Translations under genes and position numbers: made by a program
The notes under the pieces: model-generated
Databases searched by the model: none
Seen by the model: the letters and a program-made list of their open reading frames with translations, nothing else
What the model was told of the DNA's origin: nothing
NCBI GenBank assembly: GCA_902799075.1
Contig: CADBYZ010000038.1
Location: forward strand, 1-48,195
Direction: 5' to 3'
Length of the DNA: 48,195 bases
Source: Oscillospiraceae bacterium
GTDB lineage: Bacteria > Bacillota > Clostridia > Oscillospirales > Oscillospiraceae
Shown here: positions 1 to 48,195 of the stretch, in pieces
Layout of the letters: every line of letters starts with the position of its first letter
Numbering within the stretch: position 1 is the first letter of the stretch

Positions 1-1
1 C

Positions 2-388
2 GAGGCCATGGCCCGCTCCTTCGAGCTGACCCTGCCCGAGTTCTCGAAGCTCTCCCTCACCGCGAAGAACGTCATCCCCATCACCGCCCAGTGCACCGTA
101 TTCGCCGAGTCCGAGGTCATCACCCTGGTCGGCGAGGGCAAGGCGACCGACGAGATCGCCGCGGGCATTGAGATGGCGGTTGCCAAGCGCTGCTTCGTCA
201 TGGCCAAGAAGGCCGGCGCCACCGATTCCATCACCCTGACCGGCGGCTGCGCCAAGAACGACGGCCTGAAGGAAGCCATCGAGCACGTCCTGAAGCTCAA
301 GGTCGTCAACCTCAAGACCGACCCCCAGCTCATGGGCGCTCTCGGCGCTGCCGAGTATGCCCGCCAGAAGGGCATGGCCAAGAAGTAA
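2..388 (+). CDS. 2-hydroxyacyl-CoA dehydratase activator (HgdC/BadF-type ATPase), C-terminal part
   Basis: The reading frame is open from the first bases of the window, so this is the 3' end of a gene that starts upstream. The visible 128 residues match the C-terminal part of the BadF/BadG/BcrA/BcrD ATPase family. In archetypes such as HgdC, a homodimer bridged by one [4Fe-4S] cluster uses ATP to inject an electron into 2-hydroxyacyl-CoA dehydratase. The cysteine in AQCTVFAESEVI (about 29 residues after the internal Met at base 8) corresponds to one of the two cluster ligands per subunit. LTGGCAKNDGL and DPQLMGALGAAEYA are the conserved phosphate/adenosine-side motifs. The rest of the activator and any dehydratase subunits would lie upstream. 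A benzoyl-CoA-reductase-type subunit is a less likely alternative, and a free-standing activase is also possible. A strong terminator follows. Confidence 0.85.
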   Translation, partial: EAMARSFELTLPEFSKLSLTAKNVIPITAQCTVFAESEVITLVGEGKATDEIAAGIEMAVAKRCFVMAKKAGATDSITLTGGCAKNDGLKEAIEHVLKLKVVNLKTDPQLMGALGAAEYARQKGMAKK

Positions 389-411
389 TCGCTCAAGATT
401 CAGTATAACGC

Positions 412-447
412 AAACAACCGGCTCCAGACGGAACCGGTTGTTTTTAT
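412..447 (+). terminator. Intrinsic terminator after the dehydratase activator
   Basis: A 12-bp stem, ACAACCGGCTCC against GGAACCGGTTGT with one G-T pair and a four-base loop, runs into TTTTT. It lies 24 bp after the stop codon of the activator gene. Confidence 0.85.
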
Positions 448-471
448 GCCTCTCCTGCAAGGGGAGCTTTT

Positions 472-1653
472 TTATACGCTCTCCTCCGGCAGGGCGGGGA
501 CTTCGGCGCGCTTCTTGCCCTTGCCGAGCATGCAGGCGACAGAGCCGAGACCGAAGCAGGTGGACACCAGTCTCACCGCGAAGGAGACGAAGGGGAGCAG
601 GACCAGCACGCGCGCGGCCAGGATGCCGATGGCAAGCTCGGCCCAGTAGTTACAGGGACGCTTGAAAGCCTTGCGCCAGAGAAGCGAGCCCAGAACAAAG
701 CCGAGGAAGACGGGCGCCGCGACCAGGGCCGCAATGTACACGAACAGCATTACAAACGCGGGGCGCACACCGATGCCGGTGATCATCAGGATGATCGCCG
801 CGATCGGCACAACGATCAGCACCGCAAAGCCGATGCCGAAGGTGGCGGCGTACTTGCCGAAGTCCGCGCCGGCGTATTTGCTGTCCTGATTCTCCCACAG
901 CGGCGTGAGCCACAGGAAGAAGTAGGCGACGAGCAGCAGGCCGATATACGTGAACAGGAAGCTTTTAAGTTTGGACAGAACAGGGTTCCTTTCGCGGACA
1001 GGCTCGGTGGGAGCGGAGGGAGCGCTCTCGGGCTGCGTACCGGATTCAGGCTGTACTACGGTCTCGGGCTGCACTTCGGTTTCGGGCGCCGTGTCGTTGG
1101 TATAGATAACAGCCCCGTCAAGCAGCTCCTTCGGACCTGTGACCTTGGCGCTCTCGTTGAAGCGCAGGGTGCCTCCGATCCTGAGATCGTCCGCAAGCTG
1201 GATATTGTCAGCGGAGAGATAGACGTTGCCGCCGATCTCGCCGCCGAGGCTGACGGTCTTGCCGCCGACGAAGATGTCACGTCCGACCGTGCCGCGGATG
1301 TTCACCAGATTGCCCGCCGCATACAGGTCGCGCGCAACATTGCCGGAGATCCCCACATTGTTGCCCGCAACAAAAGCGTCACGGCTGACATCGCCGTTGA
1401 GGGCTGCGCTCATGCCTGCGATGAAGGCGTACTCGCTTTCGCCGTCTACACTGACGGTATTGCCCGCGGAGAAGAGGATGCCCTTGACCTTGGCGGTGCT
1501 CGTCGGATCGGAGCCCGCAAGAAAGACGGTGGCGTCATGCTCGCCGCTGATGCTGTCCTCGCCGAACTCTACCTCGGCAAAGGCCGCCGGGGCCAGGGTC
1601 AGAACCAGCAGCAAGGCCAGCAGGACGCAGGATAAAGCTCTGCGATATTTCAT
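472..1653 (-). CDS. Membrane protein with bactofilin-like (polymer-forming) repeat domain
   Basis: This 393-residue protein begins with a signal peptide (MKYRRALSC then a Leu/Ala-rich core ending near AAFA, about residue 26). Residues 40-170 form short hydrophobic/glycine repeats of the type VNIRGTVGRDIFVGGKTVSLGGEIGGNVYLS, the right-handed beta-helix pattern of bactofilin/polymer-forming proteins. A Pro/Glu/Thr-rich linker (about 190-225) follows, then about four hydrophobic segments (about 233-375). An exported beta-helix tethered to a C-terminal membrane bundle suggests a surface or envelope-organising role, but no substrate is evident. The start is supported by AAGGAGG 10-11 bases upstream and a consensus promoter. 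The gene converges on the activator gene. Confidence 0.7.
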   Translation of the reverse strand: MKYRRALSCVLLALLLVLTLAPAAFAEVEFGEDSISGEHDATVFLAGSDPTSTAKVKGILFSAGNTVSVDGESEYAFIAGMSAALNGDVSRDAFVAGNNVGISGNVARDLYAAGNLVNIRGTVGRDIFVGGKTVSLGGEIGGNVYLSADNIQLADDLRIGGTLRFNESAKVTGPKELLDGAVIYTNDTAPETEVQPETVVQPESGTQPESAPSAPTEPVRERNPVLSKLKSFLFTYIGLLLVAYFFLWLTPLWENQDSKYAGADFGKYAATFGIGFAVLIVVPIAAIILMITGIGVRPAFVMLFVYIAALVAAPVFLGFVLGSLLWRKAFKRPCNYWAELAIGILAARVLVLLPFVSFAVRLVSTCFGLGSVACMLGKGKKRAEVPALPEESV

Positions 1654-1685
1654 GAAACGACCTCCTTATGTAACAGAATGTAAAA

Positions 1686-1714
1686 AGTATAAGCCATTAT
1701 CAGAACACTGTCAA
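1686..1714 (-). promoter_or_regulatory. Consensus promoter for the bactofilin-like protein gene
   Basis: On the minus strand TTGACA (1714-1709) is followed after 17 bp by TATACT (1691-1686), a near-perfect sigma-A promoter, 33 bp ahead of the start codon. Confidence 0.8.
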
Positions 1715-1731
1715 GGGAAGAGATGGAAGCC

Positions 1732-1761
1732 TTGCAAGCAGCTTATGAAATATGGTATAGT
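1732..1761 (+). promoter_or_regulatory. Promoter for the ABC-2 exporter operon
   Basis: TTGCAA (1732-1737), an 18-bp spacer and TATAGT (1756-1761) lie 36 bp before the ATG of the ATPase gene. It diverges from the promoter at 1686-1714. Confidence 0.65.
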
Positions 1762-1796
1762 ATCCCCATCCCAAACACAAAGGCGGTGCTGCCGAA

Positions 1797-3164
1797 ATGG
1801 AACAATTCCTGGGCGCTATAGACTGGAAACAGGCCCTGAACGTCCTGATCAGCTGGCTGCTATTCTCCATCGGCCTGTGGACGGTGCTGGGGAAGCTGCG
1901 GTGGAAAAAGCGCTGGATGGCCTGGGTGCCGGGCTTGCGCTATATTGCCCTGAGCGAGATCCTGGATATGGAGCGCGAGGGCCTTGTCTGCGCCGTCCTC
2001 GATATTCTCGCGGTCGCCGCGAGCATCCTGAACGTCGAGATATTCAGCGAGCGCGTGCAGGTGGCCCTGGCGCTTATCGCCCTGGTGGTCATCGTCACGC
2101 TGTACGTGTACCGTATCCGCCTCTGCCTGCGGCTGCTGCGCCTCTTCGGCCTGCGCAAGCGCTGGCTGTGGCTCTGGATCATATGCGAATGGCTGACGCT
2201 TCTCATCATCGGCACAAGCAAGAAGATCCAGCCCGTCACCGGCGTGAGACTCGGGGAGGACTGGGAGGCCGGGACCGCGCCCGCGGATATCCCCGCCGCG
2301 CCCGCGCATCACAGGCAGGCCCCGAAGACCGGCCTGAGCGTCGACCTGCGCTGCCGCAAGGTGCGCGAGCTTTTCAAGGAGAGGTATCTGCTCAAGGATA
2401 TCGCCCTCGATATCCCGAACGGCTCGATGGTGCTGCTGCTGGGCGGCTCCGGCGCGGGCAAGACCACCTTCGTCAACGCCGTCATCGGCTACGAGCAGGC
2501 GGACGCCACTGTCCTGCTCAACGGCATGGATGTCTATAAGGACTATGCCCAGATGAAGTACCGCATCGGCTTTGTGCCCCAGCAAAACCTCATCCGCGGC
2601 AGCGACACCGTGCAGCACACGGTCACGGACGCTGCCGAAATGCGCCTGCCCGCCGATCTGCCCCGGACGCGGAAAAACGAGAAGGTGCGGGAGGTACTGG
2701 ATCTTCTGGGCCTCAGCTCCGGCGCGGACGGGCTCGTGAGCAAGAAGTCCGGCGGGCAGCTCCGCCGCATCTCGATCGCCATGGAGCTTGTCACCGACCC
2801 CGAGCTCTTCGTCCTGGACGAGCCGGACTCCGGCCTTGACGGGGTCATTGCCCGGGAAATCTTCACAAAGCTGCGCGGCATCGCGGACGAGGGGAAGATC
2901 GTCCTCGTCATCACCCACACCCCCGACCGGGTGATCGAGCTCTTTGACAAGGTGATCGTGCTGGCCAAGGACTCGGGCCGCGTGGGACGGCTGGCCTTCT
3001 ACGGCAGCCCCGCGGAGGCGAAGGCATTTTTCGGCAAGGACTCCATGGAGGGCATCGTCATGAGCGTCAACCGCAAAGAAGAGGGCGGCGAGGGCCTGGC
3101 GGACGAATACATCGAGCGCTACGCCCGTCTTGCCTCAGAGAGAGAGGAGGATGTCAAGGCATGA
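1797..3164 (+). CDS. ABCG-like ABC transporter ATPase with N-terminal membrane region
   Basis: The 455-residue protein has about four hydrophobic segments in residues 13-140, then a complete ABC nucleotide-binding domain. Visible motifs are Walker A GGSGAGKT (216-223), Q-loop PQQN (261-264), a signature reading KSGGQLRR (317-324) instead of LSGGQ, Walker B LFVLDEP (337-343), D-loop SGLD, and H-loop His374. The order and the neighbouring ABC-2 permease recall ABCG-type exporters. The ATPase and permease overlap by four bases (ATGA), so they are translationally coupled and should form one complex. The N-terminal membrane region is not part of a standard ATPase and may sense or anchor. Direction is probably export; the substrate is unknown. 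Confidence 0.85.
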   Translation: MEQFLGAIDWKQALNVLISWLLFSIGLWTVLGKLRWKKRWMAWVPGLRYIALSEILDMEREGLVCAVLDILAVAASILNVEIFSERVQVALALIALVVIVTLYVYRIRLCLRLLRLFGLRKRWLWLWIICEWLTLLIIGTSKKIQPVTGVRLGEDWEAGTAPADIPAAPAHHRQAPKTGLSVDLRCRKVRELFKERYLLKDIALDIPNGSMVLLLGGSGAGKTTFVNAVIGYEQADATVLLNGMDVYKDYAQMKYRIGFVPQQNLIRGSDTVQHTVTDAAEMRLPADLPRTRKNEKVREVLDLLGLSSGADGLVSKKSGGQLRRISIAMELVTDPELFVLDEPDSGLDGVIAREIFTKLRGIADEGKIVLVITHTPDRVIELFDKVIVLAKDSGRVGRLAFYGSPAEAKAFFGKDSMEGIVMSVNRKEEGGEGLADEYIERYARLASEREEDVKA

Positions 3165-4105
3165 ACGAGACAAAGACACGGCATAAAGGCAGACTTGCGC
3201 AGACCCGCATCTACCTCGGCAAGTTTTTGCGCATGTTCCTGTACCAGAGCGACTGGAAGGTCCTGCCCATGAGCGCGGTCATCGCGGCGCTCGTGACCTT
3301 CGTGGTGGGCTCGAACCTCTTCGTGTCCCAGGAGGGGACGCTGATGGGCTGCTTTGCGCTCACCTGCGTTTGCATCTGGAACGGCTGCTTCAACTCCATC
3401 CAGTCGGTGTGCCGGGAGCGCGGCATCGTCAAGCGCGAGCACCGGGCGGGCCTGCATGTGTCGGCCTACATCCTCTCGCAGATGATCTATCAGTTTCTGC
3501 TCTGCCTGGGCCAGACGCTGGTGACGCTGGCGGTGTGCGGCGTGGCGGGCGTACACTTCCCGGCCTCCGGGATCATCACCCCCTGGGGCGTCGCGGACAT
3601 CGGCATCACGATCCTGCTTGTCACCTACGCTTCGGACATGATGGCGCTGATGATCTCCTGCATCGTGCGCACGACTACCACGGCCATGACCGTCATGCCC
3701 TTCATGCTGATTTTCCAGCTCGTGTTCTCCGGCGGCTTCTTCTCGCTGTCGGGCTTTGCCAAAAAGATCGAGGTGCTCACCGTCTCCCACTGGGGCCTGA
3801 ACAGCCTGTGCGCCATCGGGCGGTATAACGAGCTCAAAATGGTGACGCTGTGGAACACGCTCTTTAAGTTCAAGGATATTGAATACATGGGTCAGAAGCC
3901 GCTGCTGCAGCTCATCATCGAGCTGCAGAATGAGAACAAGGTGGACGACTTTCTGTACTGGTCCGGTGCTTACAACACCAATGACGCCTATGTCGGCACG
4001 GCGCAGAACGTGCTGCACAACTGGGGCGGGATCGTTGTCCTGACGCTGGTTTTCGTGGTCGCCGCCATCACGGCGCTCAAGTTCATCGACAAGGACAAAC
4101 GCTGA
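3161..4105 (+). CDS. ABC-2 type transporter permease
   Basis: This 314-residue protein is the membrane partner of the ATPase it overlaps. After a basic N-terminus it has about six hydrophobic segments: roughly residues 38-54, 62-76, 102-126, 144-165, 175-205 and a final one near 288-305. A 70-90-residue loop before the last segment contains the likely extracytoplasmic part. The layout is that of ABC-2/ABCG permeases, which move lipids, polysaccharides or drugs outward. No peptidase domain is present, so this is not a leader-peptide exporter. A hairpin terminator follows at 4124. Confidence 0.75.
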   Translation: MNETKTRHKGRLAQTRIYLGKFLRMFLYQSDWKVLPMSAVIAALVTFVVGSNLFVSQEGTLMGCFALTCVCIWNGCFNSIQSVCRERGIVKREHRAGLHVSAYILSQMIYQFLLCLGQTLVTLAVCGVAGVHFPASGIITPWGVADIGITILLVTYASDMMALMISCIVRTTTTAMTVMPFMLIFQLVFSGGFFSLSGFAKKIEVLTVSHWGLNSLCAIGRYNELKMVTLWNTLFKFKDIEYMGQKPLLQLIIELQNENKVDDFLYWSGAYNTNDAYVGTAQNVLHNWGGIVVLTLVFVVAAITALKFIDKDKR

Positions 4106-4123
4106 ACCATCGAGATATATGTT

Positions 4124-4151
4124 GATCCCCGGCGAAACCTCGCCGGGGATC
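4124..4151. terminator. Hairpin between convergent genes
   Basis: A perfect 12-bp stem (GATCCCCGGCGA / TCGCCGGGGATC, loop AACC) lies between the stop codons of the ABC permease and the glycosyltransferase. It has no long T-run on either side, so it is a plausible but weak bidirectional terminator. Confidence 0.6.
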
Positions 4152-4160
4152 AAAGCATAT

Positions 4161-5150
4161 TCAGCCGTCCTTGTTCTTGGCTTTGTCGTTGAGCCGCATG
4201 ATGAGATGCACGCTCCGGCGCTTTCTCTTCATCAAAAGCTCGGTGAGCAGGCGGTGTTTGGCATTCAGTCCCTTTATATACGGGTTTTCCCGCCAGTTTG
4301 GAAAGCTTTTCAGGAACCACTGCATGAGCTGCTCCTGCACCTCGCTTTCGGGGTCGGCGGCGTTGACGCGCACGGAGGCGGTCAGGAACACGTTGTAAAA
4401 CGCCATGTAGCAAAGCTCGTCCTCGAAGCGCTCATAGAGCCCCGCGTCTTTGTAATACGTGATGATCTCCTGCGCGGCGTCGATGACCTCAAGGTTTCGC
4501 GCGGTATTGGCACTGTTCGTGATGGAGCCGGGGCGGATGAGGTAGCGGTACCAGGGCCTTGCCAGATTGCGGATTGTCCCGGCGCGGGGGTAGAGCTTCG
4601 GCGTTGTGCGCAGGTCCTCAAACCATACCCGGCCCGGAAAGCGCACGCCGCTTTCCGTAAAAAGCGCGCGGCGAAAGAGCTTGTTGCAGGCGGAGGGGGG
4701 ATCGAACAGCAGGCGCGGTGCCTCTTCGAGCGTGAAATCGCCGTGCTCTGCGCAGCCGTAAATCGTGCCCACCGTGTCGCCGGAGGGGTTTACCTGCAAA
4801 ATGTCAAAGATCCCGATATCGAAGCTCCCGTCAAGCGTCTCCAGCATTTCTTTCAGCGCGCCCCGGGAGAGTGTGTCGTCACTGTCCACAAACAGCAGAT
4901 ACTCGCCCTTCGCCGCCTCGAGGCCCACATTCCGCGCAGCGCCCAACCCGCCGTTTTCGGTGGTGATGACGCGGACAAGCTCAGGATAACGGCTTGCCCA
5001 GCCCGCCGCAATGATGCCGGAATCGTCGGTGGACCCGTCGTTTACGATCACAATTTCATAGTCGCCGCAGTCATTGTCCACCACGGAGTCCAGACACGCC
5101 GCGAGATACTCCCGTGTGTTGTACACGGGGATGATGATGCTCAGCTTCAT
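4161..5150 (-). CDS. Glycosyltransferase family 2 protein
   Basis: The N-terminal half of this 329-residue protein is a GT-A domain. It opens with the SIIIPVYN strand, has VNDGSTDDS (37-44) for the nucleotide, ENGGLGAARN (65-74), and the metal-binding DSD within FVDSDD (87-92). The C-terminal half is less conserved. Such enzymes transfer sugars from nucleotide-sugars to cell-surface polymers at the cytoplasmic face of the membrane. There is no transmembrane segment. The start overlaps the stop of the upstream zeta-like kinase by four bases, so the two are made from one message. Confidence 0.85.
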   Translation of the reverse strand: MKLSIIIPVYNTREYLAACLDSVVDNDCGDYEIVIVNDGSTDDSGIIAAGWASRYPELVRVITTENGGLGAARNVGLEAAKGEYLLFVDSDDTLSRGALKEMLETLDGSFDIGIFDILQVNPSGDTVGTIYGCAEHGDFTLEEAPRLLFDPPSACNKLFRRALFTESGVRFPGRVWFEDLRTTPKLYPRAGTIRNLARPWYRYLIRPGSITNSANTARNLEVIDAAQEIITYYKDAGLYERFEDELCYMAFYNVFLTASVRVNAADPESEVQEQLMQWFLKSFPNWRENPYIKGLNAKHRLLTELLMKRKRRSVHLIMRLNDKAKNKDG

Positions 5151-5716
5151 TGCTCGTTGCCTTTCAAGTATTCCGACAGCTCCCGCACCCAGGCGGGGAC
5201 GGCGCTGCCTTTCACAACCAGTTCGCCGTTGCGGTATTCCGCCACCTCGACAAAGCCGTTGTAGTTATCGAAAAAATGCGCCTCGTCGCAGTAGGGGAGT
5301 ACCTTTGCCACCGCCTCCCAGCGGCCCGCAAAGCGGCGGCGCACATCCTCCTCGCGGATGTCATGCCCGCCGTGGCGGACCCGGTTCTCGATGCGCAGCA
5401 GGCATTCCTCGGCGCTGTCCAGGCCGATATAGAAAAGCCGCACACTGTAGCCGCGCTCCCTGGAGCTGGCGGCGGTGAGCTCGGTCTTGCGCCCGGAGAG
5501 CGTGGTCTCCTGCGTAAAGCTCAGACCCTTTTCGAGGCATTCCGTAATACGGGCGAGGGCGATTTTCCCGCCGTGAATGGCGCTGCCGCCGTTTTCGGCG
5601 GTGATTTTATCCACGTCGATGATCTGCCCCAGGTCACTGCGCTGGGCCTTCAATACGCCGGTCAGGCTGCTCTTGCCCGTGCCGTTGACCCCGCCGATGA
5701 TGGTATAGGTTTTCAC
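5147..5716 (-). CDS. Zeta toxin-like P-loop kinase
   Basis: The 189-residue protein carries a Walker A motif GVNGTGKS (9-16), followed by DVDKI (34-38), a conserved TQETTLSG segment (68-75), and a basic helix RHGGHDIREEDVRRRF. This matches the zeta toxin/COG4185 predicted ATPase family, whose true toxins phosphorylate UDP-N-acetylglucosamine-type sugars. No epsilon-type antitoxin is encoded beside it. Its partner is instead a nucleotide-sugar-using glycosyltransferase overlapping by 4 bp, so a housekeeping or sugar-linked kinase role is as likely as toxicity. The start is GTG, chosen because AGGAGGTGAC lies just upstream and the P-loop is positioned normally. Confidence 0.75.
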   Translation of the reverse strand: MKTYTIIGGVNGTGKSSLTGVLKAQRSDLGQIIDVDKITAENGGSAIHGGKIALARITECLEKGLSFTQETTLSGRKTELTAASSRERGYSVRLFYIGLDSAEECLLRIENRVRHGGHDIREEDVRRRFAGRWEAVAKVLPYCDEAHFFDNYNGFVEVAEYRNGELVVKGSAVPAWVRELSEYLKGNEQ

Positions 5717-5769
5717 GCCGTCACCTCCTGCGCTGATTTGACTGATTATAACACAACAAGAGGCAATTG

Positions 5770-5806
5770 AAAAGAAAAACCGGAAGTGCGTTTCACACTT
5801 CCGGTT
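5770..5806 (-). terminator. Terminator of the amino-acid symporter
   Basis: On the minus strand ACCGGAAGTG pairs perfectly with CACTTCCGGT and is followed by TTTTTCTTTT, a textbook intrinsic terminator 18 bp after the symporter stop codon. Confidence 0.9.
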
Positions 5807-5822
5807 GGATGTGTATGCGGTT

Positions 5823-7250
5823 TTACTTCTTGTGGTTGGCGTCGAGGTGCTCCTTCGTGAGCTTGATGGTCACGCCGGAGAGGGCCAGCAGGGCAATGAG
5901 GTTCGGGATGGCCATGAAGCCGTTGAGGGCGTCGGCCAGGTTCCAGGCGTCGGCGAGGCTCATGGTCGCGCCGATGATGATGAAGCAGATGAAGAGAACC
6001 TGGTACACGCGCACAGACTTGTGGCCGAAGAGGTACTCGCAGCAGCGGGTGCCGTAGAGGGACCAGCTGAGGATGGTGGACAGAGCGAAGAGGCTGAGGC
6101 AGACGGCGATGATGATGGCGCCGAGCTTGCTGCCGAGCACGGAGCTCATGGCGGCCGCCACATTGGAGCCGTTGCCGCCGGAGCCCCAGGTGATGTCGAT
6201 GCCGCCGGAGCAGTAGGCGGAGAGGACGGTCAGGCTCGTGAGGGTGCAGATGACGATGGTGTCCATGAAAACTTCAAAGATGCCGTACAGGCCCTGACGA
6301 ACAGGATCGGTCTCGGAGGTGGCGGCGTGGGCGATGGGCGCGGAGCCAAGGCCGGCCTCGTTGGAGAAGCAGCCGCGGCCGACGCCCTTCTTCATGCTGG
6401 TCATGATGGTGATGCCGATGGCGCCGCCGACCGCTGCGGTGGGATTGAAGGCACCCTGGAAGATCATGCCGAAGACGGTGCCGATGTGCTTGATGTTGGC
6501 GAAGATGACGATGAGGGCCGCGACGATGTAGACGACCGCCATGAAGGGCACCAGCTTCTCGGTGACCTGGCCGATGCGCTTGATGCCGCCGAGCAGCACG
6601 AGGCCGACGAAGACGGCGACGATGCAGCCGACAACGAAGGTGCTCACGCGGACCTGGCTGCCGAGGAAGGCAAAGGTGCCCGCCGCGTTGGGGGTAAAGG
6701 AGTCGATGGCGTTGTTGATGGCGTCGGCGATGGACTGGACCTGGGTTGCGTTGCCGATGCCGAAGGCAGCCAGGGCAGCCAGGGCCGCGAACACGGCGCC
6801 GAGCCATGCCCAGTTCTTGCCGAGGCCGTTCTTGATGTAGTACATCGGGCCGCCGACCCAGTCGCCCTTGGCGTTGCGCTCACGGTATTTGACCGCCAGC
6901 AGCACCTCGGAGTACTTGGTCATCATGCCCACAAGGGCCGCGACCCACATCCAGAACACGGCGCCGGGGCCGCCGATGAAGATGGCGCCGGTGACGCCCG
7001 CGATGTTGCCGGTGCCGACGGTGGCGGCAAGGGCGGTGGTCAGGGCCTGGAAGGGCGTAACCTCGCCCGCGCCGGCCTGGTGTTTGTCAAAGAGCTTGCC
7101 GGCGGTGTTCTTCCACCAGTAGGGGATGCGGCTGAACTGGGGAAAGCCCATCCGGATACTGAGATAGAAGCCGGTGCCGACCAGCAGCAGGAGCATTACG
7201 GGGCCCCATGCGATGTCGTCGATCGTGGAAATGAATTGGCTGAGTGTCAT
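5823..7250 (-). CDS. Sodium:alanine/glycine symporter (AGCS family)
   Basis: The 475-residue polytopic protein has about ten hydrophobic segments. It carries AGCS-family stretches such as GTGNIAGV near the N-terminus, the middle GRGCFSNEAGLGSAPIAHA and the C-terminal YGTRCCEYLFG. Members import alanine or glycine with Na+. A glycine riboswitch in the leader says the substrate is probably glycine. The ATG at 7250 is preferred over an in-frame ATG at 7277: GGGAGG sits six bases before it, while the 7277 start would lie in the T-tract of the leader terminator and has no binding site. Transcription stops at the hairpin downstream. Confidence 0.92.
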   Translation of the reverse strand: MTLSQFISTIDDIAWGPVMLLLLVGTGFYLSIRMGFPQFSRIPYWWKNTAGKLFDKHQAGAGEVTPFQALTTALAATVGTGNIAGVTGAIFIGGPGAVFWMWVAALVGMMTKYSEVLLAVKYRERNAKGDWVGGPMYYIKNGLGKNWAWLGAVFAALAALAAFGIGNATQVQSIADAINNAIDSFTPNAAGTFAFLGSQVRVSTFVVGCIVAVFVGLVLLGGIKRIGQVTEKLVPFMAVVYIVAALIVIFANIKHIGTVFGMIFQGAFNPTAAVGGAIGITIMTSMKKGVGRGCFSNEAGLGSAPIAHAATSETDPVRQGLYGIFEVFMDTIVICTLTSLTVLSAYCSGGIDITWGSGGNGSNVAAAMSSVLGSKLGAIIIAVCLSLFALSTILSWSLYGTRCCEYLFGHKSVRVYQVLFICFIIIGATMSLADAWNLADALNGFMAIPNLIALLALSGVTIKLTKEHLDANHKK

Positions 7251-7273
7251 GTGTATTCCTCCCTGTATGTTTC

Positions 7274-7304
7274 CCAAAAATGAACAGCGCTGATTTCTCA
7301 GCGC
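7274..7304 (-). terminator. Leader terminator of the glycine riboswitch
   Basis: On the minus strand GCGCTGA-GAAA-TCAGCGC forms a 7-bp stem followed by TGTTCATTTTT. It lies between the glycine aptamer and the symporter start and is the likely expression platform: premature termination unless glycine binding favours an alternative pairing. Confidence 0.7.
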
Positions 7305-7340
7305 CTTGCAAACAGGTGACCGCCCGAAAGGGGCAGTACG

Positions 7341-7464
7341 CTCTGTCCTTTTGCCTGAGAGATTCGGCCTTGCGGCCTTGCACCTTCGGCACTCCCGGGC
7401 CGCAGGCGGCGCGCGGAGCTTCTCCAGAGTTCCTCAGCCGTCAGTCTCAGCCAGATTCTGACGG
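7341..7464 (-). ncRNA. Glycine riboswitch (single aptamer with flanking hairpin)
   Basis: Read on the minus strand, the segment contains the hallmark CTCTCAGGCAAAAGGACAGAG near its 3' side and CTCTGGAG at the 5' side, enclosing hairpins: the conserved core of a glycine aptamer. Only one full aptamer is present (7341-7429). A 7-bp hairpin CCGTCAG/CTGACGG (7439-7464) just 5' of it may be the ghost partner of singlet glycine riboswitches. Its place before an AGCS symporter fits known genetic contexts. Confidence 0.9.
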
Positions 7465-7495
7465 CGTCAGAGGTATTCGGTTGAAATATGCACAT

Positions 7496-7524
7496 AATAT
7501 ACCATTCAGAAAAAAACTGTGCAA
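7496..7524 (-). promoter_or_regulatory. Promoter of the glycine riboswitch/symporter transcript
   Basis: On the minus strand TTGCAC (7524-7519) is spaced 17 bp from TATATT (7501-7496), so transcription would begin just before the hairpin and aptamer. Confidence 0.75.
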
Positions 7525-7616
7525 GGGGTTTTGTTACAAATCGGCGTTCTGATGGACGGAGGCTTTTCTTTACACCTTTAATCTGTTAAATTGCCACAAA
7601 AACAAGTGTCCGCGTC

Positions 7617-7645
7617 TTGCAAATTCACGCCGTCTGTGGTAGCTT
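7617..7645 (+). promoter_or_regulatory. Likely promoter of the thiN operon
   Basis: TTGCAA (7617-7622), a 17-bp spacer and TAGCTT (7640-7645) lie 32 bp before the thiN start. The -10 box is weak. Confidence 0.45.
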
Positions 7646-7677
7646 TGGGATGTGAATTTCAATCATAAGGAGCGGCT

Positions 7678-8292
7678 ATGAAACGTTGCCTGATCATCGC
7701 CGGGGGCGACTATGCCCCCATCCGGCCCGGCAGAGGAGACTTCATCCTCGCCTGCGACAGGGGCTATGCCTGGTGCAAACGGGAGGGGATCGTGCCCGAT
7801 CTCATCCTCGGGGACTTCGATTCTTACGGCGGCGCTCTGCCGGATGGGATCCCGGTGCTGCGCTATCCTGTGGAGAAAGACGACACGGACACGATGCTGG
7901 CCGTGCGCTGGGCTTCTGAGCAGGGCTTCAATGCGGTGCGCCTGTGCTGCTGCTTCGGCGGGCGGCTCGATCATTTGCTTTCCAATGTGGAAACACTGCA
8001 TTACGCGGTCACACTCGGCATGGAGGCGGAGGCGCGGGACGAGAACACATACCTGCGTGTCCTGCGCCCCGGTACATATACGCTCCCGTACCGTGAGGGG
8101 TGGAGCCTCTCGCTGATCGCCCTGACCGAGCGGGTGACAGGCCTCACCATCCGGGGGGCCAAGTACGAGGTCGAAAACGCCGTACTCAGAAAGCCCACCA
8201 CTCTCGGGCAGAGCAACGCCTTTGTCACGGACGTTGCGCTGTCCTTTGAAAGCGGCATACCGGCGCTGGTCTGCTGCCGCCTGGAGGACTGA
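7678..8292 (+). CDS. thiN: Thiamine pyrophosphokinase
   Basis: This 204-residue cytoplasmic enzyme transfers pyrophosphate from ATP to thiamine, giving the cofactor thiamine diphosphate. The catalytic domain shows GDFDS (45-49), KDDTD (67-71) and GGRLDHLL (94-101), the metal and substrate motifs of the family. The C-terminal beta-rich part has LTIRGAKYEVEN and SNAF, which bind thiamine. Length is normal. AAGGAG stands seven bases before the ATG. The SprT-like gene starts two bases after its stop, so the two form an operon; the pairing has no obvious functional logic. Confidence 0.92.
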   Translation: MKRCLIIAGGDYAPIRPGRGDFILACDRGYAWCKREGIVPDLILGDFDSYGGALPDGIPVLRYPVEKDDTDTMLAVRWASEQGFNAVRLCCCFGGRLDHLLSNVETLHYAVTLGMEAEARDENTYLRVLRPGTYTLPYREGWSLSLIALTERVTGLTIRGAKYEVENAVLRKPTTLGQSNAFVTDVALSFESGIPALVCCRLED

Positions 8293-8294
8293 GC

Positions 8295-8816
8295 ATGCAC
8301 ACCTTACAGGAGGTCCGGGCCGAGTACGACCGCCTTGACCGGCTGGTGGGGATCGACACCCGGGGAATTGAACTGAAAATCTCCAGACGCGCCGTGCGGC
8401 AGCTCGGCTCCTTCCGTTCCCCAAAGCGGGGGACGGGACCGCTGCGCATCACGCTTTCCTATCTGATCCTGGACGACGATGAACAGTTCTGGGACACGGT
8501 GCGCCATGAGTACGCCCACGCGGCCGTGTATCTCAAGCACCCGGGCGAAAACCACGGGCATGACCGCGTCTGGCGCGACATGTGCCGCCTGGTGGGCTGC
8601 GATCCGAAGCGCCTGGCCCCGGAGCAGGGGAGGGCGGCGGAGCTTCGCAAGGCGCAGGCAAAGTACATCATCCGCTGCAAAAACTGCGGCGCGGAGAGCC
8701 GCTATGTGCGCCGGGGCAAGGCGGTGGAGCTGATGCTGCGCGGCAGGGGGAAAATGCTCCGCTGCCGCAAATGCGGACAGAACAGTTTTGTATTGCTTGT
8801 GCGGCAGGAACAGTGA
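8295..8816 (+). CDS. SprT-like zinc metalloprotease-domain protein
   Basis: The 173-residue protein has the metal site HEYAH (71-75) with the downstream HGHDRVW segment supplying the third ligand. A C-terminal zinc ribbon has Cys pairs at 128/131 and 157/160. This is the architecture of SprT/Spartan-family proteins. Eukaryotic Spartan cleaves DNA-protein crosslinks; the role of bacterial SprT is not settled. GGAGG eight bases upstream lies inside the end of thiN and fixes the start. The transcript ends at the hairpin at 8830. Confidence 0.85.
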   Translation: MHTLQEVRAEYDRLDRLVGIDTRGIELKISRRAVRQLGSFRSPKRGTGPLRITLSYLILDDDEQFWDTVRHEYAHAAVYLKHPGENHGHDRVWRDMCRLVGCDPKRLAPEQGRAAELRKAQAKYIIRCKNCGAESRYVRRGKAVELMLRGRGKMLRCRKCGQNSFVLLVRQEQ

Positions 8817-8829
8817 TTCTTGATAAGAC

Positions 8830-8868
8830 TATGACCGGGGAGGCTATGCAATGCCTTCCCCGGTCATA
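8830..8868. terminator. Bidirectional hairpin between convergent genes
   Basis: TATGACCGGGGA pairs with CCCCGGTCATA in a long stem with one bulge. It separates the SprT-like gene from the minus-strand XRE regulator. T-rich flanks are short on both strands. Confidence 0.65.
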
Positions 8869-8884
8869 AACCGAAATACGCAGA

Positions 8885-9388
8885 TTATTTTTTCCCGAAC
8901 ATGTCCATCGCGCCGCCCAGCAGAGAAGTGAGGATATCGCCCATTTCACTCGACTCTCCCTTGAGCACGGCGACAGCCTTCTTCTTCGTCTCGCTGTCGG
9001 CCTCACGGTAGAGCTCCACAAGCTTTTTCTCTGCGGCGGTGAGCTCGATGGCGGTCTTGCTCGCGGTGCTCGTCTTTTTGGCGGTGCTGGTTTTCTTCGC
9101 AGTCGTCGCGGTCTTGGCTGCGGTGCTTGTCTTCTTCGTGCTCGCGGCGGCGGCCTTTTTCGCGGGGCCGTAGGTGCTCTCCCTGGCGGCGTTTACAAGC
9201 GAGGCCTGCGTCACGCCCGTGAGCTTTGCGATCTGGCGCAGAACGCCCTGGGAAAGCTCCTTTTCACCGCGCTCTGCCTTGCCGAGATCGGCGGCGCTCA
9301 GTCCCTCGATCTGCCCTGCAAGCGCCTCCTGGCTGAGCTTTGCCTTGCTGCGCGCTTCCTTAATCAGTGCGCCGACGGTATTTGCCAT
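8885..9388 (-). CDS. XRE-family regulator with Lys/Ala/Thr-rich linker
   Basis: Residues 5-60 of this 167-residue protein form a Cro/CI-type helix-turn-helix (GALIKEARSKAKLSQEALAG, then LGKAERGEKELSQGVLRQIAKLTG). A low-complexity linker follows (about 73-112), made of repeated KKTSTA/AKTA units rich in Lys, Ala and Thr and resembling histone H1-like tails, then a helical C-terminal segment. The basic tail may bind DNA without specificity or be modified. GGAGG eight bases upstream supports the start. No neighbouring target is obvious. Confidence 0.75.
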   Translation of the reverse strand: MANTVGALIKEARSKAKLSQEALAGQIEGLSAADLGKAERGEKELSQGVLRQIAKLTGVTQASLVNAARESTYGPAKKAAAASTKKTSTAAKTATTAKKTSTAKKTSTASKTAIELTAAEKKLVELYREADSETKKKAVAVLKGESSEMGDILTSLLGGAMDMFGKK

Positions 9389-9469
9389 ACTTGGTTCCTC
9401 CTTCGTCCGGTTTTTCGTTTATGGATATCTTTATACTATCACAGCGGGAGGAAGGACGCAAGCGTGTTC

Positions 9470-10321
9470 TTATGCTTCAAAGGTCAGCACGGGCGTCTTG
9501 ATGAGCCTGTATTCCGTCGGGTGCTTTTCCATTTTATAAAGATCGACGCTGTTCTCGCGGCAGTACGCTTCGACTGCCTGCGCAAACTCGCCGTTTCTGT
9601 CGACCGCGCATCCAAAGGTGATCGCGGCCGGCTTGACAGCGGGGAGCAGTCCGCCGCCCTTTTTCGCGTCCCAGTCTGAACCGTAGAGGCTCTCGTTCTG
9701 GATGAGGCGCCATTCGGTCTCGTAGCTCCATTCCGGCGATTTGGAGGTCAGACTGCCGGCCAGGAAGGACAGCGAGCTTGTCTTCACGTCGTTCAGGTCG
9801 ATCGAGGTCAGGCAGACCCTGTCCTTGGAATAAACGACCGGAACCGGGCAGATCTTGAGCGCGGAATAGATCTTTATCAGATCGTATGCCACACTGATCC
9901 CGCGATGGTCATACGCATAATGCGTCCACATCAGCAGGGAATCGTCGTCTTCAGTGAAGCAGGTAATGGCGGTCGTCCGTCGGATCTCGTCGAGCGCCTC
10001 CCGTACCTGCTTTGTGATCTTCGGGGTTTCAGCCTGCATTTCCTTCCAGGCCGTGCTGCCGACGCGGATCCCCTTTTCCTGCGTCTTCTGTCTCACCAGG
10101 CTGTTGAAAAACAGATCCTGATTCACGGGAAAATCGCTGTCGTAGGGATCGTTGAAGCGGCTCGGCGCGCAGTACCAGAACTTGTTGTTCTTGACCGATT
10201 CAAACCGCTTCAGATCCGGACCGAAGAACTTGTATAAGCGGGCCGGCGCGTAGTAGAAAAAGCAGTCACGGATATGTTCTTTCCAGTTTTCGGGAACATT
10301 CATCGCCAAATTATCAGACAT
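9470..10321 (-). CDS. DUF2971 domain-containing protein
   Basis: This 283-residue protein shows the features of DUF2971: an N-terminal YKFFGPDLKRFES, FWYCAPSRFNDPYD, and the conserved CFTEDDDSLLMWTHYAYDHRGI block, then SYETEWRLI. The family is widespread, often in accessory or defence-like regions, and its biochemical role is not established. There is no signal peptide or membrane segment. It stands alone; a 307-bp gap separates it from the divergently transcribed prsW gene. Confidence 0.8.
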   Translation of the reverse strand: MSDNLAMNVPENWKEHIRDCFFYYAPARLYKFFGPDLKRFESVKNNKFWYCAPSRFNDPYDSDFPVNQDLFFNSLVRQKTQEKGIRVGSTAWKEMQAETPKITKQVREALDEIRRTTAITCFTEDDDSLLMWTHYAYDHRGISVAYDLIKIYSALKICPVPVVYSKDRVCLTSIDLNDVKTSSLSFLAGSLTSKSPEWSYETEWRLIQNESLYGSDWDAKKGGGLLPAVKPAAITFGCAVDRNGEFAQAVEAYCRENSVDLYKMEKHPTEYRLIKTPVLTFEA

Positions 10322-10567
10322 TGTTCGTACCTCGTTTCCTTTGTCTACCGAATGGATAGTAATTTATTATACCAAAATCTGTTTAATACTATACAATGTC
10401 ATAGATGATTGCAACAACATTTTGGAAACAACACGGCTGAGCAGGTAAAGATTTCCTGAAGACAGTGCTTTCAAGGATCGTGACAGCATACGGGACGGAA
10501 GCTGAGGCGCAGCGTTTCAGTACTATCACAGCGACCCGGGACGCGCAAGCGCCAGAGAAGGATTTTC
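10322..10567. other. Intergenic stretch between DUF2971 and prsW genes
   Basis: This is the gene-free region upstream of both divergent genes. It holds an AT-rich part with an ATTATA (10366-10371, a minus-strand TATAAT that could serve the DUF2971 gene, with no good -35 partner) and a neutral GC-rich part. I see no RNA gene, repeat or small reading frame with a ribosome binding site in it. Confidence 0.5.
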
Positions 10568-10596
10568 TTGATTTACGGCGCATAAAATGCTATGCT
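10568..10596 (+). promoter_or_regulatory. Promoter of prsW
   Basis: TTGATT (10568-10573), a 17-bp spacer and TATGCT (10591-10596) with an upstream TG lie 32 bp before the prsW start. Confidence 0.6.
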
Positions 10597-10628
10597 GAAC
10601 CCATGATAACCATAAGGAGAAGAGAGAA

Positions 10629-11381
10629 ATGGTTTACACGATCAATCCCATTCTGATCGCCGCGGCTGTGATCCCGGCAATCATCCTGCTTGTCAAGGTA
10701 GAAAAGTGCGACAGACTCGAAAAGGAGAGTCCCAGCCTGCTCATCTCGCTGGTGCTGTTCGGCATCGCCTCCACCGCCGTCGCGGCCCTTCTCGAGCGCG
10801 TGGGCATGGCGCTTCTGGGCAGACTTTTCCCGGAAGAGAACCTGCTTTACGACATCCTGCTCTTTTTCGGCGTGGTCGCCTTTGCCGAGGAGGGGGCAAA
10901 ATACGTCCTGCTCAAAAGCCGCACCTGGCGCAACCCCGAGTTCAACTGCCAGTTTGACGGCGTGGTGTACGGCGTGTTCGTGGCCCTGGGCTTTGCGCTG
11001 TGGGAGAACATCAGCTATGTCGCCATGTTCGGCCTCAGTGTCGCCCTCATCCGCGCCGTGACCGCGATCCCCGGCCACGCCTGCTTCGGCGTCTTCATGG
11101 GCACCTGGTACGGCATGGCCAAGCGCCGCGAGGGCGCGGGAGACCCGGACGGCTCCAAGCGCATGCGCGTGCGCGCGCTTGTGATCCCGGCCCTGCTGCA
11201 CGGCTTCTACGACTTTACCGCGAGCCGCCAGTCCGGTGCCTCGAGCATCCTGTTCATCATCTTCGTGATCGTCATGTTTGTCACTGCCTACCGTCTGGTC
11301 AGGCATGTCTCGGCAAACGACAGGTATATTCAGAACTACCGCTTCGGCATCATCAGAAACAACAGCGCGGACCCCAAATGA
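10629..11381 (+). CDS. prsW: PrsW-family intramembrane metalloprotease
   Basis: The 250-residue polytopic protein has the PrsW motifs in order: EEGAK (87-91), FDGVVYG with LWEN (109-127), HACFG (150-154) and HGFYD (191-195). These provide the Glu/His residues of the intramembrane zinc site. In Bacillus subtilis PrsW makes the first cut in anti-sigma factor RsiW; no ECF sigma or anti-sigma gene is nearby here, so the substrate is unknown. About seven membrane segments are visible. AAGGAGA nine bases upstream of the ATG supports the start. It converges on the small gene at 11400. Confidence 0.85.
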   Translation: MVYTINPILIAAAVIPAIILLVKVEKCDRLEKESPSLLISLVLFGIASTAVAALLERVGMALLGRLFPEENLLYDILLFFGVVAFAEEGAKYVLLKSRTWRNPEFNCQFDGVVYGVFVALGFALWENISYVAMFGLSVALIRAVTAIPGHACFGVFMGTWYGMAKRREGAGDPDGSKRMRVRALVIPALLHGFYDFTASRQSGASSILFIIFVIVMFVTAYRLVRHVSANDRYIQNYRFGIIRNNSADPK

Positions 11382-11399
11382 GTCCGCGCCGCTTTCCGT

Positions 11400-11726
11400 T
11401 CACTTTTTAAATATCGACTCGTCGTGCTCCCAGCCCCGGTCCAGGAGCCAGTAACCCTCGAAGTCCTCGTCCTCGTCCTCATCGCCCTCCTCGATAGGCA
11501 CGTCGGGCTTGATGCGGGACAGTTTCTTTCGCGTCTCGTAGGCCCTGAGCTCGTCCACCGTGAAGGGCAGTCCCAGTTCGTCGGCGATGGGCAGCAGCAC
11601 CGCCTCCACCAGCGACTCGCGGATCTCCAGACTCCCGGGGTAGCAGGCCACAGCCTCCTCCACCCGCGCACGCAGGGCGGGGTCGGCGTCGTAATTCTCG
11701 AAAAACTTTGTGACATTCTCGGTCAT
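11400..11726 (-). CDS. Small acidic protein with Nif11-like N-terminal domain
   Basis: This 108-residue protein is not confidently recognised. Residues 1-70 (FFENYDADPALRARVEEA, then IADELGLPFTVDELRAYE) resemble the Nif11/leader-type domain, where a DPxL helix is followed by LAxExGxxFTxxEL. The tail is very acidic (GDEDEDEDFEG) and ends with aromatic residues and lysines. There is no double-glycine cleavage site, no cysteine-rich core and no modifying enzyme nearby, so a modified-peptide precursor is not supported. It has its own promoter (11759-11787). Confidence 0.6.
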   Translation of the reverse strand: MTENVTKFFENYDADPALRARVEEAVACYPGSLEIRESLVEAVLLPIADELGLPFTVDELRAYETRKKLSRIKPDVPIEEGDEDEDEDFEGYWLLDRGWEHDESIFKK

Positions 11727-11758
11727 GGTGCGTGACTCCTTTAAGACATGTTGGAAAC

Positions 11759-11787
11759 ATTATAGCCAACCCCGGCTCTGATTGCAA
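11759..11787 (-). promoter_or_regulatory. Promoter of the Nif11-like gene
   Basis: On the minus strand TTGCAA (11787-11782) and TATAAT (11764-11759) are spaced 17 bp. The -35 region overlaps an 8-bp inverted repeat (GCAAGTAC/GTACTTGC, 11784-11805) shared with the divergent plus-strand promoter. Confidence 0.7.
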
Positions 11788-11801
11788 GTACATCGCCGTA
11801 C

Positions 11802-11830
11802 TTGCGCAAAGGGGAAAACTGTGCTACAAT
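11802..11830 (+). promoter_or_regulatory. Promoter of the membrane protein/LRR operon
   Basis: TTGCGC (11802-11807), a 17-bp spacer and TACAAT (11825-11830) precede the gene at 11887. The -35 lies in the other arm of the inverted repeat at 11784-11805, which could be an operator acting on both directions. Confidence 0.6.
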
Positions 11831-11886
11831 CCTAAACTGTATCAAACTGCGCTGTGTGACTTTGCTTTTTGAAAGGTGGAACATAT

Positions 11887-12690
11887 ATGAAAGAAAGCAG
11901 AAGAACGAGATTCTATCTGGATAAGACCGGCTTCTTTGCCGAGAGCGCCATGATCTTCCTGGCCCTCGCCATCGTGTTTCGCATCATCGGCTGCTTTACG
12001 CTCTGGGGCAACAAGGTGGATTTCCTCATGCTGCTGGTGCTGCCGGTGTGCGCCTGCCTGCTGATGATCCTGTGCATCCTGATCTTCGGAAACAAGGGCT
12101 TTTTCCTGTCCTTTATCCCGTTACTGCTGGGCCTTGCGTTCTTTGCCTTCAAGCTTTTGTTCAGCACAAGCTGGGTTACCACCGTCCTGCGCCTTGTGCT
12201 GTATGTGGCGATTGCGGTGATCTACACGGCCACGGTGATCGGCTGGATCCATACCAAGTGGCTGCTGCCGCCGCTGTTCGGCCTGCCCTTCCTGTACCAT
12301 GTGTTCGTGCAGGATATCCCCGCGCTGATGAATACCGCCGAGCCCGTGACCTTCTCCGCCGGCATGGATGAGCTGAGCATTCTCGGCATCATCGGGGCCA
12401 TGTTCTGCGTCGGTATCGGTCTTAAAAAGCGCGCCCCCAGACAGAGAAAGCGCCGGAAGGATGCCGACACGCCCGCCGAGGAAGCCGCGCCTGCTCCCGC
12501 CGAGAGCGCGCCTGCCGCCCCGGCTCCGGCCGAGACGCCGGTGATCGCGCCCGCGCCCGCCCCGTTTGTGCCCGAGCAGTCGCCCATCCTCTCCGATTCG
12601 CCCTATACCCCGGTGCTGACGCTCGACCCCGATCCCGTGGAGCCGGAGCAGAGCGCGGAGAATACGAGCGGCGAGAACGGCAATGAGTAA
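11887..12690 (+). CDS. Membrane protein with proline/alanine-rich tail
   Basis: The protein of 267 residues is not recognised as a named family. The first 175 residues hold about six hydrophobic segments. The rest, about residue 185 onward, is a Pro/Ala/Glu-rich cytoplasmic-like tail with APAPAP and PAEE runs. The ATG at 11887 is chosen over an upstream TTG because the ribosome binding site AAAGGTGG lies just before it and overlaps the TTG frame. The stop overlaps the start of the LRR gene by eight bases, so the two are probably co-translated and may act together at the membrane. Confidence 0.6.
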   Translation: MKESRRTRFYLDKTGFFAESAMIFLALAIVFRIIGCFTLWGNKVDFLMLLVLPVCACLLMILCILIFGNKGFFLSFIPLLLGLAFFAFKLLFSTSWVTTVLRLVLYVAIAVIYTATVIGWIHTKWLLPPLFGLPFLYHVFVQDIPALMNTAEPVTFSAGMDELSILGIIGAMFCVGIGLKKRAPRQRKRRKDADTPAEEAAPAPAESAPAAPAPAETPVIAPAPAPFVPEQSPILSDSPYTPVLTLDPDPVEPEQSAENTSGENGNE

Positions 12691-14461
12691 TCGAGACGCC
12701 GGGCACTATGCCCAGGGCGGAACGGCTGTGCGGCGCAGGCCCAACCGAAAGCGGGCCGTGCTGGTGTGTACGATCCTCGCGGCGGTGTTCGTGATCGCCA
12801 TGGCGGTGGTGCTGATGAGCGTGTCCGACAACCGCAGCTACAACGACTACATGAACCAGGCGCAGGAGCTTTTTTACAACAAGGACTATGACGGGGCGCT
12901 GGCCGCCCTGCGCAAGGCATCCGCCGTGGAGAAGACGGACGAGTGCCTGATGCTCATGGCCGACTGCTACCAGAACCAGGGCAACTACACCAAGACCCTG
13001 GAGGTCCTGCGTATGATGGACACCAATAAACCCTCCGTGGCCTCCCGCATCGCGGAAGTGGAGACCATGCGCCGCAACCAGGGCGCGGTCGAGACCGTGA
13101 CCATCGCCGGGCGCGAGTACCCCATCAACACCACCCGTCTGGTGCTGGACAACATGCAGCTCGGCGACGCGGTGCTGTACGAGGTCACCCGGCTATACGC
13201 CATCGACAGCCTCTCCATGAAGGACAATGTCCTGCGCGACATCACCCAGCTCGCCTCTCTCGGCGGTCTCGTCACGCTGAACTTAAGCGGCAACGAGATC
13301 ATGGACCTTACGCCGCTGACCGCTCTGCCGGGGCTTCGCACGCTGTACCTGGACAACAATCCCATCCGCGACTTAAGCCCCCTCTACGGCATGTCGAACC
13401 TCAAGAGCCTGAGCATCAAGGGCATCGACATCACCGAAAGCCAGCTCTCGGAGCTGTCCAGAGCTCTGCCGAGCTGCGCCATCCACAGCGAGCAGGCCCA
13501 GCAGGAGCAGCAGGAGATCAGCTTCGGCGGTGTGACCTTCGCCTCCGACGTGCAGGATCTGGACCTGAGCGACATGGGCATCTGGGACATCACCGCTCTC
13601 ACAAACTGCCAGTATGTGACCCGCCTCAACCTGAGCGGCAACCAGATCAGCGACCTGAGCCCCCTGATGAACATGCCCTATCTCCAGTGGCTGGACATCT
13701 CCTATAATAACGTCAGCGACCTGCGCCCGCTCATGGGCATCTCGACACTGAACTTTCTGAATGCCTCCGGCAATTCCATCAGCTCCACCTCGGCCCTGAG
13801 CATGATGACGGGCCTCGGGACGCTGTATCTGGACAATAACCCCATCCGGGACTTCGCCGGACTTCGCAGGCTGCGGGCCATTACCACCCTGGGCCTTTCC
13901 CAGACCGGCCTGCAGGACAGCGATCTGCCCTATCTCCAGGGCCTGCAGACCCTCGCCACGCTGAACATATCGGATAACCCGGGGCTGACCGGCCTTGCGG
14001 TGGACATGCTCAAGAGCAATATCCCCACCTGTATGGTGACCCACTCGTCGCTGAGCGTGAACGTCGACTTTGCGGGCCGCTCGGTGCCGAGCGACGCGAC
14101 CGAGCTTCGCATGACGGGGCAGGGGATCATGGACATCAGCGGTCTCCAGCGCCTGCCCATGCTGCAGGATCTGGACCTGAGCGCGAATATGATCCAGAAC
14201 ATCTATCCCATCGTCTTCTCGGACTGCCGCAGCACGCTGCGCACCGTGAACCTGAGCTACAACCTCATCTCGGACATCACGCCGCTGTCGATGCTCTCGT
14301 CGGTGGAGTACCTGGATCTGTCGAACAATCAGATCAGCTCCCTGCAGCCGCTTATGATGCTCACCACGCTCCGGAGCCTGCGCCTGTCCGGCAACCCCCT
14401 GAGCATGCAGGACATCAACATGCTCTGCTTTGCCTTGCCCGAGTGCGAGGTCATCTTCTGA
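12683..14461 (+). CDS. Membrane-anchored leucine-rich-repeat protein
   Basis: The 592-residue protein has a basic N-terminus, one transmembrane helix (about 24-46), a TPR-like helical segment (about 52-130: AQELFYNKDYDGALAALRKA), then two long runs of 22-residue internalin-type leucine-rich repeats (for example LVTLNLSGNEIMDLTPLTALPGL). Two LPxCxI capping segments divide it into three LRR blocks. With one N-terminal helix the bulk should be outside the cell and act in protein-protein contacts. It has no LPxTG or SLH anchor. It is encoded directly after the membrane protein at 11887 and ends at a strong terminator. Confidence 0.8.
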   Translation: MSNRDAGHYAQGGTAVRRRPNRKRAVLVCTILAAVFVIAMAVVLMSVSDNRSYNDYMNQAQELFYNKDYDGALAALRKASAVEKTDECLMLMADCYQNQGNYTKTLEVLRMMDTNKPSVASRIAEVETMRRNQGAVETVTIAGREYPINTTRLVLDNMQLGDAVLYEVTRLYAIDSLSMKDNVLRDITQLASLGGLVTLNLSGNEIMDLTPLTALPGLRTLYLDNNPIRDLSPLYGMSNLKSLSIKGIDITESQLSELSRALPSCAIHSEQAQQEQQEISFGGVTFASDVQDLDLSDMGIWDITALTNCQYVTRLNLSGNQISDLSPLMNMPYLQWLDISYNNVSDLRPLMGISTLNFLNASGNSISSTSALSMMTGLGTLYLDNNPIRDFAGLRRLRAITTLGLSQTGLQDSDLPYLQGLQTLATLNISDNPGLTGLAVDMLKSNIPTCMVTHSSLSVNVDFAGRSVPSDATELRMTGQGIMDISGLQRLPMLQDLDLSANMIQNIYPIVFSDCRSTLRTVNLSYNLISDITPLSMLSSVEYLDLSNNQISSLQPLMMLTTLRSLRLSGNPLSMQDINMLCFALPECEVIF

Positions 14462-14467
14462 CACATG

Positions 14468-14497
14468 GGACGCCTGCTTATGCGGGCGTCCTTTTTT
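14468..14497 (+). terminator. Terminator of the LRR operon
   Basis: GGACGCCTGC-TTAT-GCGGGCGTCC followed by TTTTTT forms a stem with G-T pairs, directly after the stop codon of the LRR gene. Confidence 0.85.
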
Positions 14498-14567
14498 GGA
14501 AAACTGTACAAAACAGGCATCCAAAAATCAGCAAAATACCGATTGTTTTGGATGCCGCATTTCTTTC

Positions 14568-14596
14568 TTCTTTTTTAGCGGCGTTTGTGTTATAAT
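14568..14596 (+). promoter_or_regulatory. Likely promoter of hpf
   Basis: TATAAT (14591-14596) stands 17 bp after a weak TTCTTT (14568-14573). The leader before hpf is about 50 bases long. Confidence 0.5.
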
Positions 14597-14653
14597 AAAC
14601 GCAACAATAGGGGGCACCCCGATTGTTGGCTTAAAGGAAAGGAGTTGTCACCA

Positions 14654-15205
14654 ATGAAGTTCACTTTTACCGAGAAAAAGATGGATTCCTCCGAAGAGCT
14701 GCGCGCTTATTCGATCAAGAAGATCAGCAAGCTCGACCGCCTCTTCAAGAACGAGGGCGAGGCCTATGTCACCTTCAGCATCGAGCGCGGCAGACACAAG
14801 GCTGAGATCACCATCCACAACAACGGTATGTTCTACCGTGCAAGCGAACTGACGAACGACATGTATGCATCCGTGGACTCCGGCGTCGCCGCCATCGAGC
14901 GCCAGATCCGCAGAAATAAGACCCGCCTCGAGAAGAAGCTCCGGGAGGGCGTGCTGGAGAAAGAAGTCTTGCCTGTCTATGAGCAGCCCGCCGAGGAAGA
15001 GGCGGAGGATTTCAAGATCGTGCGCTCCAAGCGCTTCTCCATCAAGCCCATGTCTCCCGAGGAGGCGATTTTGCAGATGAATCTGCTGGGCCACGAGTTC
15101 TTCGTGTTCAAGAACATGGACGCGGACGAGGCATTCTCCGTCGTCTACAAGCGCCAGCAGGGCGGTTACGGCCTGATCTGCGACGACGGCCTGAATCTCG
15201 ATTAA
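14654..15205 (+). CDS. hpf: Ribosome hibernation promoting factor, long form
   Basis: The protein has 183 residues, the normal size of long HPF. Residues 1-100 form the S30AE fold that sits in the decoding centre of the small subunit (MKFTFTEKKMD, then YVTFSIERGRHKAEITIHNNG). A charged linker leads to the C-terminal dimerisation domain (about 125-183: KRFSIKPMSPEEAILQMNLLGHEFFVFKNMD). Dimers link two ribosomes into inactive 100S particles in stationary phase. The ATG at 14654 follows AAAGGAAAGGAG; an in-frame ATG 69 bases upstream lacks a site and would add a non-homologous extension. Confidence 0.95.
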   Translation: MKFTFTEKKMDSSEELRAYSIKKISKLDRLFKNEGEAYVTFSIERGRHKAEITIHNNGMFYRASELTNDMYASVDSGVAAIERQIRRNKTRLEKKLREGVLEKEVLPVYEQPAEEEAEDFKIVRSKRFSIKPMSPEEAILQMNLLGHEFFVFKNMDADEAFSVVYKRQQGGYGLICDDGLNLD

Positions 15206-15228
15206 ATCCTATAGTCATATACACACCG

Positions 15229-15257
15229 CACCGGGGAGCGATCCCCGGTGTTTTTTT
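15229..15257 (+). terminator. Terminator of hpf
   Basis: CACCGGGGA and TCCCCGGTG form a 9-bp stem with a four-base loop followed by seven T residues. Confidence 0.92.
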
Positions 15258-15300
15258 GTTGCTCGGCGCGGCTCTGGCCCCGTCTTGTGTGAGCCTCTTT

Positions 15301-15360
15301 GGCCCCCTTGCCTAAAGGGGGGCTGTTAGCGCCATTTATGGCGATGACTGGGGGATTGTA
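15301..15360. repeat. REP-like GCCCCCTTGCCTAAAGG element, single copy
   Basis: It begins GGCCCCCTTGCCTAAAGGGG, contains an internal GCGCCATTTATGGCG hairpin and ends GACTGGGGGATTG. The same head and tail recur at 29831, 29876, 29967, 31495, 31575 and 31677. Confidence 0.8.
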
Positions 15361-15405
15361 CGTTGACGGATAATCTCACAATTGCTGCCGAAGCCGCCCT
15401 ACACG

Positions 15406-15512
15406 GTCATTGCGAACCAGCGCCGCAGCGTTGGTGTGGCAATCCGTATTCCCGGCGGCCGGGTAAAAGAGAACGGATTGCCACGACAGTGTGCGCACTG
15501 TCTCGCAATGAC
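15406..15512. repeat. CATTGCGA inverted-repeat element
   Basis: The ends GTCATTGCGA and TCGCAATGAC are inverted copies. Inside lie a second inverted pair, TGGCAATCCGT and ACGGATTGCCA, and small GTGCGCAC-type hairpins. The layout is that of a non-coding interspersed palindromic element. Only one copy is in this window. Confidence 0.7.
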
Positions 15513-15542
15513 AGACTTCACGCCTGTACCGCTGAAAAGACG

Positions 15543-15571
15543 TTGCACAAATCTCGACGATATGGTACTAT
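15543..15571 (+). promoter_or_regulatory. Likely promoter of the secreted LRR gene
   Basis: TTGCAC (15543-15548), a 17-bp spacer and TACTAT (15566-15571) lie about 60 bp before the GTG start at 15630. Confidence 0.5.
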
Positions 15572-15629
15572 TTGTCTATAAGCTGAAAAGGAAACTTGCT
15601 GTTTGTTTTAGTAAGTGGAGGGGTGCAAC

Positions 15630-16916
15630 GTGAAAACTGTGTTGCGAATTGGGATTATGTTTGTGCTCTCTGTTGTGCTTTGCCTGTGCTATGGTGCGGC
15701 TGCGTTTGCGGAGGATGTTGCCATCAACGAGACCAACTTCCCGGACGTGGCTTTCCGGGAATATGTGGCTATGTTCGATAAAGACATAAACGGCATACTA
15801 AGCGATGAAGAGAGAGCAAGCGTGCAGATTATGTCTTTAGGTAGTAAAGGGATTGCTTCTTTAGAGGGAATCAAATTTTTTACAGGACTGAAGCACTTAT
15901 ATTGTTACAGTAATCAATTGACTAGCCTGGACATCAGCTGTAATACTGCTCTTATCACTTTGTATTGCAGTAGCAACCAACTGAGCAGTCTAGACATCAG
16001 CCACAATACATCCCTGACGAATCTGAACTGCGGCAGTAACCGTTTGAGCAATCTGGACGTTAATCGCAACACGTCCCTGACTAATCTGTCTTGTTACAGC
16101 AATCGGCTAACTAGCCTGGATATTAGCCGCAACACGTCCTTGACTAATCTGTCTTGCTATGACAATCAATTAATCACTTTGGATGTTAGCAACCAAAAGT
16201 TTCTAACCTCTTTGCACTGTAATTTTAACCAGTTAGCCTATTTGGACGTCAGCGGCAACACGTCTTTGACAACTCTGAACTGCTATAGTAATTACCTGAC
16301 CAGCCTAGACATTAGCAGCAACTTTTCATTGCGCGAATTGAACTGCAACAGTAACCAGTTGACCAGTTTGGATGTCAGCCATAATATGTCCCTGAGCAGT
16401 CTAATTTGTTGGGGAAACCAACTGACCAGATTAAATATTGGAAAGTGTTCCGGACTTAACACGCTTCAATGTTTCGGAAACAAAATATCTGTTCTTGATA
16501 TAAGCTACTGCCCTGACCTTCTCTGGATGGTAGATAATCTGGAACCGGAAATTAGCTACGGCCCAGTCAGGTATAGCATTGGGGGCGACAGCCTTGCCTA
16601 TGACCGGGACGTTACTCTGATCACCACCCATGGCCCCGACCTCATTCTCCCGCCCTCTCTCACCGCAATCGAGTCCGAAGCCTTCACCGGCGGGGCGTTC
16701 ACCTACGTCCTTGTCCCTGAGGGCGTGGAGGCGATCGGCAGCGGTGCCTTTGCCGGGTGCCCAAATCTGCGCTATGTGGAGATATGCGGCACACAGACCC
16801 TTATCAACGATACTGCCTTTGACGGAGTGACGGGCCTCACGATCATTGCCCCCACCGGCAGCAAGGCCGAGACCTGGGCGGCGGAACATGATGTAAACTT
16901 CCAACCAGCGGCATAA
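15630..16916 (+). CDS. Secreted leucine-rich-repeat protein
   Basis: The 428-residue protein has a signal peptide (MKTVLRIGIMFVLSVV, ending near AAAFA), a short EF-hand-like DKDINGILSDEE stretch, then about fifteen 21-residue repeats of the form LTSLDISxNTSLxxLxCxxNQ (about residues 75-300). A BspA-type segment (SEAFTGGAFTYV, GSGAFAGCPNL) closes the protein. It is probably a surface or secreted binding protein. The GTG at 15630 is chosen because GGAGGGG lies six bases before it; an upstream GTG at 15615 overlaps that site. The repeat core (15840-16560) is clearly poorer in G+C than its 3' end and the neighbouring genes, suggesting a mosaic or transferred origin. Confidence 0.75.
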   Translation: MKTVLRIGIMFVLSVVLCLCYGAAAFAEDVAINETNFPDVAFREYVAMFDKDINGILSDEERASVQIMSLGSKGIASLEGIKFFTGLKHLYCYSNQLTSLDISCNTALITLYCSSNQLSSLDISHNTSLTNLNCGSNRLSNLDVNRNTSLTNLSCYSNRLTSLDISRNTSLTNLSCYDNQLITLDVSNQKFLTSLHCNFNQLAYLDVSGNTSLTTLNCYSNYLTSLDISSNFSLRELNCNSNQLTSLDVSHNMSLSSLICWGNQLTRLNIGKCSGLNTLQCFGNKISVLDISYCPDLLWMVDNLEPEISYGPVRYSIGGDSLAYDRDVTLITTHGPDLILPPSLTAIESEAFTGGAFTYVLVPEGVEAIGSGAFAGCPNLRYVEICGTQTLINDTAFDGVTGLTIIAPTGSKAETWAAEHDVNFQPAA

Positions 16917-16928
16917 GAACAAAAGTCT

Positions 16929-17007
16929 GTCATCCTGAGCGAAGCGAAGGATCTTTCCCTTGACACAAGCGGGAACAAAAAGATCCTTCGCTGGCGCTCA
17001 GGACGAC
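16929..17007. repeat. CATCCTGAGCG inverted-repeat element
   Basis: The left arm (GTCATCCTGAGCG, with AAGGATCTT) and the right arm (AAGATCCTT, GCGCTCAGGACGAC) are imperfect inverted copies. It is non-coding and lies directly after the LRR gene. Confidence 0.7.
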
Positions 17008-17013
17008 AAAACC

Positions 17014-17162
17014 GTAGGGGCCGACGCCCCCGGCGGCCCGGCAGAGAAAGCTTAAACATGCATTTGTCCCCGGCGAATCCGTAACGCTGTACGTTTTCGC
17101 CGGGGACTGTTTGCTTGATTCAGGTTTGTACAGCGCGGGCCGCCGTGGGCGTCGGCCCCTAC
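17014..17162. repeat. GTAGGGGCCGACG element with 27-bp terminal inverted repeats
   Basis: The 149-bp element begins GTAGGGGCCGACGCCC and ends with the inverted copy GGGCGTCGGCCCCTAC. The terminal repeats are 27 bp with one mismatch. An internal hairpin (GTCCCCGGCGAA/TTCGCCGGGGAC, 17066-17107) lies at its centre. No transposase is encoded, so it resembles a MITE or large REP doublet. A second copy is cut by the window end at 48122. Confidence 0.8.
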
Positions 17163-17197
17163 AGTGACTACCGGCATTATCACAGCCCATTATTTGC

Positions 17198-17226
17198 TTG
17201 CCTTGATGCCGCCGCTGGGTTATAAT
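17198..17226 (+). promoter_or_regulatory. Promoter of the rsmI operon
   Basis: TTGCCT (17198-17203), a 17-bp spacer and TATAAT (17221-17226) stand 32 bp before the rsmI start, just after the inverted-repeat element. Confidence 0.7.
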
Positions 17227-17258
17227 AAGACAACTACAAACTACAGAGGGTAACAAAC

Positions 17259-18140
17259 ATGAACGAAACTACACAGACAGGCAAGCTCTATATCGTAGCC
17301 ACGCCCATCGGCAACTCCCGGGACATGTCGCCGCGCGGCAGGCAGATCCTCCAGGACGTGGACATCATCGCCGCCGAGGATACGCGCCGCTCCATGGTGC
17401 TGCTGGGCAAGCTTGAGATCCGCAACAAGCTGGTCTCCAACCATAAATTCAACGAATACGGCAAGGCCAGGTATTTTATCGGCGAAATGCTCCAGGGCAA
17501 GAGCGTCGCCGTCATCACGGACGCGGGCACGCCCTGCATCTCCGACCCCGGCAATGAGCTCATCAAGGCCGCCGTCGAGGCGGGCATCCCGGTCATCGGC
17601 GTGCCCGGCTGCTGCGCGGCGGTGACGGCGCTGTCCGTGTCGGGCTTCGACCTCTCCAGCTTCCTGTTCTACGGCTTCTTTCCCCGGGAAAACGCCGAGC
17701 GGCGCAGGCTGCTGGAGAAAATGCGCCACGGTGACACCCGCACCTTCGCTCTCTACGAATCCCCCAAGCGCATCATGGAGCTGGTGGACTTCTTCATCGA
17801 CGCGGAGGCACAGTGCCGCATGTGCCTGTGCAACGATTTGACCAAGCTCCATGAGATGAGCTTTCGCGGCACGCCCGCCGAGGTAAAGGACCAGCTTCTC
17901 GCAAAGGGCAACTACGACAAGGGTGAGTACGCCGTCGTGGTGGAGATCGACGAGGATTACATTTTCAACAAGACCGAGCATACCGTCTCGGCCGAGGCCA
18001 TGCTGGTCGACGCCATGGTCGCGGGCGGCATCTCCGCCAAGGAGGCCGTCGCGGCGGTACTCAACGACGAGAACAACTCCTACAGCAAAAACGAGCTCAA
18101 GGCCGCGGCCCTGAACCTCAAGCGCCTGTTCGGTGGCTGA
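17259..18140 (+). CDS. rsmI: 16S rRNA (cytidine1402-2'-O)-methyltransferase
   Basis: This 293-residue enzyme 2'-O-methylates C1402 in the decoding centre of 16S rRNA using S-adenosylmethionine. Family signatures are LYIVATPIGNSRDMSPR near the N-terminus, AAEDTRRS, VITDAGTPCISDPG, GVPGCCAAVTALSVSG and FALYESPKRI. Length is as expected for the tetrapyrrole-methylase fold. It heads a co-directional cluster with a second methyltransferase whose start almost touches its stop. Confidence 0.95.
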   Translation: MNETTQTGKLYIVATPIGNSRDMSPRGRQILQDVDIIAAEDTRRSMVLLGKLEIRNKLVSNHKFNEYGKARYFIGEMLQGKSVAVITDAGTPCISDPGNELIKAAVEAGIPVIGVPGCCAAVTALSVSGFDLSSFLFYGFFPRENAERRRLLEKMRHGDTRTFALYESPKRIMELVDFFIDAEAQCRMCLCNDLTKLHEMSFRGTPAEVKDQLLAKGNYDKGEYAVVVEIDEDYIFNKTEHTVSAEAMLVDAMVAGGISAKEAVAAVLNDENNSYSKNELKAAALNLKRLFGG

Positions 18141-18141
18141 G

Positions 18142-19290
18142 ATGGCGAAAATCACACAGGAGCTTGCCGCCGCCTTACCGGGCCTGAGCAAGGCGGTTTT
18201 CTCCCAGCCGACGGACAAGTCCGCTTCGCCGAAGGTCGAGCTGCGCCCGCTGATCCTGAAAGGGGAGCGGGTCTATCAGGCCGAACGTTTTGAAAACAAC
18301 AAGGCATTTCACCAAAATCTTACGGAGGACGCGCTGCTCGGATGGGCGGAGGAAAACCTGGAGGGGAAGTACCGCCAGGTACTCATCGTCACCGGGACGG
18401 AGAGCCGCCAGTATATCTTAAAACGCGACGGCAGTTACAAAAAGACCGGCGGGGCCGCGGTCGTCGCCCGCCCGGCGGCAGCCCAGAGTCACAACCGCGA
18501 GAAGGACTACATCCTGCGCGAGGGGGAGAACATCCCCGCCCTCGTGGATCTCGGGGTGTTCACAAAGGATTTTCAGATCGTCCGGGCAAAGTACGACAAG
18601 TTCCGGCAGATCAACCGCTTTGTGGAGCTGGTCGCCCAGGGCGTAAAGGACGAGGGGGCCGACACCATCCGCATCCTGGACTTCGGCTGCGGCAAGTCCT
18701 ACCTCACGTTTATCCTCTACTACTATTTCGCCGTGCGCCGCGGGATGAAAACCGAGATCATCGGCTACGATCTGAAAGAGGACGTGGTGGCGCGCTGCAA
18801 CGAGATCGCCGCGCGCTACGGCTACGAGGGCCTGCGCTTTGAAGTCGCGGACGTGACAAAGGACACGCTTGCCGACACCAAGATCGACATGGTGGTCACG
18901 CTCCACGCCTGCGATACCGCCACGGACTACGCCCTCGCCTACGCAATCAACAGAAAAGTGAAGCACATCTTTTCCGTGCCCTGCTGCCAGCACGAGATCA
19001 ATCTCAGCATCCGAAAGGGCGGGGAGCTGGATCTGCTCCTTGAGCACGGCATCATCAAGGAGCGCGTCTGCGCCCTGCTGACCGATTCCATCCGCGCCGC
19101 CGTATTGGAGGACGCGGGCTGGGCTGTGGATGTGATCGAGTTTGTGGACTTCGAGCATTCGCCGAAAAATCTGATGCTGCGGGCCGCGCATACCGGCAAA
19201 AAGCGCTCCGGCAGCCGCGAGAAGGCGGAGGCCCTGCGCGAGCAATATGGCTTCAAGCAGAGTCTTCTGGAGCTGATACCGAAGGAATAA
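18142..19290 (+). CDS. Class I SAM-dependent methyltransferase
   Basis: The 382-residue protein has an N-terminal region of about 140 residues not assigned to a family, then a Rossmann methyltransferase domain. Its motif I, LDFGCGKSYLT, is at 179-189, followed by EIIGYDLKEDVV and VTLHACDTATDYALA. The later PCCQHEIN segment with paired cysteines is seen in METTL25/Methyltransf_32-like proteins, which are suspected RNA or protein methyltransferases. The substrate is not evident; the position next to rsmI hints at RNA. The ATG at 18142, one base after the rsmI stop and five after GGTGG, is preferred to the GTG at 18133. Confidence 0.75.
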   Translation: MAKITQELAAALPGLSKAVFSQPTDKSASPKVELRPLILKGERVYQAERFENNKAFHQNLTEDALLGWAEENLEGKYRQVLIVTGTESRQYILKRDGSYKKTGGAAVVARPAAAQSHNREKDYILREGENIPALVDLGVFTKDFQIVRAKYDKFRQINRFVELVAQGVKDEGADTIRILDFGCGKSYLTFILYYYFAVRRGMKTEIIGYDLKEDVVARCNEIAARYGYEGLRFEVADVTKDTLADTKIDMVVTLHACDTATDYALAYAINRKVKHIFSVPCCQHEINLSIRKGGELDLLLEHGIIKERVCALLTDSIRAAVLEDAGWAVDVIEFVDFEHSPKNLMLRAAHTGKKRSGSREKAEALREQYGFKQSLLELIPKE

Positions 19291-19308
19291 AAAGAAAGGG
19301 GGAGGGCC

Positions 19309-20442
19309 ATGGAACAAAAACGTCTGAAACGCTGGAAGCTGCTGCGGCGGCTGCTCCATGGCTTCATCACCCGCCGCTTTCATCTGGAGGCGGAGCGGCT
19401 CGTCCCGCCGGGCCCCTGTCTCATCATCGCCAATCACGTCACCAACTGGGACCCGCTGCTGCTTGCCATGAGCTTTCCCGAGACCCCCATCCGCTTTGTG
19501 GCGAGCGAGCACATCTTCCGCCACGGCCTTGTCTCAAAGCTCCTGGACTGGCTCGTCGCCCCGATCCCGCGAAAAAAAGCGGCCTCGGGGGCCGACACGG
19601 TCATGACCGTCCTGCGGGCCTTGAAGGCCGGGGACACGGTCTGTATCTTCGCCGAGGGGGACGCCGCCTGGGACGGCGTGACCCATCCGGTGTTCCCGGC
19701 TACCGGCAAGCTTGCCCGCATGGCGGGGGTGCCGCTGCTGACCTATCGGCTGGAGGGCGGCTATCTCTCCATGCCCCGCTGGTCCGGCAAGCTCCGGCGC
19801 GGCAGGGTCCGGGGCCATCAGATCGGCTTCTACCCGCCCGAGGAGCTGAAAAAGCAGAAAGGCCCGGAGATCACCGCCATGATCGACCGTGACCTCTATG
19901 AGGACGCCTTCGCACGGCAGCGCGAGGAGCATGTGCCCTATCGCGCCCAGAAACGGGCGGAGGGGATCGAGCGCGGCTTCTTCATCTGCCCCAGGTGCGG
20001 GGAGCTGGGAAAAACGCTCGGCGTGGGCAATACCGTTCTGTGCGCCTGCGGCATGAAGCTGTACTACACCGAGGAGGGCTTCTTCGACCCGCCCGAGCCG
20101 GTCGAGACCCTGGCCGAATGGGAGAGTGTCCAGCGGGAGGCGCTCAGGAAGCTGTGTGAGGGTGCGCAGGACGCGCTCTTCTCCGACCCGGACATGCGCC
20201 TGCGGGAGATCGGCGCGGGGCACAGGCAGAGAAAGCTCGGCAGGGGGACGCTTACCATGCTGCCGGACGCCATGACGCTTGCGGGGCAGCGCTTTTCGTT
20301 ATCAGACATCGACAGCATGGCCATGGTCAAGGCCCATATCCTGCTGTTTTCCTCGGGTGAGCGCTATTACGAGATCCGCACCGGATCCGACCGCTGCCTG
20401 CGCAAATACCTCATGACCTGGCAGATCATCAAAAATATGTAA
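19309..20442 (+). CDS. PlsC-like acyltransferase with cysteine-rich C-terminal region
   Basis: Residues 30-190 of this 377-residue protein carry the glycerolipid acyltransferase motifs NHVTNWD (42-48, H-X4-D) and FAEGDAAWDG (114-123, equivalent to the EGT block). PlsC enzymes acylate lysophosphatidic acid at the inner membrane face. The C-terminal 150 residues are unusual: CPRC (227-230) and CACG (245-248) form a putative zinc ribbon, followed by a domain of unknown role. No transmembrane helix is strong. GGGGGAGGG just upstream fixes the start. It lies between the methyltransferase and a GltS-like carrier with gaps under 20 bp. Confidence 0.75.
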   Translation: MEQKRLKRWKLLRRLLHGFITRRFHLEAERLVPPGPCLIIANHVTNWDPLLLAMSFPETPIRFVASEHIFRHGLVSKLLDWLVAPIPRKKAASGADTVMTVLRALKAGDTVCIFAEGDAAWDGVTHPVFPATGKLARMAGVPLLTYRLEGGYLSMPRWSGKLRRGRVRGHQIGFYPPEELKKQKGPEITAMIDRDLYEDAFARQREEHVPYRAQKRAEGIERGFFICPRCGELGKTLGVGNTVLCACGMKLYYTEEGFFDPPEPVETLAEWESVQREALRKLCEGAQDALFSDPDMRLREIGAGHRQRKLGRGTLTMLPDAMTLAGQRFSLSDIDSMAMVKAHILLFSSGERYYEIRTGSDRCLRKYLMTWQIIKNM

Positions 20443-20455
20443 AAGGGAGTACACC

Positions 20456-21742
20456 ATGGACTATTCAGCCGCCAATACCGCACTCTGGAACATCGTCATA
20501 CAGCTTGGCCTGATCGCCGGGGCGATATTGCTGTGCAGCATGCTCCGCAACAAGGTCAAGGCCATCCGCAGTGCCATGATGCCGGTGGCGGTCATGGCGG
20601 GCTTTTTGCTGCTTATCCTCAAGTATACGGGCCTGATCCGCATCGACGGGGAGATCATGGAGATCCTGGTCTACCACGGCATCGCCCTGGGCTTTATCGC
20701 GATGTCGCTTCGCGTGATAAACAAGGACGCAAACCGCCGTGACAAAGCGGCGCTCAAATCCGGCGTCATCATTGTGAGCACCTACATGGTACAGGGTGTG
20801 CTGGGCCTTCTCATCAGCATCACTCTCGGCTATACCCTCATGCCGAAGCTTTTCAAGGCCTCCGGCCTGCTGCTGCCCATGGGCTACGGCCAGGGCCCCG
20901 GACAGGCCAACAACGTTGGCACGAGCTACCAAAACCTCGGCTTTGCGGGCGGGCGCAGTTTCGGTCTTGCGATCGCCGCGGCGGGCTATCTGTGTGCCTG
21001 CGTGGCGGGCGTCATCCTGCTCAACATCCTGGCCCGGCGAGGCAGTGTAAAGCCCAACAGACGCAGCAGCGACGACGATCTCTCCGTCGGCTTCTTCCAG
21101 GACAAAAATGAGCTGCCGGTGGCGGATTCCGTGGACCGCCTGTCGGTGCAGCTTGCGATGGTGCTGGTGACCTATCTTGCCACCTATCTTGTGACCCGGG
21201 GCCTGACCGCCGGCATCGCGGCTCTCTCCGAAGGGCTTGCCAGAACGGTCAACACGCTTTTGTGGGGGTTCAACTTCATCATCGGCTCTGCCGTAGCGGT
21301 GCTTCTGCGCATGGCCTTGGAGGCGGGCCGGAAGAAGGGACTTATTCAGCGGCAGTATCAGAACAACTATCTGCTCAACCGCATCTCCGGCTTCTTCTTT
21401 GACATCATGATCGTGGCGGGCATCGCCTCCATCAACATCGAGGACCTGAGCGGCCTGTGGCTGTACTTTATCCTCATGGCGGTGGGCGGCGGCGTTGTCG
21501 GCACCATCTCCTCCGGCATCCTCCTGCTGCGGGAGATCGACAGCGACTTTCGCACCCCCGCCGCCAACAACCTCGTCAGCGGCAGCAGCGTCGGCATCAT
21601 CCTCGGCGCGCCGGTGCTGGTGCTGGTGAGTTTGGCGGCCAAGTCCGACACCATGGCGATCGTGGTCTGCCTCATCGCGGCTGTGTACCTCGGGGCGCTT
21701 CTGCTGCTCCTGCGGCGCATCAGCTTCGGGAAAAAGAAATAA
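20456..21742 (+). CDS. Sodium/glutamate symporter (GltS)-like carrier
   Basis: The 428-residue protein has about eleven hydrophobic segments in two halves. GYGQGPGQANNVG (143-155) in the first half matches the re-entrant GxGQGPGxA loop of GltS/ESS-family carriers, with a weaker counterpart AANNLVSGSSVG in the second half. GltS imports glutamate with Na+. The match is to the superfamily rather than to E. coli GltS itself, so the substrate stays open. It is the last gene of the rsmI cluster, closed by a terminator. Confidence 0.75.
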   Translation: MDYSAANTALWNIVIQLGLIAGAILLCSMLRNKVKAIRSAMMPVAVMAGFLLLILKYTGLIRIDGEIMEILVYHGIALGFIAMSLRVINKDANRRDKAALKSGVIIVSTYMVQGVLGLLISITLGYTLMPKLFKASGLLLPMGYGQGPGQANNVGTSYQNLGFAGGRSFGLAIAAAGYLCACVAGVILLNILARRGSVKPNRRSSDDDLSVGFFQDKNELPVADSVDRLSVQLAMVLVTYLATYLVTRGLTAGIAALSEGLARTVNTLLWGFNFIIGSAVAVLLRMALEAGRKKGLIQRQYQNNYLLNRISGFFFDIMIVAGIASINIEDLSGLWLYFILMAVGGGVVGTISSGILLLREIDSDFRTPAANNLVSGSSVGIILGAPVLVLVSLAAKSDTMAIVVCLIAAVYLGALLLLLRRISFGKKK

Positions 21743-21753
21743 ACGATTTTTGC

Positions 21754-21807
21754 CTTCCCGCGGCCTGCCGATTAAACGGTGAGCCGCGGGGAGGAGCTTT
21801 CTTTTTT
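21754..21807 (+). terminator. Terminator of the rsmI-GltS cluster
   Basis: CTTCCCGCGGC pairs with GCCGCGGGGAG (21783-21793), one G-T pair, followed by CTTTCTTTTTT. Confidence 0.85.
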
Positions 21808-21827
21808 ATAAAAAGCGAAAAAACACA

Positions 21828-21856
21828 TTCACAAAAAGGGTTGACTGTTGTATAAT
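21828..21856 (+). promoter_or_regulatory. Promoter of the GT-C-like membrane protein operon
   Basis: TTCACA (21828-21833), a 17-bp spacer and TATAAT (21851-21856) lie 33 bp before the ATG at 21890. Confidence 0.7.
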
Positions 21857-21889
21857 AGATTTACATAAAATGAAGGGAGGCGGGCCGAC

Positions 21890-23437
21890 ATGCCGCAGCG
21901 TCTGAAAAAAATATCCGGCGGTGTGGAGAAGACCGCCTCCATGATCGTTCTGGTGCTGGTCTTCGCCTTTATCCTGTACCTGGCGCTGTACTCGCTTTTT
22001 GAGACAAGCTTTCTGAGCTCGGACGATCCCTCCGGCGAGCGGATCATCTATTACAACGACAACGCTTTCCTCAGCATCATCCTCCTCACGATCCTGCTTT
22101 TGGCGGGCTACCTCTTCTACCGCCGCTGTGATCCCATCAATCCCCGCACCATGGAGAAGGTGCTGCTGGTGTGGACCTTCCTCTTCGGCACGGTGTATAT
22201 CGCCACGACGAAGCTGCGCGCCCCGGTTTTCAGCGACTCCTTTCTCGTGACCTACGGCGCCCAGCGGGCCGCGCTGGGGGATTATGCCATGCTGGAGGAG
22301 AACTATTTTTACCGCTTTCCCTTCCAGCTGGGCTATGTGCTGTATTCGGAGATCTTCTTCCGCATTGTGAATATCGCCCTGCGCGGGGAGCCGGAGGGCT
22401 ACGCCGTCCTCGCTTTGCAGGAGGTGAACCTCCTCTGGCTGCTTGCCGAGTTTCACGCCCTCATCGCCATCACGGGGCTGCTGTTCAAGGACGCGCGCAT
22501 CCGCAGAATTCTGATGCTGATGCTCTTTTTCTGCCTCCAGCCGATTCTGACGACACCCTATCTCTACGGCAACATCCCGGCCTTCTCCTGCGGGACGATC
22601 GCGGTGTGGATGTTCCTCCGGCATATCAAAAAGCGCAGCCTCAAGTGCGGCCTCCTCTGCGCCGCGTTTTTGACCCTGGGCGTCACGCTCAAGCTGAATC
22701 TGCTGATCTTCTGCGTGGCGGTCGGCATTGTGTGGTGCGTCATGCTGCTCAAAAAGCCGTCGCGCCGCTCACTTATGTGCCTGCTTCTCGCCGCGGCCTG
22801 CGTGCTCACGATCCCGAAGCTGCCGCAAAAGCTCTATGAGCACCGCGTGGGCGTGCGTTACGGCAAGGGCATCCCCATGATCGCCTGGATGGCCATGGGC
22901 TTCAGCTACGGCCACGCCGCCCCCGGCTGGTACCGGGAGGACTATACCGTCGCCGCCTTTGAACACAGCGGCCACGATACCGCCGCCACCGCCGAAAACG
23001 CGAGAAGGGTGCTGGCAGACCGCCTCTTCGTCTTCAGAACCGACCCGGCCCTTGCACGCAGCTTCTTCGGCGAAAAGCTCCGCAGCCAGTGGAACGAGCC
23101 GAGCTACGGCTCCGTCTGGCTCAACCAGGTGTTCCCGAGCTACAGCATGAAGGGCATGCTGTATGTCATCCTCTGCGGCGTCGGGGCCAGGTGGACCCTG
23201 GACGTGATGAACGTCTATCAGCAGTTTGTGTTCTTCTGCCTGCTGCTGGGCCTCATCCGCCTGACAAAAAAGAAGGATCTGCTGCGCTGCCTGCTGCCGC
23301 TGATCCTGCTGGGGGGCCTTCTGTACCATCTTCTGTTCGAGGCCAAGAGCCAGTACGCCCTGCCGTACTTTGTGATGATCCTGCCCATCGCGGCGTATGG
23401 GCTGTTTACCCTGTACCGAAAGGTTGAGTTTCGATAA
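21890..23437 (+). CDS. Polytopic membrane protein, probable GT-C-type glycosyltransferase
   Basis: The 515-residue protein has about eleven hydrophobic segments. A conserved-looking extracytoplasmic stretch after the third (TKLRAPVFSDSFLVTYGAQRAALGDYAMLEENYFYRFPFQ) and a C-terminal membrane bundle resemble the Mannosyltransferase/ArnT-like GT-C fold. These use lipid-linked sugars outside the membrane. The assignment rests on topology and on the neighbouring GtrII-like gene rather than a clear catalytic motif. GGGAGGCGGG supports the start. Its stop (TAATG) overlaps the start of the next gene by one base. Confidence 0.6.
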   Translation: MPQRLKKISGGVEKTASMIVLVLVFAFILYLALYSLFETSFLSSDDPSGERIIYYNDNAFLSIILLTILLLAGYLFYRRCDPINPRTMEKVLLVWTFLFGTVYIATTKLRAPVFSDSFLVTYGAQRAALGDYAMLEENYFYRFPFQLGYVLYSEIFFRIVNIALRGEPEGYAVLALQEVNLLWLLAEFHALIAITGLLFKDARIRRILMLMLFFCLQPILTTPYLYGNIPAFSCGTIAVWMFLRHIKKRSLKCGLLCAAFLTLGVTLKLNLLIFCVAVGIVWCVMLLKKPSRRSLMCLLLAAACVLTIPKLPQKLYEHRVGVRYGKGIPMIAWMAMGFSYGHAAPGWYREDYTVAAFEHSGHDTAATAENARRVLADRLFVFRTDPALARSFFGEKLRSQWNEPSYGSVWLNQVFPSYSMKGMLYVILCGVGARWTLDVMNVYQQFVFFCLLLGLIRLTKKKDLLRCLLPLILLGGLLYHLLFEAKSQYALPYFVMILPIAAYGLFTLYRKVEFR

Positions 23438-24924
23438 TGACAAGGGAAATCAAAATCCCGGCTGCCGCGGCCTGGCGGGAAAACCGCGCGCCCTTTCTCG
23501 CGGCGCTGCTCGTCGGCCTTGCCGCCCACGGCTACGCGTTTACCAACAAGCTGCTCAATCACGACGAGATCGAATCCCTCTTCGGCAAGGGCGCGACCGT
23601 GACCTCCGGCCGCTGGGGGCTGGAGCTTGTAAAGGTCCTCTTTCCAGACTGGTCCATGCCCTGGATCTACGGCCTTGTGAGCCTTCTGCTGATCGCGGTC
23701 TCCGCCTGCCTGATGCTGAAGCTCCTGGATATCCGCGCCCCGCTTTCGCGCCTGCTGCTGCCGGCGCTGATCGTGAGCTTCCCGTCCCTCACCGGGAATT
23801 TCTGCTTCATGTTCACAAGCTCCGCCTACGCCTGGTCCTTCTTCCTGGCAACTCTTTCCGTATACCTGTTTCGGGACGGAGAGCTTAGGCGCGGCCTTCT
23901 GAGCGTCCCGCTTCTGGTGCTGGCGCTGGGGATCTACCAGGCATATATCTCGGTCGCGGCCTGCCTCTTCCTGCTGCTCATGCTTCGGGATGCACTTGAC
24001 GGGGAGAGGAGCGTGCCGGAGATCATCCGCTTCGGGGTCAAGGCCCTGGCTATGATGCTGCTGGCCATCGGTCTGTACTATCTGGTTACACAGCTGGTGT
24101 TTCGCGTCACCGGCGCGGAATTTAACGACTATGTAACGGAGAATGTAAACGGCTCCGTGAGCCTGCCCCGCCGGGTGCGCATGGCATACGACGCCTTTCT
24201 CTATATCTTCTCTTTCCGCAATTTTTATCTCATCACCACCGAGTTTTCCCGTTATCTGCACATTGCCCTCGGCCTGCTGACCGTGGGGGCGATCACGTAC
24301 CTTGCCCTGCGCGGCGGAAAAGCGTCGCACGCGGCGCTCGCCCTGTGCCTGCTTGCCCTGCTGCCTCTCGGGATCTGCTGCATGTTTCTCATCATGTCGC
24401 GCGAGTCCATCCACACCCTGGTCATGTACAGCTTCGTGAGCGTGTATCTGCTTATGGGGCTCGCGGCCGAGCGCCTGGACCGGAACCGGGCGCCGCGGCT
24501 GCTGGCCCTGCCGCTTGCGGTGGTCGTGACGGCGAACGTATACTTTGCCAACATGTGCTACCTCAAGCAAACACTGCAATATGAAAACGCCCGCGCCTTT
24601 TATACGGTGCTCACCGCCCGGGTACAGAGTACGCCGGGCTTTGACGAGAGCTGCTCGCTTGCTCTGGTGGGGCGGCAGGAAAATCTGCTGCATTCTTTCC
24701 CGGAGATGGACACCGATCTTTTCATGGGCGTAAACCCCGAGCTTGTGAACATCTATTCCCGCGAAAACCTGATCCGCTATTACCTCGGCCTCGATATCCC
24801 CTTTGCGGAGAAGGCGGCGCTTGAAAAACTGGAGACCGACCCCCGCGTGCTGGAAATGGCGGAATACCCCTATGACGGCTCGATCCGCAGGATCGACAAT
24901 ATGCTCGTGGTCAGGCTGGGATAG
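23437..24924 (+). CDS. GtrII-like glucosyltransferase-domain membrane protein
   Basis: The 495-residue protein has about eleven hydrophobic segments. Its N-terminal loop, YAFTNKLLNHDEIESL followed by TSGRWGLELVKVL, matches the start of glucosyltransferase GtrII-type proteins. There a conserved acidic residue and GRW precede transfer of glucose from a lipid carrier to a surface polymer. The C-terminal 110 residues are soluble. It is translationally coupled to the preceding polytopic protein, so the pair probably decorates one envelope glycan. The polymer cannot be told from sequence. Confidence 0.75.
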   Translation: MTREIKIPAAAAWRENRAPFLAALLVGLAAHGYAFTNKLLNHDEIESLFGKGATVTSGRWGLELVKVLFPDWSMPWIYGLVSLLLIAVSACLMLKLLDIRAPLSRLLLPALIVSFPSLTGNFCFMFTSSAYAWSFFLATLSVYLFRDGELRRGLLSVPLLVLALGIYQAYISVAACLFLLLMLRDALDGERSVPEIIRFGVKALAMMLLAIGLYYLVTQLVFRVTGAEFNDYVTENVNGSVSLPRRVRMAYDAFLYIFSFRNFYLITTEFSRYLHIALGLLTVGAITYLALRGGKASHAALALCLLALLPLGICCMFLIMSRESIHTLVMYSFVSVYLLMGLAAERLDRNRAPRLLALPLAVVVTANVYFANMCYLKQTLQYENARAFYTVLTARVQSTPGFDESCSLALVGRQENLLHSFPEMDTDLFMGVNPELVNIYSRENLIRYYLGLDIPFAEKAALEKLETDPRVLEMAEYPYDGSIRRIDNMLVVRLG

Positions 24925-24950
24925 TCTGACCGGCAGCGGAGGTGAGCGTT

Positions 24951-25613
24951 TTGTCAGCGCCGAAGAAAAGGCTTATCCCAATGCTGCTTTTGGCCCTGCT
25001 GCTGTGCGCCTGCGCGCGTTCGGGCGGAACGGAGAAGACCGTGGTCGTCCTGCGCGAGACCTCGAGCCCGACGCCGGCGCCCGTCGAGAGCGCCGCGCCG
25101 CGGGAGACCGCCGCGCCGACAAAGTCCGGGCCCGACGACTGGTACGGCTGGTGGCGCATGTACAACACCAGCGGAGACTGGGCGCACATGTACGGCTATT
25201 ACTGGGACTGCTGCGCCGAGATCGCGCAGGAGGAGGGGACCTTGCGTCTCCAGCTCTGGGACGAGGATCTGCCGAAGGATGTGGGCCTTGCAGCCGCCAG
25301 ACTGCGGGAGGATAACGGCGTACTCAAATGCGTGGCGGGCACCTTCCTCGACCGGGAGCTCGGGCCGGAAAGCTGGAACATCGCCAGCGCCAGCGACAGC
25401 TGCGGACAGCTCCTGCACATCCGGGGAAAATATGACGCTGTCGGCAAGGGCGGCTTTCAGTATGAGTTTTTCCTGCGCCCCTGGGGCAGCCGCTGGCCCG
25501 GGAGCGAGGACGAAAAGCCCGGCTTCTATGAAAGCTGGTATCTGCCGCTCGTGGAGGCGGGCGTGAAAATGCCGGAGGAGATCGGAAAACAAAATGAAGC
25601 AGATGTTCGTTGA
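24951..25613 (+). CDS. Hypothetical lipoprotein
   Basis: The 220-residue product starts with a basic stretch and a hydrophobic core ending in a lipobox-like LLLCAC, so it is probably lipidated and held outside the membrane. A Thr/Pro/Ala-rich spacer precedes a domain beginning DDWYGWWRMYNTSGDW, rich in Trp, not assigned to a family. The TTG at 24951 is chosen because GGAGG lies eight bases upstream; the alternative GTG at 24942 overlaps that site. It overlaps the downstream dipeptidase gene by 20 bases. Confidence 0.65.
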   Translation: MSAPKKRLIPMLLLALLLCACARSGGTEKTVVVLRETSSPTPAPVESAAPRETAAPTKSGPDDWYGWWRMYNTSGDWAHMYGYYWDCCAEIAQEEGTLRLQLWDEDLPKDVGLAAARLREDNGVLKCVAGTFLDRELGPESWNIASASDSCGQLLHIRGKYDAVGKGGFQYEFFLRPWGSRWPGSEDEKPGFYESWYLPLVEAGVKMPEEIGKQNEADVR

Positions 25614-26559
25614 CTTTCACTGCGATACGCTCCTGACAACGTATTTGGAAAACAAAAGCCTTAAAAACGCAACGGGGCATATCGACCTCAAGAAGCTTGT
25701 AGACGGCGGGGCGCTGCTGCAGTGCTTTGCCGCCTTTATCCCCATGCATGAGACCGCCGCACAATACAGCATCCAGGACGTGCCCTGGGATTTCTTCCGC
25801 AAGCTCGCGGCCCGCTACGGGCAGGAAGCCAACGCGTACCCGGACCGCCTGGCCCCGGTGAAAAGCTTTGCGGACATTGAGAAAAACCGCGCAAAGGGCC
25901 TTGTCTCCGCCATGCTGACGGTGGAGGACGGGGCCTGCCTCGACGGCGACCTGTCCCGCCTGAAAACCATGTTTGATCTGGGTGTGCGGCTCATTACCCT
26001 CACCTGGAACTATGAAAACTGCCTGGGCTTTCCCAATTCTCCCGATCCCGCCCTGCATGCCAGGGGCCTCAAAGATTTCGGTCTCGAGACGCTTGCGGAG
26101 ATGGACCGCCTCGGCATTCTTGTGGATGTCTCCCACCTGTCGGAGGGCGGCTTCTGGGACGTTGTTCGGGAAAACAAAAAGCCCTTTGTGGCTTCCCACT
26201 CCTGCGCCCGCGCCCTGTGTGACCACAGCCGCAATCTCACCGACGAGCAGCTTCGTGCCCTCGGCGACAAAGGCGGCGTGTGCGGCGTGAACTTCTATTC
26301 CCGATTCCTTCGCGCGGGGGCGGAGCACACGGCAAACGAGGATATCCTGCGCCACATGGCCCATATCGCCGACCGCGCCGGGATGGAGGCCGTGGCCCTC
26401 GGCTCGGACTTTGACGGCATCGACTGTACGCTGGAGATGGAAAACTACAGCGGCCTTGCCCAGCTGGCCGAGCTGATCGCCGACCGCTTCGGCAGTGCCA
26501 ACGCCGAGAAAATCTGTTATCAAAACGCCCTGCGCGTACTGGCGGACGTGATGAACTGA
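25594..26559 (+). CDS. M19-family (renal-type) dipeptidase
   Basis: The 321-residue enzyme shows the binuclear zinc motifs of peptidase family M19: HCDT near residue 9, the bridging Glu in the TVEDG segment, VDVSHLS, ASHSCARAL and GSDFDGI. These enzymes hydrolyse dipeptides, often with broad specificity including D-residues. There is no signal peptide, so it acts in the cytoplasm. Its start lies inside the end of the lipoprotein gene with GGAGGAGA upstream. It is followed 14 bp later by the YbaK-type gene. Confidence 0.9.
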   Translation: MKQMFVDFHCDTLLTTYLENKSLKNATGHIDLKKLVDGGALLQCFAAFIPMHETAAQYSIQDVPWDFFRKLAARYGQEANAYPDRLAPVKSFADIEKNRAKGLVSAMLTVEDGACLDGDLSRLKTMFDLGVRLITLTWNYENCLGFPNSPDPALHARGLKDFGLETLAEMDRLGILVDVSHLSEGGFWDVVRENKKPFVASHSCARALCDHSRNLTDEQLRALGDKGGVCGVNFYSRFLRAGAEHTANEDILRHMAHIADRAGMEAVALGSDFDGIDCTLEMENYSGLAQLAELIADRFGSANAEKICYQNALRVLADVMN

Positions 26560-26573
26560 GGGAGGCAAAGTAT

Positions 26574-27137
26574 ATGTATATCGACCAAACCGTATACACC
26601 GGCAGACCGTCGGACACCCGCATTCCCAAGGAGGAGCGCTGCTACGAGCTGCTCGACCGCCTGGGGATCGCCTACACCCGCGTTGATCACGAGCACGCCG
26701 ACACCATCGAGGCCTGCAAGGCGATCGAAAAGCTTCTGGGCTGCGAGATCTGCAAGAACCTCTTTCTCACAAACCGGCAGATGACCGAGGTATGGCTGCT
26801 GCTCATGCCGGGGGAGAAGCCCTTCAAGACCAAGCTCCTGTCAAAGCAGATCGGCTCGGCCCGCCTGTCGTTTGCCAGCCCCGAGCAGATGCTTCGGTAT
26901 CTCGACATCACGCCGGGCTCGGTGAGCGTGCTGGGCCTCATGAACGACAGCGAGAAGAAGGTCCGCCTGCTTATCGACCGGGACCTTCTGGGCCAGGAGT
27001 CCATCGGCATGCACCCCTGCATCAACACCTCGTCCCTGCGGATCAAAACCGCGGACCTGACGGAAAAGCTCCTGCCCGCCATGGAGCACGAGCCCACGAT
27101 CGTAGATCTGCCCTGGAACCCGGACGAGTTGACATAA
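26574..27137 (+). CDS. YbaK/ProXp-type prolyl-tRNA editing protein
   Basis: This 187-residue protein matches free-standing prolyl-tRNA deacylases of the YbaK/ProXp-ala (PrdX) group. It has the conserved FLTNRQ segment, KLLSKQIGSARLSFASPEQM, the SVSVLGLMND block and ESIGMHPCINTSSL. Such proteins remove alanine (or cysteine) wrongly attached to tRNA-Pro. GGGAGGC upstream supports the start. A strong terminator follows. Confidence 0.88.
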   Translation: MYIDQTVYTGRPSDTRIPKEERCYELLDRLGIAYTRVDHEHADTIEACKAIEKLLGCEICKNLFLTNRQMTEVWLLLMPGEKPFKTKLLSKQIGSARLSFASPEQMLRYLDITPGSVSVLGLMNDSEKKVRLLIDRDLLGQESIGMHPCINTSSLRIKTADLTEKLLPAMEHEPTIVDLPWNPDELT

Positions 27138-27151
27138 TGAAGTTACCATAA

Positions 27152-27184
27152 AGAAAACCACGCGGATGCCGCGTGGTTTTCTTT
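27152..27184 (+). terminator. Terminator after the prolyl-tRNA editing gene
   Basis: AGAAAACCACGCGG and CCGCGTGGTTTTCT form a perfect 14-bp stem with loop ATG, carrying a T-run in its distal arm. Confidence 0.9.
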
Positions 27185-27230
27185 GGCTAATATCGCTCCC
27201 ATCCGGCAACAATAGACCCGAGGTGATGAC

Positions 27231-27860
27231 ATGGAAGAGCTTCGGGAATCGGGACAGGCAAAGCGGGGGACCATCCACTGCCTGACGATCATCGGCCAGA
27301 TCGAGGGCCACCAGATCCTGCCGGAGGATCAAAAGACCACAAAGTATGAACACATCCTGCCCACCATCGCGGCGGTGGAGGAGTCGCCGGAGATCACGGC
27401 CCTGCTGATCCTGCTCAACACCGCCGGGGGTGACGTGGAGGCGGGGCTTGCCATCGCGGAAATGATCGCGGGCATGCGAAAGCCCACGGCCTCGCTGGTA
27501 CTCGGCGGCGGGCACTCCATCGGCGTGCCGCTTGCGGTGGCGGCGGATAAAAGCTTTATCGCGCCCTCCGCCTCCATGACCATCCACCCGGTGCGCATCA
27601 CGGGCGTTGTGATCGGCGCTGCCCAGACCTATGACTACCTTGCCCGTATGCAGGCGCGGATCACCGCCTTTGTCACCGCGCACTCCGGCATCAGCGAGGC
27701 GCGTTTTGTGCATCTGCTGTCCGACGCCACCCAGCTTGCAAACGATGTAGGCAGCATCCTCACCGGGCAGGAGGCGGTCAGCGCGGGCCTCATCGACACG
27801 GTCGGCACCCTCGCCGACGCGCTCAAGTACCTGCACGAGCGGGGAGGGGAAACGAAATAA
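27231..27860 (+). CDS. tepA: TepA-type ClpP-like protease
   Basis: The 209-residue protein has the ClpP/crotonase fold of the TepA (translocation-enhancing protein) group. GGGHSIGV (92-99) carries the likely nucleophile Ser96, and MTIHPVR carries the catalytic His119. The helical LLNTAGGDVEAGLAIAEMI segment forms the oxyanion side. Bacillus TepA was linked to preprotein export; it lacks a signal peptide and acts in the cytoplasm. GAGGTGAT lies upstream of the ATG. It is monocistronic between a terminator and a new promoter. Confidence 0.85.
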   Translation: MEELRESGQAKRGTIHCLTIIGQIEGHQILPEDQKTTKYEHILPTIAAVEESPEITALLILLNTAGGDVEAGLAIAEMIAGMRKPTASLVLGGGHSIGVPLAVAADKSFIAPSASMTIHPVRITGVVIGAAQTYDYLARMQARITAFVTAHSGISEARFVHLLSDATQLANDVGSILTGQEAVSAGLIDTVGTLADALKYLHERGGETK

Positions 27861-27905
27861 CTTGTCACGTCTGCCAAATTGGCGGGCGTGATTTTGCATT
27901 TTTAC

Positions 27906-27934
27906 TTGAAAAAACGCATGGAATAAGCGATAAT
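27906..27934 (+). promoter_or_regulatory. Promoter of the CoA-transferase gene
   Basis: TTGAAA (27906-27911), a 17-bp spacer and GATAAT (27929-27934) lie 29 bp before the start codon. Confidence 0.7.
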
Positions 27935-27963
27935 AAAAACCGAAAAGATAGGGGGAATGCAGC

Positions 27964-29487
27964 ATGTTCACCATCATGGAAGCCGCCGACGCCGTGAGGC
28001 TTATCCCGGACGGGGCCGTGATCGGCCTCAACTCCTTTGTCGGCACCGCGAACCCGGAAAAGCTCCACGACGCCATCACCGAGAGCTTCCGCAAAACCGG
28101 GCACCCGCGAAACCTGACGCTCGTGTCCTCGGCGGGCTTCGGCCTCTTTGACCCCGACCGGGGCGCGGAGAACTATATCCGCGAGGGGGCCGTCGGCAAG
28201 CTCATATGCGGGCACTTCGGCTCCATGCCCAGCACAAAGAAGCTGGTGCTGGAGGACCGCTTCGAGGCGTACAATCTCCCCCTCGGCCCCATGTCCCACG
28301 CCATGCGCGCCCAGGCGGGCGGGCACGACGGGTACATCACGAAGCTCGGCCTCGGCATCTTCGCAGACCCCCGCGTGGAGGGCCCGGGCCTCAACAATAT
28401 CTCCCATGACGATTCCCTGGTCCGGGTCGTGAACATAGAAGGGGAGGACTACCTGCGCTACCGCCTGCCCGCCTTCGACATCGCCCTCATCAAGGCCACC
28501 AGCGTGGACGCCAAGGGCAACATCTCCTTTGAAAGCGAGTACAGCACCATCGACGCCCTGTCCATTGCCCAGCTCACAAGGCGCAACCACGGCAAGGTCA
28601 TTGTCCAGGTGGACCGGGTCAAGTCCGATTTCAGCCGCCCGCGCGACGTGATCATCCCCGCCGTGCTGGTGGACGTGGTGGTCGTGTGCGAGCCGGACCG
28701 CGACAACGAGGCCTTCGGCACCCTCTCGGGTGACATCCACGTTCCGGCGACGCATATGCAGTACTGGTATCACAGGCTCGAAAAGGAAAACGCCCGCAGC
28801 GGCAAGGTCCGCGCCGACTTCTCGGCGGACATCATCGGGCGGCGCGCGGCGAAGGAATTAAAGCGCGGCGACATTGTCAACATCGGCATCGGCATCCCCG
28901 AGAAGGTCAGCAAGTACGCCGCGGCGGAGGGCATCTTGCAGGACCTCACGCTCTCGGTGGAATCCGGCGGCACGGGCGGCCTGCCCGCGGGCGGGCTGGA
29001 ATTCGGGGCCATGATCGGCGCCGACTCCATCAGCGACATGTCCATGCAGTTTGATTTCTACGACGGCGGCGGTCTCGACTGCTGCTTCATGGGCGCGCTG
29101 GAGATGGACCGCTTCGGCAACGTCAACGCCCACCGGGGCGTGGACCAGTGCTCCGGCATCGGGGGCTTCGGCAACATCACCGCCGCGACCCAAAATGTGA
29201 TCTTCTGCCTCACCTTCGACACCAAGGGCCTCAACGTCACCGAGGAGGACGGGCGTGTGCGCATCCATTCGGAGGGCACGATCCCGAAGATCGTGGACAA
29301 GGTGCGCAGCATCAGCTTCTCCGGGCAGCGCGCCGCGGAGAACGGCCAGCGCGTGCTGTACGTGACCGAGCGCTGCGTCTTTACGCTCCGGCCCCAGGGC
29401 CTTGCGCTGACCGAGGTTTACCCCGGCATCGACAAACAGCGGGACATCCTCGACCGCCTGCCCTTCCCGGTGCTCGACGAGACATGA
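27964..29487 (+). CDS. Acyl-CoA:acetate/propionate CoA-transferase (YdiF/Pct type)
   Basis: This 507-residue protein is a fused alpha-beta class I CoA-transferase. The N-terminal half has the GLNSFVGTANPEKL glycine loop and GHFGSMPSTKKL. The C-terminal half starts with GDIVNIGIGIPEKVSKY and carries the catalytic Glu333 in LSVESGGTGGLPAGG, which forms a glutamyl-CoA thioester intermediate. YdiF/Pct enzymes move CoA between short-chain acids, serving fermentation of lactate, amino acids or butyrate formation. That fits the dehydratase activator at the window start. It is monocistronic with its own promoter. Confidence 0.9.
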   Translation: MFTIMEAADAVRLIPDGAVIGLNSFVGTANPEKLHDAITESFRKTGHPRNLTLVSSAGFGLFDPDRGAENYIREGAVGKLICGHFGSMPSTKKLVLEDRFEAYNLPLGPMSHAMRAQAGGHDGYITKLGLGIFADPRVEGPGLNNISHDDSLVRVVNIEGEDYLRYRLPAFDIALIKATSVDAKGNISFESEYSTIDALSIAQLTRRNHGKVIVQVDRVKSDFSRPRDVIIPAVLVDVVVVCEPDRDNEAFGTLSGDIHVPATHMQYWYHRLEKENARSGKVRADFSADIIGRRAAKELKRGDIVNIGIGIPEKVSKYAAAEGILQDLTLSVESGGTGGLPAGGLEFGAMIGADSISDMSMQFDFYDGGGLDCCFMGALEMDRFGNVNAHRGVDQCSGIGGFGNITAATQNVIFCLTFDTKGLNVTEEDGRVRIHSEGTIPKIVDKVRSISFSGQRAAENGQRVLYVTERCVFTLRPQGLALTEVYPGIDKQRDILDRLPFPVLDET

Positions 29488-29521
29488 GCGCGGAGAATGC
29501 GAAGCAGACCGCATATTCCTC

Positions 29522-29550
29522 TTGCAAAACGCGGCGAAATCGTGTATAGT
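29522..29550 (+). promoter_or_regulatory. Promoter of the AGTC-repeat mini-gene
   Basis: TTGCAA (29522-29527), a 17-bp spacer and TATAGT (29545-29550) predict a start near 29557, giving a leader of about 60 bases. Confidence 0.7.
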
Positions 29551-29619
29551 GTGGTCTATATGGAAAACCTACCACAAGATATTGCAATTATGTAAACTTA
29601 CGGAAAGGGGTTGACAGAC

Positions 29620-29709
29620 ATGGCCGCACGGCGTAGCATCAGTCAGTCAGTCAGTCAGTCAGTCAGTCAGTCAGTCAGTCAGTCAGTCAGTCAGTCAGTC
29701 AGGCGGTAA
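29620..29709 (+). CDS. 29-residue peptide encoded by a (AGTC)15 tetranucleotide repeat
   Basis: The short frame reads MAARRSI, then five exact SQSV units, then RR and TAA. The 60 bases 29641-29700 are exactly 15 copies of AGTC, read as AGT-CAG-TCA-GTC. GGAAAGGGG lies nine bases before the ATG, a consensus promoter lies upstream (29522) and a strong terminator follows (29749), so this looks like a complete small transcription unit. Because the unit is four bases, gain or loss of a copy changes the frame. The product is basic at both ends and unlike any family I recognise. The transcript could instead act as RNA; translation is inference. Confidence 0.55.
   Translation: MAARRSISQSVSQSVSQSVSQSVSQSVRR
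29641..29700 (+). repeat. (AGTC)15 simple sequence repeat
   Basis: Fifteen uninterrupted, perfect copies of the tetranucleotide lie inside the short frame at 29620. Repeats of this purity and length are prone to slippage. Confidence 0.98.
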
Positions 29710-29748
29710 AGTCCGCGCTGACAGCCTTTCCATACCCGGAATTACCAA

Positions 29749-29790
29749 GGGCGCAGTATACCTGATCTGAGGTGTACCGCGCCCTTTTTG
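29749..29790 (+). terminator. Terminator of the AGTC-repeat mini-gene
   Basis: GGGCGC-A-GTATACC pairs with GGTGTAC-C-GCGCCC around a TGATCTGA loop and is followed by TTTTT. Confidence 0.8.
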
Positions 29791-29830
29791 CGCGCTTTGG
29801 CTCCCCGCACAGCGTCAGTTGCTCGCATTT

Positions 29831-29849
29831 GGCCCCCTTGCCTAAAGGC
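29831..29849. repeat. Truncated REP-like element head
   Basis: Only the head GGCCCCCTTGCCTAAAGG is present, 27 bp ahead of the complete doublet at 29876. Confidence 0.7.
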
Positions 29850-29875
29850 GCGTCCATGTTCCGGTCATGCGATCT

Positions 29876-30020
29876 GGCCCCCTTGCCTAAAGGGGGCTGG
29901 CACGGCCGATCTCCCGCGAGGCCGTGACTGGGGGATACCGTTCATCGTACACTGTCGCGGATCTCATATCCCCCCGCCCCAGTGTGCGCACTGGGGCACC
30001 CCCCTTTAGGCAAGGGGGGC
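29876..30020. repeat. REP-like palindromic doublet upstream of the surface-protein gene
   Basis: A forward unit (29876-29940: head GGCCCCCTTGCCTAAAGG, internal CGGCC hairpin, tail CTGGGGGATACCG) faces a reverse unit (29967-30020: TATCCCCCC, GTGCGCAC hairpin, CCTTTAGGCAAGGGGGGC). Together they form a 145-bp near-palindrome, matched by a second doublet just after the gene. Confidence 0.85.
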
Positions 30021-30078
30021 TTTAACCCCGTCCAACCCGCCGCGGATGCGGCGCAACAATAACATGGAGGAAAAGAGA

Positions 30079-31478
30079 ATGAAACACGGAAAGAAAATCC
30101 TGTCCCTGCTGCTTACGCTGGTGCTGCTCGTCGGCGTGCTGCCGGGGATGACGGCGTTTGCGGACGTCCGATCCGGGTTCTGCGGCGATGATGTAATTTG
30201 GAGTTATGATACCACAACCAATACCCTCACTATTTCCGGCAGCGGGGCAATGAAGGATTATAATAATAATAGTCCTACTCCTTGGAATAATGACACGCCA
30301 CAAATCAAGAAGGTTGTAATTACAGAAGGTGTAACAACCATCGGAAATGGGGCGTTCAGTGCGTGCACCAGCTTGTCAAGCGTGACCATTCCCAACGGTG
30401 TAACAACCATCGGAAATTGGGCGTTCAATGGGTGCAGCAACTTAACAAGCGTAAGCATCCCCGGCAGTGTAATCAGCATCGGAGATGGGGCGTTCGCTGT
30501 CTCCAGCTTGTCAAGCGTGACCATTCCCAACAGTGTAACAACCATCGGCAACTCGGCGTTCTGTGCTTGCAAGAGCTTGAAAAGCGTGACCATTGGAAGC
30601 GGTGTAACAACCATCGGAGATTGGGCGTTTGGCGGCAACAACAGCTTGTCAAGCGTGACATTTGTACCCGGAGCCGCAGATAATAGGGTGGCAATTGGTG
30701 ACGGTGCTTTCGATTCCACTGCCACTCTCGCCTACGGGGCAGGCAGCACAAGGCTGTTTAAGGGCAACACAGAGATCGAAGCCGGCACAGCACTGGATAA
30801 GCTTAACAACGAAACTCTCACCTGGAAGTCAACCGCCTACACCGTGACCTACGACCCCGGCGAAGGTTCGGGAAAAATGGAGCCCACAAAAGTTGAAAAA
30901 AACGCCGAGGGAAAATTCATGTATAAGGCGGAGAGCTGCGGCTTTACCGCACCCAGAGCTGCGGCTTTACCGCACCCGACGGAAAGTCCTTTGACCTTTG
31001 GAAAGGCAGTGACGGCAAAGAATACAAGGTCGGCGGTGAGTATGAGCTGACCGGCGACCTCACCCTCACGGCCCAGTGGAAGGAAGAGAAAAAGCCCGAC
31101 GGCGGCAGTGGCAAAAAGATCGAGATCACCGGCGACATTGTGTTCATCGGCGGCGGCTTCGGCGGCGATGACACGGGCTGGGACTACGTCGGCGGCGGCT
31201 ATGCCCCGCAGCAGGCCTACCGCGTGAGCCTTGCCCCGATGCAGGGCGGCAGCGCGGCCCTCGGCCTCACGACCGGCGAATCCACCACGACGGATATGAA
31301 CGTCTACCCGAGCACGACGGTCTATGTCTTCCCGAACGCGGAACAGGGCTATGTGCTTGACAAGATCGTTTGGAGCCTCATCGACGGCTCGGCAAGCTAC
31401 GACATCACCGAAGCGAAGAACTTCGTCATGCCCGCCATGGACGCGGTGGTCTACGTGACCTTCCGCCCCGTGGGGTAA
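30079..31478 (+). pseudogene. BspA/internalin-like surface protein, frameshifted by a 23-bp tandem duplication
   Basis: The frame starts with a signal peptide (MKHGKKILSLLLTLVLL ending at TAFA), then BspA-type LRR repeats of about 23 residues (SSVTIPNGVTTIGNWAF). A Listeria-Bacteroides (InlB B) repeat follows from YTVTYDPGEGSGKMEP. At 30932-30977 a 23-bp block is present twice in tandem. After it the frame reads 31 unrelated residues and stops at 31050 (323 residues in all). Removing one copy restores one continuous frame of 458 residues to 31478, finishing the B-repeat (LTGDLTLTAQWKEEKKP) and a glycine-rich C-terminal domain. GGAGG eight bases before 30079 sets the start. It may be a dead gene or a switchable one. 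Confidence 0.85.
30932..30977 (+). repeat. Exact 23-bp tandem duplication
   Basis: Bases 30932-30954 and 30955-30977 are identical. The block begins AGAGCTGCGGC and ends CCGCACCC. Its length, not a multiple of three, causes the frameshift in the surface-protein gene. Confidence 0.97.
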
Positions 31479-31494
31479 AGAAACCGCCCTCTTT

Positions 31495-31639
31495 GCCCCC
31501 CTTGCCTAAAGGGGGGTGCCCCAGTGCGCACACTGGGGCGGGGGGATACTGTTCAAGGGAGTTGACCGCAGGAACGGTATCCCCCAGTCATGGCGCTTGC
31601 GTGAGACGCGCCATGCCAGCCCCCTTTAGGCAAGGGGCC
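31495..31639. repeat. REP-like palindromic doublet downstream of the surface-protein gene
   Basis: The forward unit (31495-31550) and the reverse unit (31575-31639, ending CCTTTAGGCAAGGGGCC) mirror the doublet at 29876-30020 and have the same 145-bp total length. Confidence 0.85.
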
Positions 31640-31803
31640 AAGCGCTACCCTTACGATGTTGCTTCTGCGTCGCTATGCCCCCTTTAGGCGTGGGGCCAGG
31701 CATTCCACCTTCAGGAGAGCCGAAGCAAGAATGTACACACCCGACACGCGTGCCTGAGACCTTATGGTTTGTACAACGTACCGACATTAAACTACTATAT
31801 AAA
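31640..31803. other. Rest of the gene-free stretch before the iron-type ABC operon
   Basis: Apart from a truncated reverse REP head (CCCCCTTTAGGCGTGGGGCC, 31678-31697), I see no gene, RNA or promoter here. Confidence 0.5.
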
Positions 31804-31848
31804 AATTCCCGGTGAAAACGTTACATTGTGACGTATTCACCGGGAATT
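31804..31848 (-). terminator. Terminator of the Fbp-like ABC operon
   Basis: AATTCCCGGTGAA pairs with TTCACCGGGAATT. On the minus strand the stem is followed by TTTTTATATA. It is 19 bp after the ATPase stop. Confidence 0.85.
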
Positions 31849-31866
31849 ATTATCGGGAAAATCGTA

Positions 31867-32940
31867 TCAGGTCTTGATCTCCAGCATGCTCTCGAGCAGG
31901 CCGTCGTCGGGGAAAACCATCATCTCCCGCACGCCGAGCTTTACGTCCTGCCCCTCGCGGAGGGTGCGGTAGGCAAAGCCGTTTGTGATCACACGCATGA
32001 GCGCCTCGCCCACACGCACGCGGCAGTCGTCCACGTCGCCGAGATAATACTGCTTCTCGAGTACCCCGTGCAGGACGCCGTCCTCGGCAAAGTACACGTT
32101 CTCGGGCCTTATCGCCACGTCTACCTTCCCGGTGCGCTCCCCCTCATAGGGGATGCTCTGCCCGCCCATCGCGGGAAAGACGACGCGCCCGTCTCTGACC
32201 TCACCCTTGAAGAAGTCCACCTTGCCGAGAAAGTCCGCCACAAACTGGTTGACGGGGGTGTTGTAGATGTCGATCGGCGAGCCGCACTGTTCGATGATGC
32301 CGCGGTTGATGAGAAAGATACGGTCGCTCATGGCCATGGCCTCGGTCTGGTCGTGGGTCACGTAGACCACCGTGATGCCGAGATTTTTCTGCAGTTCCTT
32401 GATCTCAAAGCGCATGGACTCCCGGAGCTTGGCGTCGAGGTTACTCAGCGGTTCGTCGAGAAGCAGGAGAGTGGGCTCGGCTACCAAAGCCCTTGCCAGG
32501 GCCACGCGCTGCTGCTGTCCGCCGGAGAGCTGGTTCGGGAAGCGCTCGGCGTACTGGCTCAGGTGCACAACGGCGAGTACCCTTTCCACCGCGCTCTTGA
32601 TCTCCGCCTTCGGCGTGTGCCGGATAGTCAGCGGGTAGGCCACGTTGTCGAACACATTCATGTGCGGCCACACGGCGTAGCTCTGGAACACCATGCCCAC
32701 GCCGCGCTTTTCCGGCGGCACGAAGGTCTTCCCGCCGGAGACGAGCTGCCCGCCTATATAGATTTCGCCGCTCGTCGGCTTTTCAAAGCCCGCGATCATG
32801 CGCAGCATGGTGGTCTTGCCACAGCCCGACGGGCCGAGCAGCGTGATGAATTCGCCGTCCTGAAATTCCGCGTCAAACGCCTTGAGCACAACATTGTCCC
32901 CAAAAGCTTTGGTGACGTTCTTGATTGTCACAGTTGCCAT
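31867..32940 (-). CDS. Fbp/Pot-type ABC importer ATPase
   Basis: The 357-residue protein has all ABC motifs: Walker A GPSGCGKTT (36-44), Q-loop FQSYAVWPHM, signature LSGGQQQR, Walker B LLLLDEP and H-loop THDQTEAM. A C-terminal regulatory domain of the TOBE type (VDVAIRPENV) follows. It is closest to ferric-iron (FbpC), spermidine/putrescine and 2-aminoethylphosphonate importers. It is the last gene of a three-gene operon with a fused permease and a binding protein. Confidence 0.9.
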   Translation of the reverse strand: MATVTIKNVTKAFGDNVVLKAFDAEFQDGEFITLLGPSGCGKTTMLRMIAGFEKPTSGEIYIGGQLVSGGKTFVPPEKRGVGMVFQSYAVWPHMNVFDNVAYPLTIRHTPKAEIKSAVERVLAVVHLSQYAERFPNQLSGGQQQRVALARALVAEPTLLLLDEPLSNLDAKLRESMRFEIKELQKNLGITVVYVTHDQTEAMAMSDRIFLINRGIIEQCGSPIDIYNTPVNQFVADFLGKVDFFKGEVRDGRVVFPAMGGQSIPYEGERTGKVDVAIRPENVYFAEDGVLHGVLEKQYYLGDVDDCRVRVGEALMRVITNGFAYRTLREGQDVKLGVREMMVFPDDGLLESMLEIKT

Positions 32941-32953
32941 CAGTGGACCCCCT

Positions 32954-35443
32954 TCAAATGGAGAACTCGCCCTTGGTCAGGCGGTTGAGGATGAAATTCA
33001 GCAGCACGACGATCAGCAAAATGCCGAAGGCCATGGCGCAGCTCATGGGCTGGCTGGTAAAGGTCCAGTATTCGTAGAGCTGGAAGCCGATGGTTTTGGT
33101 GGTGCTGGAGTAGAGAAGCGTCGTCATGGAAAGCTCATAGAAGCAGGGGATAAAGATCAGAAACCAGCCCGCCGCGATGGAGGGGAAGATGAGCGGCCCC
33201 GTGATTTTGAACATCGTGCGCAGCCAGCTTGCGCCCGAGACCTGGCTGCTTTCCTCGAGGGAGACATGGATCTGGCTCATGGCGGACACCACCGTGCGCA
33301 TGCCCATCATCAGGTACTTGATGAGGTAGGCGATGATCATGATGTAGGCCGTGTTGTAGATATTGATGCCGAAGTTGCCCTTCATGGTCATGATGAGGCC
33401 CAGCGCGATGACGACCGACGGCGTGCCGGAGCCGAGAGTGATCATGAAGTCCGGGAGCTTGCGGCCCCGGATGCGGGTGCGCTGCAGAAGATAGCTCATG
33501 GTGCAGGCGATCACGATGCCCACGGTCGCGGCGACGGAGGCGTAGAGCAGTGAGTTTTTGAGGCTGTTGAGGGTCTCTACCCTTGCAAAGACCGTCTTCC
33601 AGTTCGTGAGCGTAAAGTTTGCATTCGCCAGCACGCTCTTGCCCACGTCGACCTTGAAGGAGGTCAAAAGGATCGTTGCAAAGGGGATGAGGATCACGAG
33701 CACCGCAAAGAGCGACACCAGCACGGTCAGCGGCACGCGCCATTTCCGAAGCTCCACCAGCGTGGGCTGTACGGACTTGCCGGACACGGTGATATACTGC
33801 CGCCTTGCCAGCACCACGTCGGAAATGAACAGGATGATGACCGCAAGCACCATCAGGAATACCGCCATGCCGGTGGCGTCATTGAGGCCCTGCTGGCCGA
33901 GCGAGACATATTCCACGATGCGCGTTGTCACGGTATGGACACGCCCGGGGCTTCCGATGATGGAGGGGATGCCGTAGCAGCTCATGGCGCTGACAAAGAC
34001 CAGCAGCGCGCCGGAAATCAGCGACGGCAGCATCATCGGCAGCGTCACGGTGAACACCGTCTTGAGCGGGGATGCGCCGCTGATGCGGCTTGCCTCCTCG
34101 AGCGAGGGGTCCATCTTCTCCATGGCGCGGCTGATGGTGATGAAGGCGTAGGGGTAGTAAAAGCTCGTCAACACCCAGATCATGCCGGGCAGGGTGTAGA
34201 CATTCAGCGGCCCCGGGGCGTTAGAGAGATGCAGCAGCGCCCGCAGCCAGCGGTTCATGGTGCCGACGTTGGGATTCAATAAACGCAGCCAGGCCATGGC
34301 TCCCACGTAGGGCGGCACCATGTACGTCAGCACGAACAGCGCCCGGAAAAACTTCCGCCCGTAAAGATCGGTCCTGCCCACAAGCCAGGCCAGCGGGAAG
34401 GCCAGGAGCGTGCCGAAGATCATGGTCATGGTCGCGGCGATGAGGGTGTTTTTCACCGCGTCCAGGTTCAGCGAATAGGTGTACAGGCGGCGTATGGTCT
34501 CGAGCGAGAAGCTCCCGTTCGGGAAAAACGCCTTGAAGAGCATGTACACCAGCGGCAGCATCTGAAACAGCAGCAGGAAGTCCACGATCAACAGGATGAT
34601 GAGCCACTTCACATCGAGCTTCCACACCCGCTCGCCCATCATCAGCAGGGCCAGCAGCAGGGCGTCAACGGAGACGAGCACGCCGATCAAAATCGCCGTG
34701 CGTCCGTGGCCGACCACAAGCTGCTGCAGGGCGTTGACCTCGCCGCGGGCGATCATGCGGAAGGCGTCGAGCTGAGCGCCCTTGTCGCGCACGGTCTTCT
34801 TGAGCATGTTGACCCACTCGGTCACGCCCGCGTCCTGGGACCCGGCGCTGACAAACAGGGCCTGCATCAGCATGGCCTCACGCTCTGTGCCCTCAAGGTC
34901 CCCGACGAGCTTCTGCGCGGCTTTGGGAACGTCCGCCGTCTCGTCGAGCAGGCACTTTAATAGCTCGGCGCGAAAGGCGGCGGCGTCCTCCCCCGAGAGG
35001 GCGGTGACAGCCTTGCGGTTGGCGGTGCTGACCTTCGGCCCGGCGGTGAGATAGCTTGCGAAGAGGAGCTTGTGCATGAGCTCCTCGCGCCCGTTGTCGC
35101 CGGCGGAGGCAAGCAGCTCCTCAAGCGCCTCGCCGCCGCCCTTCTTCTGCTTTTCCCAGGTCGCGGAGAGCAGTTCGGCGGTCACATCGTCCACGCGCTG
35201 CCGGTCCTCGTCAGACAGGGCTTTGAGCCCGGGCAGCAGCGTTTCATCCCAGGCGCTGTCCGTTTCCTTCGACAGGTGATAGATCGCCTGATAGGCAGAC
35301 TCCGAGCTGAAGCCGGACTGCTTGTAAAGGCGCATGGCCTGCACGCCGTTGAAAATGATCCCCACGCCCAGCAGGAACAGGAGGATCAACAGGAGCTTGA
35401 CCGCAAGCGCCGCGCGGTTTCTGGTCTGTAAGCTTGTTTGCAT
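32954..35443 (-). CDS. Fused two-domain ABC permease (FbpB type) with N-terminal extracytoplasmic insert
   Basis: The 829-residue protein has two BPD-type permease domains in one chain, as in FbpB. The EAA-loop-like segments are EEASRISGASPLKTVFTVTLPM in the first half and EESSQVSGASWLRTMFKITGPL in the second. Before them lies an unusual segment: one transmembrane helix (about 13-35), a roughly 210-residue Lys/Glu/Ala-rich helical region, probably outside the membrane, and another helix near 245-265. The ATG at 35443 is chosen since AAGAAGG is seven bases upstream; ATGs at 35449 and 35470 are too close to it or upstream of it. The gene begins 67 bp after the binding-protein gene. Confidence 0.88.
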   Translation of the reverse strand: MQTSLQTRNRAALAVKLLLILLFLLGVGIIFNGVQAMRLYKQSGFSSESAYQAIYHLSKETDSAWDETLLPGLKALSDEDRQRVDDVTAELLSATWEKQKKGGGEALEELLASAGDNGREELMHKLLFASYLTAGPKVSTANRKAVTALSGEDAAAFRAELLKCLLDETADVPKAAQKLVGDLEGTEREAMLMQALFVSAGSQDAGVTEWVNMLKKTVRDKGAQLDAFRMIARGEVNALQQLVVGHGRTAILIGVLVSVDALLLALLMMGERVWKLDVKWLIILLIVDFLLLFQMLPLVYMLFKAFFPNGSFSLETIRRLYTYSLNLDAVKNTLIAATMTMIFGTLLAFPLAWLVGRTDLYGRKFFRALFVLTYMVPPYVGAMAWLRLLNPNVGTMNRWLRALLHLSNAPGPLNVYTLPGMIWVLTSFYYPYAFITISRAMEKMDPSLEEASRISGASPLKTVFTVTLPMMLPSLISGALLVFVSAMSCYGIPSIIGSPGRVHTVTTRIVEYVSLGQQGLNDATGMAVFLMVLAVIILFISDVVLARRQYITVSGKSVQPTLVELRKWRVPLTVLVSLFAVLVILIPFATILLTSFKVDVGKSVLANANFTLTNWKTVFARVETLNSLKNSLLYASVAATVGIVIACTMSYLLQRTRIRGRKLPDFMITLGSGTPSVVIALGLIMTMKGNFGINIYNTAYIMIIAYLIKYLMMGMRTVVSAMSQIHVSLEESSQVSGASWLRTMFKITGPLIFPSIAAGWFLIFIPCFYELSMTTLLYSSTTKTIGFQLYEYWTFTSQPMSCAMAFGILLIVVLLNFILNRLTKGEFSI

Positions 35444-35464
35444 GCGCATACCTTCTTTACAGAA

Positions 35465-35493
35465 GGGCAAAGAGACTTAACGCCTCTTTGCCC
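35465..35493 (-). promoter_or_regulatory. Intercistronic stem-loop between binding-protein and permease genes
   Basis: GGGCAAAGAG pairs perfectly with CTCTTTGCCC around a 9-base loop with no T-run. Hairpins of this kind between binding-protein and permease genes commonly stabilise the upstream message or reduce downstream expression; that role is inferred. Confidence 0.65.
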
Positions 35494-35510
35494 CAAAGGA
35501 TGAAATCAGT

Positions 35511-36590
35511 TTACTTTGCCGTGACGATCTCCGTCCAGGCGGTGTTGATGGCCTCGCGGTTGTGGTAGGCGTTCTCCCAGTCCACGCCCAGGTCCTTCCT
35601 GATGAGCTCCTCGGTGTCGATGGAGCCGTAGGGGATGTCCTTCATGCCCTTGAACACGGAGTGCATGTAGCCCTGCATGATGAGCTTCTGGGCTTCCTCG
35701 CTCAAAAACCACTGCTCGACCGCCTCGCAGGCCTCGGTGTTGACGTTCTTGCTGTGCTCCTCGGCGACGGTCATGACGGTGGAGGGGATGAGCACCACGC
35801 CGTCATCGGGGTAGATGCAGGCGATGTTGGTGATGGGCTTGCCGGCGTCCTCGGCCTCCTTGAGGACCTTGAGGATGGACTCCTCCAGGATCATGATGGC
35901 GGCGCACTCGCCGGTCTGAAGCTTGGTGATGGCGGTGGAGCCGGACTCGATCATGACGTTGTTGGCGGCGAGCCCCTTGAGATAATCCTTGCCGTAGTGG
36001 TTATCCTGCGTGAGAGAGGCGACGGCGGCAAAGGTGGTGCCGCTGGACATGGGGTTGCCCATGGAAATGTAGCCCTTGAGGGCGGGGTCGTTTGCAAAGT
36101 CCTTGAAGCTGTGGGGGATGGTCACGCCCTTGGCGGCCCATTCGTCCACCATGTCCGGGTTGTAGGCCAGGACCATGTTGCACACGCGCACGGGATACCA
36201 GTAGCCCTCCTCGTCATAGGGGAAGCGGAGGAGATCCTCGGGATCGTCGATGTCGACGGGCTCGAGATAACCGGCCTCCTTGAGCTCGAGGGACAGGGCG
36301 GGCTCGGCTACCAGCATCATGTCGCAGTCGAGGGCGCCGGTCTCCATCTCACCGTAGATCTTGGTGATGAGGGAGCTGGTGCCGCCGTAAAAGAAGAAGC
36401 TGCCGTCGTTGCCGGGCTTGAGATTGGGGAATTCCTTTTTCAGCGCCTCGTCCAGCATGTCCAGCACGAACTGGTACATGGAGGAGTAGATGACGATTTC
36501 GCCCTCCACATCCTCGTTGACGGCGAAGGCCGCCGGGCACAGGGACAGGAGCATGGCAAGCGTAAGCGCGAGCGCCAGGATTTTTTTCAT
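35511..36590 (-). CDS. Extracellular solute-binding protein (Fbp-type importer)
   Basis: The 359-residue protein has a signal peptide (MKKILALALTLAMLLSLCPAAFA) without a lipobox cysteine. The mature part starts EGEIVIYSSMYQFVLDML, typical of class-II iron/phosphonate binding proteins, and continues with CDMMLVAEP, YNPDMVDEW and MGNPMSSGTTFAA. It captures the substrate outside and hands it to the downstream permease. Iron(III) is the default guess from the family; 2-aminoethylphosphonate or a polyamine is possible. How a protein without a lipid anchor is retained is unclear. GGAGG nine bases before the ATG at 36590 sets the start. Confidence 0.85.
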   Translation of the reverse strand: MKKILALALTLAMLLSLCPAAFAVNEDVEGEIVIYSSMYQFVLDMLDEALKKEFPNLKPGNDGSFFFYGGTSSLITKIYGEMETGALDCDMMLVAEPALSLELKEAGYLEPVDIDDPEDLLRFPYDEEGYWYPVRVCNMVLAYNPDMVDEWAAKGVTIPHSFKDFANDPALKGYISMGNPMSSGTTFAAVASLTQDNHYGKDYLKGLAANNVMIESGSTAITKLQTGECAAIMILEESILKVLKEAEDAGKPITNIACIYPDDGVVLIPSTVMTVAEEHSKNVNTEACEAVEQWFLSEEAQKLIMQGYMHSVFKGMKDIPYGSIDTEELIRKDLGVDWENAYHNREAINTAWTEIVTAK

Positions 36591-36637
36591 TTGCTTGAAC
36601 CTCCGTTCATATTTTTTTGAGAAAACCAGACAGGTGT

Positions 36638-36666
36638 ATTTTACCACAGCAGGGCCGCGCTGTCCA
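36638..36666 (-). promoter_or_regulatory. Promoter of the Fbp-like operon
   Basis: On the minus strand TGGACA (36666-36661), a 17-bp spacer and TAAAAT (36643-36638) precede the binding-protein gene by about 48 bp. I looked for but did not see a clear Fur-type inverted repeat over it. Confidence 0.65.
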
Positions 36667-36739
36667 TAAAAAACCTTGGGGCCGCGCATTTTCCTCAGGA
36701 AAATATTTCTAAAACCTTGTAAAAACTTCACATTGCCAC

Positions 36740-36769
36740 TTGCCATTCAAGCCCGGTTTCATGTATAAT
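36740..36769 (+). promoter_or_regulatory. Promoter of the GGDEF-EAL gene
   Basis: TTGCCA (36740-36745), an 18-bp spacer and TATAAT (36764-36769) lie 38 bp before the start. Confidence 0.55.
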
Positions 36770-36807
36770 ATGTCAGTAAACGAAAAAAAACAGAGAGGGG
36801 TCAGCTT

Positions 36808-38589
36808 ATGTACATCTTTCCGGAAGATATGAGACGGTATTATGAGAGCAGCCCGCTCTCCTTTGTGTATTATGAGGTGAAGGACGAAGTGGCCGTGCCG
36901 CTGCTCGCATCGGACGGCTTCTGCAAGAATGTCGGCGTTGACCGGGAGCATCTGTTTCCGTGGCTGTCGAGCGGGATGTTCGAGCGCATGCACCCGGATG
37001 ATGTGGGCGTGGTATCCAAAATCAGCCGGGACTTCATGCGCCGCGAGGGACCCTATGACGTGATCTTCCGCTGCCGCCTCGGCGGGGACTACCAGTATAT
37101 CCACGGCTACGGCAAGTGGCAGCGCATGCCCGACGGGGAGGAGCTCGCGGTGATCGGCTACCTGAACGTCACGGAGACAAAGGATAAGATGATCACCATT
37201 ACGCAGAACTACGATCTGTTCCGTAAGGATCTGTTTTACAGTGACCCGCTGACAGGCCTGCCGAATCTCAACTATTTCCACGAGTTCGGCGATGAGCGGG
37301 CGCGCGTGCTGTATGCGCAGGAGAAAAAGCCGGTGCTGCTGTTTGCCGACATCTATTCCATGCAGTCCTACAACAACCGCTACGGCGTGCAGGAGGGCGA
37401 CGAGCTTCTGCGTCTGGCGGGCGCTTCCCTGAAGGCGTCCTTTCCGGATGCGCTGCTGGTGCGCGGGGCCATCGACCGCTTCATCCTCATCACCGAGCTT
37501 ACAAGCCCTGAGGAGCTCACCGCCGGGATCCAAAAGGCAAACGCCAGGATCAAGAACGAGGCAAAGGGAATCACCTCCGGTATCCGCGTCGGTATCTGCG
37601 AGATCGGCGAGAACCAGAGCGCCACCGAGGCGCTGGATCACGCCCGCCATGCCATGCGCCGCATCAATAACGACCTGACGCGCACCTGGGCGTTCTTCTC
37701 CCAGGCGGCGGATGATCTCTACTGGAAGAAGCGCTATATTATCGAAAACTTTGACCGGGCGCTGGAAAAGCGTTGGATCAAGGTCTATTATCAGGGCATC
37801 ACCCGCGTCAGCTCTCAGAAGATCGCGGCGATGGAAGCGCTGGCCAGATGGGTGGATCCGGTGCGCGGCATCATCTCCCCGGCGGATTTCATCCCCACCC
37901 TGCAGGAGTATCACCAGCTTTACAAGCTCGATCTCTACATGTTCGAGCAGGTGTGCCGGGAGATACCCATACGCCACAAAAACGGGCTGCCGATCGTGCC
38001 GGTATCGGTGAACTTCTCCCGTCAGGACTTTGACCACATGGACATTGTGACCAGCATGAACGCGCTTTACGAAAAATATGAGCTTTCCCGTTATGTGAGC
38101 AAAGATTTCTTTATCGTCGAGATCACCGAGCAGGACATGGCCATGGGCGCCGAGCGCTTCCGTGAGCAGCTCCGGCACATCCAGGAAAACGGCTACGGCC
38201 TGTGGCTGGACGACTTCGGCAGCGGCTACTCCGCCATCAACATGTTCAGTCAGTTTCAGTTTGACCTCATCAAGTACGACATGGAGCTGCTGCGCCACCT
38301 GGAGGATAACGGCGGCATCAACCGCGTCATCCTCCGGGAGCTTGTGCAGGTCGCAAAGAAGCTGGGGCTGCATACACTCATCGAGGGCCTGGAGGATACC
38401 GACCAGCTCAGCTTTGTGCGAGGCATCGAGTGTGAGCTTGCGCAGGGCTACTATTATTCCCGGCCCGAGCCGCTGGACGATCTGCTGTTTCGCATCAGGG
38501 GCGGGCAGCCGGTAAAGGACTACGAGACCCCCGAGGAGCGGGCGGTCTTCCGCAGAAGCTGGCAGGGAGACAACGAAAGTGAAAAGTGA
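36808..38589 (+). CDS. PAS-GGDEF-EAL protein: probable c-di-GMP phosphodiesterase
   Basis: The 593-residue protein has an N-terminal PAS-like sensor (about 10-125), a GGDEF-fold domain (about 140-300) and an EAL domain (about 310-575). The GGDEF site is degenerate, reading RGAIDRF (219-225), so cyclase activity is unlikely. The EAL domain keeps its catalytic set: E343-A-L-A-R, the Asn of SVNFS, EITE, DDFGSG (468-473), LIKYD, EGLED and AQGYYYSRP. It should therefore cleave c-di-GMP, with the GGDEF part perhaps sensing GTP. No transmembrane helix is seen. Its 3' end runs into five copies of a 7-bp repeat. Confidence 0.88.
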   Translation: MYIFPEDMRRYYESSPLSFVYYEVKDEVAVPLLASDGFCKNVGVDREHLFPWLSSGMFERMHPDDVGVVSKISRDFMRREGPYDVIFRCRLGGDYQYIHGYGKWQRMPDGEELAVIGYLNVTETKDKMITITQNYDLFRKDLFYSDPLTGLPNLNYFHEFGDERARVLYAQEKKPVLLFADIYSMQSYNNRYGVQEGDELLRLAGASLKASFPDALLVRGAIDRFILITELTSPEELTAGIQKANARIKNEAKGITSGIRVGICEIGENQSATEALDHARHAMRRINNDLTRTWAFFSQAADDLYWKKRYIIENFDRALEKRWIKVYYQGITRVSSQKIAAMEALARWVDPVRGIISPADFIPTLQEYHQLYKLDLYMFEQVCREIPIRHKNGLPIVPVSVNFSRQDFDHMDIVTSMNALYEKYELSRYVSKDFFIVEITEQDMAMGAERFREQLRHIQENGYGLWLDDFGSGYSAINMFSQFQFDLIKYDMELLRHLEDNGGINRVILRELVQVAKKLGLHTLIEGLEDTDQLSFVRGIECELAQGYYYSRPEPLDDLLFRIRGGQPVKDYETPEERAVFRRSWQGDNESEK

Positions 38590-38613
38590 AAAGTGAAAAG
38601 TGGAAAGTGAAGA
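38574..38613 (+). repeat. Heptanucleotide repeat (AGTGAAA-type, about five copies)
   Basis: Three exact AGTGAAA units and two near-copies run across the stop codon of the EAL gene, so copy changes would alter only its last few residues. Confidence 0.75.
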
Positions 38614-38692
38614 TCTGGGGCGCTTTGCGCCGCTTGCAGTCATTGCGATGCGATGTCTTCACTCCGTTAATAAATATTAAGAAGTTCCGCCC

Positions 38693-38721
38693 TGTACAGG
38701 GACGGGAAAATATGCTATACT
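38693..38721 (+). promoter_or_regulatory. Possible upstream promoter of LysM peptide 1
   Basis: TGTACA (38693-38698), a 17-bp spacer and TATACT (38716-38721). It is independent of, and 43 bp upstream from, the TGTGACAG repeats. Confidence 0.4.
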
Positions 38722-38763
38722 GTGTACAGCCCGGAAGAAACGGGGGAAGAATCCATAGAGCTC

Positions 38764-38797
38764 TGTGACAGTTGTGTGACAGAAGCTGTGCTATGAT
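38764..38797 (+). promoter_or_regulatory. TGTGACAG direct-repeat promoter, copy A
   Basis: TGTGACAG occurs at 38764-38771 and 38775-38782 (11-bp period). Nine bases later comes TATGAT (38792-38797), preceded by TGTGC as an extended -10. No -35 hexamer has proper spacing, so an activator bound to the repeats is expected. It precedes the first GG-leader LysM gene. Confidence 0.75.
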
Positions 38798-38843
38798 AAA
38801 CACGCAATCCGGGCAAAAGAATAATAAAAAAGGAGATAACAAA

Positions 38844-39068
38844 ATGAATCCTATCAACGATCAGGACATGTCCAAGGTCGCCGGCGGCGGCGCAAACGGC
38901 AACTTCTGGCAGGAAGGCGCTGCGATCTACTACCGCATCGCTCCCCGGGATACCCTCTCTGAGATCGCCCTGCGCGCGCAGGTCCCCATGAGCCAGATCC
39001 TGGCCCTCAACCCCAGCATCAAGAACCCCGACGTCATCAGCGCCGGTGCCGTCATCCGCATCCGCTGA
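38844..39068 (+). CDS. Double-glycine leader peptide with LysM domain, copy 1
   Basis: The 74-residue product starts with a bacteriocin-type leader, INDQDMSKVAGG. Relative to the cleavage point after Gly15, hydrophobic residues fall at -4 (V12), -7 (M9) and -12 (I4), as peptidase-C39 exporters require. The mature part, about 59 residues, is a linker and one LysM domain (YYRIAPRDTLSEIALRA, ALNPSI, ISAGAVIRIR). LysM binds N-acetylglucosamine glycans, so the processed peptide should bind peptidoglycan or chitin-like polymers outside the cell. AAGGAGA is seven bases before the ATG at 38844; longer upstream starts lack a site. The leader/LysM combination recurs at 41877 and 47192. Confidence 0.8.
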   Translation: MNPINDQDMSKVAGGGANGNFWQEGAAIYYRIAPRDTLSEIALRAQVPMSQILALNPSIKNPDVISAGAVIRIR

Positions 39069-39078
39069 GTCATTGAAA

Positions 39079-39116
39079 GCAAAACAGCGAAGGCAGAAAT
39101 GCCTTCGCTGTTTTGC
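39079..39116. terminator. Strong bidirectional terminator after LysM peptide 1
   Basis: GCAAAACAGCGAAGGCA pairs perfectly over 17 bp with its inverse around GAAA. The stem carries A/T runs on its outer part, so it can stop the LysM gene and the minus-strand HAD operon. Confidence 0.88.
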
Positions 39117-39118
39117 GC

Positions 39119-39745
39119 TTATGCGCCGAATAGCTTACACAGCTCCGAAAGGTCACGCGCCACATGGCTCTCATATCCCGTGGGCTCTGTGGGACTGCCC
39201 GGGACCAGAAGCAGGATGCCGCCGATGGAAGCGTTTCGGGCGGCCTCCATGTCGAGACTGCGGTCGCCCACATAATAGCATTGCGCCGGGGCGAGCGCGT
39301 ATTTTTTCATCAGATACAAAATCGCGTCGGGCGCGGGCTTGCGGGGATAGCCGTCCAGGGCGGTCACGATCTCGGTAAAATACGGCAGCAGGCCGCAATT
39401 TTCCAGGATCGCCCGGCAGGAGGCGCCGCGGTGGGTGTACACAAAATGCCGGTGCCCCGCCTTTTGAAGGCGCGAAAGCGTCTCAAGCGCGTGGGGCATG
39501 GGGCGGATCTTTTCGATGCGTGTGTCGTTGAGCTCCTGAAAGCGCGCCTTGACGGACGCCGTGTGCGGCGTGTCGAGGCTTTCAAGAAAGCTCCCCACGG
39601 AGGTTTTGATCACATTCCGGTACACCGTGTCGGCGTCGATGGCGTACCCATATTCCGCGCAGGCGTCGATGACATTCGGGATAATGGCGGGGTAGGAGTC
39701 CACCAGCGTCCCGTCCATATCCCAGAGAAAGGAAAGACTCTCCAT
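39119..39745 (-). CDS. HAD-family phosphatase
   Basis: The 208-residue protein has the HAD nucleophile motif DMDGTLVDS (9-17), motif II THRG with its conserved Thr, a KPAPD motif III Lys and the GDRSLDME motif IV. The helical cap after motif I is that of the phosphoglycolate phosphatase/pyrophosphatase subgroup. The substrate is probably a small phosphorylated metabolite. The ATG at 39745 is chosen over a GTG at 39763 because GGAGG lies eight bases before it. It is the last gene of an operon with a glycosyltransferase and a GtrA-like protein. Confidence 0.82.
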   Translation of the reverse strand: MESLSFLWDMDGTLVDSYPAIIPNVIDACAEYGYAIDADTVYRNVIKTSVGSFLESLDTPHTASVKARFQELNDTRIEKIRPMPHALETLSRLQKAGHRHFVYTHRGASCRAILENCGLLPYFTEIVTALDGYPRKPAPDAILYLMKKYALAPAQCYYVGDRSLDMEAARNASIGGILLLVPGSPTEPTGYESHVARDLSELCKLFGA

Positions 39746-39759
39746 GCCGTTTGCCTCCG

Positions 39760-41070
39760 TCACCGGGCCGATTCCGCGCGCAGGCGGCGCAGTATGCTCC
39801 CGTCGATGCGCCGCTGAAATTCGAGATACTGTGAAAGCTCCTCGTCGCTGAAGCCGTCAAAGCAGACCGCGTCCATGTCCCGGTCGAGCTGCCGCAGCTC
39901 TTCCCGCAGCTCCGGGGCCTGGAAGACAAAGACATCGCTCTGCCCGCTAACAAGCTGCCGCCGCACAAGGCCCTCGGCCATCAGGCGGGCCAGGGCGACA
40001 AGCGCCGCGGTTTTGCCGAGGCCGGTCAGCGTACACAGCGTCTCCGTCGTGCAGGGCACGCCAAGCTTGTCCATGCAGTAGAGAAGCCTGACCGCGGCCC
40101 CGTCCAGACTGTGCCTGCGGCCGATGCTCTCCATATAGCGCGTCAGCAGTCTGTTGCGCAAAATCGCGCTGCGCAGGGGGGAGTTCTCTTCGAGCCCCTC
40201 GGACAGGGCGGACAGGCCGCCGCCGTCGCCCAGCTTCTTCGTGCCCGGCATGAAGGACAGCGCCAGACTGTCACGGCTCACGGCCAGCAGATAGCTGTAG
40301 ATCACCGGCAGGCGTTCTTTATAATCGGGCGTTTCAAAGGTGCTCCTGAAAAAGTCGTTGTAATAGCCGATGACGCTTTTCTTCATCTTCACGGTGGCGT
40401 TCAGATTCAGACTCTGATCCACCAGGGAGCCCTTCGTATATTGGTAATAGTAGACCGGGGCCTTCAAAACCGCGATCGCCTGGACGTGCAGGAGGTATTC
40501 GAGGTTGAAGATCATGTCCTCGCTGTAGCTGATGCTCTCATCCATGCGGATGCTGTACAGCTCGATGATCTCTCGCCGGTAGAGCTTGTTCCACAGTACG
40601 CCGAAGTAGAGGTCCGCCGGGCCGAGCATCATCTGGTCGGCGTAGGCGCGCAGGGAGAGGATGCCTCCCTTTTCGATGGCGCCCTTTTTGGACACATTCC
40701 CTTCCACGACGCGGTAGAAGTCGCCCACCACGAGCTGGGCGCCGCTTGCCTCCATCTCCCGCACCATGAGCTTGGTCGCGTCCATGGGCAGCCAGTCGTC
40801 CACATCCGCAAACTGGATATAGGTGCCGCTCGCCTCCGAAAGCCCGCGGTTGCGGGCGGAGGAGACGCCGCCGTTTTCCTTGCGGACGAGCTTCACACGG
40901 CTGTCGCCCGCGGCGATTTTCCGCATGAGCTCGAAGGAGCTGTCCCGGCTCCCGTCGTCCACCAGGATCAGCTCCAGCTCCGGGTAGTCCTGACTGAGTA
41001 TGCTCTCCGCGCAGCGCTCCACGCGCTGCTCCCCGTTATACACGGGTACGATGACGCTGACTTTTTCCAT
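39760..41070 (-). CDS. Glycosyltransferase family 2 with long C-terminal region
   Basis: The first 230 residues of this 436-residue protein are a GT-A domain: VSVIVPVYNGEQ, LVDDGSRDSS (37-46), ENGGVSSARN and the DVD metal site within FADVDDWLP (88-95). The final 100 residues look different. A segment near 345-400 (LLYCMDKLGVPCTTETLCTLTGLGKTAALVALARLMAEGLVRRQLV) has the spacing of a winged helix, an odd addition to a glycosyltransferase. The ATG at 41070 is used since residues upstream of it have no homology. It begins four bases after the GtrA-like gene. Confidence 0.82.
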   Translation of the reverse strand: MEKVSVIVPVYNGEQRVERCAESILSQDYPELELILVDDGSRDSSFELMRKIAAGDSRVKLVRKENGGVSSARNRGLSEASGTYIQFADVDDWLPMDATKLMVREMEASGAQLVVGDFYRVVEGNVSKKGAIEKGGILSLRAYADQMMLGPADLYFGVLWNKLYRREIIELYSIRMDESISYSEDMIFNLEYLLHVQAIAVLKAPVYYYQYTKGSLVDQSLNLNATVKMKKSVIGYYNDFFRSTFETPDYKERLPVIYSYLLAVSRDSLALSFMPGTKKLGDGGGLSALSEGLEENSPLRSAILRNRLLTRYMESIGRRHSLDGAAVRLLYCMDKLGVPCTTETLCTLTGLGKTAALVALARLMAEGLVRRQLVSGQSDVFVFQAPELREELRQLDRDMDAVCFDGFSDEELSQYLEFQRRIDGSILRRLRAESAR

Positions 41071-41074
41071 GCGA

Positions 41075-41605
41075 TCAGTCCTTTTTGAACAGTACGAATT
41101 TTTCCAGCGGGAACAGCACCGCCAGCTGCACATACCCCGCAGCCATGGCGGCGATGGTCCTTGCCAGCGGCGCGAGGGCGGTCACGGAGAGCTTTGCCGT
41201 GATGAACCCCTGCAGCCAGGTGGAAAACAGGATCAGCAGGGCGATGATCACGAGATAGGCGATCAGTCCCGCCCGGCTGCCCCTGCCGCGGAAGGTGGTC
41301 TTCATGTTCATATAGTAGCCGAAGATATTGGCGATGAAGTTGGAAAGAAAGAAGGGGAGCACATAGCCCCAGGTGACCACCCCGTCCACCACATAGCGGC
41401 TCGGCCCCTCAAACAGGGCCTCGGGCCGGAACACCGGGCGCAGCAGCGGCGGCAGCTTCGCTGTCACGCCGTCGAACACCAGCGGCAGGAGATTGGCAAG
41501 CGCAAGCTGCACCAGCGTGATGCCGGTGGAGACGAGGTTAAACTTGATAAACTGCCAGAGCGCCGCGTCGCCGTAGCGGGCGTCCAGCTTTTTGAGCACT
41601 GACAT
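41075..41605 (-). CDS. GtrA-like membrane protein
   Basis: The 176-residue protein has about four hydrophobic segments (roughly 24-44, 85-102, 118-136, 145-168) and the GtrA-like features FIKFNLVSTG near the start and NFIANIFGYYMNMKTTF in the middle. GtrA-family proteins are thought to flip or present lipid-linked sugars for a partner glycosyltransferase, and one is encoded four bases downstream. A loop of about 30 residues between the first two segments is longer than usual. It heads the minus-strand operon behind a near-consensus promoter. Confidence 0.75.
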   Translation of the reverse strand: MSVLKKLDARYGDAALWQFIKFNLVSTGITLVQLALANLLPLVFDGVTAKLPPLLRPVFRPEALFEGPSRYVVDGVVTWGYVLPFFLSNFIANIFGYYMNMKTTFRGRGSRAGLIAYLVIIALLILFSTWLQGFITAKLSVTALAPLARTIAAMAAGYVQLAVLFPLEKFVLFKKD

Positions 41606-41675
41606 GCGCCATCCTCATGTATACCGATAGTAAAAGGCCGCACCCGCTCACGGCAGGACACGGCAATGTGATTTG

Positions 41676-41703
41676 ATTATAACATGCTTTCCCACACTGT
41701 CAA
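41676..41703 (-). promoter_or_regulatory. Promoter of the GtrA-glycosyltransferase-HAD operon
   Basis: On the minus strand TTGACA (41703-41698), a 16-bp spacer and TATAAT (41681-41676), both consensus hexamers. Confidence 0.8.
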
Positions 41704-41711
41704 GGACGGAA

Positions 41712-41759
41712 ACGAGCGCGTCGGGGTGAATCCATGTACGAGCGCGTCGGGGTGAATCC
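41712..41759. repeat. 26-bp-period direct repeat
   Basis: A 22-bp block beginning ACGAGCGCGTCGGGG is present at 41712-41733 and again at 41738-41759, four bases apart, between divergent promoters. Confidence 0.9.
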
Positions 41760-41764
41760 GTGGC

Positions 41765-41793
41765 TTGTAAAATCGGGAAAAAGCAAGTATAAT
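41765..41793 (+). promoter_or_regulatory. Possible upstream promoter of LysM peptide 2
   Basis: TTGTAA (41765-41770), a 17-bp spacer and TATAAT (41788-41793) lie just upstream of the TGTGACAG repeats. Confidence 0.55.
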
Positions 41794-41810
41794 GTTCTGC
41801 GGAAAAAACG

Positions 41811-41844
41811 TGTGACGGATCTGTGACAGTCTGTGTGATAAACT
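41811..41844 (+). promoter_or_regulatory. TGTGACAG direct-repeat promoter, copy B
   Basis: TGTGACGG (41811-41818) and TGTGACAG (41822-41829) are 11 bp apart. Nine bases later is TAAACT (41839-41844) behind TGTGA. The spacing is identical to copies A and C. Confidence 0.7.
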
Positions 41845-41876
41845 GGGCGTATCATGGATCTAAAGAGGTAAACACT

Positions 41877-42113
41877 ATGAACGGAACGAAAAACACCATG
41901 CTTAAGGCACTTGATGACGACGCTATGCAGCAGGTCTCCGGCGGCGCGTACAACGGGGCGGTATTCATGTACACCCTCCAGCCCGGCGACAAGCTTTCGG
42001 TGCTGGCCCACCGCTTCGGCACGACGGTGCGCGTGCTGCAGGAGCTGAACAATCTCACCGATGACCCCGATCAGCTCCGGCCCGGCAGAACGATCATGAT
42101 CCCCCAGCGATGA
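41877..42113 (+). CDS. Double-glycine leader peptide with LysM domain, copy 2
   Basis: The 78-residue product has the leader LKALDDDAMQQVSGG with V20, M17 and L12 at -4, -7 and -12 before the cleavage point after Gly23. The mature part is a LysM domain (YTLQPGDKLSVLAHRFGTTVRVLQELNN, then LRPGRTIMIP), with GDKLS where most LysMs have GDTLS. AAGAGG lies before the ATG at 41877. Its stop overlaps the start of the YdcF-like gene by four bases, so the two products are made in linked amounts. It shares its upstream regulatory repeats with copies 1 and 3. Confidence 0.82.
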   Translation: MNGTKNTMLKALDDDAMQQVSGGAYNGAVFMYTLQPGDKLSVLAHRFGTTVRVLQELNNLTDDPDQLRPGRTIMIPQR

Positions 42114-43576
42114 AGAGAGCTTCCGAAAAGCGCGGCCCGGTCATTTTATTGAAGCTTCTGGCGGCGGGCATCGCGTGGCTGCTGGTGTTCCTCCTGTGCC
42201 TGCGCATCGGCGGCGGGGGACTGACGCTCTTCTTCGAGGTCCCGCCGGACGCGGACGGCTACGCGCTGACCTTCTCGCCGGAGGGGATCGCGAAGGCCTC
42301 ACAGATGAAGACCTCCGCCGACGGGACGGAGCTTGCGGTCCGGCTCGCGCCTGTAAGGCACGGGGAGACGGACGCCCTGCTCCACTGGGACGGGCTCGGC
42401 GAGCAGAGCCTGTACGACAGCGACATCGAAAGCCATATCCGCTCGCTTCCCGGCGGCATCCTCTTTGACGACATCACCTGGAATTTCAGCGGCTGGGAGC
42501 TCTTCACGGCCTGTTTTTTCCTGTTTTTGCTGACGGCCGCCGTGATCTTTTTCCTGGAATCGAGGCGGGAGAGAAAGCGCGTCTTCTTCTCCTACCGCGC
42601 CACCGCCGAGCTCGGCATTGCGATCTTCCTGCTGGTGGCAAGTCTTCTGCGTGTCGATATGCTCTACGGCTTCCTGCGGGGCGAAAACGCGGGGACAGTG
42701 TGGTCCTTCCTGGTGAGCACCATCGTCACGGCCCAGACCTTCGTGCGCCGCACCGCTTTCGTGATCGTGGGCTTTGCCCTGGTGACGGCGGCGAGCAATT
42801 TCGTCCTCATGCGCCATGAGGGGGTGCGGCCCGCCAATATGCTGGGGCTCGCGGTGTCGCTCGTGATGGTGGGGGGCGCGGCCCTCGGCATCTGGATGTC
42901 AAGGTCTATGCTGCAGTTCCCGCTCAGAAACGTCCTGCTCAATGTGTACGCGGGGCTGTTCGTGTACTTTGAGTGCCTGCTTGCCGCCACGATCATCCGC
43001 TCCGTGATGGCTGGGCGGCACGAACCGGCTTACGACAAGGACTATGTGCTGGTCCTCGGCTGCCGCATCCGGCCCGACGGGACGCTCTATCCGCTCATCC
43101 GGGGCAGGGTGGACCGGGCGATCAATTTTGTAAACGCCCAGTTCAAGGCCACCGGCAAGCGGGCGGTCCTGGTCCCGAGCGGCGGCAAGGGCGGCGACGA
43201 GCCTCTGTCCGAGGGCGAGGCCATGGCCCGCTACATGCGGGAGAAGGGCGTGCCGGAGGAATACATCCTGCCGGAGACAAAGTCCACGACCACGCGGGAA
43301 AACCTCCTCTTTTCCCGCAGGCTCATCGAAGAAAAGGGGAGCGCAGCGCACGCGGCGTTTTCCAGCTCCAGCTACCATGTCTACCGGAGCGGCATCCTCG
43401 CCTCGGAGGTGGGCTGGGACCTTGACGGTATGGGAAGCCGTACCAGATGGTATTTCTGGCCGAACGCGTTTTTGCGGGAGTTTATCGGACTGATGGCGGC
43501 GCAGCGGCTCCAGCAGATGGCCGCAATGGGGGTGATCGTACTGATCACCGCGAGTATCACGACATTGGTAATGTAA
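42110..43576 (+). CDS. YdcF/SanA/ElyC-like (DUF218) envelope protein with extra N-terminal domains
   Basis: In this 488-residue protein the C-terminal part (about 305-480) matches DUF218: DYVLVLGCRIRPDGTLYPLIRGRVDRA, VPSGGKGGDEPLSEGEAMARYM, ESTTTREN-like KSTTTRENLLFS and SSSYHVYRSG. In E. coli, members (ElyC, SanA) act in peptidoglycan or lipid-carrier homeostasis. The N-terminus adds one helix, an extracytoplasmic region of about 95 residues, and about five further helices. Translational coupling with a LysM peptide points to a shared job at the cell wall. The extracytoplasmic region is unassigned. Confidence 0.78.
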   Translation: MKRASEKRGPVILLKLLAAGIAWLLVFLLCLRIGGGGLTLFFEVPPDADGYALTFSPEGIAKASQMKTSADGTELAVRLAPVRHGETDALLHWDGLGEQSLYDSDIESHIRSLPGGILFDDITWNFSGWELFTACFFLFLLTAAVIFFLESRRERKRVFFSYRATAELGIAIFLLVASLLRVDMLYGFLRGENAGTVWSFLVSTIVTAQTFVRRTAFVIVGFALVTAASNFVLMRHEGVRPANMLGLAVSLVMVGGAALGIWMSRSMLQFPLRNVLLNVYAGLFVYFECLLAATIIRSVMAGRHEPAYDKDYVLVLGCRIRPDGTLYPLIRGRVDRAINFVNAQFKATGKRAVLVPSGGKGGDEPLSEGEAMARYMREKGVPEEYILPETKSTTTRENLLFSRRLIEEKGSAAHAAFSSSSYHVYRSGILASEVGWDLDGMGSRTRWYFWPNAFLREFIGLMAAQRLQQMAAMGVIVLITASITTLVM

Positions 43577-43613
43577 TTATAATGTAATCATAAAAGGAAG
43601 GTTGCAGGCAATC

Positions 43614-44120
43614 ATGGCACATGCATGGATCAACAAAGCGTTTTACGAGGCGGTGTGCAGCTTTGAAAAAAGCGAGGCATCACAGGAGTTTTATTACCGC
43701 GTGATGGACGCAGAGGTGGAGCGGGACGGCAGAAAGGACACCGTGCGCAATCAGATCCTGCGCGCCTACGCCATGCTCTTCTGCGACGATATCGGCGCGG
43801 TGGCGGGACAGAAGGCCTCGCCCGAGGATGTGGAGGCCACGGCGGACCGCCTGTATGTGGGCGAGCCCTCCTTTGACCCGAAGCACTGGTACCGCATGCA
43901 GCACCATTTCCCCGTGATCGACGAGGACAACTACGACCGCTTCGCGGCCCTGGTGATCGCGGACCTGAGCGTCGGCCCCCTGCATGACGCGGCGGTCTAC
44001 GGCGGCGAGATGCTGCTGGTCGGCGCGCTCAACCCCCTGGCCCTGAGCCGGGAGGAGCGGAAGAACCAGAAGCTGCGCGTGGTGAAGATCCCCGAGCGGG
44101 CAAGGGAGGAGGACGCATGA
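43614..44120 (+). CDS. Hypothetical protein co-translated with the response regulator
   Basis: I do not recognise this 168-residue soluble protein. It is acidic, begins MAHAWINKAFYEAVCSFEK and contains FDPKHWYRMQHHFPVIDEDNYDRFAALVIADLSVGPLHDAAVYGGE; there is no signal peptide, membrane segment or cysteine pair. The ATG at 43614 is preferred; a TTG at 43602 directly abuts GGAAGG. Its stop overlaps the response-regulator start by four bases, so it may modulate that regulator in place of a missing histidine kinase; this is inference. Confidence 0.6.
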   Translation: MAHAWINKAFYEAVCSFEKSEASQEFYYRVMDAEVERDGRKDTVRNQILRAYAMLFCDDIGAVAGQKASPEDVEATADRLYVGEPSFDPKHWYRMQHHFPVIDEDNYDRFAALVIADLSVGPLHDAAVYGGEMLLVGALNPLALSREERKNQKLRVVKIPERAREEDA

Positions 44121-44929
44121 ACATTCTTGTCGTACACGCCGCGGAGGACGAGCGGGAGAGCCTGCGCGAAATGCTCACCGCGCTCCGGCCTGATGCCGAG
44201 CTGCGCCTTTTCGACAGCGGGCTGACCGCCCTTGCCGACGCCAGAAAGCAGGAGGCGGACATCGCCGTCATCGACACGGAGCTGCCCGAGCTCAGCGGCC
44301 TGGACTTCGGCCAGTACCTGCAGGAGCTGTACCCGGACGTAAACCTCATCTACCTATCCGCGGACAGGGAGGCGGGCTATACCGCCCTGCGGCAGCACGC
44401 GAGCGGCATCCTGCCGAAGCCGGTTGCAAAGCCGGAGCTCACACGGGAGCTCGACGAGCTGCGCCACCCGGCGGTGATGAAGGAGCACAAGCGCGTCTTT
44501 GCCCAGACCTTCGGCAACTTCGAGCTCTTTGTCGACGGCAAGCCTGTGGCCTTCAAGTATAACCGCACCAAGGAGCTGATAGCGGTCCTCATCAATAACC
44601 GCGGCGCCCAGACCAGCAACGGCGAGATCATTGCCTGCCTCTGGGAGGACGACGGCGACCCGGAGAAGAAGGCATCCTATCTGTCCAATCTGCGCCAGGA
44701 CCTGCAGAACACCTTCACAAAGCTCAAGCTCAACGGCATCATCCTCAAGCAGCGCGGCAGCCTCGCCATCGCCACCGACCGCATCGAGTGCGATCTCTAC
44801 GACTGGCTCGAGAAGAAGCAGGAGTCCAAGTACCACTACCTGGGCGACTACATGAACCAGTACAGCTGGCCTGAGGTCATGCACGCCGAGCTCGACGAGA
44901 TCGCCTGGTCCTTTGACGACGAGCAGTAA
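44117..44929 (+). CDS. Orphan response regulator with SARP/OmpR-like winged-helix output
   Basis: Residues 1-115 of this 270-residue protein are a receiver domain: acidic E10/D11, phospho-acceptor Asp53 in VIDTELPELSG, Ser81 and Lys101 in LPKP. Residues 131-223 form an OmpR/SARP-type winged helix (FGNFELFVDGKPVAFKYNRTKELIAVL, then WEDDGDPEKKASYLSNLRQDLQ). A short tail (CDLYDWLE, YLGDYMNQYSWPEV) resembles the start of a BTAD domain. Such domains bind direct repeats with 11-bp spacing, exactly the pattern before the three LysM peptide genes around it. No histidine kinase is in the window. The start overlaps the preceding gene by four bases. Confidence 0.82.
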   Translation: MNILVVHAAEDERESLREMLTALRPDAELRLFDSGLTALADARKQEADIAVIDTELPELSGLDFGQYLQELYPDVNLIYLSADREAGYTALRQHASGILPKPVAKPELTRELDELRHPAVMKEHKRVFAQTFGNFELFVDGKPVAFKYNRTKELIAVLINNRGAQTSNGEIIACLWEDDGDPEKKASYLSNLRQDLQNTFTKLKLNGIILKQRGSLAIATDRIECDLYDWLEKKQESKYHYLGDYMNQYSWPEVMHAELDEIAWSFDDEQ

Positions 44930-44957
44930 GATCGGTAAAAAAGTTCACATAATTGTG

Positions 44958-44986
44958 TTCATTTTCCAGCGAGGCTGTGATATAAT
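44958..44986 (+). promoter_or_regulatory. Promoter of the secreted repeat-protein gene
   Basis: TATAAT (44981-44986) behind TGTGA (an extended -10) stands 17 bp after TTCATT (44958-44963). The TGTGA-TATAAT part resembles the -10 region of the LysM promoters, but no TGTGACAG repeats precede it. Confidence 0.6.
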
Positions 44987-45105
44987 GCCTTTGCTGCAAA
45001 GGCAGCGGCTCGCGTACAGCCCCGGATTTACAAAAAGGGGAGAAAACGGGAGTTGCGCACACAGCGCGGGGCGCTGCGGAGAATGAAATGAAAAGGAGAA
45101 GGAAC

Positions 45106-47097
45106 ATGACAACAACGAAGCGCATTTTTGTCTGCCTGCTGGCCATGACCATGCTGGTCTCGGCGGCGGTATGCGGCGGCGTGAGTGCCTGGGCCGAGGA
45201 GCTCAAGCCGGTCACGCTCGAGCCCACGGACATCGACAATCAGCTTGCGTACATCTATTCCCAGATCGGGACCCTCAAGCAGAACGACAGCCAGAATACC
45301 TGGTACTACACCATCACCGACCTTGACCACGACGGCAATCTGGAGTTTGTTTCCGCGTCCCAGCACCCGCAGGACCGCTCCACCAACCTGAAGGTCTGGG
45401 AGGTCAGCAACGACAGAAAGGCTCTTGTGGAATGCAAGCTCGACAAGGACCCGGAGGAATCCTTCCCGGACATCCTCACCGACGTGGCCGACACCTTCCA
45501 CGACACCGCCACCGACACCTGGAACTACCTGTTCTATGACAACGTGGTGCTCTCTCCCACCGATGTCTACACCAGCAAGAGCGCCTATAACCTCAAGGAC
45601 GGCGTCATCAGCTACCAGGCCTACGCCGTGGAGCATACTCAGATCGTAAACGGCGTGAGAAGCGTCAGCCACACCGACGCAAGCGGCGCCAAAATCTCTC
45701 CCGAGCAGTACAACGCCGCCGGCAACAACGCCTTTGCCAATGCCGAGCGCAGCAGCACCAACTTCGAGTGGCTGACCGCCGCGGATGTGAATAATCTCAC
45801 CCGCGTGATCGACAGCTACGCGGTCTTCTCCGGCAGAAAGAATCCGACCGAGGTCTTCCCGGTTCCCAAGCCCGAGGCTCTGACGGCTCCGACCGCCACC
45901 CCCGCACCCGCGGCGACCGCAGCGCCCACCCCTGCACCCACGCCCACGCCCGTGCAGCCGATCTACCTGAGCATCACCAAGAACCCCACCAATGAGAACA
46001 AGACCGAGGGCAGCACCGCCTACTTTGTCTCCTGCGCCAACGCCTATGAGTCCCTGACCTGGACGTTTGTCGGCCCTGACGGCGGCGAGTACTCCGTGCA
46101 GAGCTTCCGCAACATCTTCGGCGCAAGTGTCAGCGGCGAATACAGCACCACCCTTGCCATCGACAACGTCAGCACCAGCATGAACAACTGGGGCGCCTAC
46201 TGCACCTTCTACTACCAGGGCCAGACCGCCCGCACCACCACCGCCTACATGTATGTCAGCGCCAAGAGCAAGCCCGCTCCCAGCGGCACCTACACCGGCA
46301 CTGTCACCGACTGGAACTACAGCAGCGTGACCATCTGGGCCGAGAACACCGTGTCCATCACCATCCCCTTCGGCAAGTGCGACATCGACGGCGACCTCTA
46401 TGTCGGCGCCTATGCCTCCTTCAACTGGAACGGCTCCGATGTGACCTACTGCTACATCTCCGGCAGCAAGCCCTCGCCCACGCCGGAGTACGGCTCCATG
46501 AGCGGCTCGGCCTACGAGTCCGGCGGCGGCTTCACCATCAATCTCGCCAACGGTGTCTCCGTGTATGTTGACGGCTGGAAGTGCAATGTCTACGGCAACT
46601 TCTATGACGGCGCCTCCTGCGTGGCCTACTACAGCGGCTCTATCAGCAATGCCGGCATCTACAGTGTCGACATTTACGGCAGCGAGCAGGTCGGCCCGGT
46701 CTACGGCGATATGAGCGGCTATGCCTATGAGGGCGGCGGCGGATACGCCATCAACCTCTCCAACGGCACGCAGATCTATGTTGACGGCTGGAAGTGCAGC
46801 GTCTCCGGTTACTTCTACGACGGCGCTCCCTGCACCGTCAGCTACATGAACTACCCGAGCTCCGATAACGTCACCTCCGTTGTCATCTACGGCAACTCAG
46901 ACCCCCTCCTCGACCAGGGCGGCTGGGCCGGCTCCCACTACTACGATGACTTCGATATCGGCGGCTGGGCCGGTTCCAACTACTACGACAATGAGTACTA
47001 CGACAGCGAGTTCTACATAATGGACGACGGATCCATTTACCGCGAGGATTACAATTTATACGGAGACGTGATCGGCGGCGGCATCGTTTACAATTGA
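45106..47097 (+). CDS. Large secreted protein with Ig-like and tandem aromatic/glycine repeats
   Basis: The 663-residue protein has a signal peptide (MTTTKRIFVCLLAMTMLVSAAVC, ending near AWA) and a domain of about 230 residues (beginning LEPTDIDNQLAYIYSQIG). A Pro/Ala/Thr linker comes next, then an Ig-like domain (about 285-385). Three repeats of about 70 residues follow (YGSMSGSAYESGGGFTINL, YVDGWKCNVYGNFYDGASC and relatives), each of the last two with paired cysteines. The tail is rich in Gly, Tyr and Asp (two GGWAGS units). No sortase or SLH anchor is visible. AAGGAGAAGG fixes the ATG at 45106. Copy C of the TGTGACAG promoter starts three bases after its stop. Confidence 0.72.
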   Translation: MTTTKRIFVCLLAMTMLVSAAVCGGVSAWAEELKPVTLEPTDIDNQLAYIYSQIGTLKQNDSQNTWYYTITDLDHDGNLEFVSASQHPQDRSTNLKVWEVSNDRKALVECKLDKDPEESFPDILTDVADTFHDTATDTWNYLFYDNVVLSPTDVYTSKSAYNLKDGVISYQAYAVEHTQIVNGVRSVSHTDASGAKISPEQYNAAGNNAFANAERSSTNFEWLTAADVNNLTRVIDSYAVFSGRKNPTEVFPVPKPEALTAPTATPAPAATAAPTPAPTPTPVQPIYLSITKNPTNENKTEGSTAYFVSCANAYESLTWTFVGPDGGEYSVQSFRNIFGASVSGEYSTTLAIDNVSTSMNNWGAYCTFYYQGQTARTTTAYMYVSAKSKPAPSGTYTGTVTDWNYSSVTIWAENTVSITIPFGKCDIDGDLYVGAYASFNWNGSDVTYCYISGSKPSPTPEYGSMSGSAYESGGGFTINLANGVSVYVDGWKCNVYGNFYDGASCVAYYSGSISNAGIYSVDIYGSEQVGPVYGDMSGYAYEGGGGYAINLSNGTQIYVDGWKCSVSGYFYDGAPCTVSYMNYPSSDNVTSVVIYGNSDPLLDQGGWAGSHYYDDFDIGGWAGSNYYDNEYYDSEFYIMDDGSIYREDYNLYGDVIGGGIVYN

Positions 47098-47100
47098 TCG

Positions 47101-47134
47101 TGTGACAGTTGTGTGACAGTTCGTGTGCTATTTT
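47101..47134 (+). promoter_or_regulatory. TGTGACAG direct-repeat promoter, copy C
   Basis: TGTGACAG at 47101-47108 and 47112-47119 (11-bp period), nine bases, then TATTTT (47129-47134) behind TGTGC. Same geometry as copies A and B. Confidence 0.75.
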
Positions 47135-47191
47135 ATATACGCAGGCAGGAAAAACACACAAACACGAATCTTTGAATTGGAGGATAAGAAA

Positions 47192-47398
47192 ATGACGATG
47201 AATAAAAAGGCTCTGAACGACGAAGTCCTGGACGCAGTCGGCGGCGGCACCATTCTCCCGTACCAGGTGAACGCGGGCGACACGCTGGAGAGCGTTGCGG
47301 CACAGTACCATGTCACCGCTGACCAGGTGGCAAAGTGGAACAATCTCCCGAGCAATTCCACCCTGATGCCCGGTCAGACCCTCAAGATCAAGTTCTGA
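47192..47398 (+). CDS. Double-glycine leader peptide with LysM domain, copy 3
   Basis: The 68-residue product starts MTMNKKALNDEVLDAVGGG. With cleavage after Gly19, V16, L13 and L8 fall at -4, -7 and -12 as in the other copies. The mature part is almost entirely one LysM domain (YQVNAGDTLESVAAQYHVTADQVAKWNNL, LMPGQTLKIKF), the most canonical of the three. GGAGG eight bases before the ATG at 47192 sets the start. It lies 94 bp after the secreted repeat-protein gene and is followed by a cyclophilin lipoprotein gene. Confidence 0.85.
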   Translation: MTMNKKALNDEVLDAVGGGTILPYQVNAGDTLESVAAQYHVTADQVAKWNNLPSNSTLMPGQTLKIKF

Positions 47399-47420
47399 TC
47401 CGAAACAGCACAAACAGAAG

Positions 47421-47442
47421 GGGAGGCCCGAACGGGCCTCCC
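47421..47442 (+). terminator. Hairpin after LysM peptide 3
   Basis: GGGAGGCCC-GAAC-GGGCCTCCC forms a 9-bp GC-rich stem without a T-run, so it may only partly stop transcription toward the next gene. Confidence 0.55.
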
Positions 47443-47470
47443 TTATGCTCTTACCGAAAAGGAGAATACT

Positions 47471-48085
47471 ATGAAGAAAATCATCCTCATGCTCGCGGTA
47501 TTCGTCCTGCTGCTGACGGGCTGCGGCGCAAAGCAGACAGCTCAGAGCGCGCAGACCACAGCCGCGCCGCAGAGCGCGGAGCCGTTTCAGAAGCTCCGCC
47601 GCGCGGAGATCACCGTCAAGGATTACGGTACCATCAAACTGGAGCTCGACGAGGGTACGGCCCCCATCACGGTGGCAAACTTTATCAAGCTTGCCAATGA
47701 CGGCTTTTATAACGGCCTGACCTTCCACCGCATCATGGACGGCTTCATGATCCAGGGCGGCGACCCCGACGGCAACGGCACCGGCGGGGCGAAGGACAAA
47801 ATCAAGGGCGAGTTTGCCAAAAACGGCGTGGACAATCCCATCAGCCACGTCAAGGGCGTCATCTCCATGGCGCGCTCCAACGATCCGAACAGCGCAAGCT
47901 CCCAGTTCTTCATCACGGTTGCCGACTCCACCTTCCTCGACGGCAGCTATGCCGCCTTCGGCCGCGTGACCGAGGGCATGGAGATCGCCGAGCAGATCGC
48001 GAAGGACGCAAAGCCCGTCGACAACAACGGCACCATCCCGCCGGATCAGCAGCCGGTGATCGAGAGCATCGTGATCACCGATTGA
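47471..48085 (+). CDS. Lipoprotein peptidyl-prolyl cis-trans isomerase (cyclophilin type)
   Basis: The 204-residue protein has a lipoprotein signal peptide ending in LLTGC, so it is anchored outside the membrane through Cys18. A Gln/Ala/Thr spacer leads to a cyclophilin domain with FHRIMDGFMIQGGDP, ISMARSNDPNSASSQFFI and FLDGSYAAFGRV, covering the catalytic Arg and the Gln/Phe binding pocket. It should speed prolyl isomerisation of exported proteins. AAGGAGA upstream supports the start. It follows LysM peptide 3, but shared transcription is uncertain. Confidence 0.93.
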   Translation: MKKIILMLAVFVLLLTGCGAKQTAQSAQTTAAPQSAEPFQKLRRAEITVKDYGTIKLELDEGTAPITVANFIKLANDGFYNGLTFHRIMDGFMIQGGDPDGNGTGGAKDKIKGEFAKNGVDNPISHVKGVISMARSNDPNSASSQFFITVADSTFLDGSYAAFGRVTEGMEIAEQIAKDAKPVDNNGTIPPDQQPVIESIVITD

Positions 48086-48121
48086 CAAACAAAGGCGCTG
48101 TGAAAAAAGTCAATTGACAGT

Positions 48122-48195
48122 GTAGGGGCCGACGCCCCCGGCGGCCCGAGCGGTACAGTCCAAAAATAAAGCAGAAAGCCCCCGGCGAAAACGTA
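48122..48195. repeat. GTAGGGGCCGACG element, second copy (cut by window end)
   Basis: It opens with the same terminal repeat as the element at 17014 (GTAGGGGCCGACGCCC) and ends in CCCCGGCGAAAACGTA, matching the inverse of that element's central hairpin arm. The remainder lies beyond the window. Confidence 0.8.

What the first reader, a model, noticed from the sequence alone, without database searches (positions are those of the whole stretch)
38844..47398. A three-member family of double-glycine leader peptides whose cargo is a single LysM domain
Genes at 38844, 41877 and 47192 each encode a 68-78-residue protein with a bacteriocin-type leader (hydrophobic residues at -4, -7, -12 before GG, acidic stretch near -8 to -10) joined to one LysM domain. 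Leaders of this type normally carry bacteriocins or pheromones and are cut during export by peptidase-C39 ABC transporters. Using that route for a peptidoglycan-binding module suggests small secreted wall-binding peptides. The bodies differ strongly while leader logic and promoter are kept, so the copies are a maintained paralogous set rather than a recent duplication.
Basis: partly seen in the sequence, partly recalled or inferred. Interest (0 to 1): 0.85.

Follow-up and report, generated by a model that had tools for sequence, protein, structure and literature searches.

The report
Bacteriocin-route export of wall-binding modules
A gut bacterium appears to send small, enzyme-free cell-wall-binding proteins out of the cell through an export pump normally linked to antibiotic peptides, and seems to switch them on together from one shared type of promoter.

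Summary
Three ORFs (38844-39068, 41877-42113, 47192-47398) each carry a double-glycine leader plus one LysM domain over Pfam's cut-off, behind the direct repeat TGTGACRG-N3-TGTGACAG. Its one detected C39 exporter is NHLM-type. Of 61 genomes of the genus, 32 of 33 with a short GG-LysM match have a C39 peptidase, against 5 of 28 without. In 20 fetched stretches, mostly chosen for this linkage, exporter and wall-binder genes lie together. The repeat co-occurs with the window's response regulator (44117-44929): both 19, regulator only 2, repeat only 1, neither 39. Best reading: regulator-controlled, enzyme-free peptidoglycan binders, exported and trimmed by a bacteriocin-type PCAT to coat the cell's own wall. 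Export, cleavage and binding are inferred. My open-access searches listed no report of such cargo.

The parts
38764..38782 (+). Direct-repeat operator TGTGACAG-TTG-TGTGACAG; -10-like TATGAT at 38792-38797
   Evidence: -10 by eye
38844..39068 (+). GG-leader LysM protein, 74 aa (LysM_C-like); leader 38844-38888
   Evidence: sister-species copy 93% identical
41811..41829 (+). Direct-repeat operator TGTGACGG-ATC-TGTGACAG; -10-like TAAACT at 41839-41844
   Evidence: -10 by eye
41877..42113 (+). GG-leader LysM protein, 78 aa (LysM_B); leader 41877-41945
   Evidence: counterparts 47-69% identical in the 8 loci shown of 9
42110..43576 (+). Protein with DUF218 domain, start overlaps the LysM_B stop; conserved neighbour
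   Evidence: PF02698 E 2.8e-23
43602..44120 (+). D172, conserved protein of unknown fold, overlaps the regulator gene (ATG start probably 43614)
44117..44929 (+). Response regulator with a weakly recognised OmpR/SARP-like winged helix; candidate activator
   Evidence: PF00072 E 2.1e-14, PF00486 15.2 bits below its cut-off; EmbR E 0.0066; co-occurrence with the repeat
45088..47097 (+). Large protein of the conserved locus; Sec-type start and Ig-like part by eye only
   Evidence: no Pfam match over its cut-off
47101..47119 (+). Direct-repeat operator TGTGACAG-TTG-TGTGACAG; -10-like TATTTT at 47129-47134
   Evidence: -10 by eye
47192..47398 (+). GG-leader LysM protein, 68 aa (LysM_A); leader 47192-47248
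   Evidence: LysM fold model

Best explanation
These genes belong to a genome-wide set of small pre-proteins: a double-glycine leader joined to an enzyme-free peptidoglycan-binding module (LysM, CW_7, probably SH3-like) or to a few other small domains. A response regulator encoded in the cluster (44117-44929) binds two TGTGAC repeats 11 bp apart just upstream of an extended -10 and switches the genes on. The C39 peptidase of an NHLM-type PCAT, with a partner ABC subunit and a short HlyD-like protein, cuts after GG and exports the mature domain, which binds peptidoglycan non-covalently, most likely the cell's own wall, and coats it. Seen in sequence: leader, domains, exporter with C39 catalytic residues, shared promoter, conserved locus, co-occurrence. 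Inferred: activation by this regulator, cleavage, export, wall binding and the purpose of the coat.
For: LysM in all three. CW_7 at E 5.8e-29 and 4.3e-15 behind the same kind of leader. Thirteen leaders at E<1e-4 in the genome, plus a second CW_7 protein found by family search and leader pattern. One C39 peptidase found, in a protein over the TIGR03796 cut-off (936 against 853 bits), next to one over the TIGR03797 cut-off (717 against 709). Gln22, Cys28, His102, Asp118 and a Walker A motif are present, assigned by eye; PCAT1 and ComA chains match over nearly the whole length (the best E-values there are P-glycoproteins, through the ABC part). Short GG-LysM with C39: 32 of 33 versus 5 of 28, Fisher p 5e-11; in the 23 best genomes both 11, LysM only 1, C39 only 3, neither 8. 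Of 20 fetched stretches 19 hold C39_ABC1 with LysM or CW_7 genes; the other ends at ABC2. Fifteen repeat sites in the genome against 0 for the pattern read backwards; 11 precede a GG-leader ORF. Regulator and repeat 19/2/1/39, p 1e-12. LysM fold with a low-confidence leader (mean pLDDT 73.5). Precedent for a GG-leader envelope protein: MAM, whose PCAT export rests largely on modelling too (passages).
Against: No experiment. In this genome the exporter is on contig C2, not beside the window cluster, and the assembly is 75.7% complete, so another exporter may be missing. The genomes are related, so the p-values overstate independence. G059 has GG-LysM genes with the repeat (2 mismatches) but no detected C39 or close regulator; its contig starts 3.4 kb before them. 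G009 has GG-CW_7 genes and a repeat but no detected C39 or regulator; it is 65% complete. Not every GG ORF in the regulator-bearing stretches has the repeat, and C9 in this genome has none. C39 loci of G038 and G049 carry other small GG cargo and no short GG-LysM or CW_7, so the route is not confined to wall binders. The second ABC protein lacks an exact LSGG motif. bacteriocin_sig scores below its cut-off (13.9 and 14.5 against 15.7). The 38844 gene has dN/dS 0.92 between sister species, on 8 changes only.
Confidence: 0.7

Rival explanations
1. Anti-lysin shield: the exported modules occupy the wall sites that phage endolysins, host lysozyme or rivals' hydrolases bind, as fungal LysM effectors protect chitin.
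For: CW_7 (24%) and LysM (23%) are the most abundant binding domains of human gut phage endolysins (PMC13284279, passages), the two modules recognised most clearly here. Foldseek lists, at E 0.058, a secreted LysM effector titled as protecting hyphae against chitinase.
Against: No link to phage or lysozyme was tested. The cargo also includes PepSY, zinc-ribbon-like and unknown domains.
Confidence: 0.15
2. Bacteriocin: the mature LysM or CW_7 peptides act on neighbours' walls as antimicrobials.
For: Bacteriocin-type leader and NHLM-type exporter. Sub-cut-off hits to bacteriocin families on some leaders.
Against: The cargo matches ordinary binding domains. No immunity or modification gene was among the genes compared, but I made no systematic search for one.
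Confidence: 0.07
3. Spore or forespore wall proteins that stay inside the cell; the GG is coincidental.
For: Weak hits to SafA and SpoVID LysM models; the genome has spoVAD next to the exporter genes.
Against: SafA scores 25-29 bits against a cut-off of 67.85; GG invariant in 24 of 24; linkage and co-occurrence with C39.
Confidence: 0.05
4. The repeat is bound by another regulator, and 44117-44929 merely travels with the locus.
For: Distant homologues of the regulator occur in many of these genomes. G059 and G009 have repeats without a detected orthologue.
Against: The repeat (best site at most 2 mismatches) is in 12 of 12 fetched stretches with the orthologue and, at up to 3 mismatches, in 0 of 8 without it, although GG genes and exporter are present in those 8. 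Within short-GG-LysM genomes the counts are 19/2/0/12.
Confidence: 0.2

Closest known systems
NHLM export cassette (TIGR03794/03796/03797), Haft et al. 2010, PMC2887384 (passages)
   Same: C39 ABC1 and peptidase-free ABC2 over the curated cut-offs; precursors may lie away from the exporter
   Different: Leaders of about 15-23 aa, not NHLP/Nif11 type; cargo is wall-binding domains; HlyD-like protein short and far below cut-off
MAM of Faecalibacterium duncaniae with its PCAT, PMC12184118 (passages)
   Same: Gut bacterium; GG leader, neighbouring PCAT, envelope protein rather than bacteriocin
   Different: MAM has no known domain and a MMMPAN leader signature; here the cargo is LysM and CW_7 modules in a multi-gene set with a shared promoter
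PCAT1 (structures 4ry2, 6v9z) with its CtA substrate
   Same: Exporter matched over residues 18-720
   Different: CtA is not a LysM protein (recalled)
SARP activators (AfsR, PMC10936776, passages)
   Same: Direct repeats 11 bp apart close to the -10; winged helix distantly like EmbR
   Different: Here joined to a receiver domain; about 9 bp rather than 8 bp to the -10; binding not shown
Fungal secreted LysM effectors (listing)
   Same: Secreted LysM modules that bind wall glycan
   Different: Chitin rather than peptidoglycan, other secretion route (recalled)

Membership tests
LysM domain proteins | Match over the Pfam PF01476 cut-off and LysM fold | tested here: met
   38-54 bits against 20.9; model of 47192 with PDB LysM matches, two at E<=0.001
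Double-glycine leader (C39 substrates) | L(-12), acidic, L/M(-7), V(-4), GG | tested here: met
Double-glycine leader (C39 substrates) | NCBIfam TIGR01847 bacteriocin_sig over its cut-off | tested here: not met
   13.9 (window 41877) and 14.5 (L020) against 15.7; no hit for the other two GG-LysM proteins tested
Double-glycine leader (C39 substrates) | Cleavage after GG on export | not testable with these tools
   needs mass spectrometry or an in vitro protease assay
NHLM export cassette | TIGR03796 and TIGR03797 over cut-off, adjacent genes | tested here: met
NHLM export cassette | TIGR03794 HlyD-like protein over cut-off | tested here: not met
   28.2 bits against 156.2; 173 aa against a 421-position model
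NHLM export cassette | NHLP or Nif11 precursor leader | tested here: not met
   no such model among the hits of four GG-LysM proteins at E up to 1
Class II bacteriocin | Core peptide of a bacteriocin family over cut-off | tested here: not met
   cargo is LysM or CW_7; Bacteriocin_IIc, Lactococcin and L_biotic_typeA hits and lactGbeta_entB are all below cut-off
Class II bacteriocin | Dedicated immunity gene | not tested
   no systematic search made
MAM | MMMPAN...VxGG leader signature | tested here: not met
   absent from the 12 leaders (by eye)
SARP | OmpR-like winged helix plus direct repeats 11 bp apart next to the -10 | tested here: inconclusive
   Trans_reg_C 15.2 bits, below 26.2; EmbR E 0.0066; repeat geometry; binding untested

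The most novel reading that the evidence does not exclude
A gut bacterium runs a dedicated, regulator-controlled secretome of catalytically empty endolysin-type binding modules (LysM, CW_7, SH3-like) through a bacteriocin exporter, and these decoys protect its wall from phage lysins and lysozyme.
Probability: 0.15. Interest if true: 0.9.

Novelty: new variant of a known kind. Interest (0 to 1): 0.7.

Why it matters
Double-glycine peptides with C39 exporters are usually read as bacteriocins or pheromones. If confirmed, this shows such an exporter serving cell-wall decoration, so other GG ORFs in gut Clostridia may be mis-sorted. It also gives a promoter signature and a candidate activator that make the gene set testable, and a possible way in which some gut bacteria withstand wall-binding lysins.

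Tried and rejected
Considered and rejected or set aside. (1) LysM-only family: rejected, since leader and promoter also serve CW_7, PepSY, zinc-ribbon-like, perhaps SH3-like and unknown cargo. (2) Spore LysM proteins: sub-cut-off hits only. (3) Fold of D172: mean pLDDT 76.8, no PDB match at E<=0.001. (4) SH3: the C73 protein is below the SH3_3 cut-off (17.5 against 27), as is a relative's protein (23.9); the C46 protein had no SH3 hit in Pfam and one PDB match at E 0.53. (5) dN/dS against the sister species: 0.08 for LysM_A, 0.45 for LysM_B, uninformative for 38844. (6) Literature on LysM with a GG leader or PCAT: searches found no paper; one search listed 9 of 9, 20 of 41 and 10 of 17, none on this judged from titles and abstract starts. 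The library is open-access only. (7) The repeat at C22 before a GtrA-like gene was left as doubtful.

Limits of the counts. The 61 genus genomes are a sample of a larger group. The 33 short-GG-LysM genomes were counted by hand (E<=1e-9, match starting in the first nine model positions, ORF up to 205 aa); the leader itself was read in sequence only in fetched loci. The sets were transcribed by hand. One search fetched 20 stretches from 20 of the 33 genomes; 19 were chosen because LysM and C39 hits shared a contig, so they show how the locus looks, not how often it is linked. The lists are cut at their weak end. The C39-positive genomes without short GG-LysM were only partly examined: G038, G044, G049 and G051 in one stretch each, G021 not at all; G051 has a GG-CW_7 gene beside its exporter, and no GG ORF was found by pattern in the G044 stretch.
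Full report
WHAT IS THERE. Three short ORFs in the window each join a double-glycine leader to a single LysM domain. Two are 34% and 27% identical to the third. Each lies behind TGTGACRG-N3-TGTGACAG, which at up to 3 mismatches occurs in the window only there (the minus-strand match lies on the first site). In the 11 sites laid out the distance from the second repeat to a -10-like hexamer is the same.

THE GENOME. The host assembly is 2.41 Mb in 116 contigs and 75.7% complete. It has nine LysM matches; six are short GG-leader proteins (C38 three, C9, C15, C57) and three lie in larger proteins. A leader-only profile finds 13 proteins at E<1e-4, and two more at E 0.16 and 0.93. One further GG-CW_7 protein was found by family search and leader pattern. 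The cargo of these 14: LysM six; CW_7 two; PepSY one, over its cut-off (26 against 24 bits); SH3_3 one, below cut-off (C73); zinc-ribbon-like one, below cut-off; three without a firm assignment (C4, C27, C46). The repeat TGTGAYN5TGTGAY occurs 15 times, against 0 for the pattern read backwards. Eleven sites precede GG-leader ORFs. The other four precede a Sec-type Ig-like protein, a TlpA-like protein, a zinc-ribbon membrane protein and a GtrA-like gene (identities by eye). Of the 13 leaders, two lack a site of their own: C9 and the second gene at C57.

THE EXPORTER. One C39 peptidase was found. Its protein passes TIGR03796 and its neighbour passes TIGR03797; the HlyD-like protein is short and far below cut-off. 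It aligns with PCAT1 and ComA over nearly its full length. Gln22, Cys28, His102 and Asp118 fit the C39 pattern (by eye, from the residues named in PMC12184118). The partner ABC protein has a Walker A motif but no exact LSGG.

RELATIVES. Of 61 genomes of the genus, 33 have a short GG-LysM match and 37 a C39 peptidase; 32 have both, 1 (G059) only the first, 5 only the second, 23 neither. In the 20 fetched stretches the recurring order is HlyD - C39 ABC1 - ABC2 - LysM_B - DUF218 - D172 - regulator - LysM_C - Ig-like - LysM_A - CW_7, with losses and rearrangements; 8 of the 20 lack the regulator. The window holds the run from LysM_B to LysM_A, without LysM_C between the regulator and the Ig-like gene; its exporter is on another contig, as in the sister species G027. 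CW_7 was found in 28 of 61 genomes, in ORFs under 190 aa apart from G020 with 412 aa. In 300 genomes of the family, short matches that include the leader, at E<=1e-9, appear only in this genus and one other (g84, three genomes; GG leader read in fetched stretches of those three). In 391 genomes of the class, the listed part shows none outside the host; three listed matches that span the leader columns are in 524-aa ORFs. Named relatives (L087-L114) are MAGs titled Oscillospiraceae, Ruminococcaceae, Clostridiales, Clostridia or Eubacteriales, several from ruminant gut. The host itself is not named.

THE SWITCH. Orthologues of the window's regulator (65% identity or more) occur in 21 of 61 genomes and the strict repeat pattern in 20; 19 have both. 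In the 20 stretches, all 12 with the regulator have the repeat before at least one GG ORF (best site at most 2 mismatches), though not before every GG ORF; none of the 8 without it has one at up to 3 mismatches. G059 and G009 have repeats without a detected regulator; one lies near a contig start, the other is 65% complete. SARP activators bind direct repeats 11 bp apart with the downstream repeat 8 bp from the -10 (PMC10936776, passages); here it is about 9 bp, depending on where the repeat is said to end. The regulator's winged helix is only weakly matched to known families.

HOW IT LIKELY WORKS. Regulator activates; pre-protein is made; C39 cuts after GG; ABC1 and ABC2 export; the mature domain binds peptidoglycan. 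CW_7 recognises a GlcNAc-MurNAc-dipeptide (PMC5705596, abstract and one section); LysM is a general wall-binding motif (PMC6403190, passages). All steps from activation onward are inferred. A coat on the cell's own wall is the simplest purpose; a shield against lysins is the boldest reading not excluded.

AGAINST. Incomplete assembly; related genomes; stretches selected for linkage; G059 and G009; GG ORFs without the repeat; some short leaderless LysM ORFs at family and class level that I did not examine; and C39 loci in G038 and G049 with other small GG cargo, so this export route is not confined to wall binders.

Noticed in passing
L072:10323-10703 (-): A 126-aa LysM protein with two double-glycine leader-like motifs in tandem.
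   Followed up: no
L163 (G049) and L167 (G038): PCAT loci with several small GG-leader ORFs of other, partly cysteine-containing cargo and similar leaders.
   Followed up: partly
window 43602-44120: D172: strongly conserved, overlaps the regulator gene, no Pfam family and no PDB fold match.
   Followed up: partly
window 45088-47097: Large Ig-like protein (by eye) with a Tyr/Asp-rich C-terminus; a similar-looking protein on contig C37 has the repeat promoter.
   Followed up: partly
L031 / G000:C48:9310: Repeat promoter before a TlpA-like secreted protein (by eye), 1.2 kb from a GG-PepSY gene.
   Followed up: no
L151 (G000:C3:11243-11281): Weak leader hit (E 0.16) to a 102-aa GG ORF with cysteine pairs.
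   Followed up: no
window 36808-38589: GGDEF-EAL protein with a sub-cut-off PAS match.
   Followed up: no
window 12683-14461: 592-aa leucine-rich-repeat protein.
   Followed up: no
window 23437-24924: GtrII-type glucosyl transferase; with GtrA (41075-41605) and a family 2 glycosyltransferase (39760-41133) it hints at surface glycan modification.
   Followed up: no
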